Source of the DNA: Hyphomicrobiales bacterium
GTDB taxonomy: Bacteria > Pseudomonadota > Alphaproteobacteria > Rhizobiales > Rhizobiaceae
Assembly: GCA_900472175.1 (NCBI GenBank)
Contig: UCHD01000004.1
Location: forward strand, 62,001 to 126,000
Length of the DNA stretch: 64,000 bases
Direction: 5' to 3'
Shown: positions 1 to 64,000 of the stretch, piece by piece
Numbering within the stretch: the first letter of the stretch is position 1
How the letters are laid out: every line of letters begins with the position of its first letter
Notes under the pieces: model-generated
Seen by the model: only the letters and a program-made list of their open reading frames with translations
Databases searched by the model: none
Told to the model about the DNA's origin: nothing
Made by a program: the position numbers and the translations under genes

Positions 1-1674
1 GCTGGTGCTTCCAGCCGTGCGCTCGATGTATTTCGGCAGCGGATCGGGATTGGCGGGCTCCGGCATGGCGATGAGCCGGTGTTCGCCGAGCTTGGGCATG
101 GCGAGCCCCAGCGAAGCGAGATCGAGCGTCACACCGGGATCGGATGGGGCAGGCAGAACCATCGGCCAATAGGCGGTCGAAAGTGACAGCCGGATGCGAT
201 GTCCTGCGCCGAAGCGGTAACCGCAGGCATCGAGTACCAGCTGCACTCTTGTCTTCTTGCCCTTTTCCATCGGTTTCGGTTCGGCATTGCCGTCGCGGTG
301 GGCAAGGTTCAGCACGCCGAAGGTGACGCGGGTGGCGGTGCCATCGGGATGAATGTCGACGATGCGGGCGACAAGATTGGCCCAATCGGCATCGCAGCTC
401 AGTTCGACCGTCAGCACCGGTTGGCCAAGATAATCCATCGCCAGCGTCAGCGGTGCCGTTTCGAAGGTCAGCGAACCGGCATCGTCGCTGCGCTGGTCGC
501 CAGCCATCTCGGCATCAGGCTTCAGGGTGAACCATTCGCCGGAGGCCGTACCTGTGTCGAGCGGCGATTTCAGATAGGCGTTGTGATCATGGGCGCCCGC
601 AATCGGCATGCCCTCGTTGAGACTGCCGAACTGATCGACATAGAAGGTCTGCATTTCCGGCTGCTGCCATTCGTCCTTGGCAATCCAGAAGCCGGGATCG
701 GCGTTGCGGCGCAGCGCCGGTTTCGGGCCATCAAGGATATAGGCGCGCATCTGCGGCAGCGCCTCGACGCCGGTTTCCTCGTCGCGCAGCCAATGGTTCC
801 ACCAGGCAATCGCCTCGCCATGGAAATCGGCGCGCGGCTTCGGCCAGGCGAAATGCGGATATTTGTGCACCCAAGGGCCGATCAGGGCCTTTACCTTGCC
901 GCCGAGACCTTCGGCCGCCTTCATCGGCGTGTTGCGGTATCCGTCCGCCCAGCCGGCAATGACCATGGCGGGAACCGGGAAGCCATCGAAATCCTCGCAG
1001 ATCGAGCCGTGTTCCCAGAAGGCGTCCCGGCGTTGATGCTGGAGCCATTCTTCCATGAAGTAGGGCTCGTTTTCCAGCCGCTCCAGCCACATCTCCTTCC
1101 ACTTGCCGCCGACCAGTGCCGGATCGGGCGAACGCGACTGATAGGCCAGCATGGTGGCAGCCCAGGAGAGCTGGGCCGAAAGGTGCGTGCCGTTCTTGTA
1201 GTGGATGTCGTCATTGTAGCGATCGACCGTGGAGGCGATGGAGATCACCGCCTTCAGTGCCGGCGGCTTCAGGGCGGCCACCTGCAGGCAGTTGAAGCCG
1301 CCCCAGGAAATGCCCATCATGCCGACATTGCCGTTCGACCAGGGCTGGGCGGCGATCCAGGCGATCAGTTCGCAACCGTCGCTCAGTTCGCGCGGCGTAT
1401 ATTCGCCGTCGATAACGCCGTCGCTTTCACCGGAGCCGCGGATATCGACGCGTATGCCGGCGATGCCGGCGGCCGCAAACACCGGATAGGTGGACTCGTC
1501 GCGGGCATTGGTGCCGCCGCGCTTGCGATACGGCAGGTATTCGAGAACGGCCGGAACGGGGCTCGCATCGGCACCATCCGGCATCCAGATGCGGGCGGAC
1601 AGACGCGTGCCGTCTGCGAGAGTGATCCACTCGTTCTCGATCAGGGTAAAACTGCGTTTGGACATGCTATCCAT
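1..1674 (-). CDS. CocE/NonD family serine hydrolase (partial, cut by window edge)
   Basis: The reading frame stays open from about 1674 to base 1, giving 558 visible residues; the C-terminus lies outside the window (family members are usually 600-680 residues). It looks like an S15/CocE alpha/beta hydrolase, which hydrolyses esters or acyl-peptide bonds. The N-terminal sequence gives a DGTRLSARIW strand, then the nucleophile elbow GISWGG with Ser at about residue 123, and a C-terminal beta-rich domain from about residue 330. It sits 16 bases after the binding-protein gene on the same strand, so the two are probably co-transcribed and the hydrolase may process the imported compound. In-frame ATGs at 1683 and 1665 are alternative starts. 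The substrate is unknown. Confidence 0.85.
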   Translation of the reverse strand, partial: MDSMSKRSFTLIENEWITLADGTRLSARIWMPDGADASPVPAVLEYLPYRKRGGTNARDESTYPVFAAAGIAGIRVDIRGSGESDGVIDGEYTPRELSDGCELIAWIAAQPWSNGNVGMMGISWGGFNCLQVAALKPPALKAVISIASTVDRYNDDIHYKNGTHLSAQLSWAATMLAYQSRSPDPALVGGKWKEMWLERLENEPYFMEEWLQHQRRDAFWEHGSICEDFDGFPVPAMVIAGWADGYRNTPMKAAEGLGGKVKALIGPWVHKYPHFAWPKPRADFHGEAIAWWNHWLRDEETGVEALPQMRAYILDGPKPALRRNADPGFWIAKDEWQQPEMQTFYVDQFGSLNEGMPIAGAHDHNAYLKSPLDTGTASGEWFTLKPDAEMAGDQRSDDAGSLTFETAPLTLAMDYLGQPVLTVELSCDADWANLVARIVDIHPDGTATRVTFGVLNLAHRDGNAEPKPMEKGKKTRVQLVLDACGYRFGAGHRIRLSLSTAYWPMVLPAPSDPGVTLDLASLGLAMPKLGEHRLIAMPEPANPDPLPKYIERTAGSTS

Positions 1675-1690
1675 CTCTGTCATTCCGCTC

Positions 1691-3280
1691 TTAATTGTCG
1701 AACCAGACGCGGCTTGCGACGTAGCCGTTCGAAAGATCATTGCCGATGTCGTGGACAAAGCCCTTCAGCGAAGCGGAAGCCGCGTTCACGTAATCGTTGA
1801 AGACCGGCAGGATGAGGCCGCCTTCGTCGCGAACCGTCAGTGCCATGGTGCGGTAAAGCTCCTTGCGCTTGGTCTCATCAAGTTCCGAGCGTGCCTGAAG
1901 CAGGATCTTGTCGAAATCCTCGCGCTTGAAACGGGTGTCATTCCATTCGGCGGTCGAGAGGTACGATGTCGAATAGCGTGAATCCTGCGTCGGGCGGCCA
2001 CCCCAATAGGAGGCGCAGAATGGCTGGACGTTCCAGACATTGGTCCAGTAGCCGTCTTCCGGGTCGCGCTGGACCTCGATCTGAATGCCGGCCTTGGCAG
2101 CACTCTCCTGAAACAGCACGGCGGCATCGACAGCGCCGGCAAAGGCGGCGTCCGAGGTGCGCAGCGGGATCGGCCGGTCATGGCCGGATTTCTTATAGTG
2201 AAAGGCCGCCTTGTCCGGATCATAGGCGCGTTGCTCGATTCCTTCCGGCGCCAGCGCATAGTTTTCGTTGACCGGATAATCGTTGCCGATCTTGCCATAA
2301 CCGCCAAGGATGCGGTCGAGAATGGCCTGCCGGTCGATGGCGTATTTCAGCGCCAGCCGCAGGTCGTTATTGTCGAACGGTGCTGTGTCGCAGTGCATCA
2401 GGAAGCTGTAGAACCCCTTGCCTGCAGTCTTCAGGATCTCGACCTTCGGCGCGCGCTTCAGCATCGGCACCGTCTTCGGATCGACGTTGTTGATGAAATG
2501 TACCTGGCCGGATGCAAGCGCCGCGACGCGCGCCGTGTTGTCGTTCATCACGATGATTTCGACGCTGTCAACGAAACCTCGGTCCGAGCGCCAGTCGGTG
2601 GTGTTCTTTTCGAAGGTGGAACGCAGACCGGCTTCATAGCTGGTCAGCTTGTAAGGACCGGTGCCGATTGTCGAAGTCGGGTCGCTAACGCCGCCGCCTG
2701 GCTGAATGATCAGATGATAGTCGGTGAGGATCAGCGGTAGATCGGCATTGCCTTCCGTCAGTGTCAGGACGAGTTCGCCGGCCTTGTCTTCTATCGTCTT
2801 GATCGAGCGCATCAGGCCGAGCGCGCCGGACTTGGAGCCTTCGTCGGCGTGGCGCTTGAGGGTGGCGATCACGTCGGCGAGGGTCAGCGGGCTGCCATCG
2901 TGGAACGTCACACCGCTGCGCAGCTTGAATGTCCAGACCGATGCATCGGGAGAAGGCGTCCAGGATTCGGCAAGCGAAGGCAGGGCAGCGCCTGTGGTCG
3001 GATCGGACTCGACCAGTGTGTCTCCCCACAGATGGCCGATGGTGAAGAGGACGGAGCCGCTATAGGTGGCCGGGTCGAGCGAATCCGTGGTGGCGCCGCC
3101 CTTGAGGCCAAGCTTGAGGTGGCCGCCGCGCTTGGGTTCTTCCGCACGGGCCATGCCGGCGATCAATGTGCCGGAGAAACCGGCCGCAAGACCGAGTGCC
3201 GCCGTGCCGCCGAGGAAGGTCCGGCGATTGACGCCGCCGCCCACAATCAGGCTGTCGGGCTTGTTGGTGAAATCACGCAT
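1691..3280 (-). CDS. ABC transporter substrate-binding protein, peptide family (SBP family 5)
   Basis: This 529-residue protein is a DppA/OppA-type periplasmic binding protein. Residues about 19-48 form a twin-arginine-like signal (NRRTFLGG, a hydrophobic stretch, then an AxA-like cleavage site before EEPKRGG). The SBP_bac_5 fold follows and includes the conserved region with SYWGGRPTQD. It has the same length as the protein encoded at 8220-9809 and the two look about 70-75% identical over their C-terminal parts, so one arose by duplication. This copy has no permease or ATPase genes of its own and probably feeds the importer encoded at 4666-8220. It is paired with the CocE hydrolase and transcribed divergently from the XRE regulator. 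Confidence 0.92.
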   Translation of the reverse strand: MRDFTNKPDSLIVGGGVNRRTFLGGTAALGLAAGFSGTLIAGMARAEEPKRGGHLKLGLKGGATTDSLDPATYSGSVLFTIGHLWGDTLVESDPTTGAALPSLAESWTPSPDASVWTFKLRSGVTFHDGSPLTLADVIATLKRHADEGSKSGALGLMRSIKTIEDKAGELVLTLTEGNADLPLILTDYHLIIQPGGGVSDPTSTIGTGPYKLTSYEAGLRSTFEKNTTDWRSDRGFVDSVEIIVMNDNTARVAALASGQVHFINNVDPKTVPMLKRAPKVEILKTAGKGFYSFLMHCDTAPFDNNDLRLALKYAIDRQAILDRILGGYGKIGNDYPVNENYALAPEGIEQRAYDPDKAAFHYKKSGHDRPIPLRTSDAAFAGAVDAAVLFQESAAKAGIQIEVQRDPEDGYWTNVWNVQPFCASYWGGRPTQDSRYSTSYLSTAEWNDTRFKREDFDKILLQARSELDETKRKELYRTMALTVRDEGGLILPVFNDYVNAASASLKGFVHDIGNDLSNGYVASRVWFDN

Positions 3281-3406
3281 GCGCTGTTCCCTTTATGGCT
3301 GGTTTTCCGAAGGGAAACGTAGCGGGAAACGTCGCGAGCACAATTTCGCGGCTTGACGCTGGTTTAAGCGACTTTACGCTATGTGAAAATCGAAAGGGAC
3401 CGACTC

Positions 3407-4201
3407 GTGACGGACAGTGACGCTTTTACCGAAAATCTGCGTTTTGCCTGCGCCACCCGCCCGTCGATCTCGCAGATTTGCCGGGAGATCGGCATCAACC
3501 GCCAGCAATTCAACCGGTATATTTCCGGTGAGGCCAAGCCGTCGGCGCACAACCTTGCCCGTATCGCTACATTCTTCGGGCTAGGGGCTCAGGACTTTTC
3601 GCTTGCCGTGCCCGAATTCCAGACACGCATGACACGTCCGGTGCAGCGCAAGGTCGATGGCGGTCTTCTGCTGGAAGGGCTTCCGGGCGACCTGGTGTCG
3701 CTTCGCCGTCACCTGGGCTACTTCCAGACTTATCATCTTTCGCCGTCGTGGCCGGGTCTCGTCGTCTGTTCCTGCGCCCGGCTTCTCGAGGAAAACGGTT
3801 CCGTTCACGTCAAGTCAATCGAGCGCATCCACGATGCTGCCCATGAAATCCGGCAATACTCGAAATATATCGGGCTTGCGGCTTTCTTGAGAAACCGCGT
3901 TTTCATCACAGAACGCAGTGTCAGCCGGCAGCCGATGATGTCGCAGACGATCCTGATGCCGTTCGAGGTGCACCAGCGGATCTATCTGCGCGGCGTCACC
4001 ATGGGGGTCTCCTGGCGCAAGGAAAACCTGCCTTATGCCTCGCGGGTCATCTGGCGCCACCTCGGCACAAATCCGGACAAGCGGCAGGTACTGTCCCGCT
4101 GCGGCGTGTTGCCGGAGAACGCGCGGCAATTGCCGGCGACAGTGCGGGATTACCTAGATGCCCCGTCGTCCGGCATCCTGTCCGTTCCGGAAATTTTCTG
4201 A
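3407..4201 (+). CDS. XRE-family helix-turn-helix transcriptional regulator
   Basis: The N-terminal region (about residues 15-55) is an XRE-type helix-turn-helix with the pattern SISQICREIGINRQQFNRYI followed by GEAKPSAHNLARIA. The remaining 200 residues form an effector or oligomerisation domain that I cannot name. GTG at 3407 is preferred as start because AAGGGAC lies about 7 bases upstream; a GTG at 3383 in the same frame has no ribosome binding site. The gene is divergent from the binding-protein/hydrolase pair across a short intergenic region, so it probably regulates that pair and perhaps the transporter operon. Confidence 0.82.
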   Translation: MTDSDAFTENLRFACATRPSISQICREIGINRQQFNRYISGEAKPSAHNLARIATFFGLGAQDFSLAVPEFQTRMTRPVQRKVDGGLLLEGLPGDLVSLRRHLGYFQTYHLSPSWPGLVVCSCARLLEENGSVHVKSIERIHDAAHEIRQYSKYIGLAAFLRNRVFITERSVSRQPMMSQTILMPFEVHQRIYLRGVTMGVSWRKENLPYASRVIWRHLGTNPDKRQVLSRCGVLPENARQLPATVRDYLDAPSSGILSVPEIF

Positions 4202-4278
4202 ACGCGGATCAGGCATAGCCGGTCGCGCTGGCGTTGGTTTCGTCGTAGGGTTCGGGCGATGAAAGATGGGAGGACGGG

Positions 4279-4611
4279 ATGAGGACTGTTGCCGCCGGAT
4301 TGCTGCTGTTCGGACTGTCCGCCTTGCCGGTTCTCGGCGAGGATGCTTCGCCACTTGCCGGTTGCGCGCTGTCCGGCGCGTCCAGCGTCTTCATCGGCGG
4401 CGCACCGGCACTCAGGCTGTCGGATGTCGTCAATTGCCCGGCCGACCTCTATGAAATCGTTCCGGGCATCATGATCGAGGGGCAGCCGTTGGTGCGGGTG
4501 CGTTCAGGGACTTCGGAAAAGGCGGATTGCACCGCCAAGGGCGAAACGACCGTCATGGCGAACAATCAGCCGGTGCAGCGGTTGGGTGATGTCGCCTGCA
4601 CCACCAAATGA
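4279..4611 (+). CDS. Small exported PAAR-like protein
   Basis: The 110-residue product starts with a signal peptide (MRTVAAGLLLFGLSALPVLG) and then has two similar segments, VFIGGAPALRLSDVVNCP and VMANNQPVQRLGDVACTTK. The pattern (hydrophobic-x-G/N-x-P-hydrophobic-R-hydrophobic-x-D-hydrophobic-x-C) resembles PAAR or DUF4150 repeats found in type VI secretion tip proteins. Four cysteines remain after cleavage. The start has a strong GGAGG site 5 bases upstream. There are no type VI genes nearby, and PAAR proteins normally lack signal peptides, so a role as secretion tip is doubtful; a periplasmic function is more likely. Confidence 0.7.
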   Translation: MRTVAAGLLLFGLSALPVLGEDASPLAGCALSGASSVFIGGAPALRLSDVVNCPADLYEIVPGIMIEGQPLVRVRSGTSEKADCTAKGETTVMANNQPVQRLGDVACTTK

Positions 4612-4620
4612 TCGTGTGAT

Positions 4621-4659
4621 CCTTCCCTTCGATGGGTGCATGAAGGGAAGGCCATTTTT
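4621..4659 (+). terminator. Rho-independent terminator after the PAAR-like gene
   Basis: CCTTCCCTTC (4621-4630) pairs perfectly with GAAGGGAAGG (4642-4651), with an 11-base loop, followed by CCATTTTTG. It lies between convergent genes. Confidence 0.75.
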
Positions 4660-4665
4660 GTCTGG

Positions 4666-6300
4666 TCAGTTTCCGGCGCTTTCCATCCGGCGAGTGGTCA
4701 GGACCTTTTCCAGCCAACCGATCTCCATTTCCGGAACCGACTTCAGTAGCAGGTCCGTATAGTCATCGAACGGTGGTGTGAGCACTTTCGACTTGGGTCC
4801 GAAACGGACGAGTTTGCCGCGGTGCATGACGGCGACCGAGTCGGCGATGGCGCGGACAATGGCGATGTCGTGGGTGATAAAAACATAGGAAACAGCGGTT
4901 TCCTCCTGAAGCCTCAGAAGAAGATTCAAGATGCCTTCCGCCACCAGCGGGTCGAGCGCCGACGTTGGTTCGTCGCAAAGGATCAGTTCCGGCTTTGCCG
5001 CCAGCGCCCGTGCAATCGCCACCCGCTGTTTCTGGCCACCCGACAGTTCGGCCGGATAACGGTCGAGGAAACGGTCGCCCATCTCGATCTGGTCGAGCAG
5101 CTGCTTGACCCGCTCCGTCTTCTTGGCACCATGCAGGCCGTAGTAGAATGAGATCGGCCGGCCGATGATATCGCGCACGGTCTGTCGCGGGTTCATTGCC
5201 GTGTCGGCCATCTGGTAGATCATCTGCACGCGGCGCAGGTCTTCCTTGCTGCGCCCGTTCAGCGCTTTTGGAAGCTGCTTACCGTCGAAGGTGATCGTTC
5301 CTTCCGAAGGCGGCAGGAGCCCGGTGATGACGCGGGCGAGCGTCGATTTTCCGGAACCGCTTTCGCCGACGATCGCCAGTGTCTGGCCCTTGGGCAGATG
5401 CATGGACACGTCATGCAGAACCTTGAAGCCGTTGCCATAACCGGCGCTGACATGATCGATTTTCAGAAGCGTATTGCTCTGGTCCTTTGCTTCTTCGCGC
5501 TTGGTCTGGCGGACGCTGACGAGGGCGCGGGTATAGTCCTCGTTCGGCGCTTCGATGATCTGCTTGGTCGTTCCGTATTCGATGGTCTTTCCATGGCGCA
5601 GCACCATGATGTCATCGGAAATCTGGGCGACGACGGCGAGATCATGGGTGATGTAGAGCGCTGCGGTATGTGTTTCTTCGATCGCATGCTTGATGGCGGC
5701 GAGAACGTCGATCTGGGTGGTGACGTCGAGCGCTGTCGTCGGCTCGTCGAAGACGATCAGCTCGGGGTTGGGGCAGAGCGCCATGGCGGTCATGGCGCGT
5801 TGCAGCTGGCCGCCGGAGACCTGGTGTGGATAGCGGTCGCCAAACGTTTCAGGGTTGGGCAGGCCGAGAACCTTGAAGAGGTAGAGTGCCCGCTTTTCCG
5901 CTTCCGGCCGGGTCATGATCTTGTGGCGCAGCGCTGCCTCTATCACCTGTTCACCCAACTTGTGGGCCGGGTTGAAGGCGGCGGCGGCCGATTGCGCGAC
6001 GTAGCAGACCTTGCAGCCGCGGATGGTGCGGACACCATCGCGGCCGAGTGTCAGGATATCCTTGCCATTCAACAGGACCTGGCCACCGGTAATCGCCGCC
6101 CCGCCACGGCCATAGGCAAGCGCCGAGAGGCCGATGGTGGACTTGCCGGCGCCGCTTTCGCCGATCAGCCCGAGCACTTTGCCCTTCTGGACGTCGAAGG
6201 AGACATTTTCAACCAGTGTCACCGTTTTCGGCGGTTCACCCGGCGGATAGCTGGTGGCTTCGATCTTCAGGTTTTTAACGGACAGCAGATCAGGCATCAC
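4666..6300 (-). CDS. ABC transporter ATP-binding protein, fused double NBD (peptide importer type)
   Basis: This 544-residue protein carries two complete ATPase domains in one chain, like DppD and DppF joined. Domain 1 has Walker A GESGAGKST (about 47-55) and signature VSGGQLQR. Domain 2 has Walker A GESGSGKST, signature LSGGQKQR and Walker B LILCDEPTSALD. It energises the inner-membrane importer formed with the two upstream permeases. Its start overlaps the end of the upstream permease gene by 11 bases, and it is the last gene of the operon 9809-4666. The substrate class is inferred from the family only. Confidence 0.93.
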   Translation of the reverse strand: MMPDLLSVKNLKIEATSYPPGEPPKTVTLVENVSFDVQKGKVLGLIGESGAGKSTIGLSALAYGRGGAAITGGQVLLNGKDILTLGRDGVRTIRGCKVCYVAQSAAAAFNPAHKLGEQVIEAALRHKIMTRPEAEKRALYLFKVLGLPNPETFGDRYPHQVSGGQLQRAMTAMALCPNPELIVFDEPTTALDVTTQIDVLAAIKHAIEETHTAALYITHDLAVVAQISDDIMVLRHGKTIEYGTTKQIIEAPNEDYTRALVSVRQTKREEAKDQSNTLLKIDHVSAGYGNGFKVLHDVSMHLPKGQTLAIVGESGSGKSTLARVITGLLPPSEGTITFDGKQLPKALNGRSKEDLRRVQMIYQMADTAMNPRQTVRDIIGRPISFYYGLHGAKKTERVKQLLDQIEMGDRFLDRYPAELSGGQKQRVAIARALAAKPELILCDEPTSALDPLVAEGILNLLLRLQEETAVSYVFITHDIAIVRAIADSVAVMHRGKLVRFGPKSKVLTPPFDDYTDLLLKSVPEMEIGWLEKVLTTRRMESAGN

Positions 6301-7117
6301 CGCGCCCTCCCTTGAGGCTCGAGGTTCGCTTCATCAGCCAGTCGACGACGAGATTGACGCAGATGGCAAGGCCCGCAATCGCGCCGCCCGGGACGAGCGC
6401 CGCCGAGATGCCGAAGATGATGCCATCCTTGTTGTCCTTGACCATACCGCCCCAATCAGCCGCTGGCGGCTGGATGCCAAGGCCGAGGAAGGAGAGGGTG
6501 GACAGGAACAGGATGGAGAAGGCAAACCGCAGGCCGAATTCGGCCAGAAGCGGCGAGAGCGTATTCGGCAGGATTTCGCGAAAAATGATCCAGCGCGTGC
6601 CTTCGCCGCGAAGACGCGCCGCCTCGACAAATTCCATCACTGCGACATCGAGCGCCACGGCACGGCCGATGCGGAAGACGCGGGTACTGTCGAGAATGGC
6701 CATGACGAGGATCAGGATCCACAGTTGCTGCGGCAGCACCGCAAGCACCACCAGCGCGAAGATCAGCGTCGGGATTGCCATCATCAGATCGTTGAAGCGC
6801 GAGAACAGCTGGTCGATCAGGCCGCCAGTGACGGCTGCCGTGAAGGACAGGAGCATGCCGAGCGAAAACGAGATGACGGTTGCAGCAAGGGCGACGAAGA
6901 TCGTCGTTCTCGCGCCGAAGATCAGGCGGGACAACAGATCGCGGCCGAGATTGTCGGTGCCGAGCAGGAAATCGCCGCCCATCGGCAGCCAGATGTCGCC
7001 GACCACGTCGCGTTCGCCGAACGGTGCGATCCACGGTGCGAAGATGGCGCAGAATAGGGCCAGCGCAATGCCGATGAGACCGACCCAGGCGCTGAGGGGA
7101 ATGGAGCTTAATCTCAT
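6290..7117 (-). CDS. ABC transporter permease, DppC/OppC type
   Basis: A 275-residue inner-membrane permease with several transmembrane segments. The conserved N-terminal DppC feature GTDNLGRDLLSRLIFGAR is clear, and the EAA-type cytoplasmic loop near EFVEAARLRGEGTRWIIFREILPN contacts the ATPase. It overlaps the upstream permease gene by 4 bases (ATGA) and the ATPase gene by 11 bases, so translation is coupled. Confidence 0.93.
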   Translation of the reverse strand: MRLSSIPLSAWVGLIGIALALFCAIFAPWIAPFGERDVVGDIWLPMGGDFLLGTDNLGRDLLSRLIFGARTTIFVALAATVISFSLGMLLSFTAAVTGGLIDQLFSRFNDLMMAIPTLIFALVVLAVLPQQLWILILVMAILDSTRVFRIGRAVALDVAVMEFVEAARLRGEGTRWIIFREILPNTLSPLLAEFGLRFAFSILFLSTLSFLGLGIQPPAADWGGMVKDNKDGIIFGISAALVPGGAIAGLAICVNLVVDWLMKRTSSLKGGRGDA

Positions 7118-8220
7118 CGTGGGTGCCTCAATCTCGGATTGGCGAGGATGGCGAGAATATCCGCGGCCATGTTGAGGAAAATATAGAAGGCGGCAAAGAT
7201 CAGGCCACAGGCCTGCACCACCGGCATATCGCGAACCGTCACCGCATCGACCATGTACTGGCCCATGCCCGGATAGACGAACACCACTTCCACGACGACG
7301 ACGCCGACCACGAGATAGGCGAGGTTGAGCGCAATGACGTTGATGACCGGGGCGACGGCGTTGGGGGCGGCGTGCTTGGCGATGATCCGAAAGGCGCTCA
7401 GGCCCTTCAATTCCGCCGTCTCGACATAGGCCGATGACATGACGTTGAGGATGGCCGCACGCGTCATGCGCATCATGTGGGCGAGAACGACGAGCACGAG
7501 CGTTGCCACCGGCAGCGCGATGGCAGATAGCCGTTGGCTAAACGTCATGCCATCATAGACAGTGGCAGGGAAGGTTGCCACGCCCATCTGGACAGCAAAG
7601 AACAGAATCAGCAGATAGCCGACGAAGAATTCGGGCAGGGAGATTGCCGCGAGAGAAACGACATTGATGATCTTGTCCGGCAACCGGTTTCGATATTGCA
7701 CGGCAAGCATGCCGAGCCCGACCGCCAGCGGAACCGAGATGATCGCAGCAAAGAAAGCGAGGAACAGGGAGTTTCCGAGGCGTTTGCCGATCTGCTCGCT
7801 GACCGAATTCTTGCTGGCCCAAGATTTTCCGAAGTCACCCTGCAACGCGCCGCCGAGCCAGCTGAAATAACGCTCCGTCACAGGACGGTCGAGACCGAGA
7901 TCCTTGCGGATGTTTTCGACAGCTTGCGGCGTTGCGGACTGGCCGAGATAGGTCGTGGCAAAATCACCGGGCAGGGCTTCGACGCCGCCGAAGATCATCA
8001 GCGACACGGCAAACAGAAGACCAACGCTTAGACCCAGCCGCTGGACGATGAGCGCCGCCAAGGGGCGGCGAAGGGTAAAACGGCGCCAGAACGTGCCGGT
8101 AACGATACCCGTCGGCGGCGTTACCATTGCTCCGGAAACGGGGGTGGACTGCGAGAGGCTTTCGCCTCCCGCAGCCGGACCCGTCGTGTGCGCCGGACCC
8201 GTGACCGGTCCGCCCGCCAT
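7114..8220 (-). CDS. ABC transporter permease, DppB/OppB type, with N-terminal extension
   Basis: A 368-residue permease with the DppB hallmarks: the GLSVGLLFAVSLMIFGGVEALPGD membrane entry, the TYLGQSATPQAVENIRKDLGLD loop and an EAA-like loop (YVETAELKGLSAFRIIAKHAAPN). Ordinary DppB proteins begin near the first membrane helix and have about 310-340 residues. Here about 50 hydrophilic residues rich in Gly, Pro, Thr and Ser precede it. The ATG overlaps the stop codon of the binding-protein gene (TGATG), which supports the long start. The extension has no motif I recognise. Confidence 0.9.
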   Translation of the reverse strand: MAGGPVTGPAHTTGPAAGGESLSQSTPVSGAMVTPPTGIVTGTFWRRFTLRRPLAALIVQRLGLSVGLLFAVSLMIFGGVEALPGDFATTYLGQSATPQAVENIRKDLGLDRPVTERYFSWLGGALQGDFGKSWASKNSVSEQIGKRLGNSLFLAFFAAIISVPLAVGLGMLAVQYRNRLPDKIINVVSLAAISLPEFFVGYLLILFFAVQMGVATFPATVYDGMTFSQRLSAIALPVATLVLVVLAHMMRMTRAAILNVMSSAYVETAELKGLSAFRIIAKHAAPNAVAPVINVIALNLAYLVVGVVVVEVVFVYPGMGQYMVDAVTVRDMPVVQACGLIFAAFYIFLNMAADILAILANPRLRHPR

Positions 8221-9809
8221 CAGGCGTCGAGCCAGACGCGAGTTGCGACGAAGCCGTTGGACATGTCGTTGCCGACGTCCTTGACGTAGCCCTTCACCTG
8301 CTTGGTGCTGGCGTTCACAAAGTCGTTGAACATCGGCAGGATGACGCCACCTTCGTCGCGGACCATCGTTGCCATTGCCGTGTAGAGTTCCTTGCGCTTG
8401 CCATCGTCAAGCTCGGAGCGGGCTTCGAGCAGCACCTTGTCGAAATCAGGGCGCTTGAACCGGGTGTCGTTCCAGTCCGCTGTCGACAGATAGGCGGTGG
8501 AATACATCAGGTCCTGCGTCGGGCGGCCGCCCCAGTAGGAAGTCGAGAATGGCTGGACGTTCCAGACGTTGGTCCAGTAGCCGTCGCCCGGCTCGCGCTT
8601 GACCTCAATGTTAATGCCGGCCTTCTTGCAGCTTTCCTGGTAGAGCACGGCCGCATCGACAGCGCCGGGGAAGGCGACGTCGGACGTGCGCAGCAGGACC
8701 GAACCATCATGGCCGGACTTCTTGTAGTGGAAGGCCGCCTTGTCAGGATCGTAAGTGCGCTGTTCGATGCTGTCTGGGAACAGGGCATAGGTCGAGTTGA
8801 TCGGAAAATCGTTGCCGACCTTGCCGTAGCCGCCGAGGATCTTGTCGACCATCGTTTCGCGGTCCATGGCGTATTTCAGCGCCAGGCGCAGATCGTTGTT
8901 GTCGAATGGTGCTGTATTGCAATGCATGATGAAGACGTAGTGGCCGCGGCCCGATGTCGAGAGAATTTCGACGTTTGGCGCGCGCTTCAGCATGCCGACG
9001 GTCTTCGGATCGACACGGTTGATGAAATGGACCTGACCGGACGAGAGCGCAGCCATGCGGGCGGTCGCATCGTTCATGACGATGATTTCGACGGAATCGA
9101 CGAAGCCGCGATCGGTGCGCCAATATTCCGGGAATTTTTCGTAGGTGGCGCGGACGCCGGGTTCCCAGCTGGTCATCTTGTAGGGACCGGTGCCGATGCC
9201 GGCTTCCGGATCGTCGAGACCACCGTTCGGCTGGATAACCAGATGATAGGCGCTGAGCAGCAGCGGCATGTCGGCGTTGCCCTCGTTGAGCGTCACCACC
9301 AGATTGCCGCCGTCGGCCTTGATGTCCTTGATCGATTTCATGACGCCAAGGGCGCCGGATTCGGATTTTTCGTCGGAATGCCGCTTCAGTGTCGCGACGA
9401 CGTCATCGACGGTCAGGTCCTTGCCATTGTGGAACTTGACGCCGCTGCGGATCTTGAAGGTCCAGGTGACAGCGTCTTTCGAAGGTTCCCAGGATTCGGC
9501 CAGTGACGGCACGGGCGCACCGGTGAACGGGTCGGATTCGACGAGCAGGTCGCCCCAGTTGTGACTCGACACAAAGGTGACCTGCGATAGGTTCTTGCCC
9601 GGATCCTTGCTATCGGTGGCCGAGCCGCCTTCAAGGCCAAGCTTGAGGTGGCCGCCCTTTTTCGGCTCCTGGGCCTCGGCGCTGGTGGCAAACAATGTGC
9701 TGGCGCTGGAGAGTGCTACACCGGCAGCCACGGTGCGGCCGATAAATTCGCGGCGGTTCATCTTGCCCATCATCACCTGATTGGCGAGGTAGTTCTTGTA
9801 ATCGCTCAT
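8220..9809 (-). CDS. ABC transporter substrate-binding protein, peptide family (SBP family 5)
   Basis: A 529-residue periplasmic binding protein and paralogue of the one encoded at 1691-3280. It has a twin-arginine-like signal (NRREFIGRTVAAG, then the cleavage region SAEAQEPKKGG). The C-terminal half contains SYWGGRPTQDLMYS and ends in SNGFVATRVWLD, almost matching its paralogue. It is the first gene of the operon that continues with two permeases and the fused ATPase, and overlaps the next gene by one base. The carnitine operon lies upstream on the same strand, separated by 309 bases, so uptake of a related compound is possible but unproven. Confidence 0.93.
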   Translation of the reverse strand: MSDYKNYLANQVMMGKMNRREFIGRTVAAGVALSSASTLFATSAEAQEPKKGGHLKLGLEGGSATDSKDPGKNLSQVTFVSSHNWGDLLVESDPFTGAPVPSLAESWEPSKDAVTWTFKIRSGVKFHNGKDLTVDDVVATLKRHSDEKSESGALGVMKSIKDIKADGGNLVVTLNEGNADMPLLLSAYHLVIQPNGGLDDPEAGIGTGPYKMTSWEPGVRATYEKFPEYWRTDRGFVDSVEIIVMNDATARMAALSSGQVHFINRVDPKTVGMLKRAPNVEILSTSGRGHYVFIMHCNTAPFDNNDLRLALKYAMDRETMVDKILGGYGKVGNDFPINSTYALFPDSIEQRTYDPDKAAFHYKKSGHDGSVLLRTSDVAFPGAVDAAVLYQESCKKAGINIEVKREPGDGYWTNVWNVQPFSTSYWGGRPTQDLMYSTAYLSTADWNDTRFKRPDFDKVLLEARSELDDGKRKELYTAMATMVRDEGGVILPMFNDFVNASTKQVKGYVKDVGNDMSNGFVATRVWLDA

Positions 9810-10118
9810 TCCCCTGTTCCCTTTGTTGATGGCTTTTCGCCGTTTTTCTTTATTGTTTTCAATCTTTGCCGATCGTGTGTTTGCTAGAATGCATGCCCGG
9901 GGGCAGCTAGGCCAGTCACATTTGCGGATTGGTTTGCCGCAATCGAGCCTTTCGCGAAATGGGGATTTCCTGCGCCGAAAACCCCGTTGAAATTAATGGT
10001 ATATTCTGAAGTACGCTCTGTATTCACATAAAAATTTGGCAATTTACATAAGTCTGGCTTATGATTGAAAGCCGAGTGAAATCGTCCCACACCCTTTCGT
10101 TGTGGCGGTTTGCGGCCG
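9810..10118. promoter_or_regulatory. Intergenic promoter region of the ABC importer operon
   Basis: This 309-base gap between the hydratase gene and the binding-protein gene is AT-rich in its middle (about 9985-10070), as expected for a promoter on the minus strand. I see no convincing gene in it. It contains the palindrome listed separately at 10047-10063. Confidence 0.5.
10047..10063. promoter_or_regulatory. Candidate operator palindrome
   Basis: CATAAGtctggCTTATG is a perfect 6-base inverted repeat with a 5-base spacer in the AT-rich region upstream of the importer operon. The size fits a dimeric repressor or activator site. Which regulator would bind is unknown; the XRE regulator and the CdhR-like regulator are candidates. 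Confidence 0.4.
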
Positions 10119-10901
10119 TTATTTTCCCTTCCAGACCGGGTCGCGTTTTTCCGCAAAGGCACGTGCGCCTTCCAACTGGTCGTCACTCGAATAAAGAATG
10201 TCGACTGTCTTGAACTGGCGCTTGGTGATCTTGTTCATCGTCGTCTGGAAATCCTCGCCCTCGGCGGCGCGGACCACTTCCTTGATGGCGGCGTAAACCA
10301 GCGGTGGGCCGCTTTCGAGCAGGCGGGCGAGGTCCCAGGCGCGCTCCATCAGTTTGTCAGCGGGCAGAATTTCGTTGACGAAGCCCCAGCGATTGGCTTC
10401 TGCCGCATCCAGCCAGCGGCCGGTGAACAGCATGTCCATGGCGATATGGTAGGGGATGCGCTTGGGCAGCTTGATCGAGGCGGCGTCGGCAACGGTGCCG
10501 GAGCGGATTTCCGGCAGCGCGAAGGTCGCGTGTTCGGCCGCCAGGATCATGTCGGTCGAAAGAGCAATCTCAAGCCCACCGCCACAGCAGATGCCGTTGA
10601 TGGCGGCGATGACCGGCTTGTTGAGGTCGCGCAGTTCCTGCAGGCCGCCGAAACCGCCAATGCCGTAATCGCCATCGACCGCGTCACCGCCGGCTGCGGC
10701 CTTCAGATCCCATCCTGGACAGAAGAATTTTTCACCGGCGCCGGTAATGATCGCGACACGCAAGGTGTCGTCATCGCGAAAGCCGGCGAAGATTTCGCCC
10801 ATGACACGGCTGGTCACCAGATCGATCGCGTTGGCCTTCGGCCGATCGATGGTGACTTCGAGAATGCCGCCTTCGCGGCGTGTTCTGATAGGTCCGGTCA
10901 T
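10119..10901 (-). CDS. caiD: Enoyl-CoA hydratase/isomerase family, probable crotonobetainyl-CoA (carnitinyl-CoA) hydratase
   Basis: A 260-residue crotonase-fold protein. The oxyanion-hole region (GAGEKFFCPGWDLKAA), the NGICCGGGLEIAL segment and the FALPEIRSGTVAD segment with the catalytic-type Glu are present. In this operon it would hydrate crotonobetainyl-CoA to carnitinyl-CoA, linking gamma-butyrobetaine activation to carnitine. It starts 4 bases after the CoA ligase gene, with an AAGGAA site. The family assignment is firm; the substrate comes from the neighbouring carnitine dehydrogenase and BKACE genes. Confidence 0.8.
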   Translation of the reverse strand: MTGPIRTRREGGILEVTIDRPKANAIDLVTSRVMGEIFAGFRDDDTLRVAIITGAGEKFFCPGWDLKAAAGGDAVDGDYGIGGFGGLQELRDLNKPVIAAINGICCGGGLEIALSTDMILAAEHATFALPEIRSGTVADAASIKLPKRIPYHIAMDMLFTGRWLDAAEANRWGFVNEILPADKLMERAWDLARLLESGPPLVYAAIKEVVRAAEGEDFQTTMNKITKRQFKTVDILYSSDDQLEGARAFAEKRDPVWKGK

Positions 10902-10905
10902 AGGG

Positions 10906-12960
10906 TCATTTCCTTCGACGGATCAGGGCATCGGCTGCAACGGTTCCAGACCCTTGCGGCAAGACCATGATAGGATTGATATCGAGTTCTTCGAGCTTTG
11001 AAGCGTTTGCAGCGACATAGGATGCTACAGCAGCGACAGCTGTAATAAGGGCAGCCACATCGCCTGCCGGACCGCCGCGATAGCCATCGAGCAGCTTTCT
11101 GATTTTCAGGCCGGAAATGGCCTCACCGATGGCCTCCCGTGCCGTTGGAAGGGTCAAAATCGCCGAATCTTCCAATAATTCCACCAGAATACCGCCTGCG
11201 CCGATGGTGAGCACCAGACCGGCGACGGGATCGCGCAGCGCGCCGACGATGATTTCGGCGACGGGTTTTGCAATCATTTTTTCGACGAGATAACCGGATG
11301 CGACACCTTTCATGGCGTCGGCTGCGTCCAGCACGGACTGGCGGTCACCAAGGTTGAGCTTGACGGCGCCTGCTTCGGTCTTGTGGGCAACGCCAAGGCC
11401 CTTCAGCACGACCGGAAATCCGAGCGCTTCGGCTGCATTTGCTGCTTCATCCGCATTGGCTGCTGTTTTTCCCGTGGGCACCACGAGACCGAATGCTGCC
11501 AGTTCAGCCTTGGCCGCGCTTTCGCTGATCGTGATGATTTCTCCCTCTTGCGCGCCTGCGGACAGAAGGGGGGCGGGCGCCGGTTTTGCCCAGATCGCAC
11601 CGATACCGGCCGAAATTTCGGCAGCGGCGAGGGCTTCATCGATGCCAGAGAAGGCAACGACGCCCGACGCCATCAGAGACAAAGCTGTTTCTTCCGGCAT
11701 GTTTTCACCGAGGCTGGCGACGATACCGGCAACGGCCCCGGTCGCCTTGGCAGAGGCGATGACAGCTTCGCAGGTGGTGTTCCAGTCGGCGGCGTCGCAG
11801 CGATCCTGGCGGGGGAAGTCGAGAACGATCAAGTTCAGCGCGTAATCGCCCTTCATCATCGCGGTAAACGCCGTCGTCTGTTTTTCGAGGTTGCCCCAGA
11901 CGAAGGTGTGGTAGTCGAGCGGATTGGCGATGGTGACCATTTCGCCCAGGCTTTCGCGCAGCGGCAGGCGTTGTTCGTCCTTCAGAGCCCGGAACACGGT
12001 TTTCCGCTTCACCCCGGCATCCGCCATCAAGGACGCTTCGCCGCCCGAGCAGCTCATCGACGAGATATCGAAGCTCTTCAGCGGCGGATGCAGGTGGAGC
12101 AGTTTTAGGGTTTCTAGCAGTTCCGGCAGCGTATCGACCCGGCCGATGCCCAGACGCTCGAGCACTGCCCCGGAAACGGCGTCATTACCCGCAAGCGAAG
12201 CAGTGTGAGAAACCGTTGCCAGCTGGGCGGCCTCGGACTTTCCGACCTTGAGGGTGACGACCGGCTTTTTCAGTTCGCGCGCCCGCGTGGCCAGCCTTTG
12301 CAGAGCCTCGATGCTGTCGAAGCCCTCAATGTGCAGGCCGACGGCTGTGACGCGCGGATCTTCGAGCGCTGCGATGGCAAGCTCGGAGAGGCCCGTCTGC
12401 GCCTGGTTTCCGGCCGTCATGATATAGGCGAGCGGCAGGCCGCGCATCTGCATCGATATATTGCAGGCGATGTTGGACGACTGGGTGAGAACGGCGACGC
12501 CGCGCTCGACGCGCTGCATGCCATGCTGGTCCGGCCAGAGCAGGGCGCCATCGAGCGCGTTGATGAAACCGTAGCAGTTGGGGCCGACAATCGGCATGTC
12601 ACCGGCAGCTGCCACCAGCGCTTCCTGCAGGTCGTTGCCATCGGCGAGTTCGCTGACGGCCTCGCGAAAGCCGGAGGCATAGCAGATGGCGCCACCGGCG
12701 CCGCGGGCGGACAGGTCGCGGATAATGTCAATGGTCAGCTGGCGGTTGACGCCGACAAAGGAGGCGTCGGGGGCAGCCGGAAGTTCGGCCACCGAGCGGT
12801 AGCAACGGCGTCCGAGGATTTCGTCCTGCTTTGGATGCACCGGCCAGATCTCGCCGGTAAACCCCATCTTGTCGCATTGTTCGATGACCCGGCGCGCCTC
12901 CTTGCCGCCGAAGACGGCGATGGATTTGGGCCGGATCAGACGGTCGAGAGAGCGTGTCAT
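10906..12960 (-). CDS. NDP-forming acyl-CoA synthetase (acetate-CoA ligase family)
   Basis: A 684-residue protein of the ADP-forming acyl-CoA synthetase family. In order it has an N-terminal CoA-binding Rossmann domain (LIRPKSIAVFGG), succinyl-CoA-synthetase-like flavodoxin domains, and a C-terminal ATP-grasp domain (about 480-684, with FPVVLKGLGVAHKTEAGAVK). It would join CoA to a carboxylate, here probably gamma-butyrobetaine or carnitine. The ATG at 12960 lies 7 bases after the acyl-CoA dehydrogenase stop; the frame is open farther upstream, but only inside the preceding gene. This differs from the AMP-forming CaiC of enterobacteria. Confidence 0.85.
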   Translation of the reverse strand: MTRSLDRLIRPKSIAVFGGKEARRVIEQCDKMGFTGEIWPVHPKQDEILGRRCYRSVAELPAAPDASFVGVNRQLTIDIIRDLSARGAGGAICYASGFREAVSELADGNDLQEALVAAAGDMPIVGPNCYGFINALDGALLWPDQHGMQRVERGVAVLTQSSNIACNISMQMRGLPLAYIMTAGNQAQTGLSELAIAALEDPRVTAVGLHIEGFDSIEALQRLATRARELKKPVVTLKVGKSEAAQLATVSHTASLAGNDAVSGAVLERLGIGRVDTLPELLETLKLLHLHPPLKSFDISSMSCSGGEASLMADAGVKRKTVFRALKDEQRLPLRESLGEMVTIANPLDYHTFVWGNLEKQTTAFTAMMKGDYALNLIVLDFPRQDRCDAADWNTTCEAVIASAKATGAVAGIVASLGENMPEETALSLMASGVVAFSGIDEALAAAEISAGIGAIWAKPAPAPLLSAGAQEGEIITISESAAKAELAAFGLVVPTGKTAANADEAANAAEALGFPVVLKGLGVAHKTEAGAVKLNLGDRQSVLDAADAMKGVASGYLVEKMIAKPVAEIIVGALRDPVAGLVLTIGAGGILVELLEDSAILTLPTAREAIGEAISGLKIRKLLDGYRGGPAGDVAALITAVAAVASYVAANASKLEELDINPIMVLPQGSGTVAADALIRRRK

Positions 12961-12967
12961 GGATCGA

Positions 12968-14128
12968 TCACGCTCCCAACGGACGCAGCAGGTCGCGGCT
13001 GATGATATGCCGCTGGATTTCCGAGGTTCCGTCCCAGATGCGCTCGACACGGGCGTCGCGCCAGAACCGCGCGATCGGCAGATCATCCATTAGACCCATG
13101 CCGCCAAAGATCTGGATTGCCTGGTCGGTGACACGGGCAAGCATTTCCGAGGCATAGAGCTTGGCCGACGCGATTTCCCGGTTGGCGGGCAGCTTCTGGT
13201 CGAGCCGCCAGGCTGCGGCGAGCGTCAGGTAATCGGCGGCATCGATTTCGGTGATCATGTCGGCGAGCTTGAACGAAACACCCTGGTTGGCGCCAATCGG
13301 CTTGCCGAACTGCCTGCGCGCGGCGGCGTAGGGCAGGGCATAATCGAACACCCGGCGGGCGCGGCCGACGCAGGTGGCAGCAACGGTGATGCGGGTGGCA
13401 TAGAGCCAGTCATTGGCGATATCGAAACCCTTGTGCACTTCGCCGAGAATGGCCGAGGAGGGCAGGCGGCAATCGTCGAAGGACAGGATGCAGTTCTTGT
13501 AGCCGCGATGGGAGACGCTGTCGTAGCCGTTGCGGATTTCGAAGCCCGGCGTGCCGCGATCGACGAGGAAGCAGGTGATCTTCTTCTTTGGACCGCGCGG
13601 GGTTTCTTCCTCGCCCGTGGCGATGAAGACGATGACGAAATCAGCGATGTTGGCATGCGAAATGAAATGCTTGGTGCCGTTGACGATCCAGTCGTCTCCG
13701 TCCTGTCTGGCAAAACACTTCATGCCGCGCACATCTGAGCCGGCATCCGGCTCGGTCATGGCGAGTGTGTCGAACTTTTCGCCCTTGACCGCCGGGATCA
13801 GGTATTTTTCGCGCTGCTCGTCATTGCAGGCCATCAGGATACCGGAGGGACGGCCAAAGAACACGGTGAGACCCATGGAGCCGCGGCCAAGTTCGCGCTC
13901 GACCAGCGTAAATGTCTGGTGATCGAGCCCCGCGCCGCCGACTTCCTCGGGCATGTTGCAGGCGAAAAAGCCGAGATCCTTGCACTTGCGCACAATTTCC
14001 TGGCCGAGTTCCTTCGGCACGATGCCGGTGCGCTCGACCTCGTTCTCATGCGGATAGATTTCCGTCTCGACGAAGCCGCGCACGGTGTCGACGATCATCT
14101 GTTGTTCTTCGGTCAGTGCGAAATCCAT
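12968..14128 (-). CDS. Acyl-CoA dehydrogenase, probable gamma-butyrobetainyl-CoA dehydrogenase
   Basis: A 386-residue FAD flavoprotein with standard acyl-CoA dehydrogenase layout: an N-terminal helical domain (FALTEEQQMIVDTVRGF), the flavin loop LAMTEPDAGSDVRG, and the C-terminal helical domain with QIFGGMGLMDDLPIARFWRDAR and WDGTSEIQR. In this operon it would oxidise gamma-butyrobetainyl-CoA to crotonobetainyl-CoA, the substrate of the downstream hydratase. The gene lies 128 bases after the carnitine dehydrogenase gene, a gap filled mostly by a palindromic repeat. The substrate is inferred from context. Confidence 0.87.
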   Translation of the reverse strand: MDFALTEEQQMIVDTVRGFVETEIYPHENEVERTGIVPKELGQEIVRKCKDLGFFACNMPEEVGGAGLDHQTFTLVERELGRGSMGLTVFFGRPSGILMACNDEQREKYLIPAVKGEKFDTLAMTEPDAGSDVRGMKCFARQDGDDWIVNGTKHFISHANIADFVIVFIATGEEETPRGPKKKITCFLVDRGTPGFEIRNGYDSVSHRGYKNCILSFDDCRLPSSAILGEVHKGFDIANDWLYATRITVAATCVGRARRVFDYALPYAAARRQFGKPIGANQGVSFKLADMITEIDAADYLTLAAAWRLDQKLPANREIASAKLYASEMLARVTDQAIQIFGGMGLMDDLPIARFWRDARVERIWDGTSEIQRHIISRDLLRPLGA

Positions 14129-14179
14129 GATGTGTTCCCTCGTATTTTTATTCGGGTCGTGGCCTCTCCTCAGACCTGC

Positions 14180-14243
14180 CCCCCACCCTAACCCTCTCCC
14201 CGCAGGCGGGGAGAAGGTGGCCGATAGGCCGGATGAGCGGCAA
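14180..14243. repeat. RIME-like palindromic repeat element
   Basis: The stretch contains CTCTCCCCGC-agg-CGGGGAG followed by TGGCC-gata-GGCC, the usual two-hairpin build of rhizobial intergenic mosaic elements. Related copies lie at 15777-15893 and, inside a coding sequence, at 18941-19077. Confidence 0.75.
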
Positions 14244-14256
14244 CTCCGCCGTCCGC

Positions 14257-15747
14257 CTATCGCTTCTGCCCAACGGCACGCCCCACACCGTCCGGCTTCG
14301 GCAGTGAGGCATGCGCCTCGGCAATCGCCTTGACCTTGCCCAGCACCGAGGCCGGCGCGGGCACGGCCTTGCTCTCCTTGGACGAAACATGCAGCATCAT
14401 CTGCTCGGCGGTGGCGACGGCATCGTTGGTCTCGGCATTGTAGATGGTCGAGAAGATGTGCAGGCGCTTCTCGTCGTAGGACAGGATTTGGCAGGTCGAA
14501 TACAGCGCATCGCCGAGCTTGGCTTCGCCGAGGTTCCGGATATGGGTCTCGACGGTGTAGTAGCTGTGGCCGTTCTTCACATACTCCAGATCGACGCCGA
14601 TCAGGCGCAGCACGCCATCGGAGGTGTCGCCGAAGACCTGTAGGTATCGGTGCTCGGTCATGTGGCCGTTATAATCGACCCAGGCGGCATTGACCTTGGT
14701 GTCGAGGATGCGGATCGGCTGAGCCTGACCCAGATCGGTCGACGGCTTTTCGGCGTTGGCCCAGAGGCTGTCTTCGAAATCGGCGAGCAGCTTGCCCGCA
14801 CCCCAGCCCTTGCCGCCGTCGCCGCTTTTCAGCGCGTGCATGATGCCGACGAGATTTTCGTCGCGGATGCGCTCGAGTTCGCGAATGCCGCGGGCGCCGG
14901 ACTGCGCATCGGACTGGCCGGCGATCTTGTTGACCAGCTCGTCATCGAGATCGACGACGTCCATCAGCTTGGTCCAGGGCCATGAGAGGCAGGGGCCAAA
15001 CTGGGCGAGGAAGTGGCGCATGCCGGCTTCGCCACCTGCGATACGGTAGGTCTCGAACATGCCCATCTGCGCCCAGCGCATGCCGAAGGAATAGCGGATC
15101 ACATCGTCGAGCGTTTCGGTGTCGCAGATGTCGTCCTTGATCAGCCACAGACCTTCGCGCCAGACGGCCTCGAGCAGGCGGTCGCCGACGAAAGCCTCGA
15201 TCTCCTTGTTAATGATCACGCCCTTCATGCCGATCGGCGCGAGCTTTGCCTTGGCGTCCTGCAGCGTCGCCTTGGCGGTCTTTTCGCCACCGACGAGTTC
15301 GGCGAGCGGCAGAAGGTAGACCGGATTATAGGGATGGGCGACGAACATGCGCTCTGGATGCTTCATGTCGCGCTGCAGGTCCGTCGGCATGATGCCCGAT
15401 GTGGACGAACCGATCAGCGCCTTCGGGTCGGCAGCCGCATCGATCTGGGTAATGACATTGCGCTTCAGGTCAACGCGCTCAGGCACGCTTTCCTGAATCC
15501 AGTCAGCGCCTTGCACTGCTTCCTCAATGCTCTTGACGAAGGTCAGTTTGCCCTTTGGAGGCAGCGGCGCCATGGTCAGCATCGCATAGGCGCGCTCGGC
15601 ATTGCCAAGCACTTCGCCGACGATGCGTTCCGCCTCCGGATGCGGATCGAACATGTTGACGTCGATACCGGCGAGCAGGAAGCGCGCGGCCCAGGCCCCT
15701 CCGATAACGCCGCCGCCGATACAGGCCGCCTTGGTAATTTTGGTCAT
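14257..15747 (-). CDS. lcdH: L-carnitine dehydrogenase fused to a betainyl-CoA thioesterase domain
   Basis: The 496-residue protein has an N-terminal 3-hydroxyacyl-CoA-dehydrogenase-like NAD domain (GGGVIGGAW at 11-19), its helical C-domain to about residue 310, and a hotdog thioesterase domain from about 340 (VNAAWVDYNGHMTEHRYL). Carnitine dehydrogenase oxidises L-carnitine to 3-dehydrocarnitine; the thioesterase domain would release glycine betaine from betainyl-CoA made by the BKACE enzyme. This fusion is known for rhizobial carnitine dehydrogenases, whereas Pseudomonas has separate genes. ATG 15747 is chosen because AGGGA lies upstream and it starts directly before the Rossmann strand. 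Confidence 0.9.
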   Translation of the reverse strand: MTKITKAACIGGGVIGGAWAARFLLAGIDVNMFDPHPEAERIVGEVLGNAERAYAMLTMAPLPPKGKLTFVKSIEEAVQGADWIQESVPERVDLKRNVITQIDAAADPKALIGSSTSGIMPTDLQRDMKHPERMFVAHPYNPVYLLPLAELVGGEKTAKATLQDAKAKLAPIGMKGVIINKEIEAFVGDRLLEAVWREGLWLIKDDICDTETLDDVIRYSFGMRWAQMGMFETYRIAGGEAGMRHFLAQFGPCLSWPWTKLMDVVDLDDELVNKIAGQSDAQSGARGIRELERIRDENLVGIMHALKSGDGGKGWGAGKLLADFEDSLWANAEKPSTDLGQAQPIRILDTKVNAAWVDYNGHMTEHRYLQVFGDTSDGVLRLIGVDLEYVKNGHSYYTVETHIRNLGEAKLGDALYSTCQILSYDEKRLHIFSTIYNAETNDAVATAEQMMLHVSSKESKAVPAPASVLGKVKAIAEAHASLPKPDGVGRAVGQKR

Positions 15748-15776
15748 GGTTGTCGTGTTCCCTCTTTGATTGTTTT

Positions 15777-15893
15777 CCCTCTCCCCGTTCACGGGGAGAG
15801 GGTTAGGGTGAGGGGCCGTTGCCGACAGCGTTCGAAGCCCCTCATCCGCCCTACGGGCACCTTCTCCCCGCGGGCGGGGAGAAGGGAGGCTTC
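15777..15893. repeat. RIME-like composite palindromic repeat
   Basis: Two nested hairpins: CCCTCTCCCCGT-tc-ACGGGGAGAGGG (15777-15802), and a second unit from about 15833 with CCTTCTCCCCGC-gg-GCGGGGAGAAGG and an outer GAAGCC/GGCTTC stem. The element fills the gap between the BKACE and carnitine dehydrogenase genes and touches the BKACE stop codon. It could form strong RNA structures in the operon transcript. Confidence 0.8.
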
Positions 15894-16794
15894 ACCGCTT
15901 CGTCAGCTTCAACTTTTCGCGCACTTCGGCCGGGCCGATGATCCGCGCGCCCATGCCTTCGATGACGCCGACCGCCTTTTCGACGAGCTGCGCGTTAGTA
16001 GCGAGCTGGCCCTTGCCGACATAGAGATTGTCTTCCAGGCCGACGCGGACATTGCCGCCGGCGAGCACCGCCGCGGCCGGATAGGCAAGCGCATTGCGGC
16101 CGATCGAGAAGGCGGAGAAGGTCCAGTTCGAGGGAACGTTGTTGACCATCGCCATGAAGGTGTTGAGGTCATCCGGTGCGCCCCACGGAATGCCCATGCA
16201 CAGCTGGATCAGGACCGGATCCTCGATCAGGCCTTCTTCAACGAGCTGCTTGGCGAACCAGAGATGGCCGGTGTCAAAGGCCTCGATTTCAGGACGCACA
16301 CCAAGATCGGTCATCATCTTGGCCATGGCGCGCAGCATCGATGGCGTGTTGGTCATGACGTAGTCGCCGAGCGAAAAGTTCATCGTGCCGCAATCGAGCG
16401 TGCAGATTTCCGGCAGGCATTCGGCGACGTGGGAGACACGCTCGGTAGCACCTGCCATGTCGGTGCCATTGGGATTGAGTGGCAGCGGCTTTTCGACGTT
16501 GCCAAAAATCATGTCGCCGCCCATGCCGGCCGTCAGGTTGAGCACCACGTCGACATCGGCGGAGCGGATGAGGTCGGTGACTTCCTTGTAGAGGTCGTTG
16601 CGGCGGCTCGGCGCGCCGGTTTCCGGATCGCGCACATGACAGTGGACGATGGCGGCACCCGCCTTTGCGGCATCGATGGCCGATGCCGCAATCTGCTTTG
16701 GCGATCGCGGTACATGCGGCGACTTGCCGGCGGTATCGCCGGATCCGGTGACTGCACACGTGATGAAAACGTCGCGGTTCATGCTCAATGGCAT
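15892..16794 (-). CDS. cdhC: BKACE (DUF849) dehydrocarnitine cleavage enzyme
   Basis: A 300-residue beta-keto acid cleavage enzyme. The zinc-binding HCHVRDPETG motif is at about residues 47-56, and the conserved FDTGHLWFAKQL segment is present. It would convert 3-dehydrocarnitine plus acetyl-CoA to acetoacetate and betainyl-CoA, passing betainyl-CoA to the thioesterase domain of the next protein. ATG 16794 has GGAGG 6 bases upstream, so the longer in-frame start at 16824 is rejected. It is the first gene of the catabolic operon and divergent from the regulator gene. Confidence 0.88.
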   Translation of the reverse strand: MPLSMNRDVFITCAVTGSGDTAGKSPHVPRSPKQIAASAIDAAKAGAAIVHCHVRDPETGAPSRRNDLYKEVTDLIRSADVDVVLNLTAGMGGDMIFGNVEKPLPLNPNGTDMAGATERVSHVAECLPEICTLDCGTMNFSLGDYVMTNTPSMLRAMAKMMTDLGVRPEIEAFDTGHLWFAKQLVEEGLIEDPVLIQLCMGIPWGAPDDLNTFMAMVNNVPSNWTFSAFSIGRNALAYPAAAVLAGGNVRVGLEDNLYVGKGQLATNAQLVEKAVGVIEGMGARIIGPAEVREKLKLTKR

Positions 16795-16809
16795 AAAAGG
16801 CCTCCCCTT

Positions 16810-16838
16810 GTTCTTGACTTGCATTACGAGCCAAGAAC
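16810..16838. promoter_or_regulatory. Candidate operator between cdhC and cdhR
   Basis: GTTCTTG (16810-16816) and CAAGAAC (16832-16838) form a perfect inverted repeat with a 15-base spacer in the divergent promoter region. Spacing of two helical turns between half-site centres fits an AraC-type or other dimeric regulator. Confidence 0.4.
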
Positions 16839-16906
16839 GACCGCTCTGCTTTTCTTTAACGGATGTCTGTTATACATTTTCGGAACCAGAAGCTGGAGAT
16901 GGACGA

Positions 16907-17878
16907 ATGCTCGTTCCAAGCGATGGAACCCAGCATCTCGACCTGCTGGTGTTGCCGGAGACCAATCTGATCCTCGTCGCGTCGGTCATCGAGCCGCTTC
17001 GCGCGGCAAATCGCATTGCCGGAAGGGTGCTTTACGATTGGGATGTTTTCAGCCCGGACGGCGAAGCGATCGAAACCAAGAGTGGCGTCCCGATCCCCGT
17101 TTCCGGGCCTTTCCGGCCGCAGAATGAGACGGCCCCGCTGTTCGTGCTGTCGAGCTACAACTGGCAGGCCTACGCGACCACGCAATTGAAGATGCTCTTG
17201 TCGCGAACGGCACGGCATCGCGAGGTGGTGGCCGGGATCGAGGCAGGCACCTGGCTTCTGGCCGAAACCAGCCTTCTCGACAATTTCTCGGCAACCAACC
17301 ACTGGGAGGATTTCGAGGATTTTGCCGCCGCCTATCCGCAGATCACCACGGTGCGCGAGCGCTTCGTCATTGATGGCAAGCGCATCACCACCGGCGGTTC
17401 GCTGCCGACGCTCGACCTGATGCTGGAACTGATCCGGCGCCAGCACAGCTATTCGCTGGCGCTCGAAGTGTCGCGGCTGTTCATCTATGAGCAGGAGCGC
17501 ACGCGCGGCGATCTGCTGCAGGTACCTGCGATCGGCAATATGCGCATCCTCGATGCGCGGGTGGGCATGGCCGTCAAGCTGATGGAAGAGACTGTCGAGG
17601 CACCGTTGACGTTGGCCCGTCTCGCGCGCCGGACGGGCGTCAGTGCCCGCCATCTGCAGGACCTGTTTCAGGAAACGATGGGAGTGGCGCCGCATGCGCA
17701 TTACCTGGCGCTCCGGCTGAATGCCGCGCGGCGCAAGGTGATCGAAACGCGGGCCGATTTCGCCGATATCGCCGCTGTCACCGGCTTTAATTCATCCTCC
17801 GCCTTTTCCCGCAGCTATCGCGCCCACTACCGCGAAAGCCCGAGCGAGACGCGAAGGCGCGTCAAGCTGAAGAGCTGA
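16907..17878 (+). CDS. cdhR: GlxA/CdhR-type AraC-family transcriptional regulator
   Basis: A 323-residue protein with an N-terminal class-I glutamine-amidotransferase-like domain (LDLLVLPETNLILVASVIEP near the start) and a C-terminal AraC double helix-turn-helix (LARLARRTGVSARHLQDLF and DIAAVTGFNSSSAFSRSY). CdhR of Pseudomonas has this layout and activates carnitine catabolism. Its position divergent from the BKACE/carnitine dehydrogenase operon supports the same role. ATG 16907 has GGAG 8 bases upstream; the frame is open much farther upstream but only antisense to cdhC. Confidence 0.85.
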   Translation: MLVPSDGTQHLDLLVLPETNLILVASVIEPLRAANRIAGRVLYDWDVFSPDGEAIETKSGVPIPVSGPFRPQNETAPLFVLSSYNWQAYATTQLKMLLSRTARHREVVAGIEAGTWLLAETSLLDNFSATNHWEDFEDFAAAYPQITTVRERFVIDGKRITTGGSLPTLDLMLELIRRQHSYSLALEVSRLFIYEQERTRGDLLQVPAIGNMRILDARVGMAVKLMEETVEAPLTLARLARRTGVSARHLQDLFQETMGVAPHAHYLALRLNAARRKVIETRADFADIAAVTGFNSSSAFSRSYRAHYRESPSETRRRVKLKS

Positions 17879-17962
17879 GACGGTAAGTTCATGCACTGAT
17901 TCAACGGGTGGCGGATTGATGAGTCGGATCATGGGTTTGGCGCCCGTTGCGCAGGAATCGAT

Positions 17963-19378
17963 TCAATCGAAAGTAACTGCGATGCCGGATGTTTCATCCG
18001 CCGTCATCATGCCGAACATGGCTTCCGCCACCTGCCGCGAAAGCGCGTTTTTCTGCCAGGCCAGCGACAGGCTTTGCATATAATCCGGGCCGAGCCTGCG
18101 CATGGCCGGGGCGTTTCGCACGCGGGCTGCCGAGCTTTCCGGCAACACCGAAAGATAGCCGTGGTCCATTACCAGATTGAGGATGACCGGGATCGAATCA
18201 ACCTCGGTCAATGTCAGCCGGCTGCGTTCCTGTTCATTCAGCGCCGCGTCGATAAAATGGGCGGCCTGCTGGCGCAGGCCACTCTTCAGGCTGGGGACCG
18301 CGATCGGATTGGATTGCAGCAATGCGCCGATATCGTCGCCGTGTTTTGCAAAGAGTGAGGGATGACCAGCCAACGCCAATGGCGTGCGTGAAATCAGCTT
18401 GCCTTCGAATTCCGGCGGGAAGGTTTCGAGGTCCAGCAACACCACGTCGAAGCGGCGGTTCTTTAATCCGGCGATCAGTTCATCGGCGGTGGCGCTCGAC
18501 ACGAATAGCGGCTGGCGCGGCCGGGCACGATGCCACTTGGCCGTCAGCGCCGCCAGCATGCGGGCGATCTCGCTTTCAGGCCCAAGCGGCATGACCGAGC
18601 CGAAACGCCAGGTCGCCGCCGCGCGGCGGAACCGGTCGCCGGACGCGCGGGACAGCCTGCGCCAGATTTCCAGCAGATTTTCAATGATCGGGATCACCGC
18701 CAGCCCTTCGGGCGTGCAGGTGATGCCGGAAGGCGAACGGATCAACAGCGTGTAACCCAGATCACCCTCGAGGTCGCTCATCTGCCGCGTCAGTTGCGGC
18801 TGGCCGGTTGCCGATACCTTAGCCGCGCTGCGGATACTGCCGCTACGGGCGACCGTGACGAAGCGCTCCAGTGCCGTCAGGCTGATGGAGGGGATGGGCC
18901 AGACGGATATCGAACCGGGAATGTCAGCGTTGGCGATGGTCTCCCTCTTCTCCCCAGCGGGGAGACGTGCCGAGCGGATGCGAGGCGATGAGGGGGCTTT
19001 TTCCGCGACTTCGGAACTTGCCGTCCCCCTCATCCGGCCCTGTGGGCCACCTTCTCCCCGTTGGGGAGAAGAGGGAGCTTGCTGGAAGACCTCATACGAT
19101 GGTTGAGGTTCTGCCTGAGGATTTGAGGTCGGTGAAGGCCGTAACAGCAACTGGATCGCCGCGTTGGCTGCCGTAAGGTCCGCCATCCGGCTTTGTGCCT
19201 CCAGCGTCGGCACCAGATTGCCCCGTTCGCGCCGGACGAGCGGGACCGCGATGGCGGCCTCGAACCGTTTAAGGGCAGCGCTGACACTTGCGGGTGGCCT
19301 GCCGCTTGCCTTTGCTGCCCGGCGGATTCCTTGATGCTCAAGGATCGCGTGGATCAGGGAAAGGGTGGCAATGTCCAT
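17963..19378 (-). CDS. LysR-family regulator with two helix-turn-helix domains and an embedded repeat element
   Basis: The 471-residue protein has a first LysR-type winged helix (about 1-60, MDIATLSLIHAILEHQG, then RRAAKASGRPPASVSAALKRFE), a low-complexity linker (about 75-160), a second LysR helix-turn-helix (SLTALERFVTVARSGSIRSA, then GQPQLTRQMSDLEGDLGY) and a C-terminal effector-binding domain. The linker includes about 46 residues encoded by a palindromic repeat. It is divergent from the ergothionase-like operon and is its probable regulator. ATG 19378 is the domain-based start; in-frame starts at 19441, 19453 and 19504 cannot be excluded. Usual LysR proteins have about 300 residues. Confidence 0.8.
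   Translation of the reverse strand: MDIATLSLIHAILEHQGIRRAAKASGRPPASVSAALKRFEAAIAVPLVRRERGNLVPTLEAQSRMADLTAANAAIQLLLRPSPTSNPQAEPQPSYEVFQQAPSSPQRGEGGPQGRMRGTASSEVAEKAPSSPRIRSARLPAGEKRETIANADIPGSISVWPIPSISLTALERFVTVARSGSIRSAAKVSATGQPQLTRQMSDLEGDLGYTLLIRSPSGITCTPEGLAVIPIIENLLEIWRRLSRASGDRFRRAAATWRFGSVMPLGPESEIARMLAALTAKWHRARPRQPLFVSSATADELIAGLKNRRFDVVLLDLETFPPEFEGKLISRTPLALAGHPSLFAKHGDDIGALLQSNPIAVPSLKSGLRQQAAHFIDAALNEQERSRLTLTEVDSIPVILNLVMDHGYLSVLPESSAARVRNAPAMRRLGPDYMQSLSLAWQKNALSRQVAEAMFGMMTADETSGIAVTFD
18941..19077. repeat. RIME-like palindromic element inserted in frame in the LysR gene
   Basis: The 137-base element is bounded by perfect 16-base inverted repeats: CTCCCTCTTCTCCCCA at 18941-18956 and its complement at 19062-19077. 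Inside are the typical ATCCGGCCCTGTGGGCCAC and GATGAGGGGG segments of rhizobial intergenic elements. It is read through on the minus strand as residues about 101-146 of the regulator, with the typical peptide APSSPQRGEGGPQGRMRG, without stop or frameshift. Confidence 0.8.
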
Positions 19379-19457
19379 CGGTGGTTTTGATCCCCTGAAG
19401 CCAAATTCTAAACCCGTGCCGATCTGTACGGTTACCGGCATCTCGTGTTTCATTTTT

Positions 19458-19481
19458 GGGATATAACACAAACCGGGATAT
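19458..19481. promoter_or_regulatory. Direct repeats in the LysR/ergothionase divergent promoter
   Basis: GGGATAT occurs at 19458-19464 and again at 19475-19481, 17 bases apart, in the 139-base divergent region. These could be half-sites for the two-headed LysR regulator. No clear promoter boxes were identified. Confidence 0.3.
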
Positions 19482-19517
19482 TGGGCATAGCATGCTGCCA
19501 ACAAGGTGAGTCAAAGC

Positions 19518-21056
19518 ATGCATGCATCGGTGAAAACCATCGTCCTCAACGGCAATCCGCTCGACTTCTCCGCACTGGAGAAAATCGGCTCGGGCCTGTT
19601 CGTGCCGGTCGTGTCCGAGCAGTCGTTCGAGCGGGTTGATACGGCCCACAAGGTCATCGCCGACCGTATCGCCATGGGCCTGCCGGTCTATGGCGCCAAT
19701 ACCGGTGTCGGCTCGATGAAGGACCGGCTTTGGACGGTCGATGATCTCGCGGAATTCAATACAGCGCTGGTCAAGGCGCATCATTTCGGCACCGGCCCGC
19801 TGTTTTCTCAAGCCATTGTCCGCAAGGCCATTGCCATCCGCATCAACACGGCGCTCGGCGGCCATACGGGCTGCAGCGTCGACCTCGTCAAGGCATTTTT
19901 GGGACTTCTCGAGCGTGGCGTCGTGCCGGCGGTGCATCGCCATGGCTCGATCGGCTGCGCGGATATCGGCTTGATGGGGCAGGTCGCCTCCGTGCTGACC
20001 GGCACCGGCCAGGCTTTTTTCGAGGGCGAATTGCTGGACGCCGATGAAGCCTTGCGCCGCGCCGGCCTCGAATCCTTTGTCATGTTGCCGCGCGATGCAC
20101 TGGCCGCCCTCAGCGTCAACGCGACGGCTTTTGCCGCTGCCGCCGACGTTTTGCGGGAGGCCGCCTCGGCCGTGCGCGTGCTGATGACGACCGGGCTGAT
20201 GTCGTCGCTGGCGCTCGGCGCCTCGGCCGACCCTTGGCGGGTGGCAGCGACGCTGGGTACACGCGGCGAGGCGCTGGTCGGCTCCTGGCTTTACGGCCAG
20301 TCCGATTGTGTCGATTGGCCGCTGCCGACGGCGATCCATGATCCATTGAGCCTTCGCATGACCGCCCAGGTTTTTGGCGCGGCCGTCGATACGCTGCTGG
20401 TTGCCGCCGAGCGGCTGGTTGATGCGACCTATCTTTCCGATGACAATCCGGTGGTGTTGGGTGGGCAGGTGCATGCCTCCGGTGCCTCTCTGCCGCTAAC
20501 GACGACGCTCTATATCGAGACGGCACAGATCGCCTTTTCGCATGTGGCGCGCAATGTGCTGAACCGCTGCATCCTTCTCTCCAACGGCGTGCGGCGAAAC
20601 CTGCCGGTCAATCTCGTTGCACAGGGCGAGATCGCCAGCGGTCTCGGACCTCTGATGAAGCTGGTGGTGGAACTCTATATGCGCGTCCAGTCGCTGGCGG
20701 TTCCCTTGTCGGCACAGTCGATTGTCGTTGCCGGTGGACTGGAGGAGGAGGCGACTTTCCTGCCGCTGATCGTCGAGCGCATGGAGACACAGGTCCGCGA
20801 TCTCCGGCAAATGGCGGCAATCGAGGCGATGCTTTCGGCCCAGGCGGTCGATCTGCTCGGCGATACGCCGCAGGGCGTTACCCAGATTGCCTATGACCGG
20901 GTGCGGGCAGTCAGCCCCACCTATCTCAAGGACCGGCCGCTCTCCAACGAGATCGAAGTGCTGCATCATGATTTTGCCTGCGGCCGTTTGCTGGAGGAAA
21001 TCGTGACAGCGGCGCCAATGCCGGAATTCGACACTTTCTTCGCGCTCGGACAGTAG
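19518..21056 (+). CDS. MIO-less histidine-ammonia-lyase homologue, probable ergothionase (ergothioneine trimethylamine-lyase)
   Basis: The 512-residue protein has the aromatic amino acid lyase fold: LPVYGANTGVGSMKD near residue 58, HGSIG before residue 147, and DDNPVV later. In histidine ammonia-lyase the HGSIG-like segment is followed by Ala-Ser-Gly, which cyclises to the MIO cofactor. Here the residues are Cys147-Ala148-Asp149, so MIO cannot form. Known ergothionases are lyases of this family that work without MIO and eliminate trimethylamine from ergothioneine to give thiourocanate. The neighbouring urocanase, DUF917, hydantoinase and carbamoylase genes support this. ATG 19518 follows an AAGGTGA site; GTG 19506 is less likely. 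Confidence 0.82.
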   Translation: MHASVKTIVLNGNPLDFSALEKIGSGLFVPVVSEQSFERVDTAHKVIADRIAMGLPVYGANTGVGSMKDRLWTVDDLAEFNTALVKAHHFGTGPLFSQAIVRKAIAIRINTALGGHTGCSVDLVKAFLGLLERGVVPAVHRHGSIGCADIGLMGQVASVLTGTGQAFFEGELLDADEALRRAGLESFVMLPRDALAALSVNATAFAAAADVLREAASAVRVLMTTGLMSSLALGASADPWRVAATLGTRGEALVGSWLYGQSDCVDWPLPTAIHDPLSLRMTAQVFGAAVDTLLVAAERLVDATYLSDDNPVVLGGQVHASGASLPLTTTLYIETAQIAFSHVARNVLNRCILLSNGVRRNLPVNLVAQGEIASGLGPLMKLVVELYMRVQSLAVPLSAQSIVVAGGLEEEATFLPLIVERMETQVRDLRQMAAIEAMLSAQAVDLLGDTPQGVTQIAYDRVRAVSPTYLKDRPLSNEIEVLHHDFACGRLLEEIVTAAPMPEFDTFFALGQ

Positions 21057-21067
21057 AGGAAACAACA

Positions 21068-22447
21068 ATGTCTGACTTCGATCTGGTTTTGAAAGGCACT
21101 GTTGTTCTCGCCGATCGCATCGTCGAAGGCGGATTTGTCGCTGTGCGTGACGGCAAGGTACAATTTACAGGGCAGGGCGCCATGCCGTCTGCGCGCGAAC
21201 GCCATGACCTCGGCAGCGCGTTGATCCTGCCCGGCGCAATCGACGCACAGACGCATTCTCTGTCCCAGAAGGACCAGGAGGATTTTATCTGGTCGACGCG
21301 CTCGGCCGCTGCCGGAGGCGTGACGACAATCGTCGATATGCCCTATGACGAGGGCAATCTGGTCTGCTCGGGGCAGGCCGTCCAGCGCAAGATCGATCAC
21401 GCCGGTAAACAGGCACGCGTCGATTTCGCGCTTTATGGCACGATCGACCCGGAAGAGGGCCCGGCGCGGATCGGCGAAATGGTCGATGCCGGTGTTGCCG
21501 CCTTCAAGTTCTCGACTTTTGGTACGGACCCGAAACGGTTTCCGCGCATTCCGGCCGGCCTGCTGGAGGATTGTTTTGCAGCCATTGCACCCACCGGTCT
21601 GGCTGCGGGCGTGCACAACGAGGACGACGAGGCGGTGCGGGCCGCAATCGACAAGGTCAAGGCGGCGGGTATCACCGATTACCGCGCCCACGGCCTGTCG
21701 CGCCCGCCACTGACAGAGCTGCTTGCCACCAATCAGATTTATGAAACCGGCGCTGCCACCGGTTGCCCGGCCCATGTCGTGCACTGCTCCGTCGGTCGGG
21801 GCTACGATATCGCGAGCGCCTACCGGGCGCAGGGTTTTCACGCCACGATCGAATGCTGCATTCATTATCTCATTCTCGATGAGGAAAACGATGTGAGGCG
21901 GCTGGGCGGCAAGGCGAAGATCAATCCGCCGATCCGGCCGCGGGCTGAAGTCGAGAAACTCTGGCGGCACGTGGCTGATGGCAAGGTGACGATGGTCTCG
22001 ACCGATCACGTCAGCTGGTCGGAAAATCGCAAGACCAATCCGGACATGCTGGCCAACGCGTCGGGCGTGCCGGGGCTGGAAGTGATGATCCCGCTGTTCA
22101 TCAAAGGTGCGCTGGAGCGCGGTATTCCGCTGACGCGCGCGGCCGAACTGATGGCGCTCAATCCAGCCCGCCATTTCCGGCTGGATCACCAGAAGGGTGC
22201 TCTCGAAACCGGCAAGGATGCGGATATCGCTGTGCTGATACCGGCACCGTATACCTACGATGCCGATGAAAGCGGCAACAATGTTGTCGGCTGGTCGCCT
22301 TACAACGGTATTCGCCTGCCGTGGCGAGTGGCTGCGACCTATAACCGGGGCGCACAGGTTTTTGACGGCAAGACGGTGCTGGCAGCGCCGGGTGCAGGTC
22401 AGTTCATCCGGCCACTGGCAAGCCTGCCGTTGCGCGGGGCGCTCTGA
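21068..22447 (+). CDS. Dihydropyrimidinase/hydantoinase-like amidohydrolase
   Basis: A 459-residue cyclic amidohydrolase of the dihydroorotase/hydantoinase group. It has the strand LPGAIDAQTHS (about 57), the AFKFSTFG segment with the Lys that is usually carboxylated, HNEDD, AHVVHCS and the late STDHVSW aspartate. The first metal motif, usually HxH, reads Gln-Thr-His here, so one metal ligand is changed. In the proposed pathway it opens hydantoin-5-propionate to N-carbamoyl-glutamate. It lies 11 bases after the lyase gene and overlaps the next gene by one base (TGATG). Confidence 0.85.
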   Translation: MSDFDLVLKGTVVLADRIVEGGFVAVRDGKVQFTGQGAMPSARERHDLGSALILPGAIDAQTHSLSQKDQEDFIWSTRSAAAGGVTTIVDMPYDEGNLVCSGQAVQRKIDHAGKQARVDFALYGTIDPEEGPARIGEMVDAGVAAFKFSTFGTDPKRFPRIPAGLLEDCFAAIAPTGLAAGVHNEDDEAVRAAIDKVKAAGITDYRAHGLSRPPLTELLATNQIYETGAATGCPAHVVHCSVGRGYDIASAYRAQGFHATIECCIHYLILDEENDVRRLGGKAKINPPIRPRAEVEKLWRHVADGKVTMVSTDHVSWSENRKTNPDMLANASGVPGLEVMIPLFIKGALERGIPLTRAAELMALNPARHFRLDHQKGALETGKDADIAVLIPAPYTYDADESGNNVVGWSPYNGIRLPWRVAATYNRGAQVFDGKTVLAAPGAGQFIRPLASLPLRGAL

Positions 22448-23715
22448 TGAGCGCAGTGGAAACCAATCTGCCCGTCAATGCAAGCCGTATTGCCGATATC
22501 ATCAAGGCTCTTGCCCGCATCACCGAGCCGGACAAGCCTTATACCCGCCGTGCCTTCACGCCGCTGTTTCTCGATGGCCGCGCCTTCCTCGAACAGCGTT
22601 TCAAGGCTGCGGGCCTGGAAACAAGGATCGATGCCTCCGGAAACATGATCGGCCGCCGCAAGGGGCGGAAATCGGCGCTCGGGACGATCATGCTCGGGTC
22701 GCATTCCGATACGGTGCCGGAAGGCGGGCGTTTCGATGGGATTGCGGGCGTCGCGGCAGCGCTGGAAGTGGCGCAGGCGCTCAACGAGGCTGGTATCCGG
22801 CTCGATCACGATCTGGAGGTTGTCGATTTCCTGGCCGAGGAAGTATCGATCTTCGGTGTCTCCTGCGTCGGTAGCCGTGGGCTGGCAGGATTGATCCCGG
22901 ATGGCTGGCTGAGCCGGACGCAAGGGGAACTGACTCTACGGCAGGGTATCATCGACGCGGGTGGCGACCCGTCGCGGCTGTCGCGGCAGAAGCGCTCGGA
23001 TATCAGGGCTTTTCTGGAATTGCATATCGAGCAGGGGCCGGTGCTGGAAGCCGAACGCTGTGATATCGGCATCGTGACGGCGATTGCGGGAATTACCCGC
23101 ATCGAAATCCTCTTCGAAGGCCAGGCAGATCATGCCGGCACGACGCCGATGGGCCGCAGGCGCGATGCGCTGGTCGCTGCCGCGCGGATGGTTGGCGCGG
23201 TCGAGCGGCTGGCATTGGAATATGCGCAAGGCGAGGGGCATTTTACCGCGACGGTGGGCGAATTCTCGATCGAGCCGAATGCCGCCAATGTCGTGCCGTC
23301 GCGGGCCCGCATCCTGATTGATGCCCGCGCGGAATTGCGGCCCGACATGGAGCGGTTCATTGCTGAGATCGATCAGCTTGCCGTTGATATTCAGCGCGAG
23401 ACCGGTGTCTCGATAGCCTCGCCTAAGCTGATTTCAGACAATTTTCCGACGCCTGCCGATCCGCTTGTCATGGTCAATCTCGAACAGGCCAGTGATCGTG
23501 TCGGCGCCAAGCGCCGCCGCATGGCGTCGGGTGCCGGGCATGACACGGCCTGGATGGCGCGGATTTCCAAGTCGGCGATGATCTTCATCGCCTGCCGCGA
23601 TGGGCGCTCGCATACGCCGGACGAATGGGCCGAGAATGACGATGTGGCGCTCGGTACAGCTGTTTTGTTTGAGGCGGTGCGCAAACTTGACGTTGATTTA
23701 CAGGGAGAGCCGTAA
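22447..23715 (+). CDS. M20-family Zn-dependent N-carbamoyl-L-amino acid amidohydrolase
   Basis: A 422-residue hydrolase of the allantoate amidohydrolase/L-carbamoylase/beta-ureidopropionase family. The dinuclear-metal motifs are clear: GSHSDTVPEGGRFDG, FLAEEVSIFG and ELHIEQGPVLE, with the substrate-binding DHAGTTPMGRRRDAL and the C-terminal SGAGHDTAWMA. In the proposed route it hydrolyses N-carbamoyl-L-glutamate to glutamate, ammonia and carbon dioxide. It overlaps both neighbours by one base, showing tight co-translation. Confidence 0.9.
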   Translation: MSAVETNLPVNASRIADIIKALARITEPDKPYTRRAFTPLFLDGRAFLEQRFKAAGLETRIDASGNMIGRRKGRKSALGTIMLGSHSDTVPEGGRFDGIAGVAAALEVAQALNEAGIRLDHDLEVVDFLAEEVSIFGVSCVGSRGLAGLIPDGWLSRTQGELTLRQGIIDAGGDPSRLSRQKRSDIRAFLELHIEQGPVLEAERCDIGIVTAIAGITRIEILFEGQADHAGTTPMGRRRDALVAAARMVGAVERLALEYAQGEGHFTATVGEFSIEPNAANVVPSRARILIDARAELRPDMERFIAEIDQLAVDIQRETGVSIASPKLISDNFPTPADPLVMVNLEQASDRVGAKRRRMASGAGHDTAWMARISKSAMIFIACRDGRSHTPDEWAENDDVALGTAVLFEAVRKLDVDLQGEP

Positions 23716-24806
23716 TGGGCCGGATACTGACTGAAAAAGACGTCGAGGCGGCCGTCAAGGGCGGATCGGTCTATGCGGCGGGCGGCGGCGGCTGGGCCGA
23801 TCATGGCCGCATGCTGGGTTATGCGGCCGTGTCGATCGGCAAGCCCGAACTGGTCTCCATCGATGAGCTTGATGCCAACGATTGGGTGGCGACAGCAGCC
23901 GCCATCGGCGCGCCTGCCTCGACCACACCTTGGGAAATGCGCGGTGTCGATTACGTCAAGGCGGTCGAGCTGCTGCAGGAGGCGTTGGGTGAGAAGGTTT
24001 CGGCCTTGATGGTCGGGCAGAACGGCAAGTCATCGACGCTGAACGGCTGGCTGCCCTCGGCAATCCTCGGCACCAAGGTTCTGGATGCCGTTGGCGACAT
24101 GCGCGCGCATCCGACCGGCGACATGGGCTCGATCGGCATGGCCGGCTCGCCCGAGCAGATGATCCAGACCGCTGTTGGCGGCAATCGCGACAAGAACCGC
24201 TATATCGAGCTGGTGGTTCGCGGCGCCACAGCCAAGGTGTCGCCGATTCTCCGCACGGCATCGGATATGTCCGGCGGTTTCATCGCCTCCTGCCGCAATC
24301 CGCTCAGGGCCTCCTATGTCCGCAACAATGCGGCGCTTGGCGGGATTTCGCTGGCCCTGACTCTGGGTGAGGCGATCATCGCGGCGGAAGGCAAGGGCGG
24401 CAGTGCCATCATCGATACTATTGCCAAGACCACCAACGGCACGATCCTGGCCGAAGGCGTGATCACCGATAAATCCGTCGTCTACACTAAGGAAGCCTTC
24501 GATATCGGCACGGTTACCTTGGGGAAGGGCGATGACTCGACGGTCCTTCACATCATGAACGAATACATGGCCGTCGAGGATGCCGGAGGCACGCGGCTTG
24601 CTACCTTCCCCGACGTCATCACCACGCTGTCGCCGGAGGGAGAGCCGCTGAGCGTCGGGCAGCTGCAGGTGGGCATGAGGATTTTCGTGCTGCATGTGCC
24701 GAAGACCGTTATTCCGCTGGCGTCGAGCGTGCTCGATCCCAGCGTCTATCCCTCGGTGGAGAAGGCGATGGGGATCGAATTGGCGAAATACGCGTTGGCC
24801 AAGTGA
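23715..24806 (+). CDS. DUF917 family protein, probable thiohydantoin (or S-methyl-thiohydantoin) desulfurase
   Basis: The 363-residue protein matches the DUF917 family from its start (ILTEKDVEAAVKGGSVYAAGGGG) through the central GNRDKNRYIELVVRG region. Members of this family have been linked to removal of sulfur from thiohydantoins in ergothioneine breakdown, giving hydantoin-5-propionate plus sulfide or methanethiol. It lies between the carbamoylase and the TfoX-like gene, in the same operon as the urocanase homologue that would make its substrate. The family is recognised from sequence; the reaction is inferred from family knowledge and context. Confidence 0.8.
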   Translation: MGRILTEKDVEAAVKGGSVYAAGGGGWADHGRMLGYAAVSIGKPELVSIDELDANDWVATAAAIGAPASTTPWEMRGVDYVKAVELLQEALGEKVSALMVGQNGKSSTLNGWLPSAILGTKVLDAVGDMRAHPTGDMGSIGMAGSPEQMIQTAVGGNRDKNRYIELVVRGATAKVSPILRTASDMSGGFIASCRNPLRASYVRNNAALGGISLALTLGEAIIAAEGKGGSAIIDTIAKTTNGTILAEGVITDKSVVYTKEAFDIGTVTLGKGDDSTVLHIMNEYMAVEDAGGTRLATFPDVITTLSPEGEPLSVGQLQVGMRIFVLHVPKTVIPLASSVLDPSVYPSVEKAMGIELAKYALAK

Positions 24807-24818
24807 CGGAGGCATGCC

Positions 24819-25148
24819 GTGGCACGCGACAGGGACCTGGAAGACATCATTCGCGCCGATCTCGGTTATCGCGCCGGGCTCTCCGAAAAGACCATGTTCG
24901 GCGGACTGGCCTGGCTTCTCGACGGTAACCTGCTGTGCGGGGCGCGCGACGAGGGTATGCTGGTCCGGCTCGGCAAGGGCAATGACAGCTGGGCGCTCGC
25001 CATCGACGGTGTTGCCGCCATGATCATGAACGGCCGCAGGATGGAAGGCTGGGTGCGTGCCTCACCGGCGGTCTGCACGGAAGAAGACACCCGTAAGCGC
25101 TTGATTTCCGGGGCGCTTGCCTTCGTCGATACTCTGCCGCCGAAATAA
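24819..25148 (+). CDS. TfoX N-terminal-domain family protein
   Basis: A 109-residue soluble protein with the TfoX_N pattern: DLGYRAGLSEKTMFGGLAWL near the start, then CGARDEGMLVRLG, and a C-terminal helix. In other bacteria TfoX is a competence regulator, but single-domain proteins like this are widespread and uncharacterised. It lies 12 bases after the DUF917 gene and 27 bases before the urocanase homologue, so it is translated from the catabolic operon. Its role there is unknown. Confidence 0.8.
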   Translation: MARDRDLEDIIRADLGYRAGLSEKTMFGGLAWLLDGNLLCGARDEGMLVRLGKGNDSWALAIDGVAAMIMNGRRMEGWVRASPAVCTEEDTRKRLISGALAFVDTLPPK

Positions 25149-25175
25149 GATATTCCGATCCGCAAAGGGACCACC

Positions 25176-26834
25176 ATGCCCAAGCCAAATCGCCGTCACC
25201 CGAATTTTCCGATCCCCGGCGGGCCGGAGCTCCGTGCCAAAGGCTGGCGGCAGGAGGCGTTGTTGCGGCTGCTGGAAAATGTCCTGTCGGTCGGTGAGGA
25301 TCCGGACAATCTGATCGTCTATGCCGCTCTCGGAAAGGCAGCACGCAACTGGGCGTCGCACCGGGCGATCGTCAAGACGCTTCTGGACATGGACGAGGAC
25401 CAGACGCTGGTCATCCAGTCGGGTAAACCGGTGGGGCTCTTGAAGACCCATGCCAGGGCGCCGCTGGTGATCATGGCCAACTGCAATATTGTCGGCCAAT
25501 GGGCAAAGGCCGAAGTGTTCTACGAGCTGGAAAAGCAGGGGTTGATCTGCTGGGGCGGGCTGACAGCGGGCGCATGGCAATATATCGGCAGCCAGGGCGT
25601 CATCCAGGGCACGTACGAAATCTTCATGCGCATTGCCGAAAACCGTTTTGGCGGCGATCTGGCCGGCCGCTTCATCCTGACGGCGGGTCTTGGGGGTATG
25701 GGCGGCGCGCAGCCGCTGGCCGGGCGGATGGCAGGGGCGGCGATCCTGTGCATCGATATCGATCCTGTCCGCGCCGAAAAACGCAAGGCGATCGGCTATC
25801 TCGAACATGTGGCGCCGGATCTCGATACGGCACTTTCGATGATCGATCAGGCCGTCAAGGAGAAGCGCGCGACTTCGATCGGCCTCGTCGGCAATGCGGC
25901 GGCGCTTTATCCGGAAATCGCCAAACGAGGCATTGTGCCGGATATCGTCACCGACCAGACCTCGGCACATGACCTAGTCTACGGTTACGTGCCGAAGGGC
26001 ATGAGCATCGAGGAGGTCAAGCGGCTGCGTGTTGATGGGCAGGGGCAGCTGATGGCAGCCAGCCGTGCGTCGATCGTCGATCACGTCAGGGCGATGCTCG
26101 AATTTCAGGCGAAGGGCGCTGAAGTTTTCGATAACGGCAACCTGATCCGCACCCAGGCGCGCGAAGGCGGCGTTGCCAATGCCTTCGATATCCGTATTTT
26201 CACCGAAGCTTATCTCAGGCCGCTGTTTGCCCGGGCGATTGGCCCCTTCCGCTGGATGGCGCTGTCGGGCGAAGAGAGCGACGTCGCCCGTATCGACGAC
26301 CTTTTGCTGGAAATGTTCCCGGACAACAAGATCGTCACCAATTGGATAAGGCTCGCGCGCGAAAACGTGCCGTTCGAAGGCCTGCCCGCCCGCATCGCCT
26401 GGCTTGGGCATGGCGAACGGACGGAACTGGCCGTGGCGGTCAATTCGCTGGTCGCTTCCGGTGAGCTGAAGGGCCCGGTCGCCTTTTCCCGCGACCATCT
26501 CGATGCCGGTGCCATGGCGCATCCGAACATCATGACCGAACGGATGAAGGACGGCTCCGATGCCATCGCCGATTGGCCGCTGCTCGACGCCATGCTGCTC
26601 TGCTCATCGATGGCCGATCTCGTCGTCGTTCACTCGGGCGGCGGCGGTTATGCCGGTTACATGACCAGCTGCGGCGTTACGGTGATTGCCGATGGCACGG
26701 AGGCCGGAGCAGAGCGGCTCAGTCACGCGCTGACCAATGATACGTCGCTCGGCGTGATCCGTTATGCGGATGCCGGCTATGAAGAATCTCACGATGAGAT
26801 CGAGACGAAAGGGATCGGATATATCCGGACTTGA
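25176..26834 (+). CDS. Urocanase-family hydratase, probable (S-methyl-)thiourocanate hydratase
   Basis: A 552-residue protein with the whole urocanase layout: GKAARNW, QSGKPVGLLKTHARAP, the LTAGAWQYIGSQGVIQGTYE segment, the NAD Rossmann loop GLGGMGGAQPLAG, and the C-terminal FSRDHLDAGAMAHPN and GSDAIADWPLL segments. It is clearly divergent from ordinary HutU, which has LIANSNLVPHWA where this has VIMANCNIVGQWA. No other hut gene for histidine breakdown lies nearby. With a MIO-less lyase in the operon, the substrate is probably thiourocanate or S-methyl-thiourocanate. ATG 25176 follows AAAGGGACC. Confidence 0.85.
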   Translation: MPKPNRRHPNFPIPGGPELRAKGWRQEALLRLLENVLSVGEDPDNLIVYAALGKAARNWASHRAIVKTLLDMDEDQTLVIQSGKPVGLLKTHARAPLVIMANCNIVGQWAKAEVFYELEKQGLICWGGLTAGAWQYIGSQGVIQGTYEIFMRIAENRFGGDLAGRFILTAGLGGMGGAQPLAGRMAGAAILCIDIDPVRAEKRKAIGYLEHVAPDLDTALSMIDQAVKEKRATSIGLVGNAAALYPEIAKRGIVPDIVTDQTSAHDLVYGYVPKGMSIEEVKRLRVDGQGQLMAASRASIVDHVRAMLEFQAKGAEVFDNGNLIRTQAREGGVANAFDIRIFTEAYLRPLFARAIGPFRWMALSGEESDVARIDDLLLEMFPDNKIVTNWIRLARENVPFEGLPARIAWLGHGERTELAVAVNSLVASGELKGPVAFSRDHLDAGAMAHPNIMTERMKDGSDAIADWPLLDAMLLCSSMADLVVVHSGGGGYAGYMTSCGVTVIADGTEAGAERLSHALTNDTSLGVIRYADAGYEESHDEIETKGIGYIRT

Positions 26835-26903
26835 TCGTTCGGCAGGCGCCGGTTTCAAACAGCCCATAATCTAGAGCGTATCGGATAGTTGCAAGTTTTG
26901 ACC

Positions 26904-26931
26904 GGCGCGGCATCCTTGGGGAGGCCGCGCC
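26904..26931 (+). terminator. Hairpin at the end of the ergothionase-like operon
   Basis: GGCGCGGC (26904-26911) pairs with GCCGCGCC (26924-26931) around a 12-base loop. There is no T-run behind it, so it may be a transcript-end hairpin rather than a classical terminator. Confidence 0.4.
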
Positions 26932-26940
26932 ATTGATCGA

Positions 26941-27444
<504 letters not shown>

Positions 27445-27512
27445 TCAATGATCCCCTTGGGCGAACACGCAGGCGCGGAGGCCCCTTTTAGACAAGGTGC
27501 CACTTGGTCTGC

Positions 27513-27658
27513 TTGCTCTCTTTCATCCGGACTTTAACCGTCGGCTCCGGAATTCAACCGGATCTGCTGACCTTCATGCGGGTGCATGAAGCGCTCGCGG
27601 GCTCCGGAACTTGCGTCCCGTTACCGCCGGTGGGGAGTTTCACCCCGCCCTGAGAACG
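27513..27658 (-). ncRNA. FMN riboswitch (RFN element) upstream of ribH2
   Basis: On the minus strand the conserved RFN blocks appear in order: TCTCAGGGCGGGGTGAAACT, CCCCACCGGCGGTAA, AGCCCGCGAGCG, GGTCAGCAGATCCGGT, TTCCGGAGCCGACGGTTAA, GTCCGGATGAAAGAGA. It lies about 70 bases upstream of ribH2 and should lower ribH2 expression when FMN is abundant. Confidence 0.96.
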
Positions 27659-27717
27659 TGCAAGGCCAACTATAAGGATTGGGCGGCGGGCGTCAAATGC
27701 GGTGAGCGACGCGGACA

Positions 27718-27758
27718 ACGAAAAAGGCGACAGATTTTTTCTCAAAATCCGTCGCCTT
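27718..27758 (-). terminator. Rho-independent terminator of the polyamine-type ABC operon
   Basis: On the minus strand AAGGCGACGGATTTT pairs with AAAATCTGTCGCCTT (one G-T pair) around a 5-base loop, followed by TTTTTC. It lies between the ATPase stop and the riboswitch and insulates ribH2. Confidence 0.85.
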
Positions 27759-27784
27759 GAACATATTCTTCCGAATGCGAGCGG

Positions 27785-28849
27785 CTATTCGCGGATGATC
27801 AGCAGGTCGCTTGCGGTGAATCGCAGTGTGGCGATTTCGCTGACAGCCGGCGGCATCAGCCCGGGCGCGTTGAACATGTCGAATGAGATGACAGCGTCGC
27901 CGACCTTCATGCGGGTACGGATGACCGAGCCGAGGAAGTTCGAAGAGACGACTGCGCCGGTCAATGCTGTGTCGCCCTTGGCACCTTCGGCGATCGATCC
28001 CGCCTCCGGGCGCAGTGCCAGCGAGACCTTGTCGCCTGCCTTGGCATTCGAGCCGAGTGGCTCGCGCAAGGTGATTTGCTGGTCGCCAATGATGATCCGG
28101 TTTGTTGCGGGATCAACGACCTTGGCCTCGATCAGGTTGAGCGTCCCGACGAAGGAGGCGACGAAGCGGGTGGCCGGCTTGTTGTAGATGTCGAATGGCG
28201 TGCCGATCTGGTCAGCGCGGCCCGCGTTCATAACAACGATGCGGTCGGAGATCGATAGGGCCTCTTCCTGGTCATGGGTCACGAAGACCGTGGTGATGCC
28301 GAGCTGCTGCTGAATCTGGCGAATTTCCTCGCGCAACGATACGCGAATCTTGGCATCGAGCGCCGATAGCGGCTCGTCGAGCAGCAGCACCTGCGGCTTG
28401 GGTGCGAGGGCGCGAGCAAGCGCCACACGCTGCTGCTGGCCACCGGACATCTGGTATGGGTAGCGATCGGCGAGGTGGTCGAGATGGATGAGGCCGAGCA
28501 TTTCCTTGACGCGGGCATCGACCGCCGATTTATCCATGCCGGCAATCTTCAGGCCGAAGGCGACATTGTCGTGCACGGTCATGTTCGGAAACAGCGCATA
28601 GGCCTGGAAGACCATGCCGATATTGCGCTGGTTCGGCTTCAGCTCATTCTGGTTGCGGCCGTTGATCAGAACCGTTCCGGCCGACGGCGTTTCGAAGCCG
28701 GCGATCATGCGCAGGATTGTCGTCTTGCCGCAGCCTGACGGTCCGAGAAAGGAGACGAATTCTCCCTTTTCGATGGTCATATCGAAATCCTTGACCACCT
28801 GGACGGGGCCAAAGCTCTTCTGAATGCCTGAGAGTTCGAGAAAGGACAT
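27785..28849 (-). CDS. ABC transporter ATP-binding protein, PotA type
   Basis: A 354-residue ATPase of the spermidine/putrescine/iron/thiamine importer group. Walker A GPSGCGKTT (about 35-43), signature MSGGQQQRVALARAL, Walker B VLLLDEPLSALD and the H-loop VTHDQEEAL are intact. A C-terminal TOBE-like regulatory domain covers about 240-354. It is the last gene of an operon with two permeases and a binding protein, and the strong terminator lies behind it. Confidence 0.93.
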   Translation of the reverse strand: MSFLELSGIQKSFGPVQVVKDFDMTIEKGEFVSFLGPSGCGKTTILRMIAGFETPSAGTVLINGRNQNELKPNQRNIGMVFQAYALFPNMTVHDNVAFGLKIAGMDKSAVDARVKEMLGLIHLDHLADRYPYQMSGGQQQRVALARALAPKPQVLLLDEPLSALDAKIRVSLREEIRQIQQQLGITTVFVTHDQEEALSISDRIVVMNAGRADQIGTPFDIYNKPATRFVASFVGTLNLIEAKVVDPATNRIIIGDQQITLREPLGSNAKAGDKVSLALRPEAGSIAEGAKGDTALTGAVVSSNFLGSVIRTRMKVGDAVISFDMFNAPGLMPPAVSEIATLRFTASDLLIIRE

Positions 28850-28863
28850 GGACGATCAATACC

Positions 28864-29661
28864 TCAGGGCTTGGCGGGAGCCGATTTGCTGAAACGGGAG
28901 ACGAGTTGCAGAAGGATCATGCACCCCCAGGTGATGGCAAACGCGATGACCGCGAGCGCCGGCGGCTCATAGGCGCGGTTGGCGCCGATCAGCTGCAGAT
29001 AGGGACCGAAGGCCGGGCGGTTAAGCAGCGACGGCATGGTGAACTCGCCGATGACAATGGCAAAGGTGATGAAGGCGCCGGACAGAACGCCACTCATGAC
29101 ATTGGGGAAGATACACTTGAACATGATGGTCGGCCAGGAAGCGCCGAGACTTTGGGCTGCTTCCGTCAACGTGCCGACATCGATGGTGCGCATTGCGGTA
29201 TCGACCGATCGGTACATGTAGGGCAGCGACAGCGTCATGAACGAGAACATCAGCAGCAGGTCCGTGCCCCGCGCCGAGCCCGTGAACGGGATGTAGGACG
29301 ACGAGTTGTAGATCCGGAGATAACCGAAGACGATGACGATCGCCGGGATGACCAGCGGCATCAATGTGATGAACTCGACGACCGGCCGCATCTGCGGCAG
29401 GCGCAGGCGAACCCAGTAGGCGGTCGGAACCACCAGGAGCACGCCGAAGACAATGGTCAAAAGCGCCATTACGATGGAATAGCTGAAGGATTCGCGAAAC
29501 TGGACGTCCGAGAAGACCGAGCGATAGGCATCGAAGGAATATTCGCCGCGGCGCATGCGCAGCGAGAATTCGAACGTGGCGATCAGCGGGATGATGAAGT
29601 AGGAAGCACCGAAGAAGATCGCGAGCCAGGCACCGATTTTTTGTGTCTTCATTTCTGCCAC
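28864..29661 (-). CDS. ABC transporter permease, PotC type
   Basis: A 265-residue inner-membrane permease with about six membrane segments. The EAA-like loop (LTEAAQSLGASWPTIMFKCIFPN) that contacts the ATPase is clear. Its start overlaps the end of the PotB-type permease gene by 13 bases, and it ends 14 bases before the ATPase gene. Another ATG lies at 29652. Confidence 0.92.
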   Translation of the reverse strand: MAEMKTQKIGAWLAIFFGASYFIIPLIATFEFSLRMRRGEYSFDAYRSVFSDVQFRESFSYSIVMALLTIVFGVLLVVPTAYWVRLRLPQMRPVVEFITLMPLVIPAIVIVFGYLRIYNSSSYIPFTGSARGTDLLLMFSFMTLSLPYMYRSVDTAMRTIDVGTLTEAAQSLGASWPTIMFKCIFPNVMSGVLSGAFITFAIVIGEFTMPSLLNRPAFGPYLQLIGANRAYEPPALAVIAFAITWGCMILLQLVSRFSKSAPAKP

Positions 29662-30521
29662 CGTTCAGCACGCATGCGCAGCCAGATATAGATGAGGTTG
29701 GAAATGCCGGTGATGACGATCATGCCAAGTGCCAGCGCGTAGCCGAGGTTCGGGTTGTGCAGAACGTCGCCGCGGATCTGCGCGTAAAGCTGGATCGGCA
29801 CGATGTTGAAGGTGGACCCGGTCAGCGAATAGGCGGTCGCGATAGCACCAAACGCATTGGCGAACAGGAGCAGCGTCGTACCGAGAATGCTCGGGAACAG
29901 GATCGGCAGAGCAACCTTGGTCCAGTACTGCCTGTTGGTTGCGCCGAGAATTTCGGCAGCTTCGCGCCATTCCTTCTTCAGGCCGTCGAGTGCAGGCGTG
30001 ATGATCAGCACCATCAGCGGAATCTGGAAATACATGTAGGTGATCGTCAGGCCGATGAAGCTCAACAGATTGAAGCCGGTGGCATAGAGGTTGATGCCAA
30101 ACCAATCGCGCAGGATCATGGTGACGAGGCCGGTGCGGCCGAGCGTCGCCAGAAAGGCGAAGGCGAGCGGCACGCCGGCAAAATTGGATGCGACACCCGA
30201 AAAGGTCAGCAGCGACGAGCGGATCCAGGAAGGCAGTCCGCCGAGAACCACGGCCCAGGCGAGCCAGAAGCCGATCAGGGCACCGCCGATCGAGGAGGCC
30301 AGGCTGATCTTGATGGAAATCCAGTAGGAGGCGACAATCTTGTCGGTAAATAGCCCGCCAATGTTCTCGAAGGTGAATTCGCCCGCCGGATTGAGGAAGG
30401 CGCCGGTGACGAGATAGAGCGTCGGGGCAACCAGGAACATCACTGCAAACAGCAGGAACGGCGTAATGCCGAGCCAGTCGATGGCCGTCTTCTTCAAATC
30501 AATGGCCCTGTTGGCGCTCAT
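29649..30521 (-). CDS. ABC transporter permease, PotB type
   Basis: A 290-residue permease whose EAA-like loop reads WREAAEILGATNRQYWTKVALP. Membrane segments start near residue 15 (IDWLGITPFLLFAVMFLVAP). It follows the binding-protein gene after 72 bases, in which a strong hairpin could reduce read-through, and overlaps the next permease gene by 13 bases. Confidence 0.92.
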   Translation of the reverse strand: MSANRAIDLKKTAIDWLGITPFLLFAVMFLVAPTLYLVTGAFLNPAGEFTFENIGGLFTDKIVASYWISIKISLASSIGGALIGFWLAWAVVLGGLPSWIRSSLLTFSGVASNFAGVPLAFAFLATLGRTGLVTMILRDWFGINLYATGFNLLSFIGLTITYMYFQIPLMVLIITPALDGLKKEWREAAEILGATNRQYWTKVALPILFPSILGTTLLLFANAFGAIATAYSLTGSTFNIVPIQLYAQIRGDVLHNPNLGYALALGMIVITGISNLIYIWLRMRAERWQK

Positions 30522-30543
30522 CCGGAAACCGTCTTGTAAAGAT

Positions 30544-30579
30544 TGAAAAATAGCCTTCCCGCGCGGTCGCGGGAAGGCC
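30544..30579 (-). terminator. Intra-operon hairpin (attenuator) between binding protein and permease
   Basis: On the minus strand GCCTTCCCGCG-accg-CGCGGGAAGGC is followed by TATTTTTC. A perfect 11-base stem with a T-rich tail inside an operon fits partial termination or mRNA stabilisation that makes the binding protein more abundant than the permeases. Confidence 0.75.
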
Positions 30580-30593
30580 TTGTTGCGACAGTC

Positions 30594-31697
30594 TTACTGT
30601 ACGTTGGCGCCAACGACTGTATCCCAGCCCTTGGTGATGACTTCCTTGTAGGCTTCCTGCTGTTCGAGCGTCGGGAACACGGCCTTTTCATAGGCAGCGG
30701 CCGGCGGCAGCTTGTCGAGCAGGTCCTTCGGGATCTTGTTGTTCTTGGCAAGATCATTGAAGCGGATCGGATGGCAATAGCCCTTCAGCCAGCCGAGCTG
30801 ACCTTCGTCGGAATACAGGTATTCCATCCACAGCTTTGCAGCATTCGGATGCGGAGCGTAGGCCGAAATTGCCTGGACGTAGACGCCGGCAACAACGCCG
30901 GTAGCCGGTATGACGACGTCGACCGGCGGATTGCCGGCAAGCGTGTCGCGGTCGGACAGCGCATTGTAGTCCCAACGCAGGATGATCGGGGTGGTGCCCT
31001 GTGCGAGCGGAGCCGACTTACCGATGACCGGAACGAAATTGCCCTTGGCATTCAGTTCCTTGAAGAAGGCGAGGCCAGCTTCACCGGACTTGGCAACGTC
31101 ACCGCCGGCGCCCGAAAGGCCAGCTGCGAAAACGCCCGAGATTGCCTGGTTAGCGGTGCGCGGGTCACCGGCCAGAGCCACCATGTTGGCATATTCCGGC
31201 TTCAACAGGTCGGCCCAATCCTTCGGGCTTTCCTTGACGAGGTCCTTGTTCACTTCAAAGGCCATGACGCCGTAATAGTCGCCATACCAGTAGCCTTCAG
31301 CATCCTTGGCTGTGTCCGGGATCGAATCCCAGGTTGCTACCTTGTAAGGCTGGATCAGGCCTTCGGCCTTGGCGGACGGGCCGAACGAGAGACCGACATC
31401 GATCACGTCAGGAGCCTGGTCACCCTTGTTGTTCTTGTTGGCCTTGATCGCTTCGATTTCGTCACCCGAGCCGGCGTCCGGGTTAAGTTCATTGACCTTC
31501 AGGCCGTACTTGGCCTTAAAACCTTCGATGACGCCGCCGTAGCCGCACCAGTCGTGGGGCAGGGCGATGGTCGTGAGCGTGCCTTCTGCCTTGGCAGCGG
31601 CAATCAGTTCGGCGCTCGGTTCGGCGGCGGCGATGGCGGTCGATGCCATGACCATGGCGGTCGAAAGCGAAAGCAGGCGGCGCATGTGTGAAATCAC
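30594..31697 (-). CDS. ABC transporter substrate-binding protein, spermidine/putrescine-like
   Basis: A 367-residue periplasmic protein of the PotD/iron-binding-like group (SBP family 1/8 type). A signal peptide (RRLLSLSTAMVMASTAIAAAE) is followed by LIAAAKAEGTLTTIALPHDWCGYG and a typical two-lobe fold. GTG 31697 is preferred as start since AAGGAG lies about 7 bases upstream; ATG 31685 is too far from it. It is the first gene of the importer operon, downstream of the RpiR regulator gene on the same strand. The ligand is unknown; a polyamine or related amine fits the surrounding genes. Confidence 0.88.
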   Translation of the reverse strand: MISHMRRLLSLSTAMVMASTAIAAAEPSAELIAAAKAEGTLTTIALPHDWCGYGGVIEGFKAKYGLKVNELNPDAGSGDEIEAIKANKNNKGDQAPDVIDVGLSFGPSAKAEGLIQPYKVATWDSIPDTAKDAEGYWYGDYYGVMAFEVNKDLVKESPKDWADLLKPEYANMVALAGDPRTANQAISGVFAAGLSGAGGDVAKSGEAGLAFFKELNAKGNFVPVIGKSAPLAQGTTPIILRWDYNALSDRDTLAGNPPVDVVIPATGVVAGVYVQAISAYAPHPNAAKLWMEYLYSDEGQLGWLKGYCHPIRFNDLAKNNKIPKDLLDKLPPAAAYEKAVFPTLEQQEAYKEVITKGWDTVVGANVQ

Positions 31698-31936
31698 TGG
31701 TCTTCTCCTTTGGGTTATTTCAGTCAACTTCGAGGAAGCTGATACTGGGGTCCGATGAAGCTTATGTGACAGGTGTTGTCTCCTTTGCGGCCAGACGTTC
31801 GCAGGCGGAACACCTTCATTTCATTTTCAAAATTTACTTCCGCCTGGGTGCCGGCGTCACGTGTTTGTCTTGAATTGCGGATCGCGGCATCCCCGCACCG
31901 GTCAACCCGGCGCCACGCTCCGTAGCACTTCCCCTC

Positions 31937-32815
31937 CTAAAGCGGCTTTCGAAAAAGCCTCGTTGAATCGAACAGGCCTTCGAGCGTTTTCATCCGGTCA
32001 TGCGTCTCGTCCCAGATGGAACTTTGCACGGCCTCGATCAGCGCCTCGACGGTAAACAGGGTCACGACCGAACTGTCCCAGGCGGACGGTGCTTCGATCT
32101 GGATGCGGAAAACACGCCGTGCCGATTTGGCGATGGGCGAACTCCACTGGTCGGTGAACAGGATGATCTCGACGCCGCGCTCGCGGGCGATGCGCGACAG
32201 CGTCTCCATCTCCTGCTCGTAGCGGCGGATGTCGAACATGATCAGGACGTCGCCCTTCTTCATGTCGAGCACGTAATGCGGCCAGGAGCTGGAATTGGAG
32301 GCGATCTGAGTGACACCGGACCGTATGACTTGGAGATGGGTGAAGAAATAGTCGGCAAGGGCCCGGGTGATGCGCCCGCCGACAAGGTAAATATCGCGCT
32401 TGCGGTCGGCAATCATTGCGGCGGCGCCGTCGAACTCGGCGGTTTCCAGCTGTGCCAGTGTCTCGCGCAGATTGTTCATCGTCGCATCGGCGAAACGGTT
32501 GAGAATGTGCGTGCCCGGCGCATTGGCCGCCCAGCGGTCATGTTTGCTGATCGGGTTGGAAATGGTCGCTTCGAGTTCCTGGTGAAGCCGGGACTGAAAA
32601 TCGGGAAAGCCGCGGAAGCCGATTTTCTGAACCATGCGGGCAACGGTCGGCGTCGATACGCCAGCATTCTCGGCCACAGTCGTGATGCTGCCGAGTCCGG
32701 AAACCGGATAGTTGTCGAGAAGTGTCGCTGCCAATTGTTTTTCCGCGCGGGTCAGCACGGCAAAATGGGCGTTGATCACATCCGACACCGTCATGGTGCC
32801 TGCGGTATTGGTCAA
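31937..32815 (-). CDS. MurR/RpiR-family transcriptional regulator
   Basis: A 292-residue regulator with an N-terminal RpiR helix-turn-helix (LTRAEKQLAATLLDNYPVSG, then ENAGVSTPTVARMVQKIGFRGFPDFQ) and a C-terminal SIS domain (about 125-260, IYLVGGRITRALADYFFTHL). SIS domains usually bind sugar phosphates, but members near amine or purine genes exist. It lies between the ABC operon, which it precedes on the same strand, and the divergent N-formylglutamate amidohydrolase operon, so it may control both. Confidence 0.9.
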   Translation of the reverse strand: MTNTAGTMTVSDVINAHFAVLTRAEKQLAATLLDNYPVSGLGSITTVAENAGVSTPTVARMVQKIGFRGFPDFQSRLHQELEATISNPISKHDRWAANAPGTHILNRFADATMNNLRETLAQLETAEFDGAAAMIADRKRDIYLVGGRITRALADYFFTHLQVIRSGVTQIASNSSSWPHYVLDMKKGDVLIMFDIRRYEQEMETLSRIARERGVEIILFTDQWSSPIAKSARRVFRIQIEAPSAWDSSVVTLFTVEALIEAVQSSIWDETHDRMKTLEGLFDSTRLFRKPL

Positions 32816-32846
32816 AATTCATCCCCTGTGCCAGTCTTTGCCAGCT

Positions 32847-32875
32847 TTGTGACAGAGTAAACATCGCTGTCACAA
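32847..32875. promoter_or_regulatory. Candidate RpiR operator in divergent promoter
   Basis: TTGTGACAG (32847-32855) and CTGTCACAA (32867-32875) form a perfect 9-base inverted repeat with an 11-base spacer, just upstream of the rpiR-type gene and between two divergent transcription units. Confidence 0.5.
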
Positions 32876-33084
32876 TTCGAGTCAATTGATTTTTTGAAGA
32901 GATCGTTTCAGATTCCCATTGACACGAGAGAAAACGTGAAGAATTCTTTTCAGTATCGGCAGTCGCGCGTGAGTTGAGGAAAATCACCGGCTGTCCGTTA
33001 CTTGCTTCCATGTCTGATTTCAGGGGCTTTGAGCCTCTCCGGGAGAAGCGTGGTGCCGATCAGGCAACCGGAAGGGGACCGGAT

Positions 33085-33852
33085 TTGACGGGACTTTTGA
33101 CAGAGGCGGATGGATCGCCCGTAGCAGTGGAAAACCCGGATGCGATGAGCCCGGTGCTGCTGGTTTGCGAACATGCGTCACGGCGTCTGCCGGAAAAGAT
33201 GGGTTCGCTTGGGCTTTCTGAGGAAGCACTCAAAAGTCATATTGCCTGGGATCCGGGCGCGCTGGCCGTCTCGCAGCTTTTGGTCAAAAGCCTTGATGCG
33301 GCGCTGATTTATCAGCGTTTTTCCCGCCTTGTCTATGACTGCAACCGTCCGCCCGAGGCTGATGCTGCCATGCCGGCCGTCAGCGAGATTTTCGAAATAC
33401 CCGGCAACGCATCCATTTCCGCGGCCGAGCGGCAGGCGCGAACGGACGCGCTTTACGTGCCTTTCACCAGCACGCTCTCGAATTTCATTGCTGCGCGCAA
33501 GGCTGCCGGCCGTCCGCCGGTGCTGGTGACGATGCACACGTTCACGCCGGTCTATCACGGCAAACAGCGCGACGTCGAAATCGGCATCCTGCACGATGAC
33601 GATAGCGGACTGGCCGACGCGATGCTGGCTGCGGCCGGGAAAACAACACACTACGCCGTGCGTTGCAACGAGCCCTATGGACCGGCAGACGGTGTCACGC
33701 ATACTCTCATTCAGCACGGCTTGAAGAACGGCCTGCGCAACGTAATGATCGAGATCCGCAATGATCTCGTTTCAAATGAAATCGGCCAAAAGGTCATGGC
33801 CGATTATCTGACGGGCATTCTAGGCGAAAGCCTTAGAGCACTGTCGCAATAA
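33085..33852 (+). CDS. N-formylglutamate amidohydrolase family protein
   Basis: The 255-residue product belongs to the N-formylglutamate amidohydrolase (FGase/HutG2-like) family, with VLLVCEHASRRLP near the start, FSRLVYDCNRPP, LVTMHTFTPVY and VMIEIRNDLV. It hydrolyses an N-acyl-glutamate-type bond. TTG 33085 is chosen since AGGGGA lies 6 bases upstream and the protein then starts near the conserved domain; ATGs at 33010 and 32974 in the same frame lack ribosome binding sites. Next to a permease and a glutamine-synthetase-like gene, it might release glutamate from gamma-glutamylated intermediates. Confidence 0.82.
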   Translation: MTGLLTEADGSPVAVENPDAMSPVLLVCEHASRRLPEKMGSLGLSEEALKSHIAWDPGALAVSQLLVKSLDAALIYQRFSRLVYDCNRPPEADAAMPAVSEIFEIPGNASISAAERQARTDALYVPFTSTLSNFIAARKAAGRPPVLVTMHTFTPVYHGKQRDVEIGILHDDDSGLADAMLAAAGKTTHYAVRCNEPYGPADGVTHTLIQHGLKNGLRNVMIEIRNDLVSNEIGQKVMADYLTGILGESLRALSQ

Positions 33853-33965
33853 AAAGACCTGGGGAGCGGCATGTCCGCGGAGACTGGTCCATGGGCTTCC
33901 ATGGACACACTGGCATTTCGGCGTCCGGCAATACCGCTGGTGGCTGGCTGATACAGGGGAAAAAC

Positions 33966-35513
33966 ATGTCAGACTATTCAGATACCGATAAACATGAGGA
34001 CATGAAGGTCCTCCATTCGATGGGCTATGCGCAAGAACTCGAACGGCGCATGAGCTCTTTCTCGAATTTTGCCGTTTCCTTCTCGATCATCTGCATTCTT
34101 TCGGGCGGCATCAACTCGCTCGCGCAGGCAACCTCGGGTGCAGGCGGTGCCGCGATCGGCATCGGCTGGCCGCTTGGCTGCTTCGTTTCCCTCGTCTTCG
34201 CCGTCGCCATGGCGCAGATCAGCTCGGCCTATCCGACGGCCGGCGGCCTCTATCACTGGGGCTCCATCCTCGGTAACCGCTTCACCGGCTGGGTTACCGC
34301 CTGGTTCAACCTGCTCGGCCTCGTCACGGTTCTCGGCGCTATCAATGTTGGCACCTATTACTTTTTCATGGGTTCGTTCGGCACACCTTATTTCGGCCTG
34401 GAAGACACCACGACAGTCCGTATCCTCTTCCTGGTCGTCATCACCGGCGCTCAGGCGATCGTCAACCATATGGGCATTGGCCTGACGGCCAAGCTGACGG
34501 ACTTCTCCGGTTATCTGATCTTTGCAACGGCAATCGCGCTTTCGGTCGTGTGCCTTGCCGCGGCAGATACCTACGAGTTCGGCCGCCTGTTCACTTTCGC
34601 CAATTATTCGGGCGAGGCCGGCGGCAATGTCTGGCCTGCAACTTCGGGCACCTGGGTGTTCCTGCTGGGCCTGCTTTTGCCGATCTACACGATCACGGGC
34701 TATGATGCTTCCGCCCATACGTCGGAAGAAACCGTCAAGGCTGCAACATCGGTTCCGCGCGGCATGATCTCGTCGGTCCTGTGGTCGGCTCTGTTCGGCT
34801 ACATCATGCTATGCAGCTTCGTTTTGCTGCTCCCCAGCATGGATGAGGCGGCCAAGCAGGGCTGGAACGTGTTCTTCTGGGCGATGGACACACAGGTCAA
34901 TGCGACCATCAAGGACATCCTCTACCTTGCCATCCTGGTCAGCCAATGGCTGTGCGGTCTGGCAACGGTGACATCCGTATCGCGCATGATCTTCGCCTTC
35001 TCGCGTGACGGCGGTCTGCCGGCATCCAAGGCGCTGGCCAAGGTCAGCCCGACCTATCGCACGCCGGTTGCCGCCATCTGGACCGGATCGATCCTGGCGG
35101 TTCTGTTCGTCTGGGGCTCGTCGCTGGTGACGATCGGCGAAACGCCGGTTTACACGATCGTCGTATCCTGCACGGTCATCTTCCTGTTCTTCTCCTTCGC
35201 GATCCCGATCACGCTGGGTCTGTTTGCCTGGGGCACGTCGAAATGGGAAAAGATGGGTCCGTGGAACCTCGGCGAAGGCGTCTTCAAGCTGTTTGCCGTG
35301 TTGACGATCCTGGCGATGATCCTGATCTTCGTGCTCGGCGTCCAGCCGCCGAACACACCGGCGCTCTACGTGACTGTCGGCTTCCTGGTTCTGACCGGTA
35401 TCGTCTGGTTCGGCTTTGAAAGCCGCCGTTTCAAAGGCCCACCGATCGGCGATGAAGTTGCGCGCCGCGCAGCAGAAATCGCAGCGGCCGAAAAGGCCGT
35501 TGGACAGAAGTGA
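33966..35513 (+). CDS. APC-superfamily amino acid/amine permease
   Basis: A 515-residue membrane transporter with about 12 membrane segments. The APC signature region SSFSNFAVSFSIICILSGG lies at about residues 30-48, followed by AYPTAGGLYHWGSILG and GYDASAHTSEET. It resembles GABA/putrescine/choline-type permeases. ATG 33966 has AGGGGA 6 bases upstream; an ATG 75 bases earlier lacks one. It is followed after 105 bases by the glutamine-synthetase-like gene. Confidence 0.9.
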   Translation: MSDYSDTDKHEDMKVLHSMGYAQELERRMSSFSNFAVSFSIICILSGGINSLAQATSGAGGAAIGIGWPLGCFVSLVFAVAMAQISSAYPTAGGLYHWGSILGNRFTGWVTAWFNLLGLVTVLGAINVGTYYFFMGSFGTPYFGLEDTTTVRILFLVVITGAQAIVNHMGIGLTAKLTDFSGYLIFATAIALSVVCLAAADTYEFGRLFTFANYSGEAGGNVWPATSGTWVFLLGLLLPIYTITGYDASAHTSEETVKAATSVPRGMISSVLWSALFGYIMLCSFVLLLPSMDEAAKQGWNVFFWAMDTQVNATIKDILYLAILVSQWLCGLATVTSVSRMIFAFSRDGGLPASKALAKVSPTYRTPVAAIWTGSILAVLFVWGSSLVTIGETPVYTIVVSCTVIFLFFSFAIPITLGLFAWGTSKWEKMGPWNLGEGVFKLFAVLTILAMILIFVLGVQPPNTPALYVTVGFLVLTGIVWFGFESRRFKGPPIGDEVARRAAEIAAAEKAVGQK

Positions 35514-35618
35514 TCCGATAAAGACAGGGTGGAAGCCGCGTTCATGCGGCTTCCACTAGACGTCCATGAGACGCAGCCGCGCAAGGCAGCGTTACGATCA
35601 AGCACGGGATTTTTTGCA

Positions 35619-36989
35619 ATGAGCGCGAGCTATTCGTTTGAAGACTTGAAGAAGGATGTTGCCGAAGGCCGCATCGATACGGTTCTGGCCTGCCAGGTCG
35701 ATATGCAGGGACGCCTGATGGGCAAGCGTTTTCACGCGCAGTTCTTCGTCGATAGCGCCTGGGAAGAGACCCATAGCTGCAACTACCTCCTGGCGACCGA
35801 TCTCGAGATGGAAACGGTCAACGGCTACAAGTCGACGAGCTGGGAGAGCGGCTACGGCGATTACACGATGAAGCCCGATCTTTCGACGCTTCGCCGTATT
35901 CCATGGCTCGAAGGCACGGCGCTGGTTCTCTGCGACATGCTCGACCATCACACCCACAAGGAAGTGCCGCATTCGCCGCGTGCCATCCTGAAACGCCAGA
36001 TCGCCCGGCTCGAAGCCATGGGCCTCAAGGCCTTCATGGCGACAGAACTCGAATTCTTCCTGTTCGACCAGACCTATGATGCAGCACGCGAAAGCGGCTA
36101 CCGCAACCTCAAGCTCGCCAGCGGCTACAATGAGGACTACCACATCTTCCAGACGACCAAGGAAGAGGACGTCATGCGGGCGATCCGCAACGGCTTGCAG
36201 GGCGCGGGCATTCCCGTTGAAAACTCCAAGGGCGAGGCATCTGCCGGTCAGGAGGAGATCAACGTGCGCTACGCCGATGCGCTGACCATGGCCGACCGGC
36301 ACGTGATCATCAAGAACGGCTGCAAGGAAATCGCCTGGAGCAAGGGCAAGGCGATCACCTTCCTGGCCAAGTGGAACTACAATGCCGCCGGCTCCTCGTC
36401 GCATATCCATCAATCGCTCTGGAGCGCTGACGGCAAGACGCCGCACTTTTTCGACAAGGAAGCCAAATACGGCATGTCGGAGACGATGCGTCACTACGTT
36501 GCCGGGCTTCTGACCCATGCCAGCGAGATCACCTATTTCCTCGCGCCCTACATCAATTCCTACAAGCGCTTCATGGCGGGCACTTTCGCGCCGACGAAGG
36601 CCGTCTGGTCGAAGGACAATCGCACTGCCGGCTACCGCCTGTGCGGCGAAGGCACCAAGGCGATCCGGATCGAATGCCGCGTCGGCGGTTCAGATATCAA
36701 CCCTTACCTCGCCATGGCGGCACTGATTGCTGCCGGTATTGCCGGGATCGAGGGCAAGATGGAGCTGGAGCCCGCCTTTGTCGGCGACGCCTATGGCGGC
36801 AAGAACATTCGCGAAATTCCCGGCACGTTGCGCGACGCGACGCGGGCGATGAATTCGTCGAAGATGCTGCTCGATGCCTTTGGCGAGGATGTGATCGAAC
36901 ATTATACCCGCGCTGCCGAATGGGAGCAGGAAGAATATGACCGCCGCGTCACGGATTGGGAGGTGGCGCGCGGTTTCGAGCGGGCGTAA
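35619..36989 (+). CDS. Glutamine synthetase family protein, probable gamma-glutamyl-amine synthetase
   Basis: A 456-residue GS-fold enzyme. The glutamate/metal segment FMATELEFFLF, AGQEEINVRY, the ATP segment KWNYNAAGSSSHIHQSLW and NRTAGYRLCGEGTKAIRIEC are present. The length and the pattern fit the PuuA/GlnA3/IpuC group, which joins glutamate to amines or amino alcohols, rather than housekeeping GlnA, since the regulatory adenylylation-site tyrosine region is not recognisable. ALDH and Fe-ADH genes follow in the same direction. The true amine is unknown. Confidence 0.85.
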   Translation: MSASYSFEDLKKDVAEGRIDTVLACQVDMQGRLMGKRFHAQFFVDSAWEETHSCNYLLATDLEMETVNGYKSTSWESGYGDYTMKPDLSTLRRIPWLEGTALVLCDMLDHHTHKEVPHSPRAILKRQIARLEAMGLKAFMATELEFFLFDQTYDAARESGYRNLKLASGYNEDYHIFQTTKEEDVMRAIRNGLQGAGIPVENSKGEASAGQEEINVRYADALTMADRHVIIKNGCKEIAWSKGKAITFLAKWNYNAAGSSSHIHQSLWSADGKTPHFFDKEAKYGMSETMRHYVAGLLTHASEITYFLAPYINSYKRFMAGTFAPTKAVWSKDNRTAGYRLCGEGTKAIRIECRVGGSDINPYLAMAALIAAGIAGIEGKMELEPAFVGDAYGGKNIREIPGTLRDATRAMNSSKMLLDAFGEDVIEHYTRAAEWEQEEYDRRVTDWEVARGFERA

Positions 36990-37021
36990 GGCCTTATTTC
37001 GGGTGCAGTCGCACTTTATCT

Positions 37022-37052
37022 GCCACGGGCAGGCCAACGGCCGGCCCGTGGC
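37022..37052 (+). other. GC-rich hairpin between GS-like and ALDH genes
   Basis: GCCACGGGC (37022-37030) pairs with GCCCGTGGC (37044-37052), with an inner GGCC-aac-GGCC stem. There is no direct T-run, so it may stabilise or process the transcript rather than end it. Confidence 0.55.
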
Positions 37053-37089
37053 ATCCAGTATTTTCAAAGCCTAAAACAGGAAGATGATC

Positions 37090-38469
37090 ATGACCATGAT
37101 CCAATGCATTTCCCCGGTGAACGGGGAGGTTTACGCGGAACGGCCGGCGGTTGACACCGTTGCCGCTTCGGCTGCTGTTGCGCGGGCGCGTGCCGCGCAG
37201 AAAAGCTGGGCCAAACGGCCGGTCGAAGACCGTGTCAAACTGGTGCTTGCCGGTGTCGCGCGTCTCAACGAGATGGTTGACGAAGTCGTGCCGGAGCTTG
37301 CCTGGCAGATGGGGCGCCCGATCCGCTATGGCGGCGAGTTCCGCGGTTTCAACGAGCGCTCTAATTATGTGGCAACGATTGCCGCCGATGCCCTGGCGCC
37401 GATCATTGTTGAGGACAGCGCGAGCTTCGAGCGCCGGATCGAGCGGGTCGCCCACGGCGTCGTGTTCGTCATCGCGCCTTGGAACTACCCCTATATGACC
37501 GCCATCAACACGGTTGCTCCGGCGCTGATGGCGGGTAATACCGTGATCATCAAGCATGCCAGCCAGACAATCCTCGTTGGCGAACGCATGGTGCGCGCTT
37601 TCGTCGAGGCTGGCATTCCGGAGGACGTATTCCAGAACATCTTCCTCGATCATGCAACGACGTCGCAACTGATCGCGGCCAAGAGTTTTGATTTCGTCAA
37701 CTTCACCGGTTCGGTCGAAGGCGGCCGGTCGATCGAGCGGGCGGCGGCTGGTACGTTCACCGGTATTGGCCTCGAACTCGGCGGCAAGGATCCGGGTTAT
37801 GTCATGGAAGACGCTGATCTCGACGCGGCCGTCGATACGCTGATGGACGGCGCGATGTTCAATTCCGGGCAGTGCTGCTGCGGCATCGAGCGCATCTATG
37901 TCAACGAAAACCTCTATGACGATTTCGTCGAGAAGGCTGTTGCCTTCGCCTCGGCCTACAAGCTCGGCAATCCGCTGGAGCAGGAAACCTCTCTCGGGCC
38001 GATGGCGCACAAGCGTTTTGCTGCCGAAGTGCGGTCGCAGACTGCCGAAGCCCTTGCCAAGGGCGCCAAGGCTCTGGTCGATCCAAAACTGTTTCCGCAG
38101 GACGACGGCGGCGCTTATCTCGCTCCGCAGGTTCTGGTCGATGTCGACCACTCGATGAAGGTGATGACCGAAGAGAGTTTTGGCCCGGTCGTCGGCATCA
38201 TGAAGGTGAAGAACGACGCTGAAGCGCTCGCGCTGATGAACGATTGCAAATACGGACTGACCACTTCGCTCTGGACCAAGGACCCGGAACGCGCTGCCCG
38301 GATCGGCAACGATCTCGAAACCGGCACCGTGTTCATGAACCGTGCCGACTATCTCGATCCGGCGCTATGCTGGACCGGCGTCAAGGAAACCGGCCGCGGC
38401 GGCTCGCTGTCGGTCATCGGTTTCCAGAACCTGACCCGCCCGAAATCCTATCATTTGAAGAAAGCCTGA
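37090..38469 (+). CDS. NAD(P)-dependent aldehyde dehydrogenase
   Basis: A 459-residue ALDH with the cofactor segment IAPWNYPYMTAINTVAPALM, the catalytic Glu in LELGGKDPGYV and the catalytic Cys in FNSGQCCCGIERIYV. It oxidises an aldehyde to its acid, here perhaps a gamma-glutamyl-amino aldehyde. Of three close in-frame ATGs (37084, 37090, 37096), 37090 has AGGAAG 6 bases upstream. It lies 3 bases before the Fe-ADH gene. Confidence 0.9.
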   Translation: MTMIQCISPVNGEVYAERPAVDTVAASAAVARARAAQKSWAKRPVEDRVKLVLAGVARLNEMVDEVVPELAWQMGRPIRYGGEFRGFNERSNYVATIAADALAPIIVEDSASFERRIERVAHGVVFVIAPWNYPYMTAINTVAPALMAGNTVIIKHASQTILVGERMVRAFVEAGIPEDVFQNIFLDHATTSQLIAAKSFDFVNFTGSVEGGRSIERAAAGTFTGIGLELGGKDPGYVMEDADLDAAVDTLMDGAMFNSGQCCCGIERIYVNENLYDDFVEKAVAFASAYKLGNPLEQETSLGPMAHKRFAAEVRSQTAEALAKGAKALVDPKLFPQDDGGAYLAPQVLVDVDHSMKVMTEESFGPVVGIMKVKNDAEALALMNDCKYGLTTSLWTKDPERAARIGNDLETGTVFMNRADYLDPALCWTGVKETGRGGSLSVIGFQNLTRPKSYHLKKA

Positions 38470-38472
38470 ACG

Positions 38473-39618
38473 ATGACCATCACAGCCAACTGGAGCTACC
38501 CGACATCCATCAAGTTCGGGGCAGGGCGGATCAAGGAACTTGCCGACCATTGCAAGGCGCTCGGCATCAAAAAGCCACTTCTGGTCACCGACCGTGGCCT
38601 GGCACCGATGCCGATCACCCAGAACGCGCTTGATATTCTGGACGCCGCCGGTCTTGGCCGCGCGCTGTTTGCCGATGTCGACAGCAATCCGACCGACGTC
38701 AATCTCGCTGCCGGCGTAAAAGCCTTCAAGGCTGGCGGCCATGACGGCGTCATCGCCTTCGGCGGTGGTTCCGGCCTCGACCTTGGCAAGTGCGTCGCCT
38801 TCATGGCCGGGCAGACCCGCCCTGTTTGGGACTTCGAGGATGTCGGCGATTGGTGGACCCGTGCCAGCGTCGAGGGCATTGCGCCGATCATCGCCGTGCC
38901 GACGACGGCCGGTACCGGTTCGGAAGTTGGCCGCGCGTCGGTCATCACCAATTCGGAAACACACACGAAGAAGGTAATCTTCCATCCGAAGTTCCTGCCC
39001 GCGGTGACGATCTGCGACCCGGAACTGACAGTCGGCATGCCGAAGGTGATCACTGCCGGCACCGGCATGGATGCGTTTGCCCATTGCCTGGAAGCCTATT
39101 CCTCGCCGTTCTACCATCCGATGTCGGCCGGTATCGCGCTGGAAGGTTTGCGCCTTGTCAAGGAATACCTGCCGCGCGCCTACAAGGACGGTACGGATAT
39201 CGAAGCCCGCGCGCATATGATGTCTGCCGCCGCCATGGGCGCCGTCGCCTTCCAGAAGGGGCTTGGCGCCATCCATTCGCTGTCGCATCCGGTCGGCGCC
39301 ATCTACAACACCCATCACGGCATGACCAATGCTGTCGTCATGCCGCCGGTGTTGCGTTTCAACCGTCCGGCGATTGAAGGCAAAATCGGGCTGGCCGCTG
39401 CCTATCTCGGCATTTCCGGCGGTTTTGATGGGTTTTATGATTATGTGCTGAAGCTGCGTGAAGAGCTCGGCGTGCCGGACAAGCTGGCAGCGCTCGGCGT
39501 CGGCACCGACCGTATCGACGAAATGGCCGCGATGGCGATCGTCGACCCGACGGCCGGCGGTAATCCAGTCGAGCTGACGCTCGATGCTGCCAAGCAGCTT
39601 TTCCGCGACTGCATTTAA
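38473..39618 (+). CDS. Iron-containing (group III) alcohol dehydrogenase
   Basis: A 381-residue enzyme with the Fe-ADH fold: an N-terminal Rossmann-like domain with GFGGGSGLDLGK (reading IAFGGGSGLDLGK), then PTTAGTGSEVGRASVI and metal ligands in DAFAHCLEAY and the C-terminal HSLSHPVGAIYNTHHG. It interconverts alcohol and aldehyde with NAD. Following the ALDH gene by 3 bases, it could feed aldehyde from an alcohol, for example a gamma-glutamylated amino alcohol. A strong terminator lies behind it. Confidence 0.9.
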   Translation: MTITANWSYPTSIKFGAGRIKELADHCKALGIKKPLLVTDRGLAPMPITQNALDILDAAGLGRALFADVDSNPTDVNLAAGVKAFKAGGHDGVIAFGGGSGLDLGKCVAFMAGQTRPVWDFEDVGDWWTRASVEGIAPIIAVPTTAGTGSEVGRASVITNSETHTKKVIFHPKFLPAVTICDPELTVGMPKVITAGTGMDAFAHCLEAYSSPFYHPMSAGIALEGLRLVKEYLPRAYKDGTDIEARAHMMSAAAMGAVAFQKGLGAIHSLSHPVGAIYNTHHGMTNAVVMPPVLRFNRPAIEGKIGLAAAYLGISGGFDGFYDYVLKLREELGVPDKLAALGVGTDRIDEMAAMAIVDPTAGGNPVELTLDAAKQLFRDCI

Positions 39619-39642
39619 ACTCGGTCGCATTGTTCCTGAGAG

Positions 39643-39674
39643 GCCCGGAAAACTGTCGTTTTCCGGGCTTTTTT
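39643..39674 (+). terminator. Rho-independent terminator after Fe-ADH
   Basis: GCCCGGAAAAC-tgtc-GTTTTCCGGGC followed by TTTTTTC, a perfect 11-base stem. Confidence 0.92.
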
Positions 39675-39837
39675 CATGTCTTAGAAGGCCCGCTCATGGC
39701 CGGGTAGTTAATTCTCGGGAGGGGCGCATTCAGTCTTTGTTAACCACGATCTGAAAGGTTTGGTTAATCGAAGCGCGATGCAATTTGCGCTCACCAGGAG
39801 CCATGTAGGGGCTCTGATTTTTCAGACAGGAACGGAC

Positions 39838-40530
39838 ATGCCAGTTATTACATTCGCAAACACCAAGGGTGGAGCAGGCAAGACGACTGCGGCGCTGATC
39901 CTGGCCACTGAACTGGCGCGCAGTGGCGCCCGCGTCACCATTCTCGATGCCGACCCGCAGCACTGGATTTCCCATTGGCACGATATTTCGGGAAAGGTTC
40001 CGAATATCGAGGTGATCTCCTATGTGACGATGGCGTCGATCCAGACGCATATCAACGACAACCGGGCAACGACCGATTATTTCATCATCGACCTTGCCGG
40101 TGCACGCAACACGTTGATGGCAACCGCCATTGGTCTGTCGGATCATGTGATGATCCCGATCCAGGGCTGTGCGATGGACGCCAAGGGCGGCGCCCAGGTG
40201 CTGGAATTGCTTGGCTATCTCGAAGAGAAGGCAGGCATTCGCATCAATCACTCCGTCGTTTTGACACGCGTCAACTCGCTGGTGACGACACGGGCATTGC
40301 AGGTGGTCAAGCAGTTGCTGTCCGAGAGGGCAGTGCCGGTGCTCGATACGCCGATCATCGAACGCGCGGCTTTCCGTGATATTTTCGACTGTGGCGGCAC
40401 CTTGCAGACGATGGACCCGGCCCGGGTCAGCAATCTCGACAAGGCCTGTCAGAACGCCCGCGCCTTTGGCGACGAAGTGCGCCAGCTTGTTCCGCTCCGG
40501 TTGACCCGCAGCATGCGCCGCGCCGCTTAA
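39838..40530 (+). CDS. Orphan ParA/MinD-family ATPase
   Basis: A 230-residue P-loop ATPase with the deviant Walker A motif KGGAGKTT (about 9-17), the LDADPQHWISHW segment and FIIDLAGARNTLM. The size and layout match small ParA/VirC1-like proteins that position DNA or protein cargo. No parB or parS-like gene is next to it, so the partner is unknown. ATG 39838 has an AGGAACGGAC stretch before it; a longer frame upstream has no site. Confidence 0.85.
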   Translation: MPVITFANTKGGAGKTTAALILATELARSGARVTILDADPQHWISHWHDISGKVPNIEVISYVTMASIQTHINDNRATTDYFIIDLAGARNTLMATAIGLSDHVMIPIQGCAMDAKGGAQVLELLGYLEEKAGIRINHSVVLTRVNSLVTTRALQVVKQLLSERAVPVLDTPIIERAAFRDIFDCGGTLQTMDPARVSNLDKACQNARAFGDEVRQLVPLRLTRSMRRAA

Positions 40531-40556
40531 AATTTGCGGGCCATCCAATATTTCAA

Positions 40557-40589
40557 ACGCCGCGTGCCTTCACGCGGCGTTTTGCGTTT
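40557..40589. terminator. Bidirectional terminator between convergent genes
   Basis: ACGCCGCGTG-cctt-CACGCGGCGT with TTTGCGTTT behind it on the plus strand; a perfect 10-base stem between the ParA gene and the convergent oxidoreductase gene. Confidence 0.8.
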
Positions 40590-40597
40590 CACGAAGC

Positions 40598-41887
40598 CTA
40601 GAATCGGCGGTCGATGAAATGCTTGGCCTGTGCGCCTGCATGATAGAATGCCGACTTGAGGCTGCGCAACGGATCGGGTGTGACTGGCGTTTCAACCAGC
40701 GGCAGGGCGTTCTGCTCACCCATCACATGGTTGGCAAGCGCCCGGCCGAAGACCGTGCCCGGTGCGATGCCACGGCCGTTATAGCCGCTGACCGAAAAGA
40801 CGTTCGGGGCCATGACGTGCATCTGCGGCAGGTTGTTGGTGGTCATACCGATGCGGCCATCCCACCAGTATTCGAAGCGGAAATCGCCGAGTGCGGGAAA
40901 CAGCTTGCGCAGCGAGCGCTCGGCAAAGGCGCGATGGGTACCTTCAGCGATTGCATCGAGGCGGCCGACGCTGCCGAAGATCAGCCGGTTCTGCTGGTCC
41001 ATCCGGAACGAGGTCATCACCAACCCGGTATCCCAGCAACCTTGCCGCTCGGGCAGGATAGTGCGGGCTATGTTGTCGGATAGCGGGTTCGTCGCAAACT
41101 GGAAATAGGGCAGGATCGTCAGTTCCTGGGTATAGGACGTCCAGGGTGTCTGGCTCAGCATATCGCCATAGGCATTGGTGGCGACGATCACCGATTTGGC
41201 GTTGATCGTGCCGCCGCCCACCGATAGCTTCCAGACATCGCCCTTGCGTTCGGCAGAGCGCAGCGGCGTTTCGGTGTAGATCTGTGCTCCGGCGGCAAGG
41301 GCGGCGTGGGCAAGGCCGCGGGCATAGGCAAGTGGTTGGATCGTTCCCGCACGGCGGTCAAGCAAAGCGCCGGAAAAGCCGGGCGCGCCGGTGAGTGTTT
41401 GGGTGCGTTTGGCATCGACGACCTCCACAGGGGCGCCAAAAAGTTTCCATTGCCGTTCACGGTCGCGGATGTCTTTCAGACCCTCGGCGCCGACGGCGAG
41501 ATGCAGCGTGCCGTTGCGCACGGCTTCGCAGGCGATGCCATGTTTTTCGACGAGGTGATAGACCAGCGCTGGGCCGTCACCGAGTTCGGTCAGAAGCCGT
41601 GTGCCGACCTGTGTGCCGAGCGTCGCAATCAGGTCCTCGGGCTTTGTCCACATGCCGGCATTGACGAGGCCGACGTTGCGGCCGGAGCCGCCGAAGCCGA
41701 TCATCTTCACCTCGGCAATAGCAACGCTGACGCCCTTTTCGGCCAGATGCAGCGCTGCGGATAGTCCGGTAAAACCGCCGCCGATCACGGCGACATCGAC
41801 CGTGATATCGGCCGCAAGCGGCTCTGTTGGCGGCGCCGCCGGTGCCGTGGCATGCCAGAGGTTGGGAAGAGTACGTTCGGCGGCCAT
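40598..41887 (-). CDS. FAD-dependent amine/amino acid oxidoreductase (DAO family, PuuB-like)
   Basis: A 429-residue flavoprotein. The FAD-binding motif VDVAVIGGGFTGLSAALHLAE lies at about residues 29-50, and the C-terminal FAD segment SVSGYNGRGIAPGTVFG is typical of gamma-glutamylputrescine oxidase and related D-amino acid oxidase-like enzymes. ATG 41887 has GAGGAA 8 bases upstream. It would oxidise the C-N bond of a (gamma-glutamylated) amine to an aldehyde, which fits the GS-like/ALDH operon about 1 kb away on the other strand. Confidence 0.87.
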   Translation of the reverse strand: MAAERTLPNLWHATAPAAPPTEPLAADITVDVAVIGGGFTGLSAALHLAEKGVSVAIAEVKMIGFGGSGRNVGLVNAGMWTKPEDLIATLGTQVGTRLLTELGDGPALVYHLVEKHGIACEAVRNGTLHLAVGAEGLKDIRDRERQWKLFGAPVEVVDAKRTQTLTGAPGFSGALLDRRAGTIQPLAYARGLAHAALAAGAQIYTETPLRSAERKGDVWKLSVGGGTINAKSVIVATNAYGDMLSQTPWTSYTQELTILPYFQFATNPLSDNIARTILPERQGCWDTGLVMTSFRMDQQNRLIFGSVGRLDAIAEGTHRAFAERSLRKLFPALGDFRFEYWWDGRIGMTTNNLPQMHVMAPNVFSVSGYNGRGIAPGTVFGRALANHVMGEQNALPLVETPVTPDPLRSLKSAFYHAGAQAKHFIDRRF

Positions 41888-42230
41888 CACGGCATTCCTC
41901 GTCTGTCGAAATTGGTCTTTCAGTTCTCCGACAGATAAAGCATCGCAGCAACGTTTTTTAATGACAATATCTGATGATGTCATGAAGCCGTAGGGCCTTG
42001 GTGGGGCAGGGCAATGGCGGTGAGGTCGCGGCGTTACCAAGCTAAACGCCACGACCCCCGATCTCCGCCTCCGCGAACCTGTGCCCAATCAAATCGCGTT
42101 TCGTACCGGTAAGCCGGCGCTGCGACGGGGTGCCGAGACGACAGCAGAAGTAGCCTCGACATACGCATTTTCACCGATGCAGGCTGTCAGTCACCCCCCA
42201 AATAGGGGAGGTTTTTGCAATTTTGCGCCT
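41888..42230. promoter_or_regulatory. Intergenic region, possible small RNA on plus strand
   Basis: This 343-base gap holds the minus-strand promoter of the oxidoreductase gene. I see no gene with coding features. A terminator-like hairpin at 42193-42216 points in the plus direction although no plus-strand gene precedes it, so a small RNA ending there is possible. Confidence 0.35.
42193..42216 (+). terminator. Terminator-like hairpin without upstream gene
   Basis: ACCCCCC pairs with GGGGAGGT (one mismatch) and is followed by TTTTT on the plus strand. The minus-strand side has no T-run. Confidence 0.4.
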
Positions 42231-43607
42231 TTATTCGGTGAATTCCACCGTTGTTCCGACGCTGACCATTTTGGCAAGCTCGGTTGCGTCCCAGTTGGTC
42301 AGGCGGACACAGCCATGGCTCTGGGTCTTGCCGATCTTGGACGGTTCCGGAGTGCCGTGGATGCCGTATGTCGGCTTCGACAGGGCGATCCAGACCGTGC
42401 CGACAGGGCCGTTTGGACCCGGCTGCAGGGTCAGGACCTTGTCGTTTTCACCCTGCTTGAAGTTGATCTTCGGATTGTAGGTATAACCGGGGTTCAGGGC
42501 AATGCGATCGACCTGTACGGTGCCGGATGGCGATGGCGTGTCGGATGAACCGATGGTGGCCGGATAGGCGGCAATCAGGGTGCCCGCTGCGTCATAGGCG
42601 AACACCTGTTTGCGATACTTGTCGGCGACAATGCGGGTGACCTTGGCAGTCTTGGCCTCGCCCGGATTGATCACCTTGATGATGGTGCCGGGAATGGTGA
42701 AATCGATGCCGGGGTTCAATTCACGCAGATAGGCCTCGTCCATATGGAATTTCTCGCCGAGCATTTCCGATGTCGACGTGAAGGAAAGGTGTGGCAGTAC
42801 GGCCTTGTGGGCATAATCGTCCGGAATGGAAGCAACGTAGGGTCCGGCCGCATCGGCTGCCGTGATCGTATAGGTGGTGATCGGCAGGCCACCGCTGAAG
42901 CGCAGCCGCTCGAGGATATCTTCGGTATTATTCGGATCCAGCGTTTCGCCGGTCGCCTGCTGCCAGGCTTCGATCGCCTTGGTGACATTGGATCCATTCT
43001 TGCCGTCAATCACACCCGGCGAAAAACCTTCCCGATCGAGAAAAACCTGCAGAGCGGTGATTTCAGCGCTGGATTTCTTGGTGATTCGGGTGGCGGATGG
43101 CAGCGCTTGCCGCTCAGGCGCGCTTTCTTCCGCTGGCAGGGCCGCCATATCGTTTTCGTCCTGCATCGGCAGGCTTGCCGGCAATTCCTGACGCTCGATA
43201 TTTCGCGGCGCGCCTTCGCGGTAATCCGGGATTGATCCGGTGATTTCGCCGGGACGCGTATAACCCTGATCGGTGAAAGCAGGATCGGAATAACCGTAGT
43301 CTGGATTGACATAGACGTCGCGGTTTCGTTCGCGGCGGCGCATATCATTGCCCTGACGTCCCGATCCCATCACGGTCGCGACGATATTGCCCCAGCTATC
43401 GACCAGGACGGTGCGGCCACGGCGATCGCGCGTCATCCGCACGTCGCCGGATTCGGGCATGTAGTCGAGAATATCGCCCTGAGGCGTCACCAGAACTGCA
43501 TTGGGCGGCAGGCGGCCGTAGCTATCCTGTGCCTGGGCGGCAGTGGCAAAAGCGAGCACGCTGACGGCGGCAAGAAGGGCAAAGCGGGTTCTGGAAACGA
43601 ACGTCAC
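42231..43607 (-). CDS. L,D-transpeptidase (YkuD/ErfK family) with peptidoglycan-binding region
   Basis: A 458-residue exported protein. A signal peptide (ALLAAVSVLAFATAAQAQ) is followed by a poorly conserved Arg/Asp-rich region, a peptidoglycan-binding-like segment (about 180-230, ITALQVFLDREGFSPGVIDG) and a C-terminal YkuD domain (about 325-458). The catalytic motif is intact: HGTPEPSKIGKTQSHGCVRL. It forms 3-3 cross-links in peptidoglycan or attaches proteins to it, in the periplasm. Rhizobiales are rich in such enzymes because of polar growth. Confidence 0.92.
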   Translation of the reverse strand: MTFVSRTRFALLAAVSVLAFATAAQAQDSYGRLPPNAVLVTPQGDILDYMPESGDVRMTRDRRGRTVLVDSWGNIVATVMGSGRQGNDMRRRERNRDVYVNPDYGYSDPAFTDQGYTRPGEITGSIPDYREGAPRNIERQELPASLPMQDENDMAALPAEESAPERQALPSATRITKKSSAEITALQVFLDREGFSPGVIDGKNGSNVTKAIEAWQQATGETLDPNNTEDILERLRFSGGLPITTYTITAADAAGPYVASIPDDYAHKAVLPHLSFTSTSEMLGEKFHMDEAYLRELNPGIDFTIPGTIIKVINPGEAKTAKVTRIVADKYRKQVFAYDAAGTLIAAYPATIGSSDTPSPSGTVQVDRIALNPGYTYNPKINFKQGENDKVLTLQPGPNGPVGTVWIALSKPTYGIHGTPEPSKIGKTQSHGCVRLTNWDATELAKMVSVGTTVEFTE

Positions 43608-43815
43608 GGTGAAACCTGTTTTCTGGCAGTTGAACTCGGGGCGTACAAATCAAATGGGACGGTAATATGAATAAACTGAATTCATTATGAACAGTTCCCT
43701 AAAATCCTTCGAATTCGGTGGGTTGACCGTTTTGAGCAGGTGATCGGCCCGGTTCCTTGCGATAGCTTTCAATTATTCCCGATTCAACCGGGCGGAGCAA
43801 ACGGGAGAACCAACA

Positions 43816-44670
43816 ATGCCGATCCGAATCTCCGGTGGCGACCCGGAAAATGATTTCCAGATTCTTCTCGACCGTCAGTCTGCGCTGGATATCGGAGCGT
43901 TCGTTGTCGATGGCGTCGATCTTTCTCCGGGCACGGCGATTCCATCCGATGGCGACAGGCGCATCGATCATGCGCTGCAGGGGTTTTTCTTCACCTGCGG
44001 CCCGGACCATATCCGCCACCCCGAGCCCGTCGAGGGACAGGGTGACGGGCAAAGATTTCCTCTGCACGGGTCGCTGTGCGGCACGCCAGTGGGCGAGACC
44101 CGGATGTCGCTACCGGATGAACCGCCAGGCTGCACCGCACAAACCGAGGTCGTGCTTGCGGCCGGTGGAAAGGCCCGTGTTTCCCGCCAATGGGCCATCA
44201 GTGCCGACAAGCGGGAGGTCATGCTTTCCGATCGGGTGACGAACACGGGCGAAAGCCCGTTTGCGCCGATGCTGATGTATCACATGAATATTGGCAGCTG
44301 GCTTGCGGGCGAGGAAACACGGATCCGTGGAAAGATGTTCGGCGACGAAGAGTGTGGCTGGCGATTCGGCGAGGGAGAAAGCGCGCATTTCTGCGTGCCG
44401 GCCGCTCCGGCGGCCGAAGACGGCTGGGCGCAGGTGACGCTGGGGCCGCTGCCGGCTTTGGGCGGCCGTTGCCTGATCGTCCGGTTTTCCACGGCGACCC
44501 TTCCCTTCCTGCAGATGTGGCGGTGCCAGCGCGGTACGGCCGACGTGATTAGTATCGAGCCCGTTTCCCACCGGCTTGCCAAGCGCGTTGAGCTTGCCGC
44601 TGCGGGCGAAATGCCGATGCTGGCGCCAGGCGGGACGGTCGAATACGCCCTGGCGTTCCAGATCCGGTGA
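43816..44670 (+). CDS. Aldose-1-epimerase-like protein (DUF4432 family)
   Basis: A 284-residue protein with galactose-mutarotase-like features: an FPLHGSLCGTPVG segment and MLMYHMNIG, with the His residues expected near the sugar site, and the late IVRFSTATLPFLQMWR segment. DUF4432 members are thought to bind sugars. The start follows the stretch GGGAGAACCAAC. A terminal PGGTVEYALAFQ strand is typical of mutarotase folds. The specific substrate is unknown. Confidence 0.8.
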   Translation: MPIRISGGDPENDFQILLDRQSALDIGAFVVDGVDLSPGTAIPSDGDRRIDHALQGFFFTCGPDHIRHPEPVEGQGDGQRFPLHGSLCGTPVGETRMSLPDEPPGCTAQTEVVLAAGGKARVSRQWAISADKREVMLSDRVTNTGESPFAPMLMYHMNIGSWLAGEETRIRGKMFGDEECGWRFGEGESAHFCVPAAPAAEDGWAQVTLGPLPALGGRCLIVRFSTATLPFLQMWRCQRGTADVISIEPVSHRLAKRVELAAAGEMPMLAPGGTVEYALAFQIR

Positions 44671-44744
44671 TCCGCCTTTCCAATTGACGCGTGACACCGC
44701 CGGTCTTACATCAATCCGGGCATTATTTTGAGGAAGGCACAGCC

Positions 44745-45083
44745 ATGGACATTCGCCAGATCAACGATGAATATTCGGTCACCGGGCAGATTTCGGTCGA
44801 GGACCTCGATGCGATCAAGGCGCTTGGTTTCAAGTCCATCGTCTGCCACCGCCCGGATTTCGAACAGCCCGACCAACCGCAGTTCGCAACCATCGCTGCT
44901 CGGGCCAAGGAACTCGGTCTCGACATCACCCATATCCCGGTCGGTCCGATGGGCGTGACTGCAGATGCCGTGCGCGAAATGGTCGATGCGCTGGATACGT
45001 TCGAACGCCCGATGCTCGGCTATTGCCGCTCCGGCGCCCGTTCGACCAATGTCTACCAGCAGACCCAGCACATTCGCGGCTGA
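44745..45083 (+). CDS. TIGR01244 (DUF442) phosphatase/sulfur-transferase-like protein
   Basis: A 112-residue protein with the protein-tyrosine-phosphatase-like loop CRSGARSTN (Cys at about residue 98) and the starting pattern INDEYSVTGQISVEDLDAI. It matches the domain found alone or at the N-terminus of Blh-type proteins that act in sulfide and biofilm physiology. GAGGAAGG lies before ATG 44745. It is 74 bases after the DUF4432 gene and may be co-transcribed. Confidence 0.85.
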   Translation: MDIRQINDEYSVTGQISVEDLDAIKALGFKSIVCHRPDFEQPDQPQFATIAARAKELGLDITHIPVGPMGVTADAVREMVDALDTFERPMLGYCRSGARSTNVYQQTQHIRG

Positions 45084-45092
45084 TATTTCTCG

Positions 45093-45127
45093 ACGGCGCG
45101 CATCCTCGTGATTGCGCGCCGTTTTTT
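45093..45127 (+). terminator. Rho-independent terminator
   Basis: ACGGCGCGCA (45093-45102) pairs with TGCGCGCCGT (45113-45122) around a 10-base loop, followed by TTTTTT. It serves the TIGR01244 gene and lies before the convergent ThDP-enzyme gene. Confidence 0.88.
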
Positions 45128-45138
45128 GCTGATGAAAT

Positions 45139-46785
45139 CTAACCGTTTCGGATCTGGCTCAGCGTCCGCGTGGGCGTGATCGCCTCCGGATCAAGCCTGA
45201 TCTCGATGATCGCCGGCTTGCCGCTTTGGCGGGCACGCTCGAAGGCGCCGGCAAATTCCTCCGTCTTTTCCACCAGCTCACCGTGGCCGCCATAGGCGCG
45301 GGCAAAGGCAGCGAAATCCGGATTGGTGAGATCGGTGCCGCTGACCCGGCCCGGATATTCCCGCTCCTGATGCATGCGGATCGTGCCGTAGATGCCATTG
45401 TTGATGACCAGCGTGATGATCGGCAGGTTGTAGCGCACCGCGGTGGCAAATTCCTGGCCGTGCATCATGAAACAGCCGTCACCGGCAAAGCAGATGACTT
45501 CCCGCTCAGGATGCAACTGTTTGGCGGCAACCGCTGCCGGCAGGCCGTACCCCATCGAACCCGATGTCGGCGCCGCCTGCGTGTTGAACTGCTGGAACCG
45601 GTGAAACCTGTGCAGCCAGGTGGCGTAGTTGCCGGCGCCATTGGCAAAGATCGTGTCCTTTGCCGTGTTTGCTTCGATGTAGCGCATGATCGGTCCCATC
45701 TGCACGTCGCCGGGACCGGTTTCCGGCGGGGTCGACCAAGTGAGATAGGATTGATGCATCCGTGCCGTTCGCTCCGACTGCCTGTGCGGCTGAGCCGGCG
45801 TCAGCGTCTCCAGGGCGGCTGCGAAGTCAGCGGGCGACGCGGCGATGGCCAGGTCCGGACGGTAGACCCGGCCGAGTTCGCCGGGGTTGGGATAGACATG
45901 CACCAGCGTCTGCTGCGGATAGGGCACGTCCAGAAGGGTATAGCCCGAAGACGGCATTTCGGAGAACCGGCCGCCGATCAACAGCACCAGGTCTGCTTCG
46001 CGGATGTCCTTGGCCAGTGCCGGGTTGATGCCGATGCCGACATCTCCGGCATAGTTCGGATGAAGATGATCAAACAGCATCTGTCGGCGGAAGGAGCAGC
46101 CAACCGGCAGATCGAAGCGTTCGGCAAACGACTGGAACTGCAGGACGGCCTCCTCGCTCCAGCGCGTGCCGCCGAGAATGGCGATCGGCCGTTCGGCTTT
46201 GGCGAGCAGGGCTTCCAGCGCCCGCATCTGGCCGGGGCCGGGATGGCTTTCCACCGGTTGATAGGGCTTTGCCGAGGCCGCTTGCGTCTTCTGCGTCAGC
46301 ATGTCTTCCGGCAAGGTCAGGACCACCGGGCCGGGGCGGCCGGATGTGGCGACGGCAAAGGCACGGGTGACGAATTCCGGGATACGGGCGGGGTCGTCGA
46401 TCTCACCGACCCATTTGGCGATTTCGGTAAACGCGCGGCGGTATTCGATTTCCTGGAAGGCTTCGCGCTCGCGGGCATCGCGCTGGACCTGGCCGATGAA
46501 CAGGATCATCGGGATAGAATCCTGGCGGGCGATGTGCAGGCCGGCGGACGCATTCATGGCGCCCGGACCGCGGGTCACCATGCAGATGCCGGGCTCGCCT
46601 GTCAGGCGGCCCCAGGCGTCGGCCATCATCGCGGCACCGCCTTCCTGGCGGCAGACCACGACATCGATATCGGTATCATAGAGCGCGTCGAGCACGGCGA
46701 GATAGCTTTCGCCCGGCACACAAGACACCCGCGTGACGCCATTTGCCTTCAGCGCCTCAACGATCAATTCTCCACCTGTCTTCAT
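45139..46785 (-). CDS. Thiamine-diphosphate-binding enzyme, acetolactate-synthase-like
   Basis: A 548-residue ThDP enzyme with three domains. The N-terminal pyrimidine domain has the catalytic Glu in VVCRQEGGAAMMADAWGRL; the middle domain runs about 190-330; the C-terminal PP domain has the motif GDGCFMMHGQEFATAVRYN ending in INNG. The family includes acetolactate synthases, benzoylformate decarboxylases and sulfoacetaldehyde acetyltransferases; no ilvN is next to it, so it is not the ordinary biosynthetic enzyme. ATG 46785 has GGAGGA 6 bases upstream. It ends an operon with a DMT exporter and an alpha/beta hydrolase. Confidence 0.87.
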   Translation of the reverse strand: MKTGGELIVEALKANGVTRVSCVPGESYLAVLDALYDTDIDVVVCRQEGGAAMMADAWGRLTGEPGICMVTRGPGAMNASAGLHIARQDSIPMILFIGQVQRDAREREAFQEIEYRRAFTEIAKWVGEIDDPARIPEFVTRAFAVATSGRPGPVVLTLPEDMLTQKTQAASAKPYQPVESHPGPGQMRALEALLAKAERPIAILGGTRWSEEAVLQFQSFAERFDLPVGCSFRRQMLFDHLHPNYAGDVGIGINPALAKDIREADLVLLIGGRFSEMPSSGYTLLDVPYPQQTLVHVYPNPGELGRVYRPDLAIAASPADFAAALETLTPAQPHRQSERTARMHQSYLTWSTPPETGPGDVQMGPIMRYIEANTAKDTIFANGAGNYATWLHRFHRFQQFNTQAAPTSGSMGYGLPAAVAAKQLHPEREVICFAGDGCFMMHGQEFATAVRYNLPIITLVINNGIYGTIRMHQEREYPGRVSGTDLTNPDFAAFARAYGGHGELVEKTEEFAGAFERARQSGKPAIIEIRLDPEAITPTRTLSQIRNG

Positions 46786-46821
46786 GTCTGCTCCTCCCAA
46801 AGCGTCTTAGAAAATGTTGTG

Positions 46822-47772
46822 TCAGATGGCCGGCGAGACCGGCGCGATACCCGCAGTCTTGTTGACCCGGCGTTCGCGCCAGATGATGTAGAGGCCCGAG
46901 CCGATGATGATGGCGATGCCCAGCCATTTCAGTGCATCGGGCAGATGGTCGAACACCAGCCAGCCAAAAATCGTCGCCGAGACGATTTCCAGATATTGCA
47001 GCGGCGCCAGCACCGAGGCAGGCGCGGCGCGATAGGCATAGACACCAAGCACGCCGGAAATCGTTGCGGTGACGCCGACGCCGAGCAGATAAAGGCTGGC
47101 GGTCATATCCGGCATGACCGGATCGAAAATTTCCGACCCGGTGCCATCGCCCATATAAAGCAGGACAGCGCAAAACAGCGCCCCCCAGACGCCGGCATGA
47201 AACTGCATCGACCACGGATCCTCGTTCTGCGCCACCATGCGGGTGACCAGCAGGAAGATCGCCAGCCCGAAGGCCGAGACAACCGGTAAAAGTGCGATCC
47301 AGCCGACCTCCTGCATGCTCGGCTGGATCACCAGAAGCGCGCCGAAAAAGCCGACGCCGCAGGCCGTATACCGCCGCCAGCCGATGGTTTCCTTGAGGAA
47401 GATGCTGCCGAGGATCGTCAGGATGATCGGCTCGACGAAGAAGATGGCGATGGCATCGGCCACTTCCATTGCCTTCAGCGTGGTGATGAAGGACAGCATG
47501 GTGACGACGAGCAGGCCGCCGCGCAACATATGCAGTCCGGTCTTCTTCCAGGTGAGATCGAACAATGTGCCGCGGACGACGACGATCGGCAGGATGAAGA
47601 GCATCTGCAGGACGAAACGCACGGCGGTGATTTCTGCCGAGGGAACGGTGGTGATCGCGAGTTTTGCAAAAATATCGATCAGCGGCGAGATCAGCACCGC
47701 GATGACCATCAGTGTGAGCCCGAAGGAAACGTCGTTGCTGCGTGTCGCCAAGTTTGCGGAAATGCCGGTCAT
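46822..47772 (-). CDS. EamA/DMT-family transporter
   Basis: A 316-residue membrane protein with about ten membrane segments in two EamA repeats (first at about 15-145, second about 155-295). The product ends in a basic cytoplasmic tail. It lies 13 bases after the alpha/beta hydrolase gene and 36 bases before the ThDP enzyme gene, so the three form an operon. DMT proteins usually export metabolites. ATG 47772 is chosen to avoid overlap with the hydrolase gene. Confidence 0.88.
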   Translation of the reverse strand: MTGISANLATRSNDVSFGLTLMVIAVLISPLIDIFAKLAITTVPSAEITAVRFVLQMLFILPIVVVRGTLFDLTWKKTGLHMLRGGLLVVTMLSFITTLKAMEVADAIAIFFVEPIILTILGSIFLKETIGWRRYTACGVGFFGALLVIQPSMQEVGWIALLPVVSAFGLAIFLLVTRMVAQNEDPWSMQFHAGVWGALFCAVLLYMGDGTGSEIFDPVMPDMTASLYLLGVGVTATISGVLGVYAYRAAPASVLAPLQYLEIVSATIFGWLVFDHLPDALKWLGIAIIIGSGLYIIWRERRVNKTAGIAPVSPAI

Positions 47773-47785
47773 GCCAGGTCTTCGC

Positions 47786-48721
47786 TCATTTCCGCTGCTC
47801 CACGACGGAAAGGCACCATGCGGCAAAATCCGTTATGGCACTGTCGCGCTCGATTTCGTTCAAGGTTTCATGGCGCATCGTGGGATAGATCACGGTCGTC
47901 ACATGCTTCAACCCAGCCTTCTGCATGCGCTCAGCCAGCCATGAGATTTCCCGGCCGCCATTGGTGGCCGGATCCTGGCCGCCGCCAACAAGATGGATCG
48001 GCAGGGTTTGCGGCAGCCGGCTCAGCCGGTCCGGCTTTGCGCCATCGAAGGTCAGCTTGAACAGGTCAATCCACATCGAAACGCTGGTATCGAAACCACA
48101 GAGCGGATCACTGATGTATTTTGTCACTTCTGCCGGATCATGCGACAGCCAGTCATAGTCGGTTTTGCGGTTGGGGATGGACTTGGCCCAAGTGCCGAAA
48201 GTCAGTTTCGACAACAGCGTGCTCGGCACATCGGAGCCCTTCAGCATCTTTTCGATGGCAAGAATGGCTTGCGCCGCACGACCGGCAAGACCCGGATTGA
48301 AATTGGAATTCCAGACAGCCAGCCCATCGTAAAGGCCGGGGTCGGTTTCCGCGGCATTCAGCGCGATCAGACCACCCATGGAATGGCCAAACAGGATGAC
48401 GGGAAGGCCAGGGTGACGGCTTGCAGCCATGGTGCGCATGACCGCGACATCGTCAATGACCTTGGCCGGCCCTTCCGATTGCGCATAGCGGCCAAGAGGG
48501 GCATCGGCAGCTCTGGTCGCGCCATGGCCGCGATGGTCATGCGCATAGACGTTGAAGCCGTGGGTGGCCATGGCTTCGGCGAAACGGGCGTAGCGGGCGG
48601 AATGTTCGGCCAGGCCGTGGCAGACGATCAGCACGCCCTTGGGCAGGCCGCCGGCTGGCCAGTGGCGCCAGGCGAGGGCAGCTCCGCTTGGGCTTTGCAA
48701 CGTTTCGACCGTGGCGAACAC
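47786..48721 (-). CDS. Alpha/beta hydrolase, monoacylglycerol lipase/lysophospholipase-like
   Basis: A 311-residue soluble hydrolase with LIVCHGLAEHSARYARFAEA, YAHDHRGHGAT, and the nucleophile elbow FGHSMGG (Ser at about residue 113). The late HLVGGGQDPATNGG and TVIYPTMRHETLNE segments supply the acid and His of the triad. It resembles bacterial monoacylglycerol lipases. First gene of the three-gene operon ending at 45139. Confidence 0.9.
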   Translation of the reverse strand: MFATVETLQSPSGAALAWRHWPAGGLPKGVLIVCHGLAEHSARYARFAEAMATHGFNVYAHDHRGHGATRAADAPLGRYAQSEGPAKVIDDVAVMRTMAASRHPGLPVILFGHSMGGLIALNAAETDPGLYDGLAVWNSNFNPGLAGRAAQAILAIEKMLKGSDVPSTLLSKLTFGTWAKSIPNRKTDYDWLSHDPAEVTKYISDPLCGFDTSVSMWIDLFKLTFDGAKPDRLSRLPQTLPIHLVGGGQDPATNGGREISWLAERMQKAGLKHVTTVIYPTMRHETLNEIERDSAITDFAAWCLSVVEQRK

Positions 48722-48912
48722 CCGTTAGATCCTCCCAGGCGAAGTTCTGCGCTTGACCTTTATCAACTTGATTTAACAGCCAAAGGCAACCGGCGCTTGG
48801 TGCTTGTTTGACATCAGGTCAGGAAAAATCGGCCGGGCAGGAATTTCAGGTTGCAATTTTCCCGTTTTAATCGCTAAATGATCTTGTTTTGTTCTTGTTG
48901 GTGGAGGTCAGC

Positions 48913-49680
48913 ATGCAAGGAAATGTGAGGATTGTCTTCGTGCCGTTTCTGCATCGTCTGGGGATGATCCTGGTCGCTGTCCTGTTTGTGTCGCCCGTCT
49001 TTGCGGCGGAGGAGGCCGCGTCCGCGAAACGTCGGACCGAGTACATTTTCGCCATCAGTTGGCAGCCGGGATTTTGCGAAACCCGGCCAAACCGCAAGGA
49101 ATGTGCCGGCCAGACCGTCGAGCGCCATGACGCAACGCATTTTTCGCTGCATGGCCTCTGGCCGATGAAGAAGAGCTATTGCAGCGTTTCTGCGGATATC
49201 AAGGCGCGCGACCGGAAGGGCGACTGGCTGGACCTGCCGCAACTGGCGATGGCGGAGGAGACGGCCGCGAAGCTGATGGTGGCCATGCCGGGAACGCAAT
49301 CAGGCCTCGACCGGCATCAGTGGCTGCGCAGTGGCACATGCCACGGCGGCACCGCGCAGGACTATTTTTCGGTGCAGCTTCGTCTTCTCGAGGAAATCAA
49401 CGGCTCGGCGGTCCGCGCCCTGTTTGCCGCCAGGCTCGGGCAGGACGTCACGGAAAGCGAGGTCAAACAAGCCTTTGACGAGAGCTTCGGCAAGGGGGCG
49501 GGTGATCGTGTCCGGATGCGGTGTGAGAAAGCCGGTGCACGCAGCGTCGTCACCGGGCTGACGATCGGCCTGTCGGGAGATGTTTCAGCCATGTCCGGCC
49601 TTTCAACTCTGATCCTTGCGGCCGCCGATACGGATTTTAAATGCGCAAATGGCATCGTCGATACGGCCGGCATTGAGTGA
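48913..49680 (+). CDS. Ribonuclease T2 family protein with altered second catalytic motif
   Basis: A 255-residue exported protein with signal peptide (LGMILVAVLFVSPVFAAE). The first active-site motif FSLHGLWP is intact. The second, normally H-E-W-x-K-H-G-T-C, reads HQWLRSGTC, so the catalytic Glu and the second catalytic His are replaced by Gln and Ser. Cysteines for the fold are present (GFCETRPNRKEC, CANG). It may be inactive as a nuclease or use another mechanism. ATG 48913 has GGAGG about 6 bases upstream. Confidence 0.87.
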   Translation: MQGNVRIVFVPFLHRLGMILVAVLFVSPVFAAEEAASAKRRTEYIFAISWQPGFCETRPNRKECAGQTVERHDATHFSLHGLWPMKKSYCSVSADIKARDRKGDWLDLPQLAMAEETAAKLMVAMPGTQSGLDRHQWLRSGTCHGGTAQDYFSVQLRLLEEINGSAVRALFAARLGQDVTESEVKQAFDESFGKGAGDRVRMRCEKAGARSVVTGLTIGLSGDVSAMSGLSTLILAAADTDFKCANGIVDTAGIE

Positions 49681-49772
49681 ATGGCGTGGCTAAAGCCGGT
49701 TTCTTCATTGCTCCGCCGGGATAATTCGCCTACATAGCGGGCAAAATCCCATTCCGTCGGAGCAGTCTCTCT

Positions 49773-51422
49773 ATGGCACGTCAATTCATTTATCATATGT
49801 CCGGGCTGAACAAGGCCTACGGCACCAAGAAGGTGCTTGAGAATGTCAATCTGTCGTTCTATCCGGACGCCAAGATCGGTATTCTCGGTCCGAACGGTGC
49901 CGGTAAGTCGACCGTGCTGCGCATCATGGCCGGCCTCGACAAGGAATATACCGGCGAAGCCTGGGTCGCCCAGGGCGCGACGGTCGGTTACCTGGCACAG
50001 GAGCCGCAGCTCGACCCCAACAAGACGGCGATGGAAAACGTCATGGAGGGCGTGGCCGACAAGACCGCCATCCTCGAGCGCTACAACGAACTGATGATGA
50101 ACTATTCCGACGAGACGGCGGAAGAGGGAGCCAAGCTCCAGGACATCATCGACGGCCAGAACCTGTGGGATCTGGAAAGCCAGGTCGAGATGGCGATGGA
50201 AGCCCTGCGCTGCCCGCCCGGCGATGCCGACGTGACCAGCCTTTCGGGCGGTGAGCGCCGCCGCCTCGCCTTGTGCAAGCTGCTGCTCTCCAAGCCGGAC
50301 CTGCTGCTTCTCGACGAACCGACCAACCATCTCGACGCAGAAACCATCGGCTGGCTGGAAAACCATCTGCGCCAGTATCCCGGCGCCGTGATGATGATCA
50401 CCCACGACCGCTACTTCCTCGACAACGTCACCGGCTGGATCCTCGAGCTCGACCGTGGCCGCAGCATTCCCTACGAAGGAAACTACTCGGCCTACCTGCT
50501 GGCCAAGGCCAAGCGCATGGCGCAGGAAAATCGTGAAGACGCCTCCCGCCAGAAGGCAATCAGCCGCGAGCAGGAATGGATCGCTTCCAGCCCGAAGGCC
50601 CGTCAGTCGAAGTCGAAGGCTCGTATCAAGGCCTATGACGAGCTGGTCGAAGCAGCTGACAAGATGCGCCTTGGCGATGCGCAGATCATCATTCCGATCG
50701 GCGAACGCCTCGGTCAGGTGGTCATCGAAGCCGAAAACATCACCAAGGGTTATGGCGACCGCGTCCTGATCGACAACCTGTCGATCAAGCTGCCGCCAGG
50801 CGGCATCGTTGGTGTCATCGGTCCGAACGGTGCTGGTAAGACGACGCTGTTCCGGATGATCACCGGCCAGGAAAAGCCGGATAGCGGCTCGTTCCGTGTC
50901 GGCGATTCCGTCAAGCTCGGCTATGTCGACCAGAGCCGCGATGCGCTCGATGGCAACAAGACCGTCTGGGAAGAAATTTCCGGTGGTGCCGAAGTCATCA
51001 AGCTCGGCAAGCTGGAAATGAACTCGCGCGCCTATTGCGGCGCCTTCAACTTCAAGGGCACCGACCAGCAGCAGAAGGTCGGCAACCTCTCCGGCGGTCA
51101 GCGCAACCGCGTTCACCTTGCCAAGATGCTGAAGGCCGGCGGCAACGTGCTGCTGCTCGACGAACCGACCAACGACCTCGACACGGAAACGCTGGCCGCA
51201 CTTGAAATCGCGCTGGAGAATTTTGCCGGTTGCGCTGTGATCATCAGCCACGACCGCATGTTCCTCGACCGATTGGCCACGCACATTCTGGCCTTCGAAG
51301 GCGACAGCCATGTCGAGTGGTTCGAAGGCAACTTCGAAGACTACGAGAAGGACAAGATCCGCCGCCTTGGCCCGGAATCGGTCAATCCAAGCCGCGTCAG
51401 CTACAAGCGCCTGACGCGATAG
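49773..51422 (+). CDS. ettA: Energy-dependent translational throttle protein (ABC-F ATPase)
   Basis: A 549-residue soluble protein with two ABC domains and no membrane domain. Domain 1 has GPNGAGKST, LSGGERRR and LLLLDEPTNHLD; domain 2 has GPNGAGKTT, LSGGQRNR and LLLLDEPTNDLD. The linker region between them (about 240-320, rich in Lys, Arg and Glu) is the P-site tRNA interacting motif. EttA binds the ribosomal E site and gates elongation according to energy status. The length and starts match EttA closely. Confidence 0.96.
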   Translation: MARQFIYHMSGLNKAYGTKKVLENVNLSFYPDAKIGILGPNGAGKSTVLRIMAGLDKEYTGEAWVAQGATVGYLAQEPQLDPNKTAMENVMEGVADKTAILERYNELMMNYSDETAEEGAKLQDIIDGQNLWDLESQVEMAMEALRCPPGDADVTSLSGGERRRLALCKLLLSKPDLLLLDEPTNHLDAETIGWLENHLRQYPGAVMMITHDRYFLDNVTGWILELDRGRSIPYEGNYSAYLLAKAKRMAQENREDASRQKAISREQEWIASSPKARQSKSKARIKAYDELVEAADKMRLGDAQIIIPIGERLGQVVIEAENITKGYGDRVLIDNLSIKLPPGGIVGVIGPNGAGKTTLFRMITGQEKPDSGSFRVGDSVKLGYVDQSRDALDGNKTVWEEISGGAEVIKLGKLEMNSRAYCGAFNFKGTDQQQKVGNLSGGQRNRVHLAKMLKAGGNVLLLDEPTNDLDTETLAALEIALENFAGCAVIISHDRMFLDRLATHILAFEGDSHVEWFEGNFEDYEKDKIRRLGPESVNPSRVSYKRLTR

Positions 51423-51493
51423 GCTCGGAGCTGCTGCATCGCCGCGCCATGGCTATAAGGCAGCGCATTGTTTCGCCTGTCAAATCAGATCAG

Positions 51494-51518
51494 GGCGGTC
51501 CGCTTGGGCCGCCTTTTT
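51494..51518 (+). terminator. Rho-independent terminator after ettA
   Basis: GGCGGTCC-gctt-GGGCCGCC followed by TTTTT; 8-base stem with one G-T pair. Confidence 0.82.
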
Positions 51519-51574
51519 CATGTCCTGAAGCCTGTGGCCAATGCCATATTTCAACTTGCGGAAAAACGGAAAAT

Positions 51575-51596
51575 CACATAAACATATCTTTATGTG
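51575..51596. promoter_or_regulatory. SahR-like operator upstream of the ArsR-methyltransferase/metF operon
   Basis: CACATAAA (51575-51582) and TTTATGTG (51589-51596) form a perfect 8-base inverted repeat around a 6-base CATATC spacer. It resembles the ATAAA-n-ATATC-TTTAT type sites known for ArsR-family regulators of the methionine cycle. It lies 15 bases before the first gene, fitting autoregulation. Confidence 0.7.
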
Positions 51597-51611
51597 TTGA
51601 TGAGGTTGGTG

Positions 51612-52640
51612 ATGGTGCGAGAAGACGGGCTAGGACTGGACGAATTGGTGGACGTGCTGAAGGCGGCCGGCGAGCCGACGCGCATGCGTCTTCTGGCGCT
51701 TCTGGCAGCCGGCGACTTGACCGTTACCGATCTTACCGAAATTCTCGGACAATCGCAGCCCCGAATTTCCCGCCATCTGAAGCTGCTTGCCGAAGTTGCC
51801 CTGATCGACCGCTATCAGGAAGGCGCCTGGGCCTATTTTCGCCTGAGGGGCGAGGGGGCCGGTGTGACGCTGGTGCGCGACCTGCTGTCGGCTTCCGATA
51901 TCGCCGATGCCGTGCTGACGCGTGACGGCGAGCGGCTGGCGGCGCTCAAACAGGCGCGTTCGGAAAAGGCGCAGGACTATTTCAGCCGCAACGCCGCCGA
52001 ATGGGACGAGTTGCGCCGCCTGCATGTCAGTGAAGCAGATGTCGAGGCGGCCTTGAAGAAGGTTGTCGGTACGGAACCGGTGGATGGCTTACTCGATCTT
52101 GGAACGGGGACAGGCCGCATCCTTCAGCTTTTCGAAGGACTGTATCGCCGGGGCGTCGGCGTCGATGCCAGCCGGGATATGCTGGCCGTTGCCCGCGCCA
52201 ATCTCGATCGTGCCGGTATCACCAAGGCCTCGATCCGGCATGGAGACATCTTCAACCTGCCGCTGGACGGCCGCCAGTTCGATCTCGTGACCATCCATCA
52301 GGTTCTGCACTTCCTGCCGCAGCCGCAGGCGGCGATTGCCGAGGCTGCCCGCATGCTGGTGCCCGGTGGCAGGCTTGTGATCATCGATCTTGCGCCGCAC
52401 ACGCTGGAATATCTGCGCGACGAGCATGCGCATATGCGGCTTGGTTTTTCGCGCCAGACAATGGCCGACTGGCTGGAAAAGGCCGGGCTGACCGTCGAGG
52501 AAACGGTGGACCTGAGCCCGGAGACCGACCGGGACCGGCAGTTGACGGTAACCATCTGGCTTGCCCGCGACCAGCGGCAGGCGGCAATATCCGATACACC
52601 CGAGAGCAAGCGCGCTCTCGCCTATGCCGGGAGGACATGA
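51612..52640 (+). CDS. ArsR-family regulator fused to a SAM-dependent methyltransferase domain
   Basis: The 342-residue protein begins with an ArsR winged helix (about 8-90, with EILGQSQPRISRHLKLLAEV) and continues with a class I methyltransferase-like domain (about 150-280, motif I LLDLGTGTGRIL, then MLAVARANLD and PGGRLVIIDL). In alphaproteobacteria such fusions control methionine and SAM metabolism and probably sense S-adenosylhomocysteine or SAM. It precedes metF by one base and has a strong palindrome in front. ATG 51612 has GAGG 6 bases upstream; earlier in-frame starts overlap the operator. Confidence 0.88.
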   Translation: MVREDGLGLDELVDVLKAAGEPTRMRLLALLAAGDLTVTDLTEILGQSQPRISRHLKLLAEVALIDRYQEGAWAYFRLRGEGAGVTLVRDLLSASDIADAVLTRDGERLAALKQARSEKAQDYFSRNAAEWDELRRLHVSEADVEAALKKVVGTEPVDGLLDLGTGTGRILQLFEGLYRRGVGVDASRDMLAVARANLDRAGITKASIRHGDIFNLPLDGRQFDLVTIHQVLHFLPQPQAAIAEAARMLVPGGRLVIIDLAPHTLEYLRDEHAHMRLGFSRQTMADWLEKAGLTVEETVDLSPETDRDRQLTVTIWLARDQRQAAISDTPESKRALAYAGRT

Positions 52641-52641
52641 C

Positions 52642-53568
52642 ATGGCGATACACACCCTTTACCCGGCCGAACGTGGCAATCTGCGGCTTTCCTTCGAGTA
52701 TTTCCCGCCGAAGAACGACGACATGGAAGTGCAACTGTTCAATACCGTTGCCGAGCTTTCGGTTTTCGATCCGGCTTTCGTGACGGTGACCTATGGCGCC
52801 GGCGGCTCCACCAAGGCGCGCTCGCTGACGGCCGTGAAGCGGATGATTGACGACGAGGGCCTCGCCAATACCGCGGCCCACCTCACGTGCGTCGGGGCGA
52901 CCAAGGCGGAGGTCGATGCCATCGTCGACGAGTTCGTTGAGAGTGGGGTTCGCCATTTCGTGGCGTTGCGTGGCGATCCGCAGGGCGGTATCGGCGCGCG
53001 ATACGAACCGTTTCCGGACGGTTACGAGAATGCTGCGGCGCTGGTGGCGGCCATCCGGGCCAAGGGGGATTTCGAGATCTCGGTATCCGCCTATCCGGAA
53101 AAGCACCCGGAAAGCCCGGATGTCGATGCCGATATCGACACGCTGAAGCGCAAGGTCGACAATGGCGCGACGCGGGCGCTCACCCAGTTCTTCTTCGATA
53201 ACAATGATTTCGAGCGTTATCTTGAACGCGTCAGGCGTGCAGGCATCCATATCCCGGTCGTTCCCGGTATCATGCCGATCAACAATCTGGCCGGCATCGT
53301 CAAGTTCGCCGGTCTCTGCGGCGCAAAGGTTCCGGATGCGATCGTCACGCGGCTGGTTCATCTCGATGAAAGCCCGGAAGAACGTTTCAAGGAAGCGACC
53401 CATATCGCTGCCGAGCAGATTGTTGATCTGGCGCGCCGTGGTCTTCGCGATTTCCATATCTATACGATGAACCGTTCGCCGCTGGTGGCCGCGGTCTGCG
53501 ATCTGGTCGGCTTTGAGCGGGTCGAGCCGGTTGCCATCCCATCCCGCTCGACGGGCGCTGCCGCCTGA
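52642..53568 (+). CDS. metF: 5,10-methylenetetrahydrofolate reductase
   Basis: A 308-residue FAD enzyme that makes 5-methyltetrahydrofolate for methionine synthesis. It has the conserved SFEYFPPKND start, VTYGAGGSTKARS, HLTCVG, LRGDPQGG and the TRALTQFFFDNNDFERYL segment, all typical of MetF. The ATG is one base after the regulator stop and has GGGAGGA 7 bases upstream, so it is co-translated with the ArsR-methyltransferase gene. Confidence 0.96.
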   Translation: MAIHTLYPAERGNLRLSFEYFPPKNDDMEVQLFNTVAELSVFDPAFVTVTYGAGGSTKARSLTAVKRMIDDEGLANTAAHLTCVGATKAEVDAIVDEFVESGVRHFVALRGDPQGGIGARYEPFPDGYENAAALVAAIRAKGDFEISVSAYPEKHPESPDVDADIDTLKRKVDNGATRALTQFFFDNNDFERYLERVRRAGIHIPVVPGIMPINNLAGIVKFAGLCGAKVPDAIVTRLVHLDESPEERFKEATHIAAEQIVDLARRGLRDFHIYTMNRSPLVAAVCDLVGFERVEPVAIPSRSTGAAA

Positions 53569-53594
53569 GCAGGGGCCTATCGCCCATAAAAAAA

Positions 53595-53628
53595 AGCCCT
53601 TGAGACCGGAAGGTTTCAAGGGCTTTTT
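53595..53628 (+). terminator. Rho-independent terminator after metF
   Basis: AGCCCTTGAGACC-ggaa-GGTTTCAAGGGCT followed by TTTTC; 13-base stem with one G-T pair. An A-run upstream makes it potentially bidirectional. Confidence 0.93.
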
Positions 53629-53744
53629 CGTTTTCAACGTCTGGTTAGCGGTTCTGCTTGAAACGCGTCGCCCTGCTGGATCGTGCTGTAAATAGTTGCA
53701 GTATTAAAGCCTTGTTCACCGAATGGGCTGTTTGGCTAATGCTT

Positions 53745-53822
53745 TCAGATGAAAAGCATCGTTGCGACAAATACGAACGCTGCACTTATCATGAGGACAT
53801 TCAACGAATGTGTTATTCCCAT
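53745..53822 (-). CDS. 25-residue small membrane protein
   Basis: The frame reads MGITHSLNVLM and then a hydrophobic stretch rich in Ala, Phe and Val to the end (MLFI), a single short membrane helix. A perfect AAGGAGG ribosome binding site lies 7 bases before the ATG, which is better than most large genes nearby. The gene stands alone in the 460-base gap between metF and the EamA transporter gene. Other bases in this gap (53823-54089) look non-coding and AT-rich. I do not know its function; tiny membrane proteins like this often tune larger membrane complexes. Confidence 0.55.
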   Translation of the reverse strand: MGITHSLNVLMISAAFVFVATMLFI

Positions 53823-54089
53823 AACCGGCCCTCCTTGCGTTGACCTCCGAAAGATAGGGGGAAAATGTCACGTATGAAAGGAAAAGTTATGCTGCGCTGC
53901 GATATGAAATGCCCGAAAAATCGTTATGCACAGGGCTAACCACATGATTGAAAACGCATATTTTTAGTGCCACAATTTTTTCACAATGTCTTCGATTTCA
54001 TTAATGTAACGCCGTGAAATGGACCGTGAGTGGCCGTTTAGGCACAAGACGAGCTAGTTCGAACGATGGACTTGATTCCTCTGCGGCAC

Positions 54090-55025
54090 TCAAGTCCGCC
54101 GTCCCGGCAGGAGCCGTCCATCGAGCACGACCAGCCCTGCAGCGATCAAAAGCATGCCGGCAATATCGGTTTTTTCCAGGGTTTCGCCGAGGAACAGGAT
54201 GCCGAGCAAGATGGCGCTTGGGGGCACCAGGAGGGTGACCAGCGACGTATTGGTGGCGCCGGCGCGGCTCATGATGCGAAAGAACAAGATGTAGCCGTAA
54301 GCGGTCGAAAGCAGTGCCAGGGCCAGGATCGCCAGCACCGATGTCATCGGCGGGAAAGCCAGTTGCCAAGGCTGGTCGATGGTCAGCGACAGCGGCAGCA
54401 TGATCAGTGTCGATGCGGTAAGCTGCCCCGCCGCTGTGACGGGGGCTGCCAATCCGCGGAAGCGCTTGCCGTAGGTCGCCGCGAAACCATAGCTGATTGC
54501 GGCTGCGACCGGAAAGAGCAGCGCCCAGAGCGGGATGTTGCTGCCGGCCTGCGTCAGGCCGGGCAGGGCGCTTGGGCCGATCAGGACTGCGGTGCCGGCA
54601 AGACCGAGCAGGCAGCCGGTGATCTTGGCAAGGCTGAGCTTTTCGTCCTGCGTCAGCGCATTGGCGATCAGCACCGTCCAGACCGGCGTGGTGGCGTTGA
54701 GGATGGCCGCAAGCCCGGCACCGATCTGCGTCTGGCCGAGGAAAATGAACGTGTGCGGAATGGCATTGTTGATCAGGCCGAGCAGCAGGAATTGCGGCCA
54801 GCGGGCTTTCAGTTCGCGGTAGATGTCATAGCGGCCGAAGACGTAGATATGCAGCGCAAGGGCCGCCAGGGCAACGCGTAAAAGCACCAGCGTGAACGCC
54901 GGCACATGCTGGATGGCGATCCGCGCAAAGAAGAACGAGCCGCCCCAGATCAGCCCGAGCAAAGCCAAAAGGCCCCAGGTGGCAAGCGTCATGCGGTTCT
55001 GCTGACCGTCGGTTTTTACGAGCAT
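54090..55025 (-). CDS. EamA/DMT-family transporter
   Basis: A 311-residue membrane protein with two EamA repeats and about ten membrane segments. The first helix LLALLGLIWGGSFFFARIAI carries the typical WGxxF pattern. The start follows an AAGG stretch 9 bases upstream. It is a single gene divergent from the antiporter gene; the substrate is unknown. It is distinct in sequence from the other EamA protein at 46822. Confidence 0.88.
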   Translation of the reverse strand: MLVKTDGQQNRMTLATWGLLALLGLIWGGSFFFARIAIQHVPAFTLVLLRVALAALALHIYVFGRYDIYRELKARWPQFLLLGLINNAIPHTFIFLGQTQIGAGLAAILNATTPVWTVLIANALTQDEKLSLAKITGCLLGLAGTAVLIGPSALPGLTQAGSNIPLWALLFPVAAAISYGFAATYGKRFRGLAAPVTAAGQLTASTLIMLPLSLTIDQPWQLAFPPMTSVLAILALALLSTAYGYILFFRIMSRAGATNTSLVTLLVPPSAILLGILFLGETLEKTDIAGMLLIAAGLVVLDGRLLPGRRT

Positions 55026-55119
55026 GCGACTTGACCTTCCCCTGCCTCATTCGGAACATACCGAGCGTTAAGCCTTAGAATGGGATTTATCCACCCGATT
55101 CTTGGGCGCTATTAAAGAT

Positions 55120-56523
55120 ATGAAGGACGATCTGCTGGAGCCTCTGACGACACAATCGATCGCTGCCGCACATGACGGCCAAGGGCTGATTTCGATCGCG
55201 ATCGTGGTGGCGGTTGCCGCCATTCTGGGACTGGGGTTCCTGCGGCTGCGCCAGCCACCGCTGGTCGGGTTTATTCTGGCAGGCGTTGCTCTGGGACCGA
55301 CGGGTTTCGGCTTCATCTCCAACAATGCCAATGTCACGCTCTTGGCCGAAATGGGCGTCGTTGTCCTGTTGTTCTTCATTGGCATGGAATTGTCGATCAA
55401 GGCCTTCGTGCTCAGCTTGCGGCAGGCGCTTCTGGTCGCCGGCGGTCAGGTCATCGCGGCAATCGCCGCCGCAGGCCTGATCGCGCTGATGACGGGTGCA
55501 AGTGCGGCAGAAGGGCTGATCCTCGGCTTTGTCATCGCCATGTCGTCGACGGTCGTCGCCATGAAGATGCTTGAGGACATGGGGGAACTGCGCAGCGAAA
55601 CCGGCCGGATCGCGGTCGGCGTACTGATTGCCCAGGATATCGCCGTTGTGCCGATGCTGATCCTGGTTTCCAGCCTTGGCGGGGAAGAAACGCATTTTTC
55701 AACGATCGCGATCAAGATGTTCATCGCGATCGCCATTCTGGCGGCTCTGCTCTGGTGGTTTGGCCGCCATGGAAAGCTGCGGGTGCCCTATAGCGAGGCG
55801 GTCGAGGACAAGGTCGAGATTCTGGCGCTCGGGGCGCTTGCCGTCTGCTTCGGTGCTGCCGCCATTTCCGGTCTTGCCGGGATGTCGCCGGCCTATGGGG
55901 CATTTCTGTCGGGCATCGTGATCGGTAATTCCACCCTGCGCAGCCGGGTCATTCCGGTGGTCGAGCCGATCCAGAGTGTTCTCCTCGTTGTCTTCTTCCT
56001 GTCGATCGGCCTGCTGATTGACCTCGATTTCATCGGCGAGAATTTCTGGCCGGTGCTGGGGGCGGCGCTGATCGTGATTGCGGCCAAGACCCTGCTGAAC
56101 ATTTTCCTGCTGCGCAAGACAGGTTCCTCGTCGCAGATCGCGCTGGTGGCCGGTCTGTCGATGGCGCAGATCGGCGAGTTTTCATTCGTGCTGGCGGCTG
56201 CGGGCCTTGGTGCCGGTGTCCTGCAGTTTGATACCTACAAGGTGGCAATCGCCGTTACGGCGGTCTCATTGCTGGTTTCGCCGCTCTGGGTGAGCATGAT
56301 GCACCGGCTGGAAAACATCGCGTCCGAGCATCTGCTGACCTATCGCAAGGCTTTTGCGGTCGCCTATGCACGCGAACTGAGCGAAGTGTCGAAAGGTGGC
56401 GCGGCTCTTGCCGCTGCCCGCTGGTCTCTAAAACTGCGCTACCGCGCATTGCGTCTTGCCCGCCACCGCCGGCGGCGGGCAAAGTCTGACAACAGGCCAG
56501 AAACGGATATTACAGAGCGCTAA
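55120..56523 (+). CDS. Monovalent cation:proton antiporter, CPA2 (KefB-like)
   Basis: A 467-residue membrane protein with a Na+/H+ exchanger domain of about 12 membrane segments (about 30-400). It has FLRLRQPPLVGFILAGVALGP near the start and the core helix segment SSTVVAMKMLEDMGE. It lacks the C-terminal TrkA-N domain of KefB/KefC, ending in a basic tail (ARHRRRRAK). ATG 55120 is used; a TTG at 55102 in the same frame is possible. Its 3' end overlaps the convergent transglycosylase gene by 14 bases. Confidence 0.87.
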   Translation: MKDDLLEPLTTQSIAAAHDGQGLISIAIVVAVAAILGLGFLRLRQPPLVGFILAGVALGPTGFGFISNNANVTLLAEMGVVVLLFFIGMELSIKAFVLSLRQALLVAGGQVIAAIAAAGLIALMTGASAAEGLILGFVIAMSSTVVAMKMLEDMGELRSETGRIAVGVLIAQDIAVVPMLILVSSLGGEETHFSTIAIKMFIAIAILAALLWWFGRHGKLRVPYSEAVEDKVEILALGALAVCFGAAAISGLAGMSPAYGAFLSGIVIGNSTLRSRVIPVVEPIQSVLLVVFFLSIGLLIDLDFIGENFWPVLGAALIVIAAKTLLNIFLLRKTGSSSQIALVAGLSMAQIGEFSFVLAAAGLGAGVLQFDTYKVAIAVTAVSLLVSPLWVSMMHRLENIASEHLLTYRKAFAVAYARELSEVSKGGAALAAARWSLKLRYRALRLARHRRRRAKSDNRPETDITER

Positions 56524-57718
56524 GCACTGCCTGCGTTGCCCAGCCATCGGCCGGAAGACCGAGGCGCAACTGCTCCTTTTGCAGCGCTGCACGGGTGCCG
56601 GAGCCGAGGATGCCGTCGATCTTGCCGACGTCATGACCCATGGCCTGCAACTTTGTCTGCAGCGCCTTCATGCCTTCGTCGTTCAAGCCGGGTTCCGGGG
56701 TGTGGGTGTCGTAGGTTGGAGCACCGGCAAGCCGGGTGGCGAAATAGGCAGCCGAGGTCGTGTAGATGAACGACTGGTTCCATTCGAGATAGACGTTGAA
56801 ATTCGGATAGGTCAGGAAGGCGACGCCGTGGCGGCCCTGCGGAATGACCAGCGATGAGGCCAGCTGCGGGAATGCGGTATTGCCGTCGCGCGGCTTGACG
56901 CCGAGCTTGAACCAGTCGCCGGCGGTCATGCCGGTCTGCAGCCCGGTCTTTTCCCAGGGCAGGTTTTCCGGCAGGTTGACTTCCTGGATCCAAGGCTGGC
57001 CAGCTGTGAAGCCGAGGCTCTTGATGAATTTTGCGGCCGTCAGGATCGCGTCCGGTGAGCTCTGCTTGAGGTTGACGTGGCCGTCTCCATCGCCGTCCAT
57101 GCCCTGCGCGATAATGTCTTCCGGTAGCATCTGCACCTGGCCGATTTCGCCAGCCCAGGCACCGGTCGTGGTTTCCGGGTCGAGATCGCCGTGCTGGACC
57201 ATCTCAATGGCCGAGATCAGCTGCGGACGGAACATTTCCGGGCGGCGGCAATCGTGTGCCAGCGTCACCAGAGCGTTGCGAGTGTTGAAATCGCCCTGGA
57301 CTGCGCCGAAATCGGTTTCCATGGCCCAGAACGCAGTGATGACCGGAGCCGGAACGCCGAACTCCTTCTCGGCCCGTGCGAAGACGGCGGCATATTCCTT
57401 CATCTTCTTGGCGCCGATATCCAGCCGTGCCTTGCTGACGGTGCGCTGGGAAAATTCGGTAAAGCTCTGCTTGAAGACGCCCTGGGCGCGGTCGCGGCTC
57501 AGGACTTTTTCGGAGATGGCGGCACCCGCCAGCGCACGATCGACGACGTCGGCCGGAATGCCCTTGGCAACCGCTTCAGCCTTGACGCCTTGCAGGAACG
57601 TAGCGAGATCGCCGCCGCAGGGGGCGGCTGGCGGGGCCGCCTGTTGTGCCAGCGCGGAGGAGGCCAGAAGGGTGAGAAAACCGATCGAAAGAACGGAGCG
57701 CAGTGTGCTGCGTGTCAT
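56510..57718 (-). CDS. Lytic murein transglycosylase (MltB-like)
   Basis: A 402-residue exported enzyme. The signal peptide (LSIGFLTLLASSALAQQ) is followed by the SLT_2/MltB domain (about 30-330) with the catalytic Glu in FWAMETDFGAVQGDFN, GEIGQVQMLPEDI and a C-terminal peptidoglycan-binding domain (about 340-402, MKALQTKLQAMGHDVGKIDG). It cleaves the glycan strand with formation of 1,6-anhydro ends. There is no lipobox, so it is probably soluble in the periplasm. Confidence 0.93.
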   Translation of the reverse strand: MTRSTLRSVLSIGFLTLLASSALAQQAAPPAAPCGGDLATFLQGVKAEAVAKGIPADVVDRALAGAAISEKVLSRDRAQGVFKQSFTEFSQRTVSKARLDIGAKKMKEYAAVFARAEKEFGVPAPVITAFWAMETDFGAVQGDFNTRNALVTLAHDCRRPEMFRPQLISAIEMVQHGDLDPETTTGAWAGEIGQVQMLPEDIIAQGMDGDGDGHVNLKQSSPDAILTAAKFIKSLGFTAGQPWIQEVNLPENLPWEKTGLQTGMTAGDWFKLGVKPRDGNTAFPQLASSLVIPQGRHGVAFLTYPNFNVYLEWNQSFIYTTSAAYFATRLAGAPTYDTHTPEPGLNDEGMKALQTKLQAMGHDVGKIDGILGSGTRAALQKEQLRLGLPADGWATQAVLSAL

Positions 57719-57849
57719 CGCAAGTCCTTGTTGTAAGTCCGGATCAGGCCGGCTGCAGCGCTAAAACGGGCTGCTCTTGTTTCGCTGAAATTATGGCAGC
57801 GGCTGTCACACGGCAATAAGGCGGAAAGAAGAAATGCCGCCCTGCTGTC

Positions 57850-58665
57850 TCAGTTTTGCGCCGTCTGGATATCCGTGTGTGCGCGTGGCTTTGAAACGGC
57901 TGCCACCCAGCTTTTCCAGTTTTTCTGCGAGCCCGCAAAGACGTTGATGTCGGCATTGCCCTGGATGCCGGGAATGACTCCGGTGCTGGTGTATTGCCAG
58001 AACGCCCAGCGGCGCTCCGGGTAGATTTCCGTTGGGTGGGCAGCAACCGAACGCACCCAGAAATGATAGTCCTTGAACTGGCCGACGAGATTGTCGCGGT
58101 GGAAATCGACCGAGGTATAGATGATCGGGCGTTTGCCGTAATAGGCTTCCAGCCGGTCCATGAAGCGCTTCATTTCGGTCTGTACGGTCAGCGGCGACGG
58201 GCGATACGTGCAGGTCTTGGATTCACCGTTCCATTCGACGTCGAGCACGGGCGGCAGATAGACTGCGCTTTTCGGCACGTTGGCGATGAACCAATCGGCC
58301 TGCTGGTCTGCCGTCGAGCAGAAATAGTAGAAATGGTATGGCGCATAGGGCAGGCCTGCGGCGCGGGCCTGCTGCCAGTAGTCGCCGAACTTGGCGTCGA
58401 TCCGGTCCTTGCCTTCCGTCGCCTTGATGAAGGCGAAGGAGACGCCGGAACCCTTGACCTTGGCCCAGTCGATATCACCCTGCCATTTTGAGACGTCGAT
58501 GCCGTGGATATTGTGATGCTGCGGCGTGCGCGCACCAAAATTCTGTGGGTCCTTGTCCTGGAACTTCGGCGAGATCGATGCGGTGGAGACCAGATCGTAA
58601 TCTGTCGCGGTACAGGCGGAAAGAAGCGAGACAATAGGCAGGAGAGCCAGGAAGAGCCGGCGCAT
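57850..58665 (-). CDS. GH25 lysozyme-like lipoprotein
   Basis: A 271-residue protein. A lipobox (LLSAC, Cys at about residue 18) marks it as a lipoprotein. The GH25 fold follows: IHGIDVSKWQGDIDWAKV, FAFIKATEGKD, and the catalytic pair in LPPVLDVEWNGE. It would hydrolyse peptidoglycan from the outer or inner membrane. Start ATG 58665 is chosen since the signal sequence begins there; a longer frame to 58704 adds only polar residues. It lies downstream of the transglycosylase gene's start on the same strand with 131 bases between them. Confidence 0.9.
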   Translation of the reverse strand: MRRLFLALLPIVSLLSACTATDYDLVSTASISPKFQDKDPQNFGARTPQHHNIHGIDVSKWQGDIDWAKVKGSGVSFAFIKATEGKDRIDAKFGDYWQQARAAGLPYAPYHFYYFCSTADQQADWFIANVPKSAVYLPPVLDVEWNGESKTCTYRPSPLTVQTEMKRFMDRLEAYYGKRPIIYTSVDFHRDNLVGQFKDYHFWVRSVAAHPTEIYPERRWAFWQYTSTGVIPGIQGNADINVFAGSQKNWKSWVAAVSKPRAHTDIQTAQN

Positions 58666-58884
58666 GAGGTTTCCGTTCTGAAACGATCGACGTTGCTGCC
58701 TCACGCGATGATATCCGCTGATGTGAATCCCCCAGGAGGCGTGAACCTCATTTTCACCATATCATCGTAAAAATTGAGTTAGTTTCAAGCGGCAATTGTC
58801 AAGACAGCGCCGCAAGACGCCGAAAACACAGTCTTGCCGACAGTCCAACCGTAAAACAGTAGGATTTTGCGGAGCTTGCGCCTT

Positions 58885-59553
58885 CTAGCGCACTGCGCGC
58901 CGGTAGGTGAAGAGCCAGGCGTAGCCACGCCCGATCGGCCGGAACTCCACGGTGTCGCCGAGTTTCTCGGCGTTGGACCTGAGCACGCTTTCCATTGTCT
59001 TACGCGGGGTGACGTGAAACCGCTCAAGCCATGCCTGCAGTCCGCGCCGGAACAGGCCGGGCAGGCGTTCCTGCTGGCCGAAATCGGCGATGTGTAGCGA
59101 TCCGCCGGGATTGAGGGCTACGATAGCTGCGCCGATCGCCTTTTCCCAGTCCGGGATCATCGACAGGGCGTAGGAGATGACGATCCGGTCGAATCCGGTT
59201 TCACCGAATTCAAACGCCTGGAAATTAGTGGCGTCGGCAACGCGTAGTATTGTTCTGCGCTGGCCGGGTTTGCCGAGTTTCGCCTCGGCCGAGACCAGCA
59301 TCTCTGCCGAAATATCCAATCCGAACAGCCGTGCATGCGGAAATCGGCGGCCGATCAGCGCCAGGTTACGGCCCGTGCCACAGCCGACTTCAAGCACGCT
59401 ACCGCCAGCCGGGACGTCCAGCCCGTTGATCAGCGTGTCGCGCCCGAACAGATAGTATTTGCGGGTCAGGTCGTAGAAGTGCCGTTGTGTGCGATACATC
59501 CGGTCCATGCGGTCGGCATGGCTGCTGCCCACATCGGTCTCGACCGCCGTCAT
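58885..59553 (-). CDS. btaB: SAM-dependent N-methyltransferase for betaine lipid synthesis
   Basis: A 222-residue class I methyltransferase (motif I VLEVGCGTGRNLALIG at about 54-69, then DISAEML and the later ALNPGGSLHIADFG). BtaB methylates diacylglyceryl-homoserine three times to the betaine lipid DGTS. It overlaps the end of btaA by 4 bases (ATGA), which makes the assignment firm. The early segment QRHFYDLTRKYYLFGRD is typical of BtaB. Confidence 0.9.
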   Translation of the reverse strand: MTAVETDVGSSHADRMDRMYRTQRHFYDLTRKYYLFGRDTLINGLDVPAGGSVLEVGCGTGRNLALIGRRFPHARLFGLDISAEMLVSAEAKLGKPGQRRTILRVADATNFQAFEFGETGFDRIVISYALSMIPDWEKAIGAAIVALNPGGSLHIADFGQQERLPGLFRRGLQAWLERFHVTPRKTMESVLRSNAEKLGDTVEFRPIGRGYAWLFTYRRAVR

Positions 59554-60800
59554 GCTGCTTTCCTATAAATATGGAAGCCGCCATAGATTGCCGAACGATC
59601 CTTCAGGTTGAGCGCCTGCGACTGACCGGCATCGTATTGCCACTGGCTGAGGACGTTTTCGGAAACGCGCCCTTCCAGAATGCTGGCTTCGGCGGCGGTG
59701 CGGAAGATCACCATGGCGCCCTCCGCCGAGGTGCGGGTAATTTCGCTCCACAGGTCGTTGAGTTGGCGGTCGTTCATCCAGTCCTGTGCGTCGAGCAGGA
59801 CGTAGCGATCGACGGTGCCGGCCGGCTTCTTCGCAAGAAGCTCGGTAAAGCTGGCATGATGCACATGCACGCGCTCGGCATTGTTGCGGATCGTCTCGTG
59901 GCGACCGGACTGCAGGTAGTCCGGCAGGTCGCCTTCATGCGGCAGCGGGTAACGGCGGGCAAAGGCCTGCCAGGCAAAGTAGTTTTCCTTCAGTGGGAAA
60001 TGGCACGAGAGCTTTTCAAGCCGGTGGCGCAGGACACCGGCCAAGGACTTTTCGGCGCTGAGGCTGGCCAGTTCGTCGAACTGCTGCGGCGGAATGCCGA
60101 GGCCGAACAGCGAACTTTTGCGGCTGGTGATCCAGCGGATGACCGGGCGGTCGAACAGAGGCGCCAGCCGCTCGTCGAAGAACTGGCGTTGCTCGCGCAT
60201 GGAACGGGCATTGGCAAACTCGCTGGGATCGACACCATGCAGCCGCGCCAGCAGATGACCGAGACCGATGAAGCGGCCGAGCAGACCGGTGCGATAGATG
60301 TTCTTGCCGAAAGCCTTGATGCGGCGCTGGCCGGTCAGGCCACGGGCGTTCCAGTACTGCCGTGTCGCAGTATCAAGCTTCGGTGCAATAAAGAGATCGT
60401 AGGCCTGTACGTTGCTGGCATGATCGTGGCGCGCCAGAAAACGGACGATATCGGCATGGCCAGGCAGGTGACGGAATGCGGCAAGTTTCAGCCGGTTGAG
60501 CGCCACGTGATGCCGGTTGAGGTCAACGACATCGATGCGCTCGGGCGCTGCCGACAGGTAAGCCAGCATGTTGCAGCCGCCGGAAGCAATCGTCACGATA
60601 TGATGCTCGGGCCGCAGCTGCATCGCAGCCATATCGACGGCCGGATCCTCCCATATCTGCGGGTAGACGAGGCCGGAAAAAAGCAGCCCGAAAAGACGCT
60701 CCGACAGGCCCTCCAAACTCAGCGCCTTGTGCTGGATCAGGGCGGTTTTCAGCTTGCGGTTTCTCTTGCCATAGCCTGCATCGGGTGCGAGATCAGTCAT
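59550..60800 (-). CDS. btaA: S-adenosylmethionine:diacylglycerol 3-amino-3-carboxypropyl transferase (DUF3419)
   Basis: A 416-residue DUF3419 protein. It has YPQIWEDPAVDMAAMQL, ITIASGGCNMLAYLSAAPERID (SAM-binding) and the late LLDAQDWMNDRQLNDLW segment. BtaA moves the aminocarboxypropyl group of SAM to diacylglycerol, the first step of DGTS formation. These phosphorus-free lipids replace phospholipids under phosphate limitation in rhizobia. It is first in the operon with btaB. I do not see a convincing Pho box upstream. Confidence 0.93.
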   Translation of the reverse strand: MTDLAPDAGYGKRNRKLKTALIQHKALSLEGLSERLFGLLFSGLVYPQIWEDPAVDMAAMQLRPEHHIVTIASGGCNMLAYLSAAPERIDVVDLNRHHVALNRLKLAAFRHLPGHADIVRFLARHDHASNVQAYDLFIAPKLDTATRQYWNARGLTGQRRIKAFGKNIYRTGLLGRFIGLGHLLARLHGVDPSEFANARSMREQRQFFDERLAPLFDRPVIRWITSRKSSLFGLGIPPQQFDELASLSAEKSLAGVLRHRLEKLSCHFPLKENYFAWQAFARRYPLPHEGDLPDYLQSGRHETIRNNAERVHVHHASFTELLAKKPAGTVDRYVLLDAQDWMNDRQLNDLWSEITRTSAEGAMVIFRTAAEASILEGRVSENVLSQWQYDAGQSQALNLKDRSAIYGGFHIYRKAA

Positions 60801-60957
60801 GTCAGCCTGCCATCCGTTGACGTTGGAGGAGCTTCTAAGACGAGTCCGCTACACTTTGATGACGGCGGGGATGGTGGTGCTTTTCTATGATTTCTTACCC
60901 GTAAGAATTGATTAAGTTTGCACATGTTAGATACGCTGAGTTTTTCGGGGCGCTAAC

Positions 60958-62535
60958 ATGATGTTAAAGGCTTTTCTGCCGAAGTCCGAGCAGCGGTACG
61001 CTGCCTTGGGCGCGGTGATCGGGGCATTGTTTCCGGCAGTTTGCATTTTTTATCACGCTGTAATCGCGGATGCCGGTGGGGGCTGGGGCAGCGGTATTCT
61101 GACGATCTCGCTTGTCTCGCTGATCGTCATGCCGCTCGTCTGCGGTATGTTCTTCTATCAAAGGGGCCGCGCCCAGAGCTGTCTGCTGGACGAGCTTGAG
61201 CAGCGCCGCAAGACAGAGGAAAACCTGTCGCGGATCGTCCATACCGATCAGCTGACCGGTGTCGCCAACCGCGTCGCGCTGGAGCGCGATCTTTGTGAGC
61301 TGCTGGTTACGGGATCGGTGCCGGCCGGCCGTACCGCACTGTTGATGCTCGATCTCGATCGATTCAAATTCGTCAACGATTCCATGGGGCATGATACTGG
61401 CGATGCGTTGCTTGTCGCGCTCGGCAGACGGCTGATCCAGGCGATGTCGGGTCTCGGTGCCGTCTATCGAATGGGGGGCGACGAGTTCGTCATCGTCGTC
61501 GCGGGCTCTCCGTCAGAAGGCAAGCTTGACGATATCTGCGTGACGATCAAGGGGCTGTTCGCCGAGCCCTTTCAACTGTCTTCGGCGCAGTTCTGGACGG
61601 GTGGCAGCATTGGCGTCGCCTATATGGAGCCGGAAGACCAGACGATTTCGGCGGTGCTGAAACGCGCCGATCTGGCCCTCTACAAGGCCAAGGAAATTGC
61701 CGGAAACAGCCATATGGTCTATGCGCCGGAAATGGCCGACGAGGCCACGCGCAAAGGCGAAATCGAGTATGATCTTTCCCGTGCCTTGGCAGCCGGAGAG
61801 TTCTATCTGGAATACCAGCCCATCGTCGGTATCGAAAGCCGGGCGATCCGCTCCTTTGAGGCACTGATTCGCTGGCACCACCCGGACAAGGGCATCATTC
61901 CGCCCGATCATTTCATCGCTGCTGCTGAAAAGACCGGTCTTATCCTGCCGATTGGAAACTGGGTGTTGAGAACCGCCTGCCTAGAGGCGGCGCGGTGGCC
62001 TGCACCAACTGGCATCGCGGTCAATGTCGCTGGCGACCAGTTCAAGGACCGGGCCTTTGTTCCCCATGTCAAGGCCTGCCTGGCCGAAGCTGGACTGGCG
62101 CCCGGCCGGCTGACCATCGAAGTCACCGAATCGATCTTCCTTGCCGATGCCGACATCATCGAGGAAAGCCTGAGGGAGCTTCGGGCACACGGCGTGCGCA
62201 TCGCTCTGGATGGTTTTGGCATCGGGTTTTCGTCGATCAACAATCTCAGGCGCTTTCCGCTCGACCAACTCAAGCTCGACCGCTCGTTCACCCAGACGAT
62301 GCTTGGCAATCAGCGGGATGCCGAAATTGTCGATATCATCCTGCAGTTGGGAAACACGTTCCAGGTATCGACCACCATCGAGGGGATCGAAACCGAGGGG
62401 CAGATGGAGTTCGTGCGGGCGCTCGGCGCTTCGGAAGCGCAAGGTTGTCTGATTTCGCGTCCGGTTTCGGCGGAGGGAGCGATTGCCATTCTCCAGCGAG
62501 AACCGCAAAGGACTGTAGAGCGATCATTCGGCTAG
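60958..62535 (+). CDS. GGDEF-EAL bifunctional cyclic-di-GMP signalling protein
   Basis: A 525-residue inner-membrane protein. Two N-terminal membrane helices (about 15-65) precede a GGDEF domain (about 90-255, RMGGDEFVIVV intact; diguanylate cyclase) and an EAL domain (about 275-510, SFEALIRWHHP intact). In the EAL domain the usual DDFG motif reads DGFG, so one metal-binding Asp is Gly, which may weaken phosphodiesterase activity. No PAS or other sensor domain is present. It is divergent from btaA. Confidence 0.92.
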   Translation: MMLKAFLPKSEQRYAALGAVIGALFPAVCIFYHAVIADAGGGWGSGILTISLVSLIVMPLVCGMFFYQRGRAQSCLLDELEQRRKTEENLSRIVHTDQLTGVANRVALERDLCELLVTGSVPAGRTALLMLDLDRFKFVNDSMGHDTGDALLVALGRRLIQAMSGLGAVYRMGGDEFVIVVAGSPSEGKLDDICVTIKGLFAEPFQLSSAQFWTGGSIGVAYMEPEDQTISAVLKRADLALYKAKEIAGNSHMVYAPEMADEATRKGEIEYDLSRALAAGEFYLEYQPIVGIESRAIRSFEALIRWHHPDKGIIPPDHFIAAAEKTGLILPIGNWVLRTACLEAARWPAPTGIAVNVAGDQFKDRAFVPHVKACLAEAGLAPGRLTIEVTESIFLADADIIEESLRELRAHGVRIALDGFGIGFSSINNLRRFPLDQLKLDRSFTQTMLGNQRDAEIVDIILQLGNTFQVSTTIEGIETEGQMEFVRALGASEAQGCLISRPVSAEGAIAILQREPQRTVERSFG

Positions 62536-62627
62536 AAACATGTTTAGCATCAAAGTGATTGCCACAAAGCCTTCCTAAATGCGCGGAATCCTGTTCTTCT
62601 GACGCTGGCGAAGCAGGGGCGATGTGC

Positions 62628-63980
62628 ATGCGGAAAAAAAGGTGGTTCTGGCTCGCGGGTTCGGTATCGGCAGTGGTCGTGGCTGCCGCGGGCTGGCTTG
62701 CCGTTGCGCCGCCGGACCTGCTGCGGGTCGGCGATGGATATGCGGCCAAGATCGTCTGCTCGAACGTTTTCATTGCCGAGCGCGACGCGAACACGGTTCT
62801 TGCCGACGATGTTCAGGCGCCGGGTCATCCTCTTTTGCGTCTGGTGCGGATTTCTGTCGATAACACCAGAAAGGCCGTTACGGCGCGTATGTTTGGCTTT
62901 GCCGCTCCCGGCCGGGCGATCTACCGCGAAGGCTTGGGCTGCACCAACGTCACCGAGGGCGAGTTTGCCGCTTTCCCCGGAAACCGGCAGCTCCGCCGCA
63001 GGCCACCGCAATCGGATGACGGCAAGCCATGGCCGGATGGCAGCGGCACCGCCGTCAACCCGGCAATCCAGACGCTTTTGTCCGATCCGCAGCTGGCAGG
63101 TCCTGGCATGCGGGCTATCGTCGTCGTCAAGGATGGCAGGATCGTTGCGGAAAACTATGGCGAGGGGTTTGATAGCGGGACGCCCTTGCTCGGGTGGTCG
63201 ATGACCAAGTCGGTGACAGCTGCCCTGATTGGTTTGCGGATCCGTGACGGCCAGATGGCGCTTGAGCGAACCGAATTGCTGCCGCAGTGGCGCAACGATT
63301 CGCGCAGCCAGATCAAGCTGGCTGATCTGATGGCCATGCAGAGCGGACTTCAGTTCAATGAAGACTATGGTGATGTGACCGATGTCACGCGCATGCTCTA
63401 TCTGGAAGGCGACATGGCCAATTTTTCCGCCGCCAAGCCATTGGAGGCGAAGCCAGGCGAGCGTTTCAGCTATTCCAGCGGCACATCGACCATCCTGTCG
63501 CGGCTGTGGATGGACACGTTCGGCAGCGTACGCGAGGCACTGACCTTTCCACGTGCAGCACTCTTCAGGCCGCTTGGCATGAACAGCGCTGTCTTGGAGC
63601 CGGACGCACACGGCACGTTTGTCGGCTCTTCCTATATGTATGCGACGGCGCGCGACTGGGCGAGGTTTGGCCTCTTCCTACTGCAGAACGGCAGCTGGAA
63701 CGGCGAACAACTGTTGCCGCAGGACTTCGTCAATTACATGCGGACGCCCACCCAGGCATCCGGCGGCCGTTACGGGGCAGGGCAGGTCTGGACAAAGTTC
63801 GGAAATGACGGCGGCCCACGATTGCCTGGCGATGCCTATTGGCTGCAGGGCCACGACGGGCAGTCCGTCATGCTGGTGCCGTCGCTGGAGCTTGCCGTCG
63901 TTCGATTGGGACTGACGCCGTCACGCAGCGGCTATGATGTGCGCCAGCTGCAGGCCAAAATAATAGAGGCGGTCAACTGA
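62628..63980 (+). CDS. Beta-lactamase-family serine hydrolase, membrane-anchored
   Basis: A 450-residue protein. An N-terminal membrane anchor (WFWLAGSVSAVVVAAAGWLA) is followed by a periplasmic penicillin-binding-protein-like fold. The catalytic SxxK motif is SMTK, with the second motif YSSGTS and the late GHDGQS segment in place of the KTG triad. Members of this group are esterases, D-aminopeptidases or 6-aminohexanoate-dimer hydrolases rather than beta-lactamases. ATG 62622 is an alternative start two codons earlier. Confidence 0.87.
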   Translation: MRKKRWFWLAGSVSAVVVAAAGWLAVAPPDLLRVGDGYAAKIVCSNVFIAERDANTVLADDVQAPGHPLLRLVRISVDNTRKAVTARMFGFAAPGRAIYREGLGCTNVTEGEFAAFPGNRQLRRRPPQSDDGKPWPDGSGTAVNPAIQTLLSDPQLAGPGMRAIVVVKDGRIVAENYGEGFDSGTPLLGWSMTKSVTAALIGLRIRDGQMALERTELLPQWRNDSRSQIKLADLMAMQSGLQFNEDYGDVTDVTRMLYLEGDMANFSAAKPLEAKPGERFSYSSGTSTILSRLWMDTFGSVREALTFPRAALFRPLGMNSAVLEPDAHGTFVGSSYMYATARDWARFGLFLLQNGSWNGEQLLPQDFVNYMRTPTQASGGRYGAGQVWTKFGNDGGPRLPGDAYWLQGHDGQSVMLVPSLELAVVRLGLTPSRSGYDVRQLQAKIIEAVN

Positions 63981-64000
63981 CCGCCTCGTAATCCGATAGA

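Follow-up and report, generated by a model that had tools for sequence, protein, structure and literature searches.

The closest described counterpart of the enzyme considered here is the ergothionase of T. denticola (solved structures 6s7j and 6s7q), for which four catalytic residues have been reported to be essential. A second point of reference is the degradation of ergothioneine in Burkholderia sp. HME13, to which we take the curated models NF058538, NF058540, NF058529 and NF058530 to be linked. Ergothionase is described, in the accessible part of PMC13405746, as lacking MIO and as yielding trimethylamine and thiourocanic acid, and the same part of that source places Agrobacterium radiobacter among its bearers.

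In this study, we analyzed a 64,000-nucleotide stretch (the window) of contig UCHD01000004.1 from a Hyphomicrobiales bacterium (GCA_900472175.1). Its lyase is very probably, judging from sequence comparisons, an ergothionase (ergothioneine trimethylammonia-lyase) that works without MIO and catalyses the opening step of an ert operon, a known route through which soil bacteria use up the antioxidant ergothioneine. A literature search by title, whose coverage left out most subscription papers, returned no study of a rhizobial ert operon. To the earlier description of this DNA the analysis adds the register of the loop, evidence from the operon, residues of diagnostic value, an operon in which the lyase has been swapped and a second triad-less clade in the same genome.

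The lyase gene and its shortened loop

The lyase ORF (19506-21056, +) opens at GTG 19506 and has an ATG at 19518. Translation more likely begins at the ATG, since AAGGTGA is present at 19503-19509, 8 nt upstream of it. Residues are numbered here with GTG 19506 as residue 1; the loop Cys is C151 in this numbering and C147 from ATG 19518. The gene and the sites discussed below are as follows.

19518..21056, + strand: ergothionase-type lyase at the ErtA position, PF00221 Lyase_aromatic, assigned by domain match, operon place and closest solved relative
19689..19691, + strand: Tyr62, equivalent of HAL Tyr53, in 21/21 ert rows, 12/12 HAL (histidine ammonia-lyase) rows and 6s7j
19956..19964, + strand: Cys-Ala-Asp codons TGC-GCG-GAT (C151-A152-D153) after HGSIG, where HALs have Ala-Ser-Gly-Asp
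20658..20660, + strand: Lys385, candidate catalytic residue, in 21/21 ert rows and 6s7j, Val in 12/12 HALs
20742..20744, + strand: Glu413, corresponding to HAL Glu414, conserved across ert rows, 6s7j and HAL rows

The preliminary description of this DNA had Cys-Ala-Asp standing in place of Ala-Ser-Gly after HGSIG. The letters, their place and the loss of the cyclising Ser all held, and the Ala-Ser-Gly triad is not present, but the one-for-one register was off at the Asp. In the alignments, HAL GSVG-A-S-G-D-L lies against GSIG-C-A-D-I, that is, the loop of the window's lyase is one residue shorter. D153 pairs with HAL D145, the Asp that follows the triad, and not with the Gly, which rules out a simple swap of ASG for CAD; the loop Cys aligns with the triad Ala, not with the Ser. 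The alignments disagree on whether the HAL Ser or Gly is the residue lost. The loop of the T. denticola ergothionase, SSIG-E-G-D-I, is equally shortened. A HAL-type protein from the same genome (L002) keeps GSVGASGDLA and provided an internal control; we called it HutH from its sequence and neighbors (HutD by Pfam, and an adjoining second urocanase-family match).

With no Ser in the triad and a loop one residue short, MIO would not be formable by the known route, in agreement with the preliminary description; the loop Cys, the one conceivable substitute for the Ser, is not conserved either.

Closest relatives and active-site residues

The window's lyase matched PF00221 at 257.2 bits (Pfam) and did not reach the cut-off of the curated hutH model TIGR01225 (203.2 bits against 539.15). 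Comparison with ergothionases, proposed as a check in the preliminary description, likewise spoke for a lyase without MIO: the closest solved relative is 6s7j, with the same short loop and Lys, and the gene lies in an ergothioneine-degradation operon. In the phmmer search of solved structures, 6s7j/6s7q was first of 39 (1.3e-55) and the top HAL-named chain gave 8.4e-40. The predicted monomer had a mean pLDDT of 80.4 and a pTM of 0.86, with low confidence in the active-site loops (block means <60 at ~61-80 and 401-420). With this model, Foldseek placed 6s7j first (TMq 0.84; first HAL 0.82), as did VIA-align (Z 38.2, rmsd 2.5 A, 477 aligned), the next best being the HAL 1gkj (Z 36.9, 2.9 A, 488 residues). 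Identity to 6s7j was about 27-28% in these comparisons. The margins over HAL are small, so the fold alone is not decisive.

The tree had long branches and a midpoint root and was used for unrooted splits only. A branch supported at 100/100 separated HALs and the "third" clade from the ert lyases, 6s7j, the lyase of a further complete ert locus (L118) and a Polaromonas lyase, both described below. The ert clade was itself a separate 100/100 group on a long branch, of a kind about which the tree program warns.

Active-site residues were compared in an alignment of 21 ert rows, 12 HAL rows, 6s7j, the L118 lyase, the Polaromonas lyase and 16 "third" clade rows. Tyr62, His92, Arg284 and Glu413 were common to the ert rows, 6s7j and the HALs. 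A second set, D197, N205, L281, D312, K385 and A409, links the ert rows with 6s7j, the L118 lyase and that of Polaromonas, and was found in 0/12 HALs. The HAL counterparts are Val (Lys385), Thr (Asn205), Glu (Asp197), Thr or Ser (Asp312) and Ser (Ala409), with Tyr at the Leu281 position in 11 rows and Phe in the twelfth, which is 1gkj, a Y280F mutant. Leu281 is no mark of ergothionase alone, because Leu was also found in 16/16 "third" clade rows. Ser203, which is Asn in HALs (0/12 with Ser), was present in 20/21 ert rows, as well as in 6s7j and the lyases of L118 and Polaromonas. Two positions set the window's lyase apart from 6s7j: Ser328, which is Phe in 6s7j and HALs, and His278, present in 14/21 ert rows and Gln in 6s7j. 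The overall residue pattern fits a common mechanism with its own acid/base residues, in which we infer the roles of individual residues.

The ert operon

The genes that follow the lyase, and the divergent gene that precedes it, are as follows.

17963..19378, - strand: LysR-type regulator, divergent, with two HTH stretches, start inferred at ORF residue 43
21068..22447, + strand: ErtD, hydantoin-5-propionate amidohydrolase (NF058538, 792.5 bits, cut-off 600)
22447..23715, + strand: ErtE, N-carbamyl-L-glutamate amidohydrolase (NF058540, 608.3 bits, cut-off 520)
23715..24806, + strand: thiohydantoin desulfurase, with S-Me-THD-like domains by Pfam (NF058529, 599.8 bits, cut-off 440)
24819..25148, + strand: small TfoX_N-domain protein within the operon (PF04993, 35.5 bits, cut-off 30.1)
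25176..26834, + strand: thiourocanate hydratase, urocanase family (NF058530, 1044.9 bits, cut-off 930)

Consecutive genes of the operon overlap or are at most 27 nt apart. The TfoX_N gene occurs between the desulfurase and hydratase genes in many relatives, not in all. The LysR-type gene is a likely regulator of the operon. It was caught by a pattern in 9/49 rows tried, and in the window, L014, L016, L018 and L053 it has ~70 extra in-frame residues between the HTH stretches, a segment that holds an inverted repeat (arms 18941-18965 and 19053-19077) and is absent in L022, L023, L050 and L068.

A carnitine-degradation cluster (10119-16824, -) adjoins the operon. It comprises a carnitine dehydrogenase over cut-off, a BKACE enzyme and genes that read as those of an acyl-CoA dehydrogenase and of CoA enzymes. 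Carnitine dehydrogenase was present in 41/43 relative loci, and both routes handle trimethylammonium compounds.

The five ert enzyme genes were found together in 42/43 loci in one scan, and in the remaining locus the contig ends early. Ten further loci were considered, nine from genomes and one from a plasmid record. All five enzymes were present in three of these and six were partial, several with the fetched stretch or contig ending nearby. One of the ten, L068, was without the lyase and ErtE, and near the expected place of the lyase it has a gene reading like a periplasmic binding protein. Among 151 sampled Rhizobiaceae genomes, the lyase was found in 13 (1e-80) and a hydratase over cut-off in 16, with 13/13 lyase bearers having both (Fisher p 2.8e-16, uncorrected for kinship). 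The lyase was found in 11 of 249 sampled genomes of the order (1e-80) and in 5 of 398 sampled from the phylum (1e-60), where all five were within the six genomes with the hydratase.

Three genomes, G236 (from the same order), G660 and G677 (loci L068, L116 and L117), had a hydratase over cut-off, yet the lyases matched in them with the L118 query all bear ASG; these genomes may be without an ergothionase or may have something unseen. A longer lyase frame, 696 aa between stops, was observed at L055:1978-3696 and on contig 189 of G625 (1981-3696), probably one genome. The query aligns to this frame in two segments that overlap (3-365 and 339-515), as an in-frame duplication of part of the gene would produce. 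A search of the window's own genome for EgtD, with one model whose cut-off 0/14 control genomes passed, gave no match, which fits a consumer of ergothioneine rather than a maker.

One genome of the family, G703 (locus L118), has an ert operon with all four other enzymes over their cut-offs and a different lyase. This lyase is 29% identical to that of the window, finds its closest solved relative in 6s7j (4.9e-88) and bears the same short loop (GSVGEADI). Two diverged triad-less lyases thus occupy the same operon slot. The L118 lyase is possibly exported, its N-terminus resembling a signal peptide by reading, although on a crude test of hydrophobicity it could not be told apart from the lyase of the window (2.05 vs 1.79). 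We considered whether the rhizobial ErtA clade is a second, deeply separated lineage of MIO-free trimethylammonia-lyases with its own pocket, perhaps differing in substrate range or catalytic residues. The marks of such a pocket would be Ser rather than Phe at 328 and, often, His rather than Gln at 278, and in L118 a lyase of the T. denticola kind, possibly exported, occupies the slot. This is a tentative proposal that we think rather unlikely.

Function and mechanism

If the window's lyase is an ergothionase, it would convert ergothioneine to thiourocanate and trimethylamine without MIO. A base would take the beta proton of ergothioneine, and the remaining chemistry would fall to acid/base residues that the former HAL pocket has retained or acquired, with Tyr62, Lys385 and Glu413 as candidates. 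The HAL-type electrophile, which activates a primary amine, would be unneeded because the quaternary ammonium group, leaving as trimethylamine, is already a good leaving group. Thiourocanate would then be processed by the hydratase, the desulfurase, ErtD and finally ErtE on the way to L-glutamate; the reactions are read from the family names, and their order is that of the known route from thiourocanate to L-glutamate. Substrate, product and residue roles are all conditional on this assignment, whereas sequence, family, loop register, operon, co-occurrence and selection are directly observed.

There is a small chance that the enzyme, while an MIO-free trimethylammonia-lyase, acts not on ergothioneine but on one of its relatives (ergothioneine sulfonate, S-methyl-ergothioneine or hercynine). 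Its pocket differs from that of 6s7j at S328 and H278, and the reference list in the accessible part of PMC13405746 cites, for A. radiobacter, a 2022 paper whose title names an ergothioneine sulfonate pathway. The scores of the neighboring genes speak for the non-methylated substrates. The operon's hydratase did not reach the S-methyl thiourocanate hydratase model NF058531 (742.2 bits vs 880), nor its desulfurase the S-methyl thiohydantoin desulfurase model NF058532 (281.2 bits vs 450), whereas both passed the non-methylated models (1044.9/930 and 599.8/440), and on these scores the S-methyl-ergothioneine branch was ruled out. In addition, it is hard to see what a pathway for the sulfonate or for hercynine would need a thiohydantoin desulfurase for.

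A different electrophile, self-made from the Cys-Ala-Asp loop, would leave the enzyme an electrophile-dependent ammonia-lyase. Conversion of Cys to dehydroalanine is possible in principle, and a Ser-to-Cys variant of HAL is said to retain activity. Among 61 relative loci tested, of which a few may be one genome in two collections (L043/L109, judged from coordinates), GS[IML]G-x-ADIGLM was found in 60; only L050, whose assembled sequence has a broken frame, was without it. This recurrence shows that Cys-Ala-Asp is not due to chance or sequencing error. The residue x was Cys in 58 loci, Thr in one (L012) and Ala in one (L013), and a role for the loop Cys was ruled out by this variation. The Cys also pairs with the triad Ala rather than the Ser, and the loop is one residue short, equal in length to that of 6s7j, an enzyme reported to be MIO-free in the accessible part of PMC13405746. 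We consider such an electrophile highly improbable.

Loss of the family's hallmark triad could suggest a relic without catalytic activity or a pseudo-enzyme with a regulatory role, but either is scarcely credible given a dN/dS of 0.026-0.087 against six relatives, its place at the head of a conserved catabolic operon and its invariant active-site residues, among them a Lys not found in HALs; the earlier view that this is not random decay stands. Two text patterns gave lower counts because they were too strict: YG.NTGVG was found in 51/60 loci, Asn65 being Thr in 7/21 aligned rows, and the Lys pattern in 47/60, the residues that precede the Lys being variable. The conservation of Lys385 is therefore taken from the 21 chosen rows of the alignment and not from the 60-locus count. 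An MIO-free ergothionase is the reading that we retain.

Other lyases without the triad

In Polaromonas sp. JS666, a plasmid that was typed as conjugative carries a lyase (L066:8902-10521) with the short loop GSVGAADITV and the Lys. The neighbors of this lyase are a binding protein of a tripartite transporter and a gene of the ornithine cyclodeaminase family, not ert genes.

The genome of the window encodes another Lyase_aromatic protein without Ala-Ser-Gly (L003:1456-2949, -; G000 contig 33:22998-24446), with homologues at L078-L100. Its motif, GS[AV]GYL.H, was found in 23/28 family genomes matched at 1e-80, the own genome included, and the other five have ASG lyases. This protein (GSAGYL) is nearer to HAL, with 451.3 bits against the hutH cut-off of 539.15. 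Its loop is three residues shorter, Asn195 is kept and Tyr stands at the Lys385 position in 16/16 aligned rows. The gene lies near hut genes and adjoins those of an ABC transporter, an oxidoreductase of the DAO family and a GntR/UTRA regulator. The L003-type lyase possibly represents an independent loss of MIO.

Comparison with known systems

These observations indicate that a histidine-lyase fold can shed its hallmark cofactor where the leaving group makes the cofactor unnecessary. The four later steps have NCBIfam models, yet the lyase was matched by no NCBIfam ergothionase model; the homologue in Rhizobium sp. SL42, the first gene of the same operon, carries no more specific annotation than "aromatic amino acid ammonia-lyase". 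The short loop G-x-[AG]-D-I together with the Lys offers a simple annotation test for ergothionase-type lyases versus HALs.

Compared with the HALs (L002 and P. putida 1b8f/1gkj), the window's lyase shares the PF00221 family and the equivalents of Tyr53, His83, Arg283 and Glu414. Unlike them, it lacks Ala-Ser-Gly, has Leu at the position of Tyr280 and Ser at that of Asn195, and scores below the hutH cut-off. With the T. denticola ergothionase (6s7j/6s7q) it shares the fold, a loop shortened by one residue relative to HAL and without the Ser, the Asp retained after the loop, Leu for HAL Tyr280, Lys for HAL Val386 and the DDNP motif. It differs from that enzyme in having Cys-Ala-Asp for Glu-Gly-Asp, Ser328 for Phe and His278 for Gln. 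The operon resembles ergothioneine degradation of the Burkholderia sp. HME13 type in that all four downstream functions are over the curated cut-offs (NF058538, NF058540, NF058529 and NF058530). Overall, the locus is most likely explained by a known enzyme and a known pathway.
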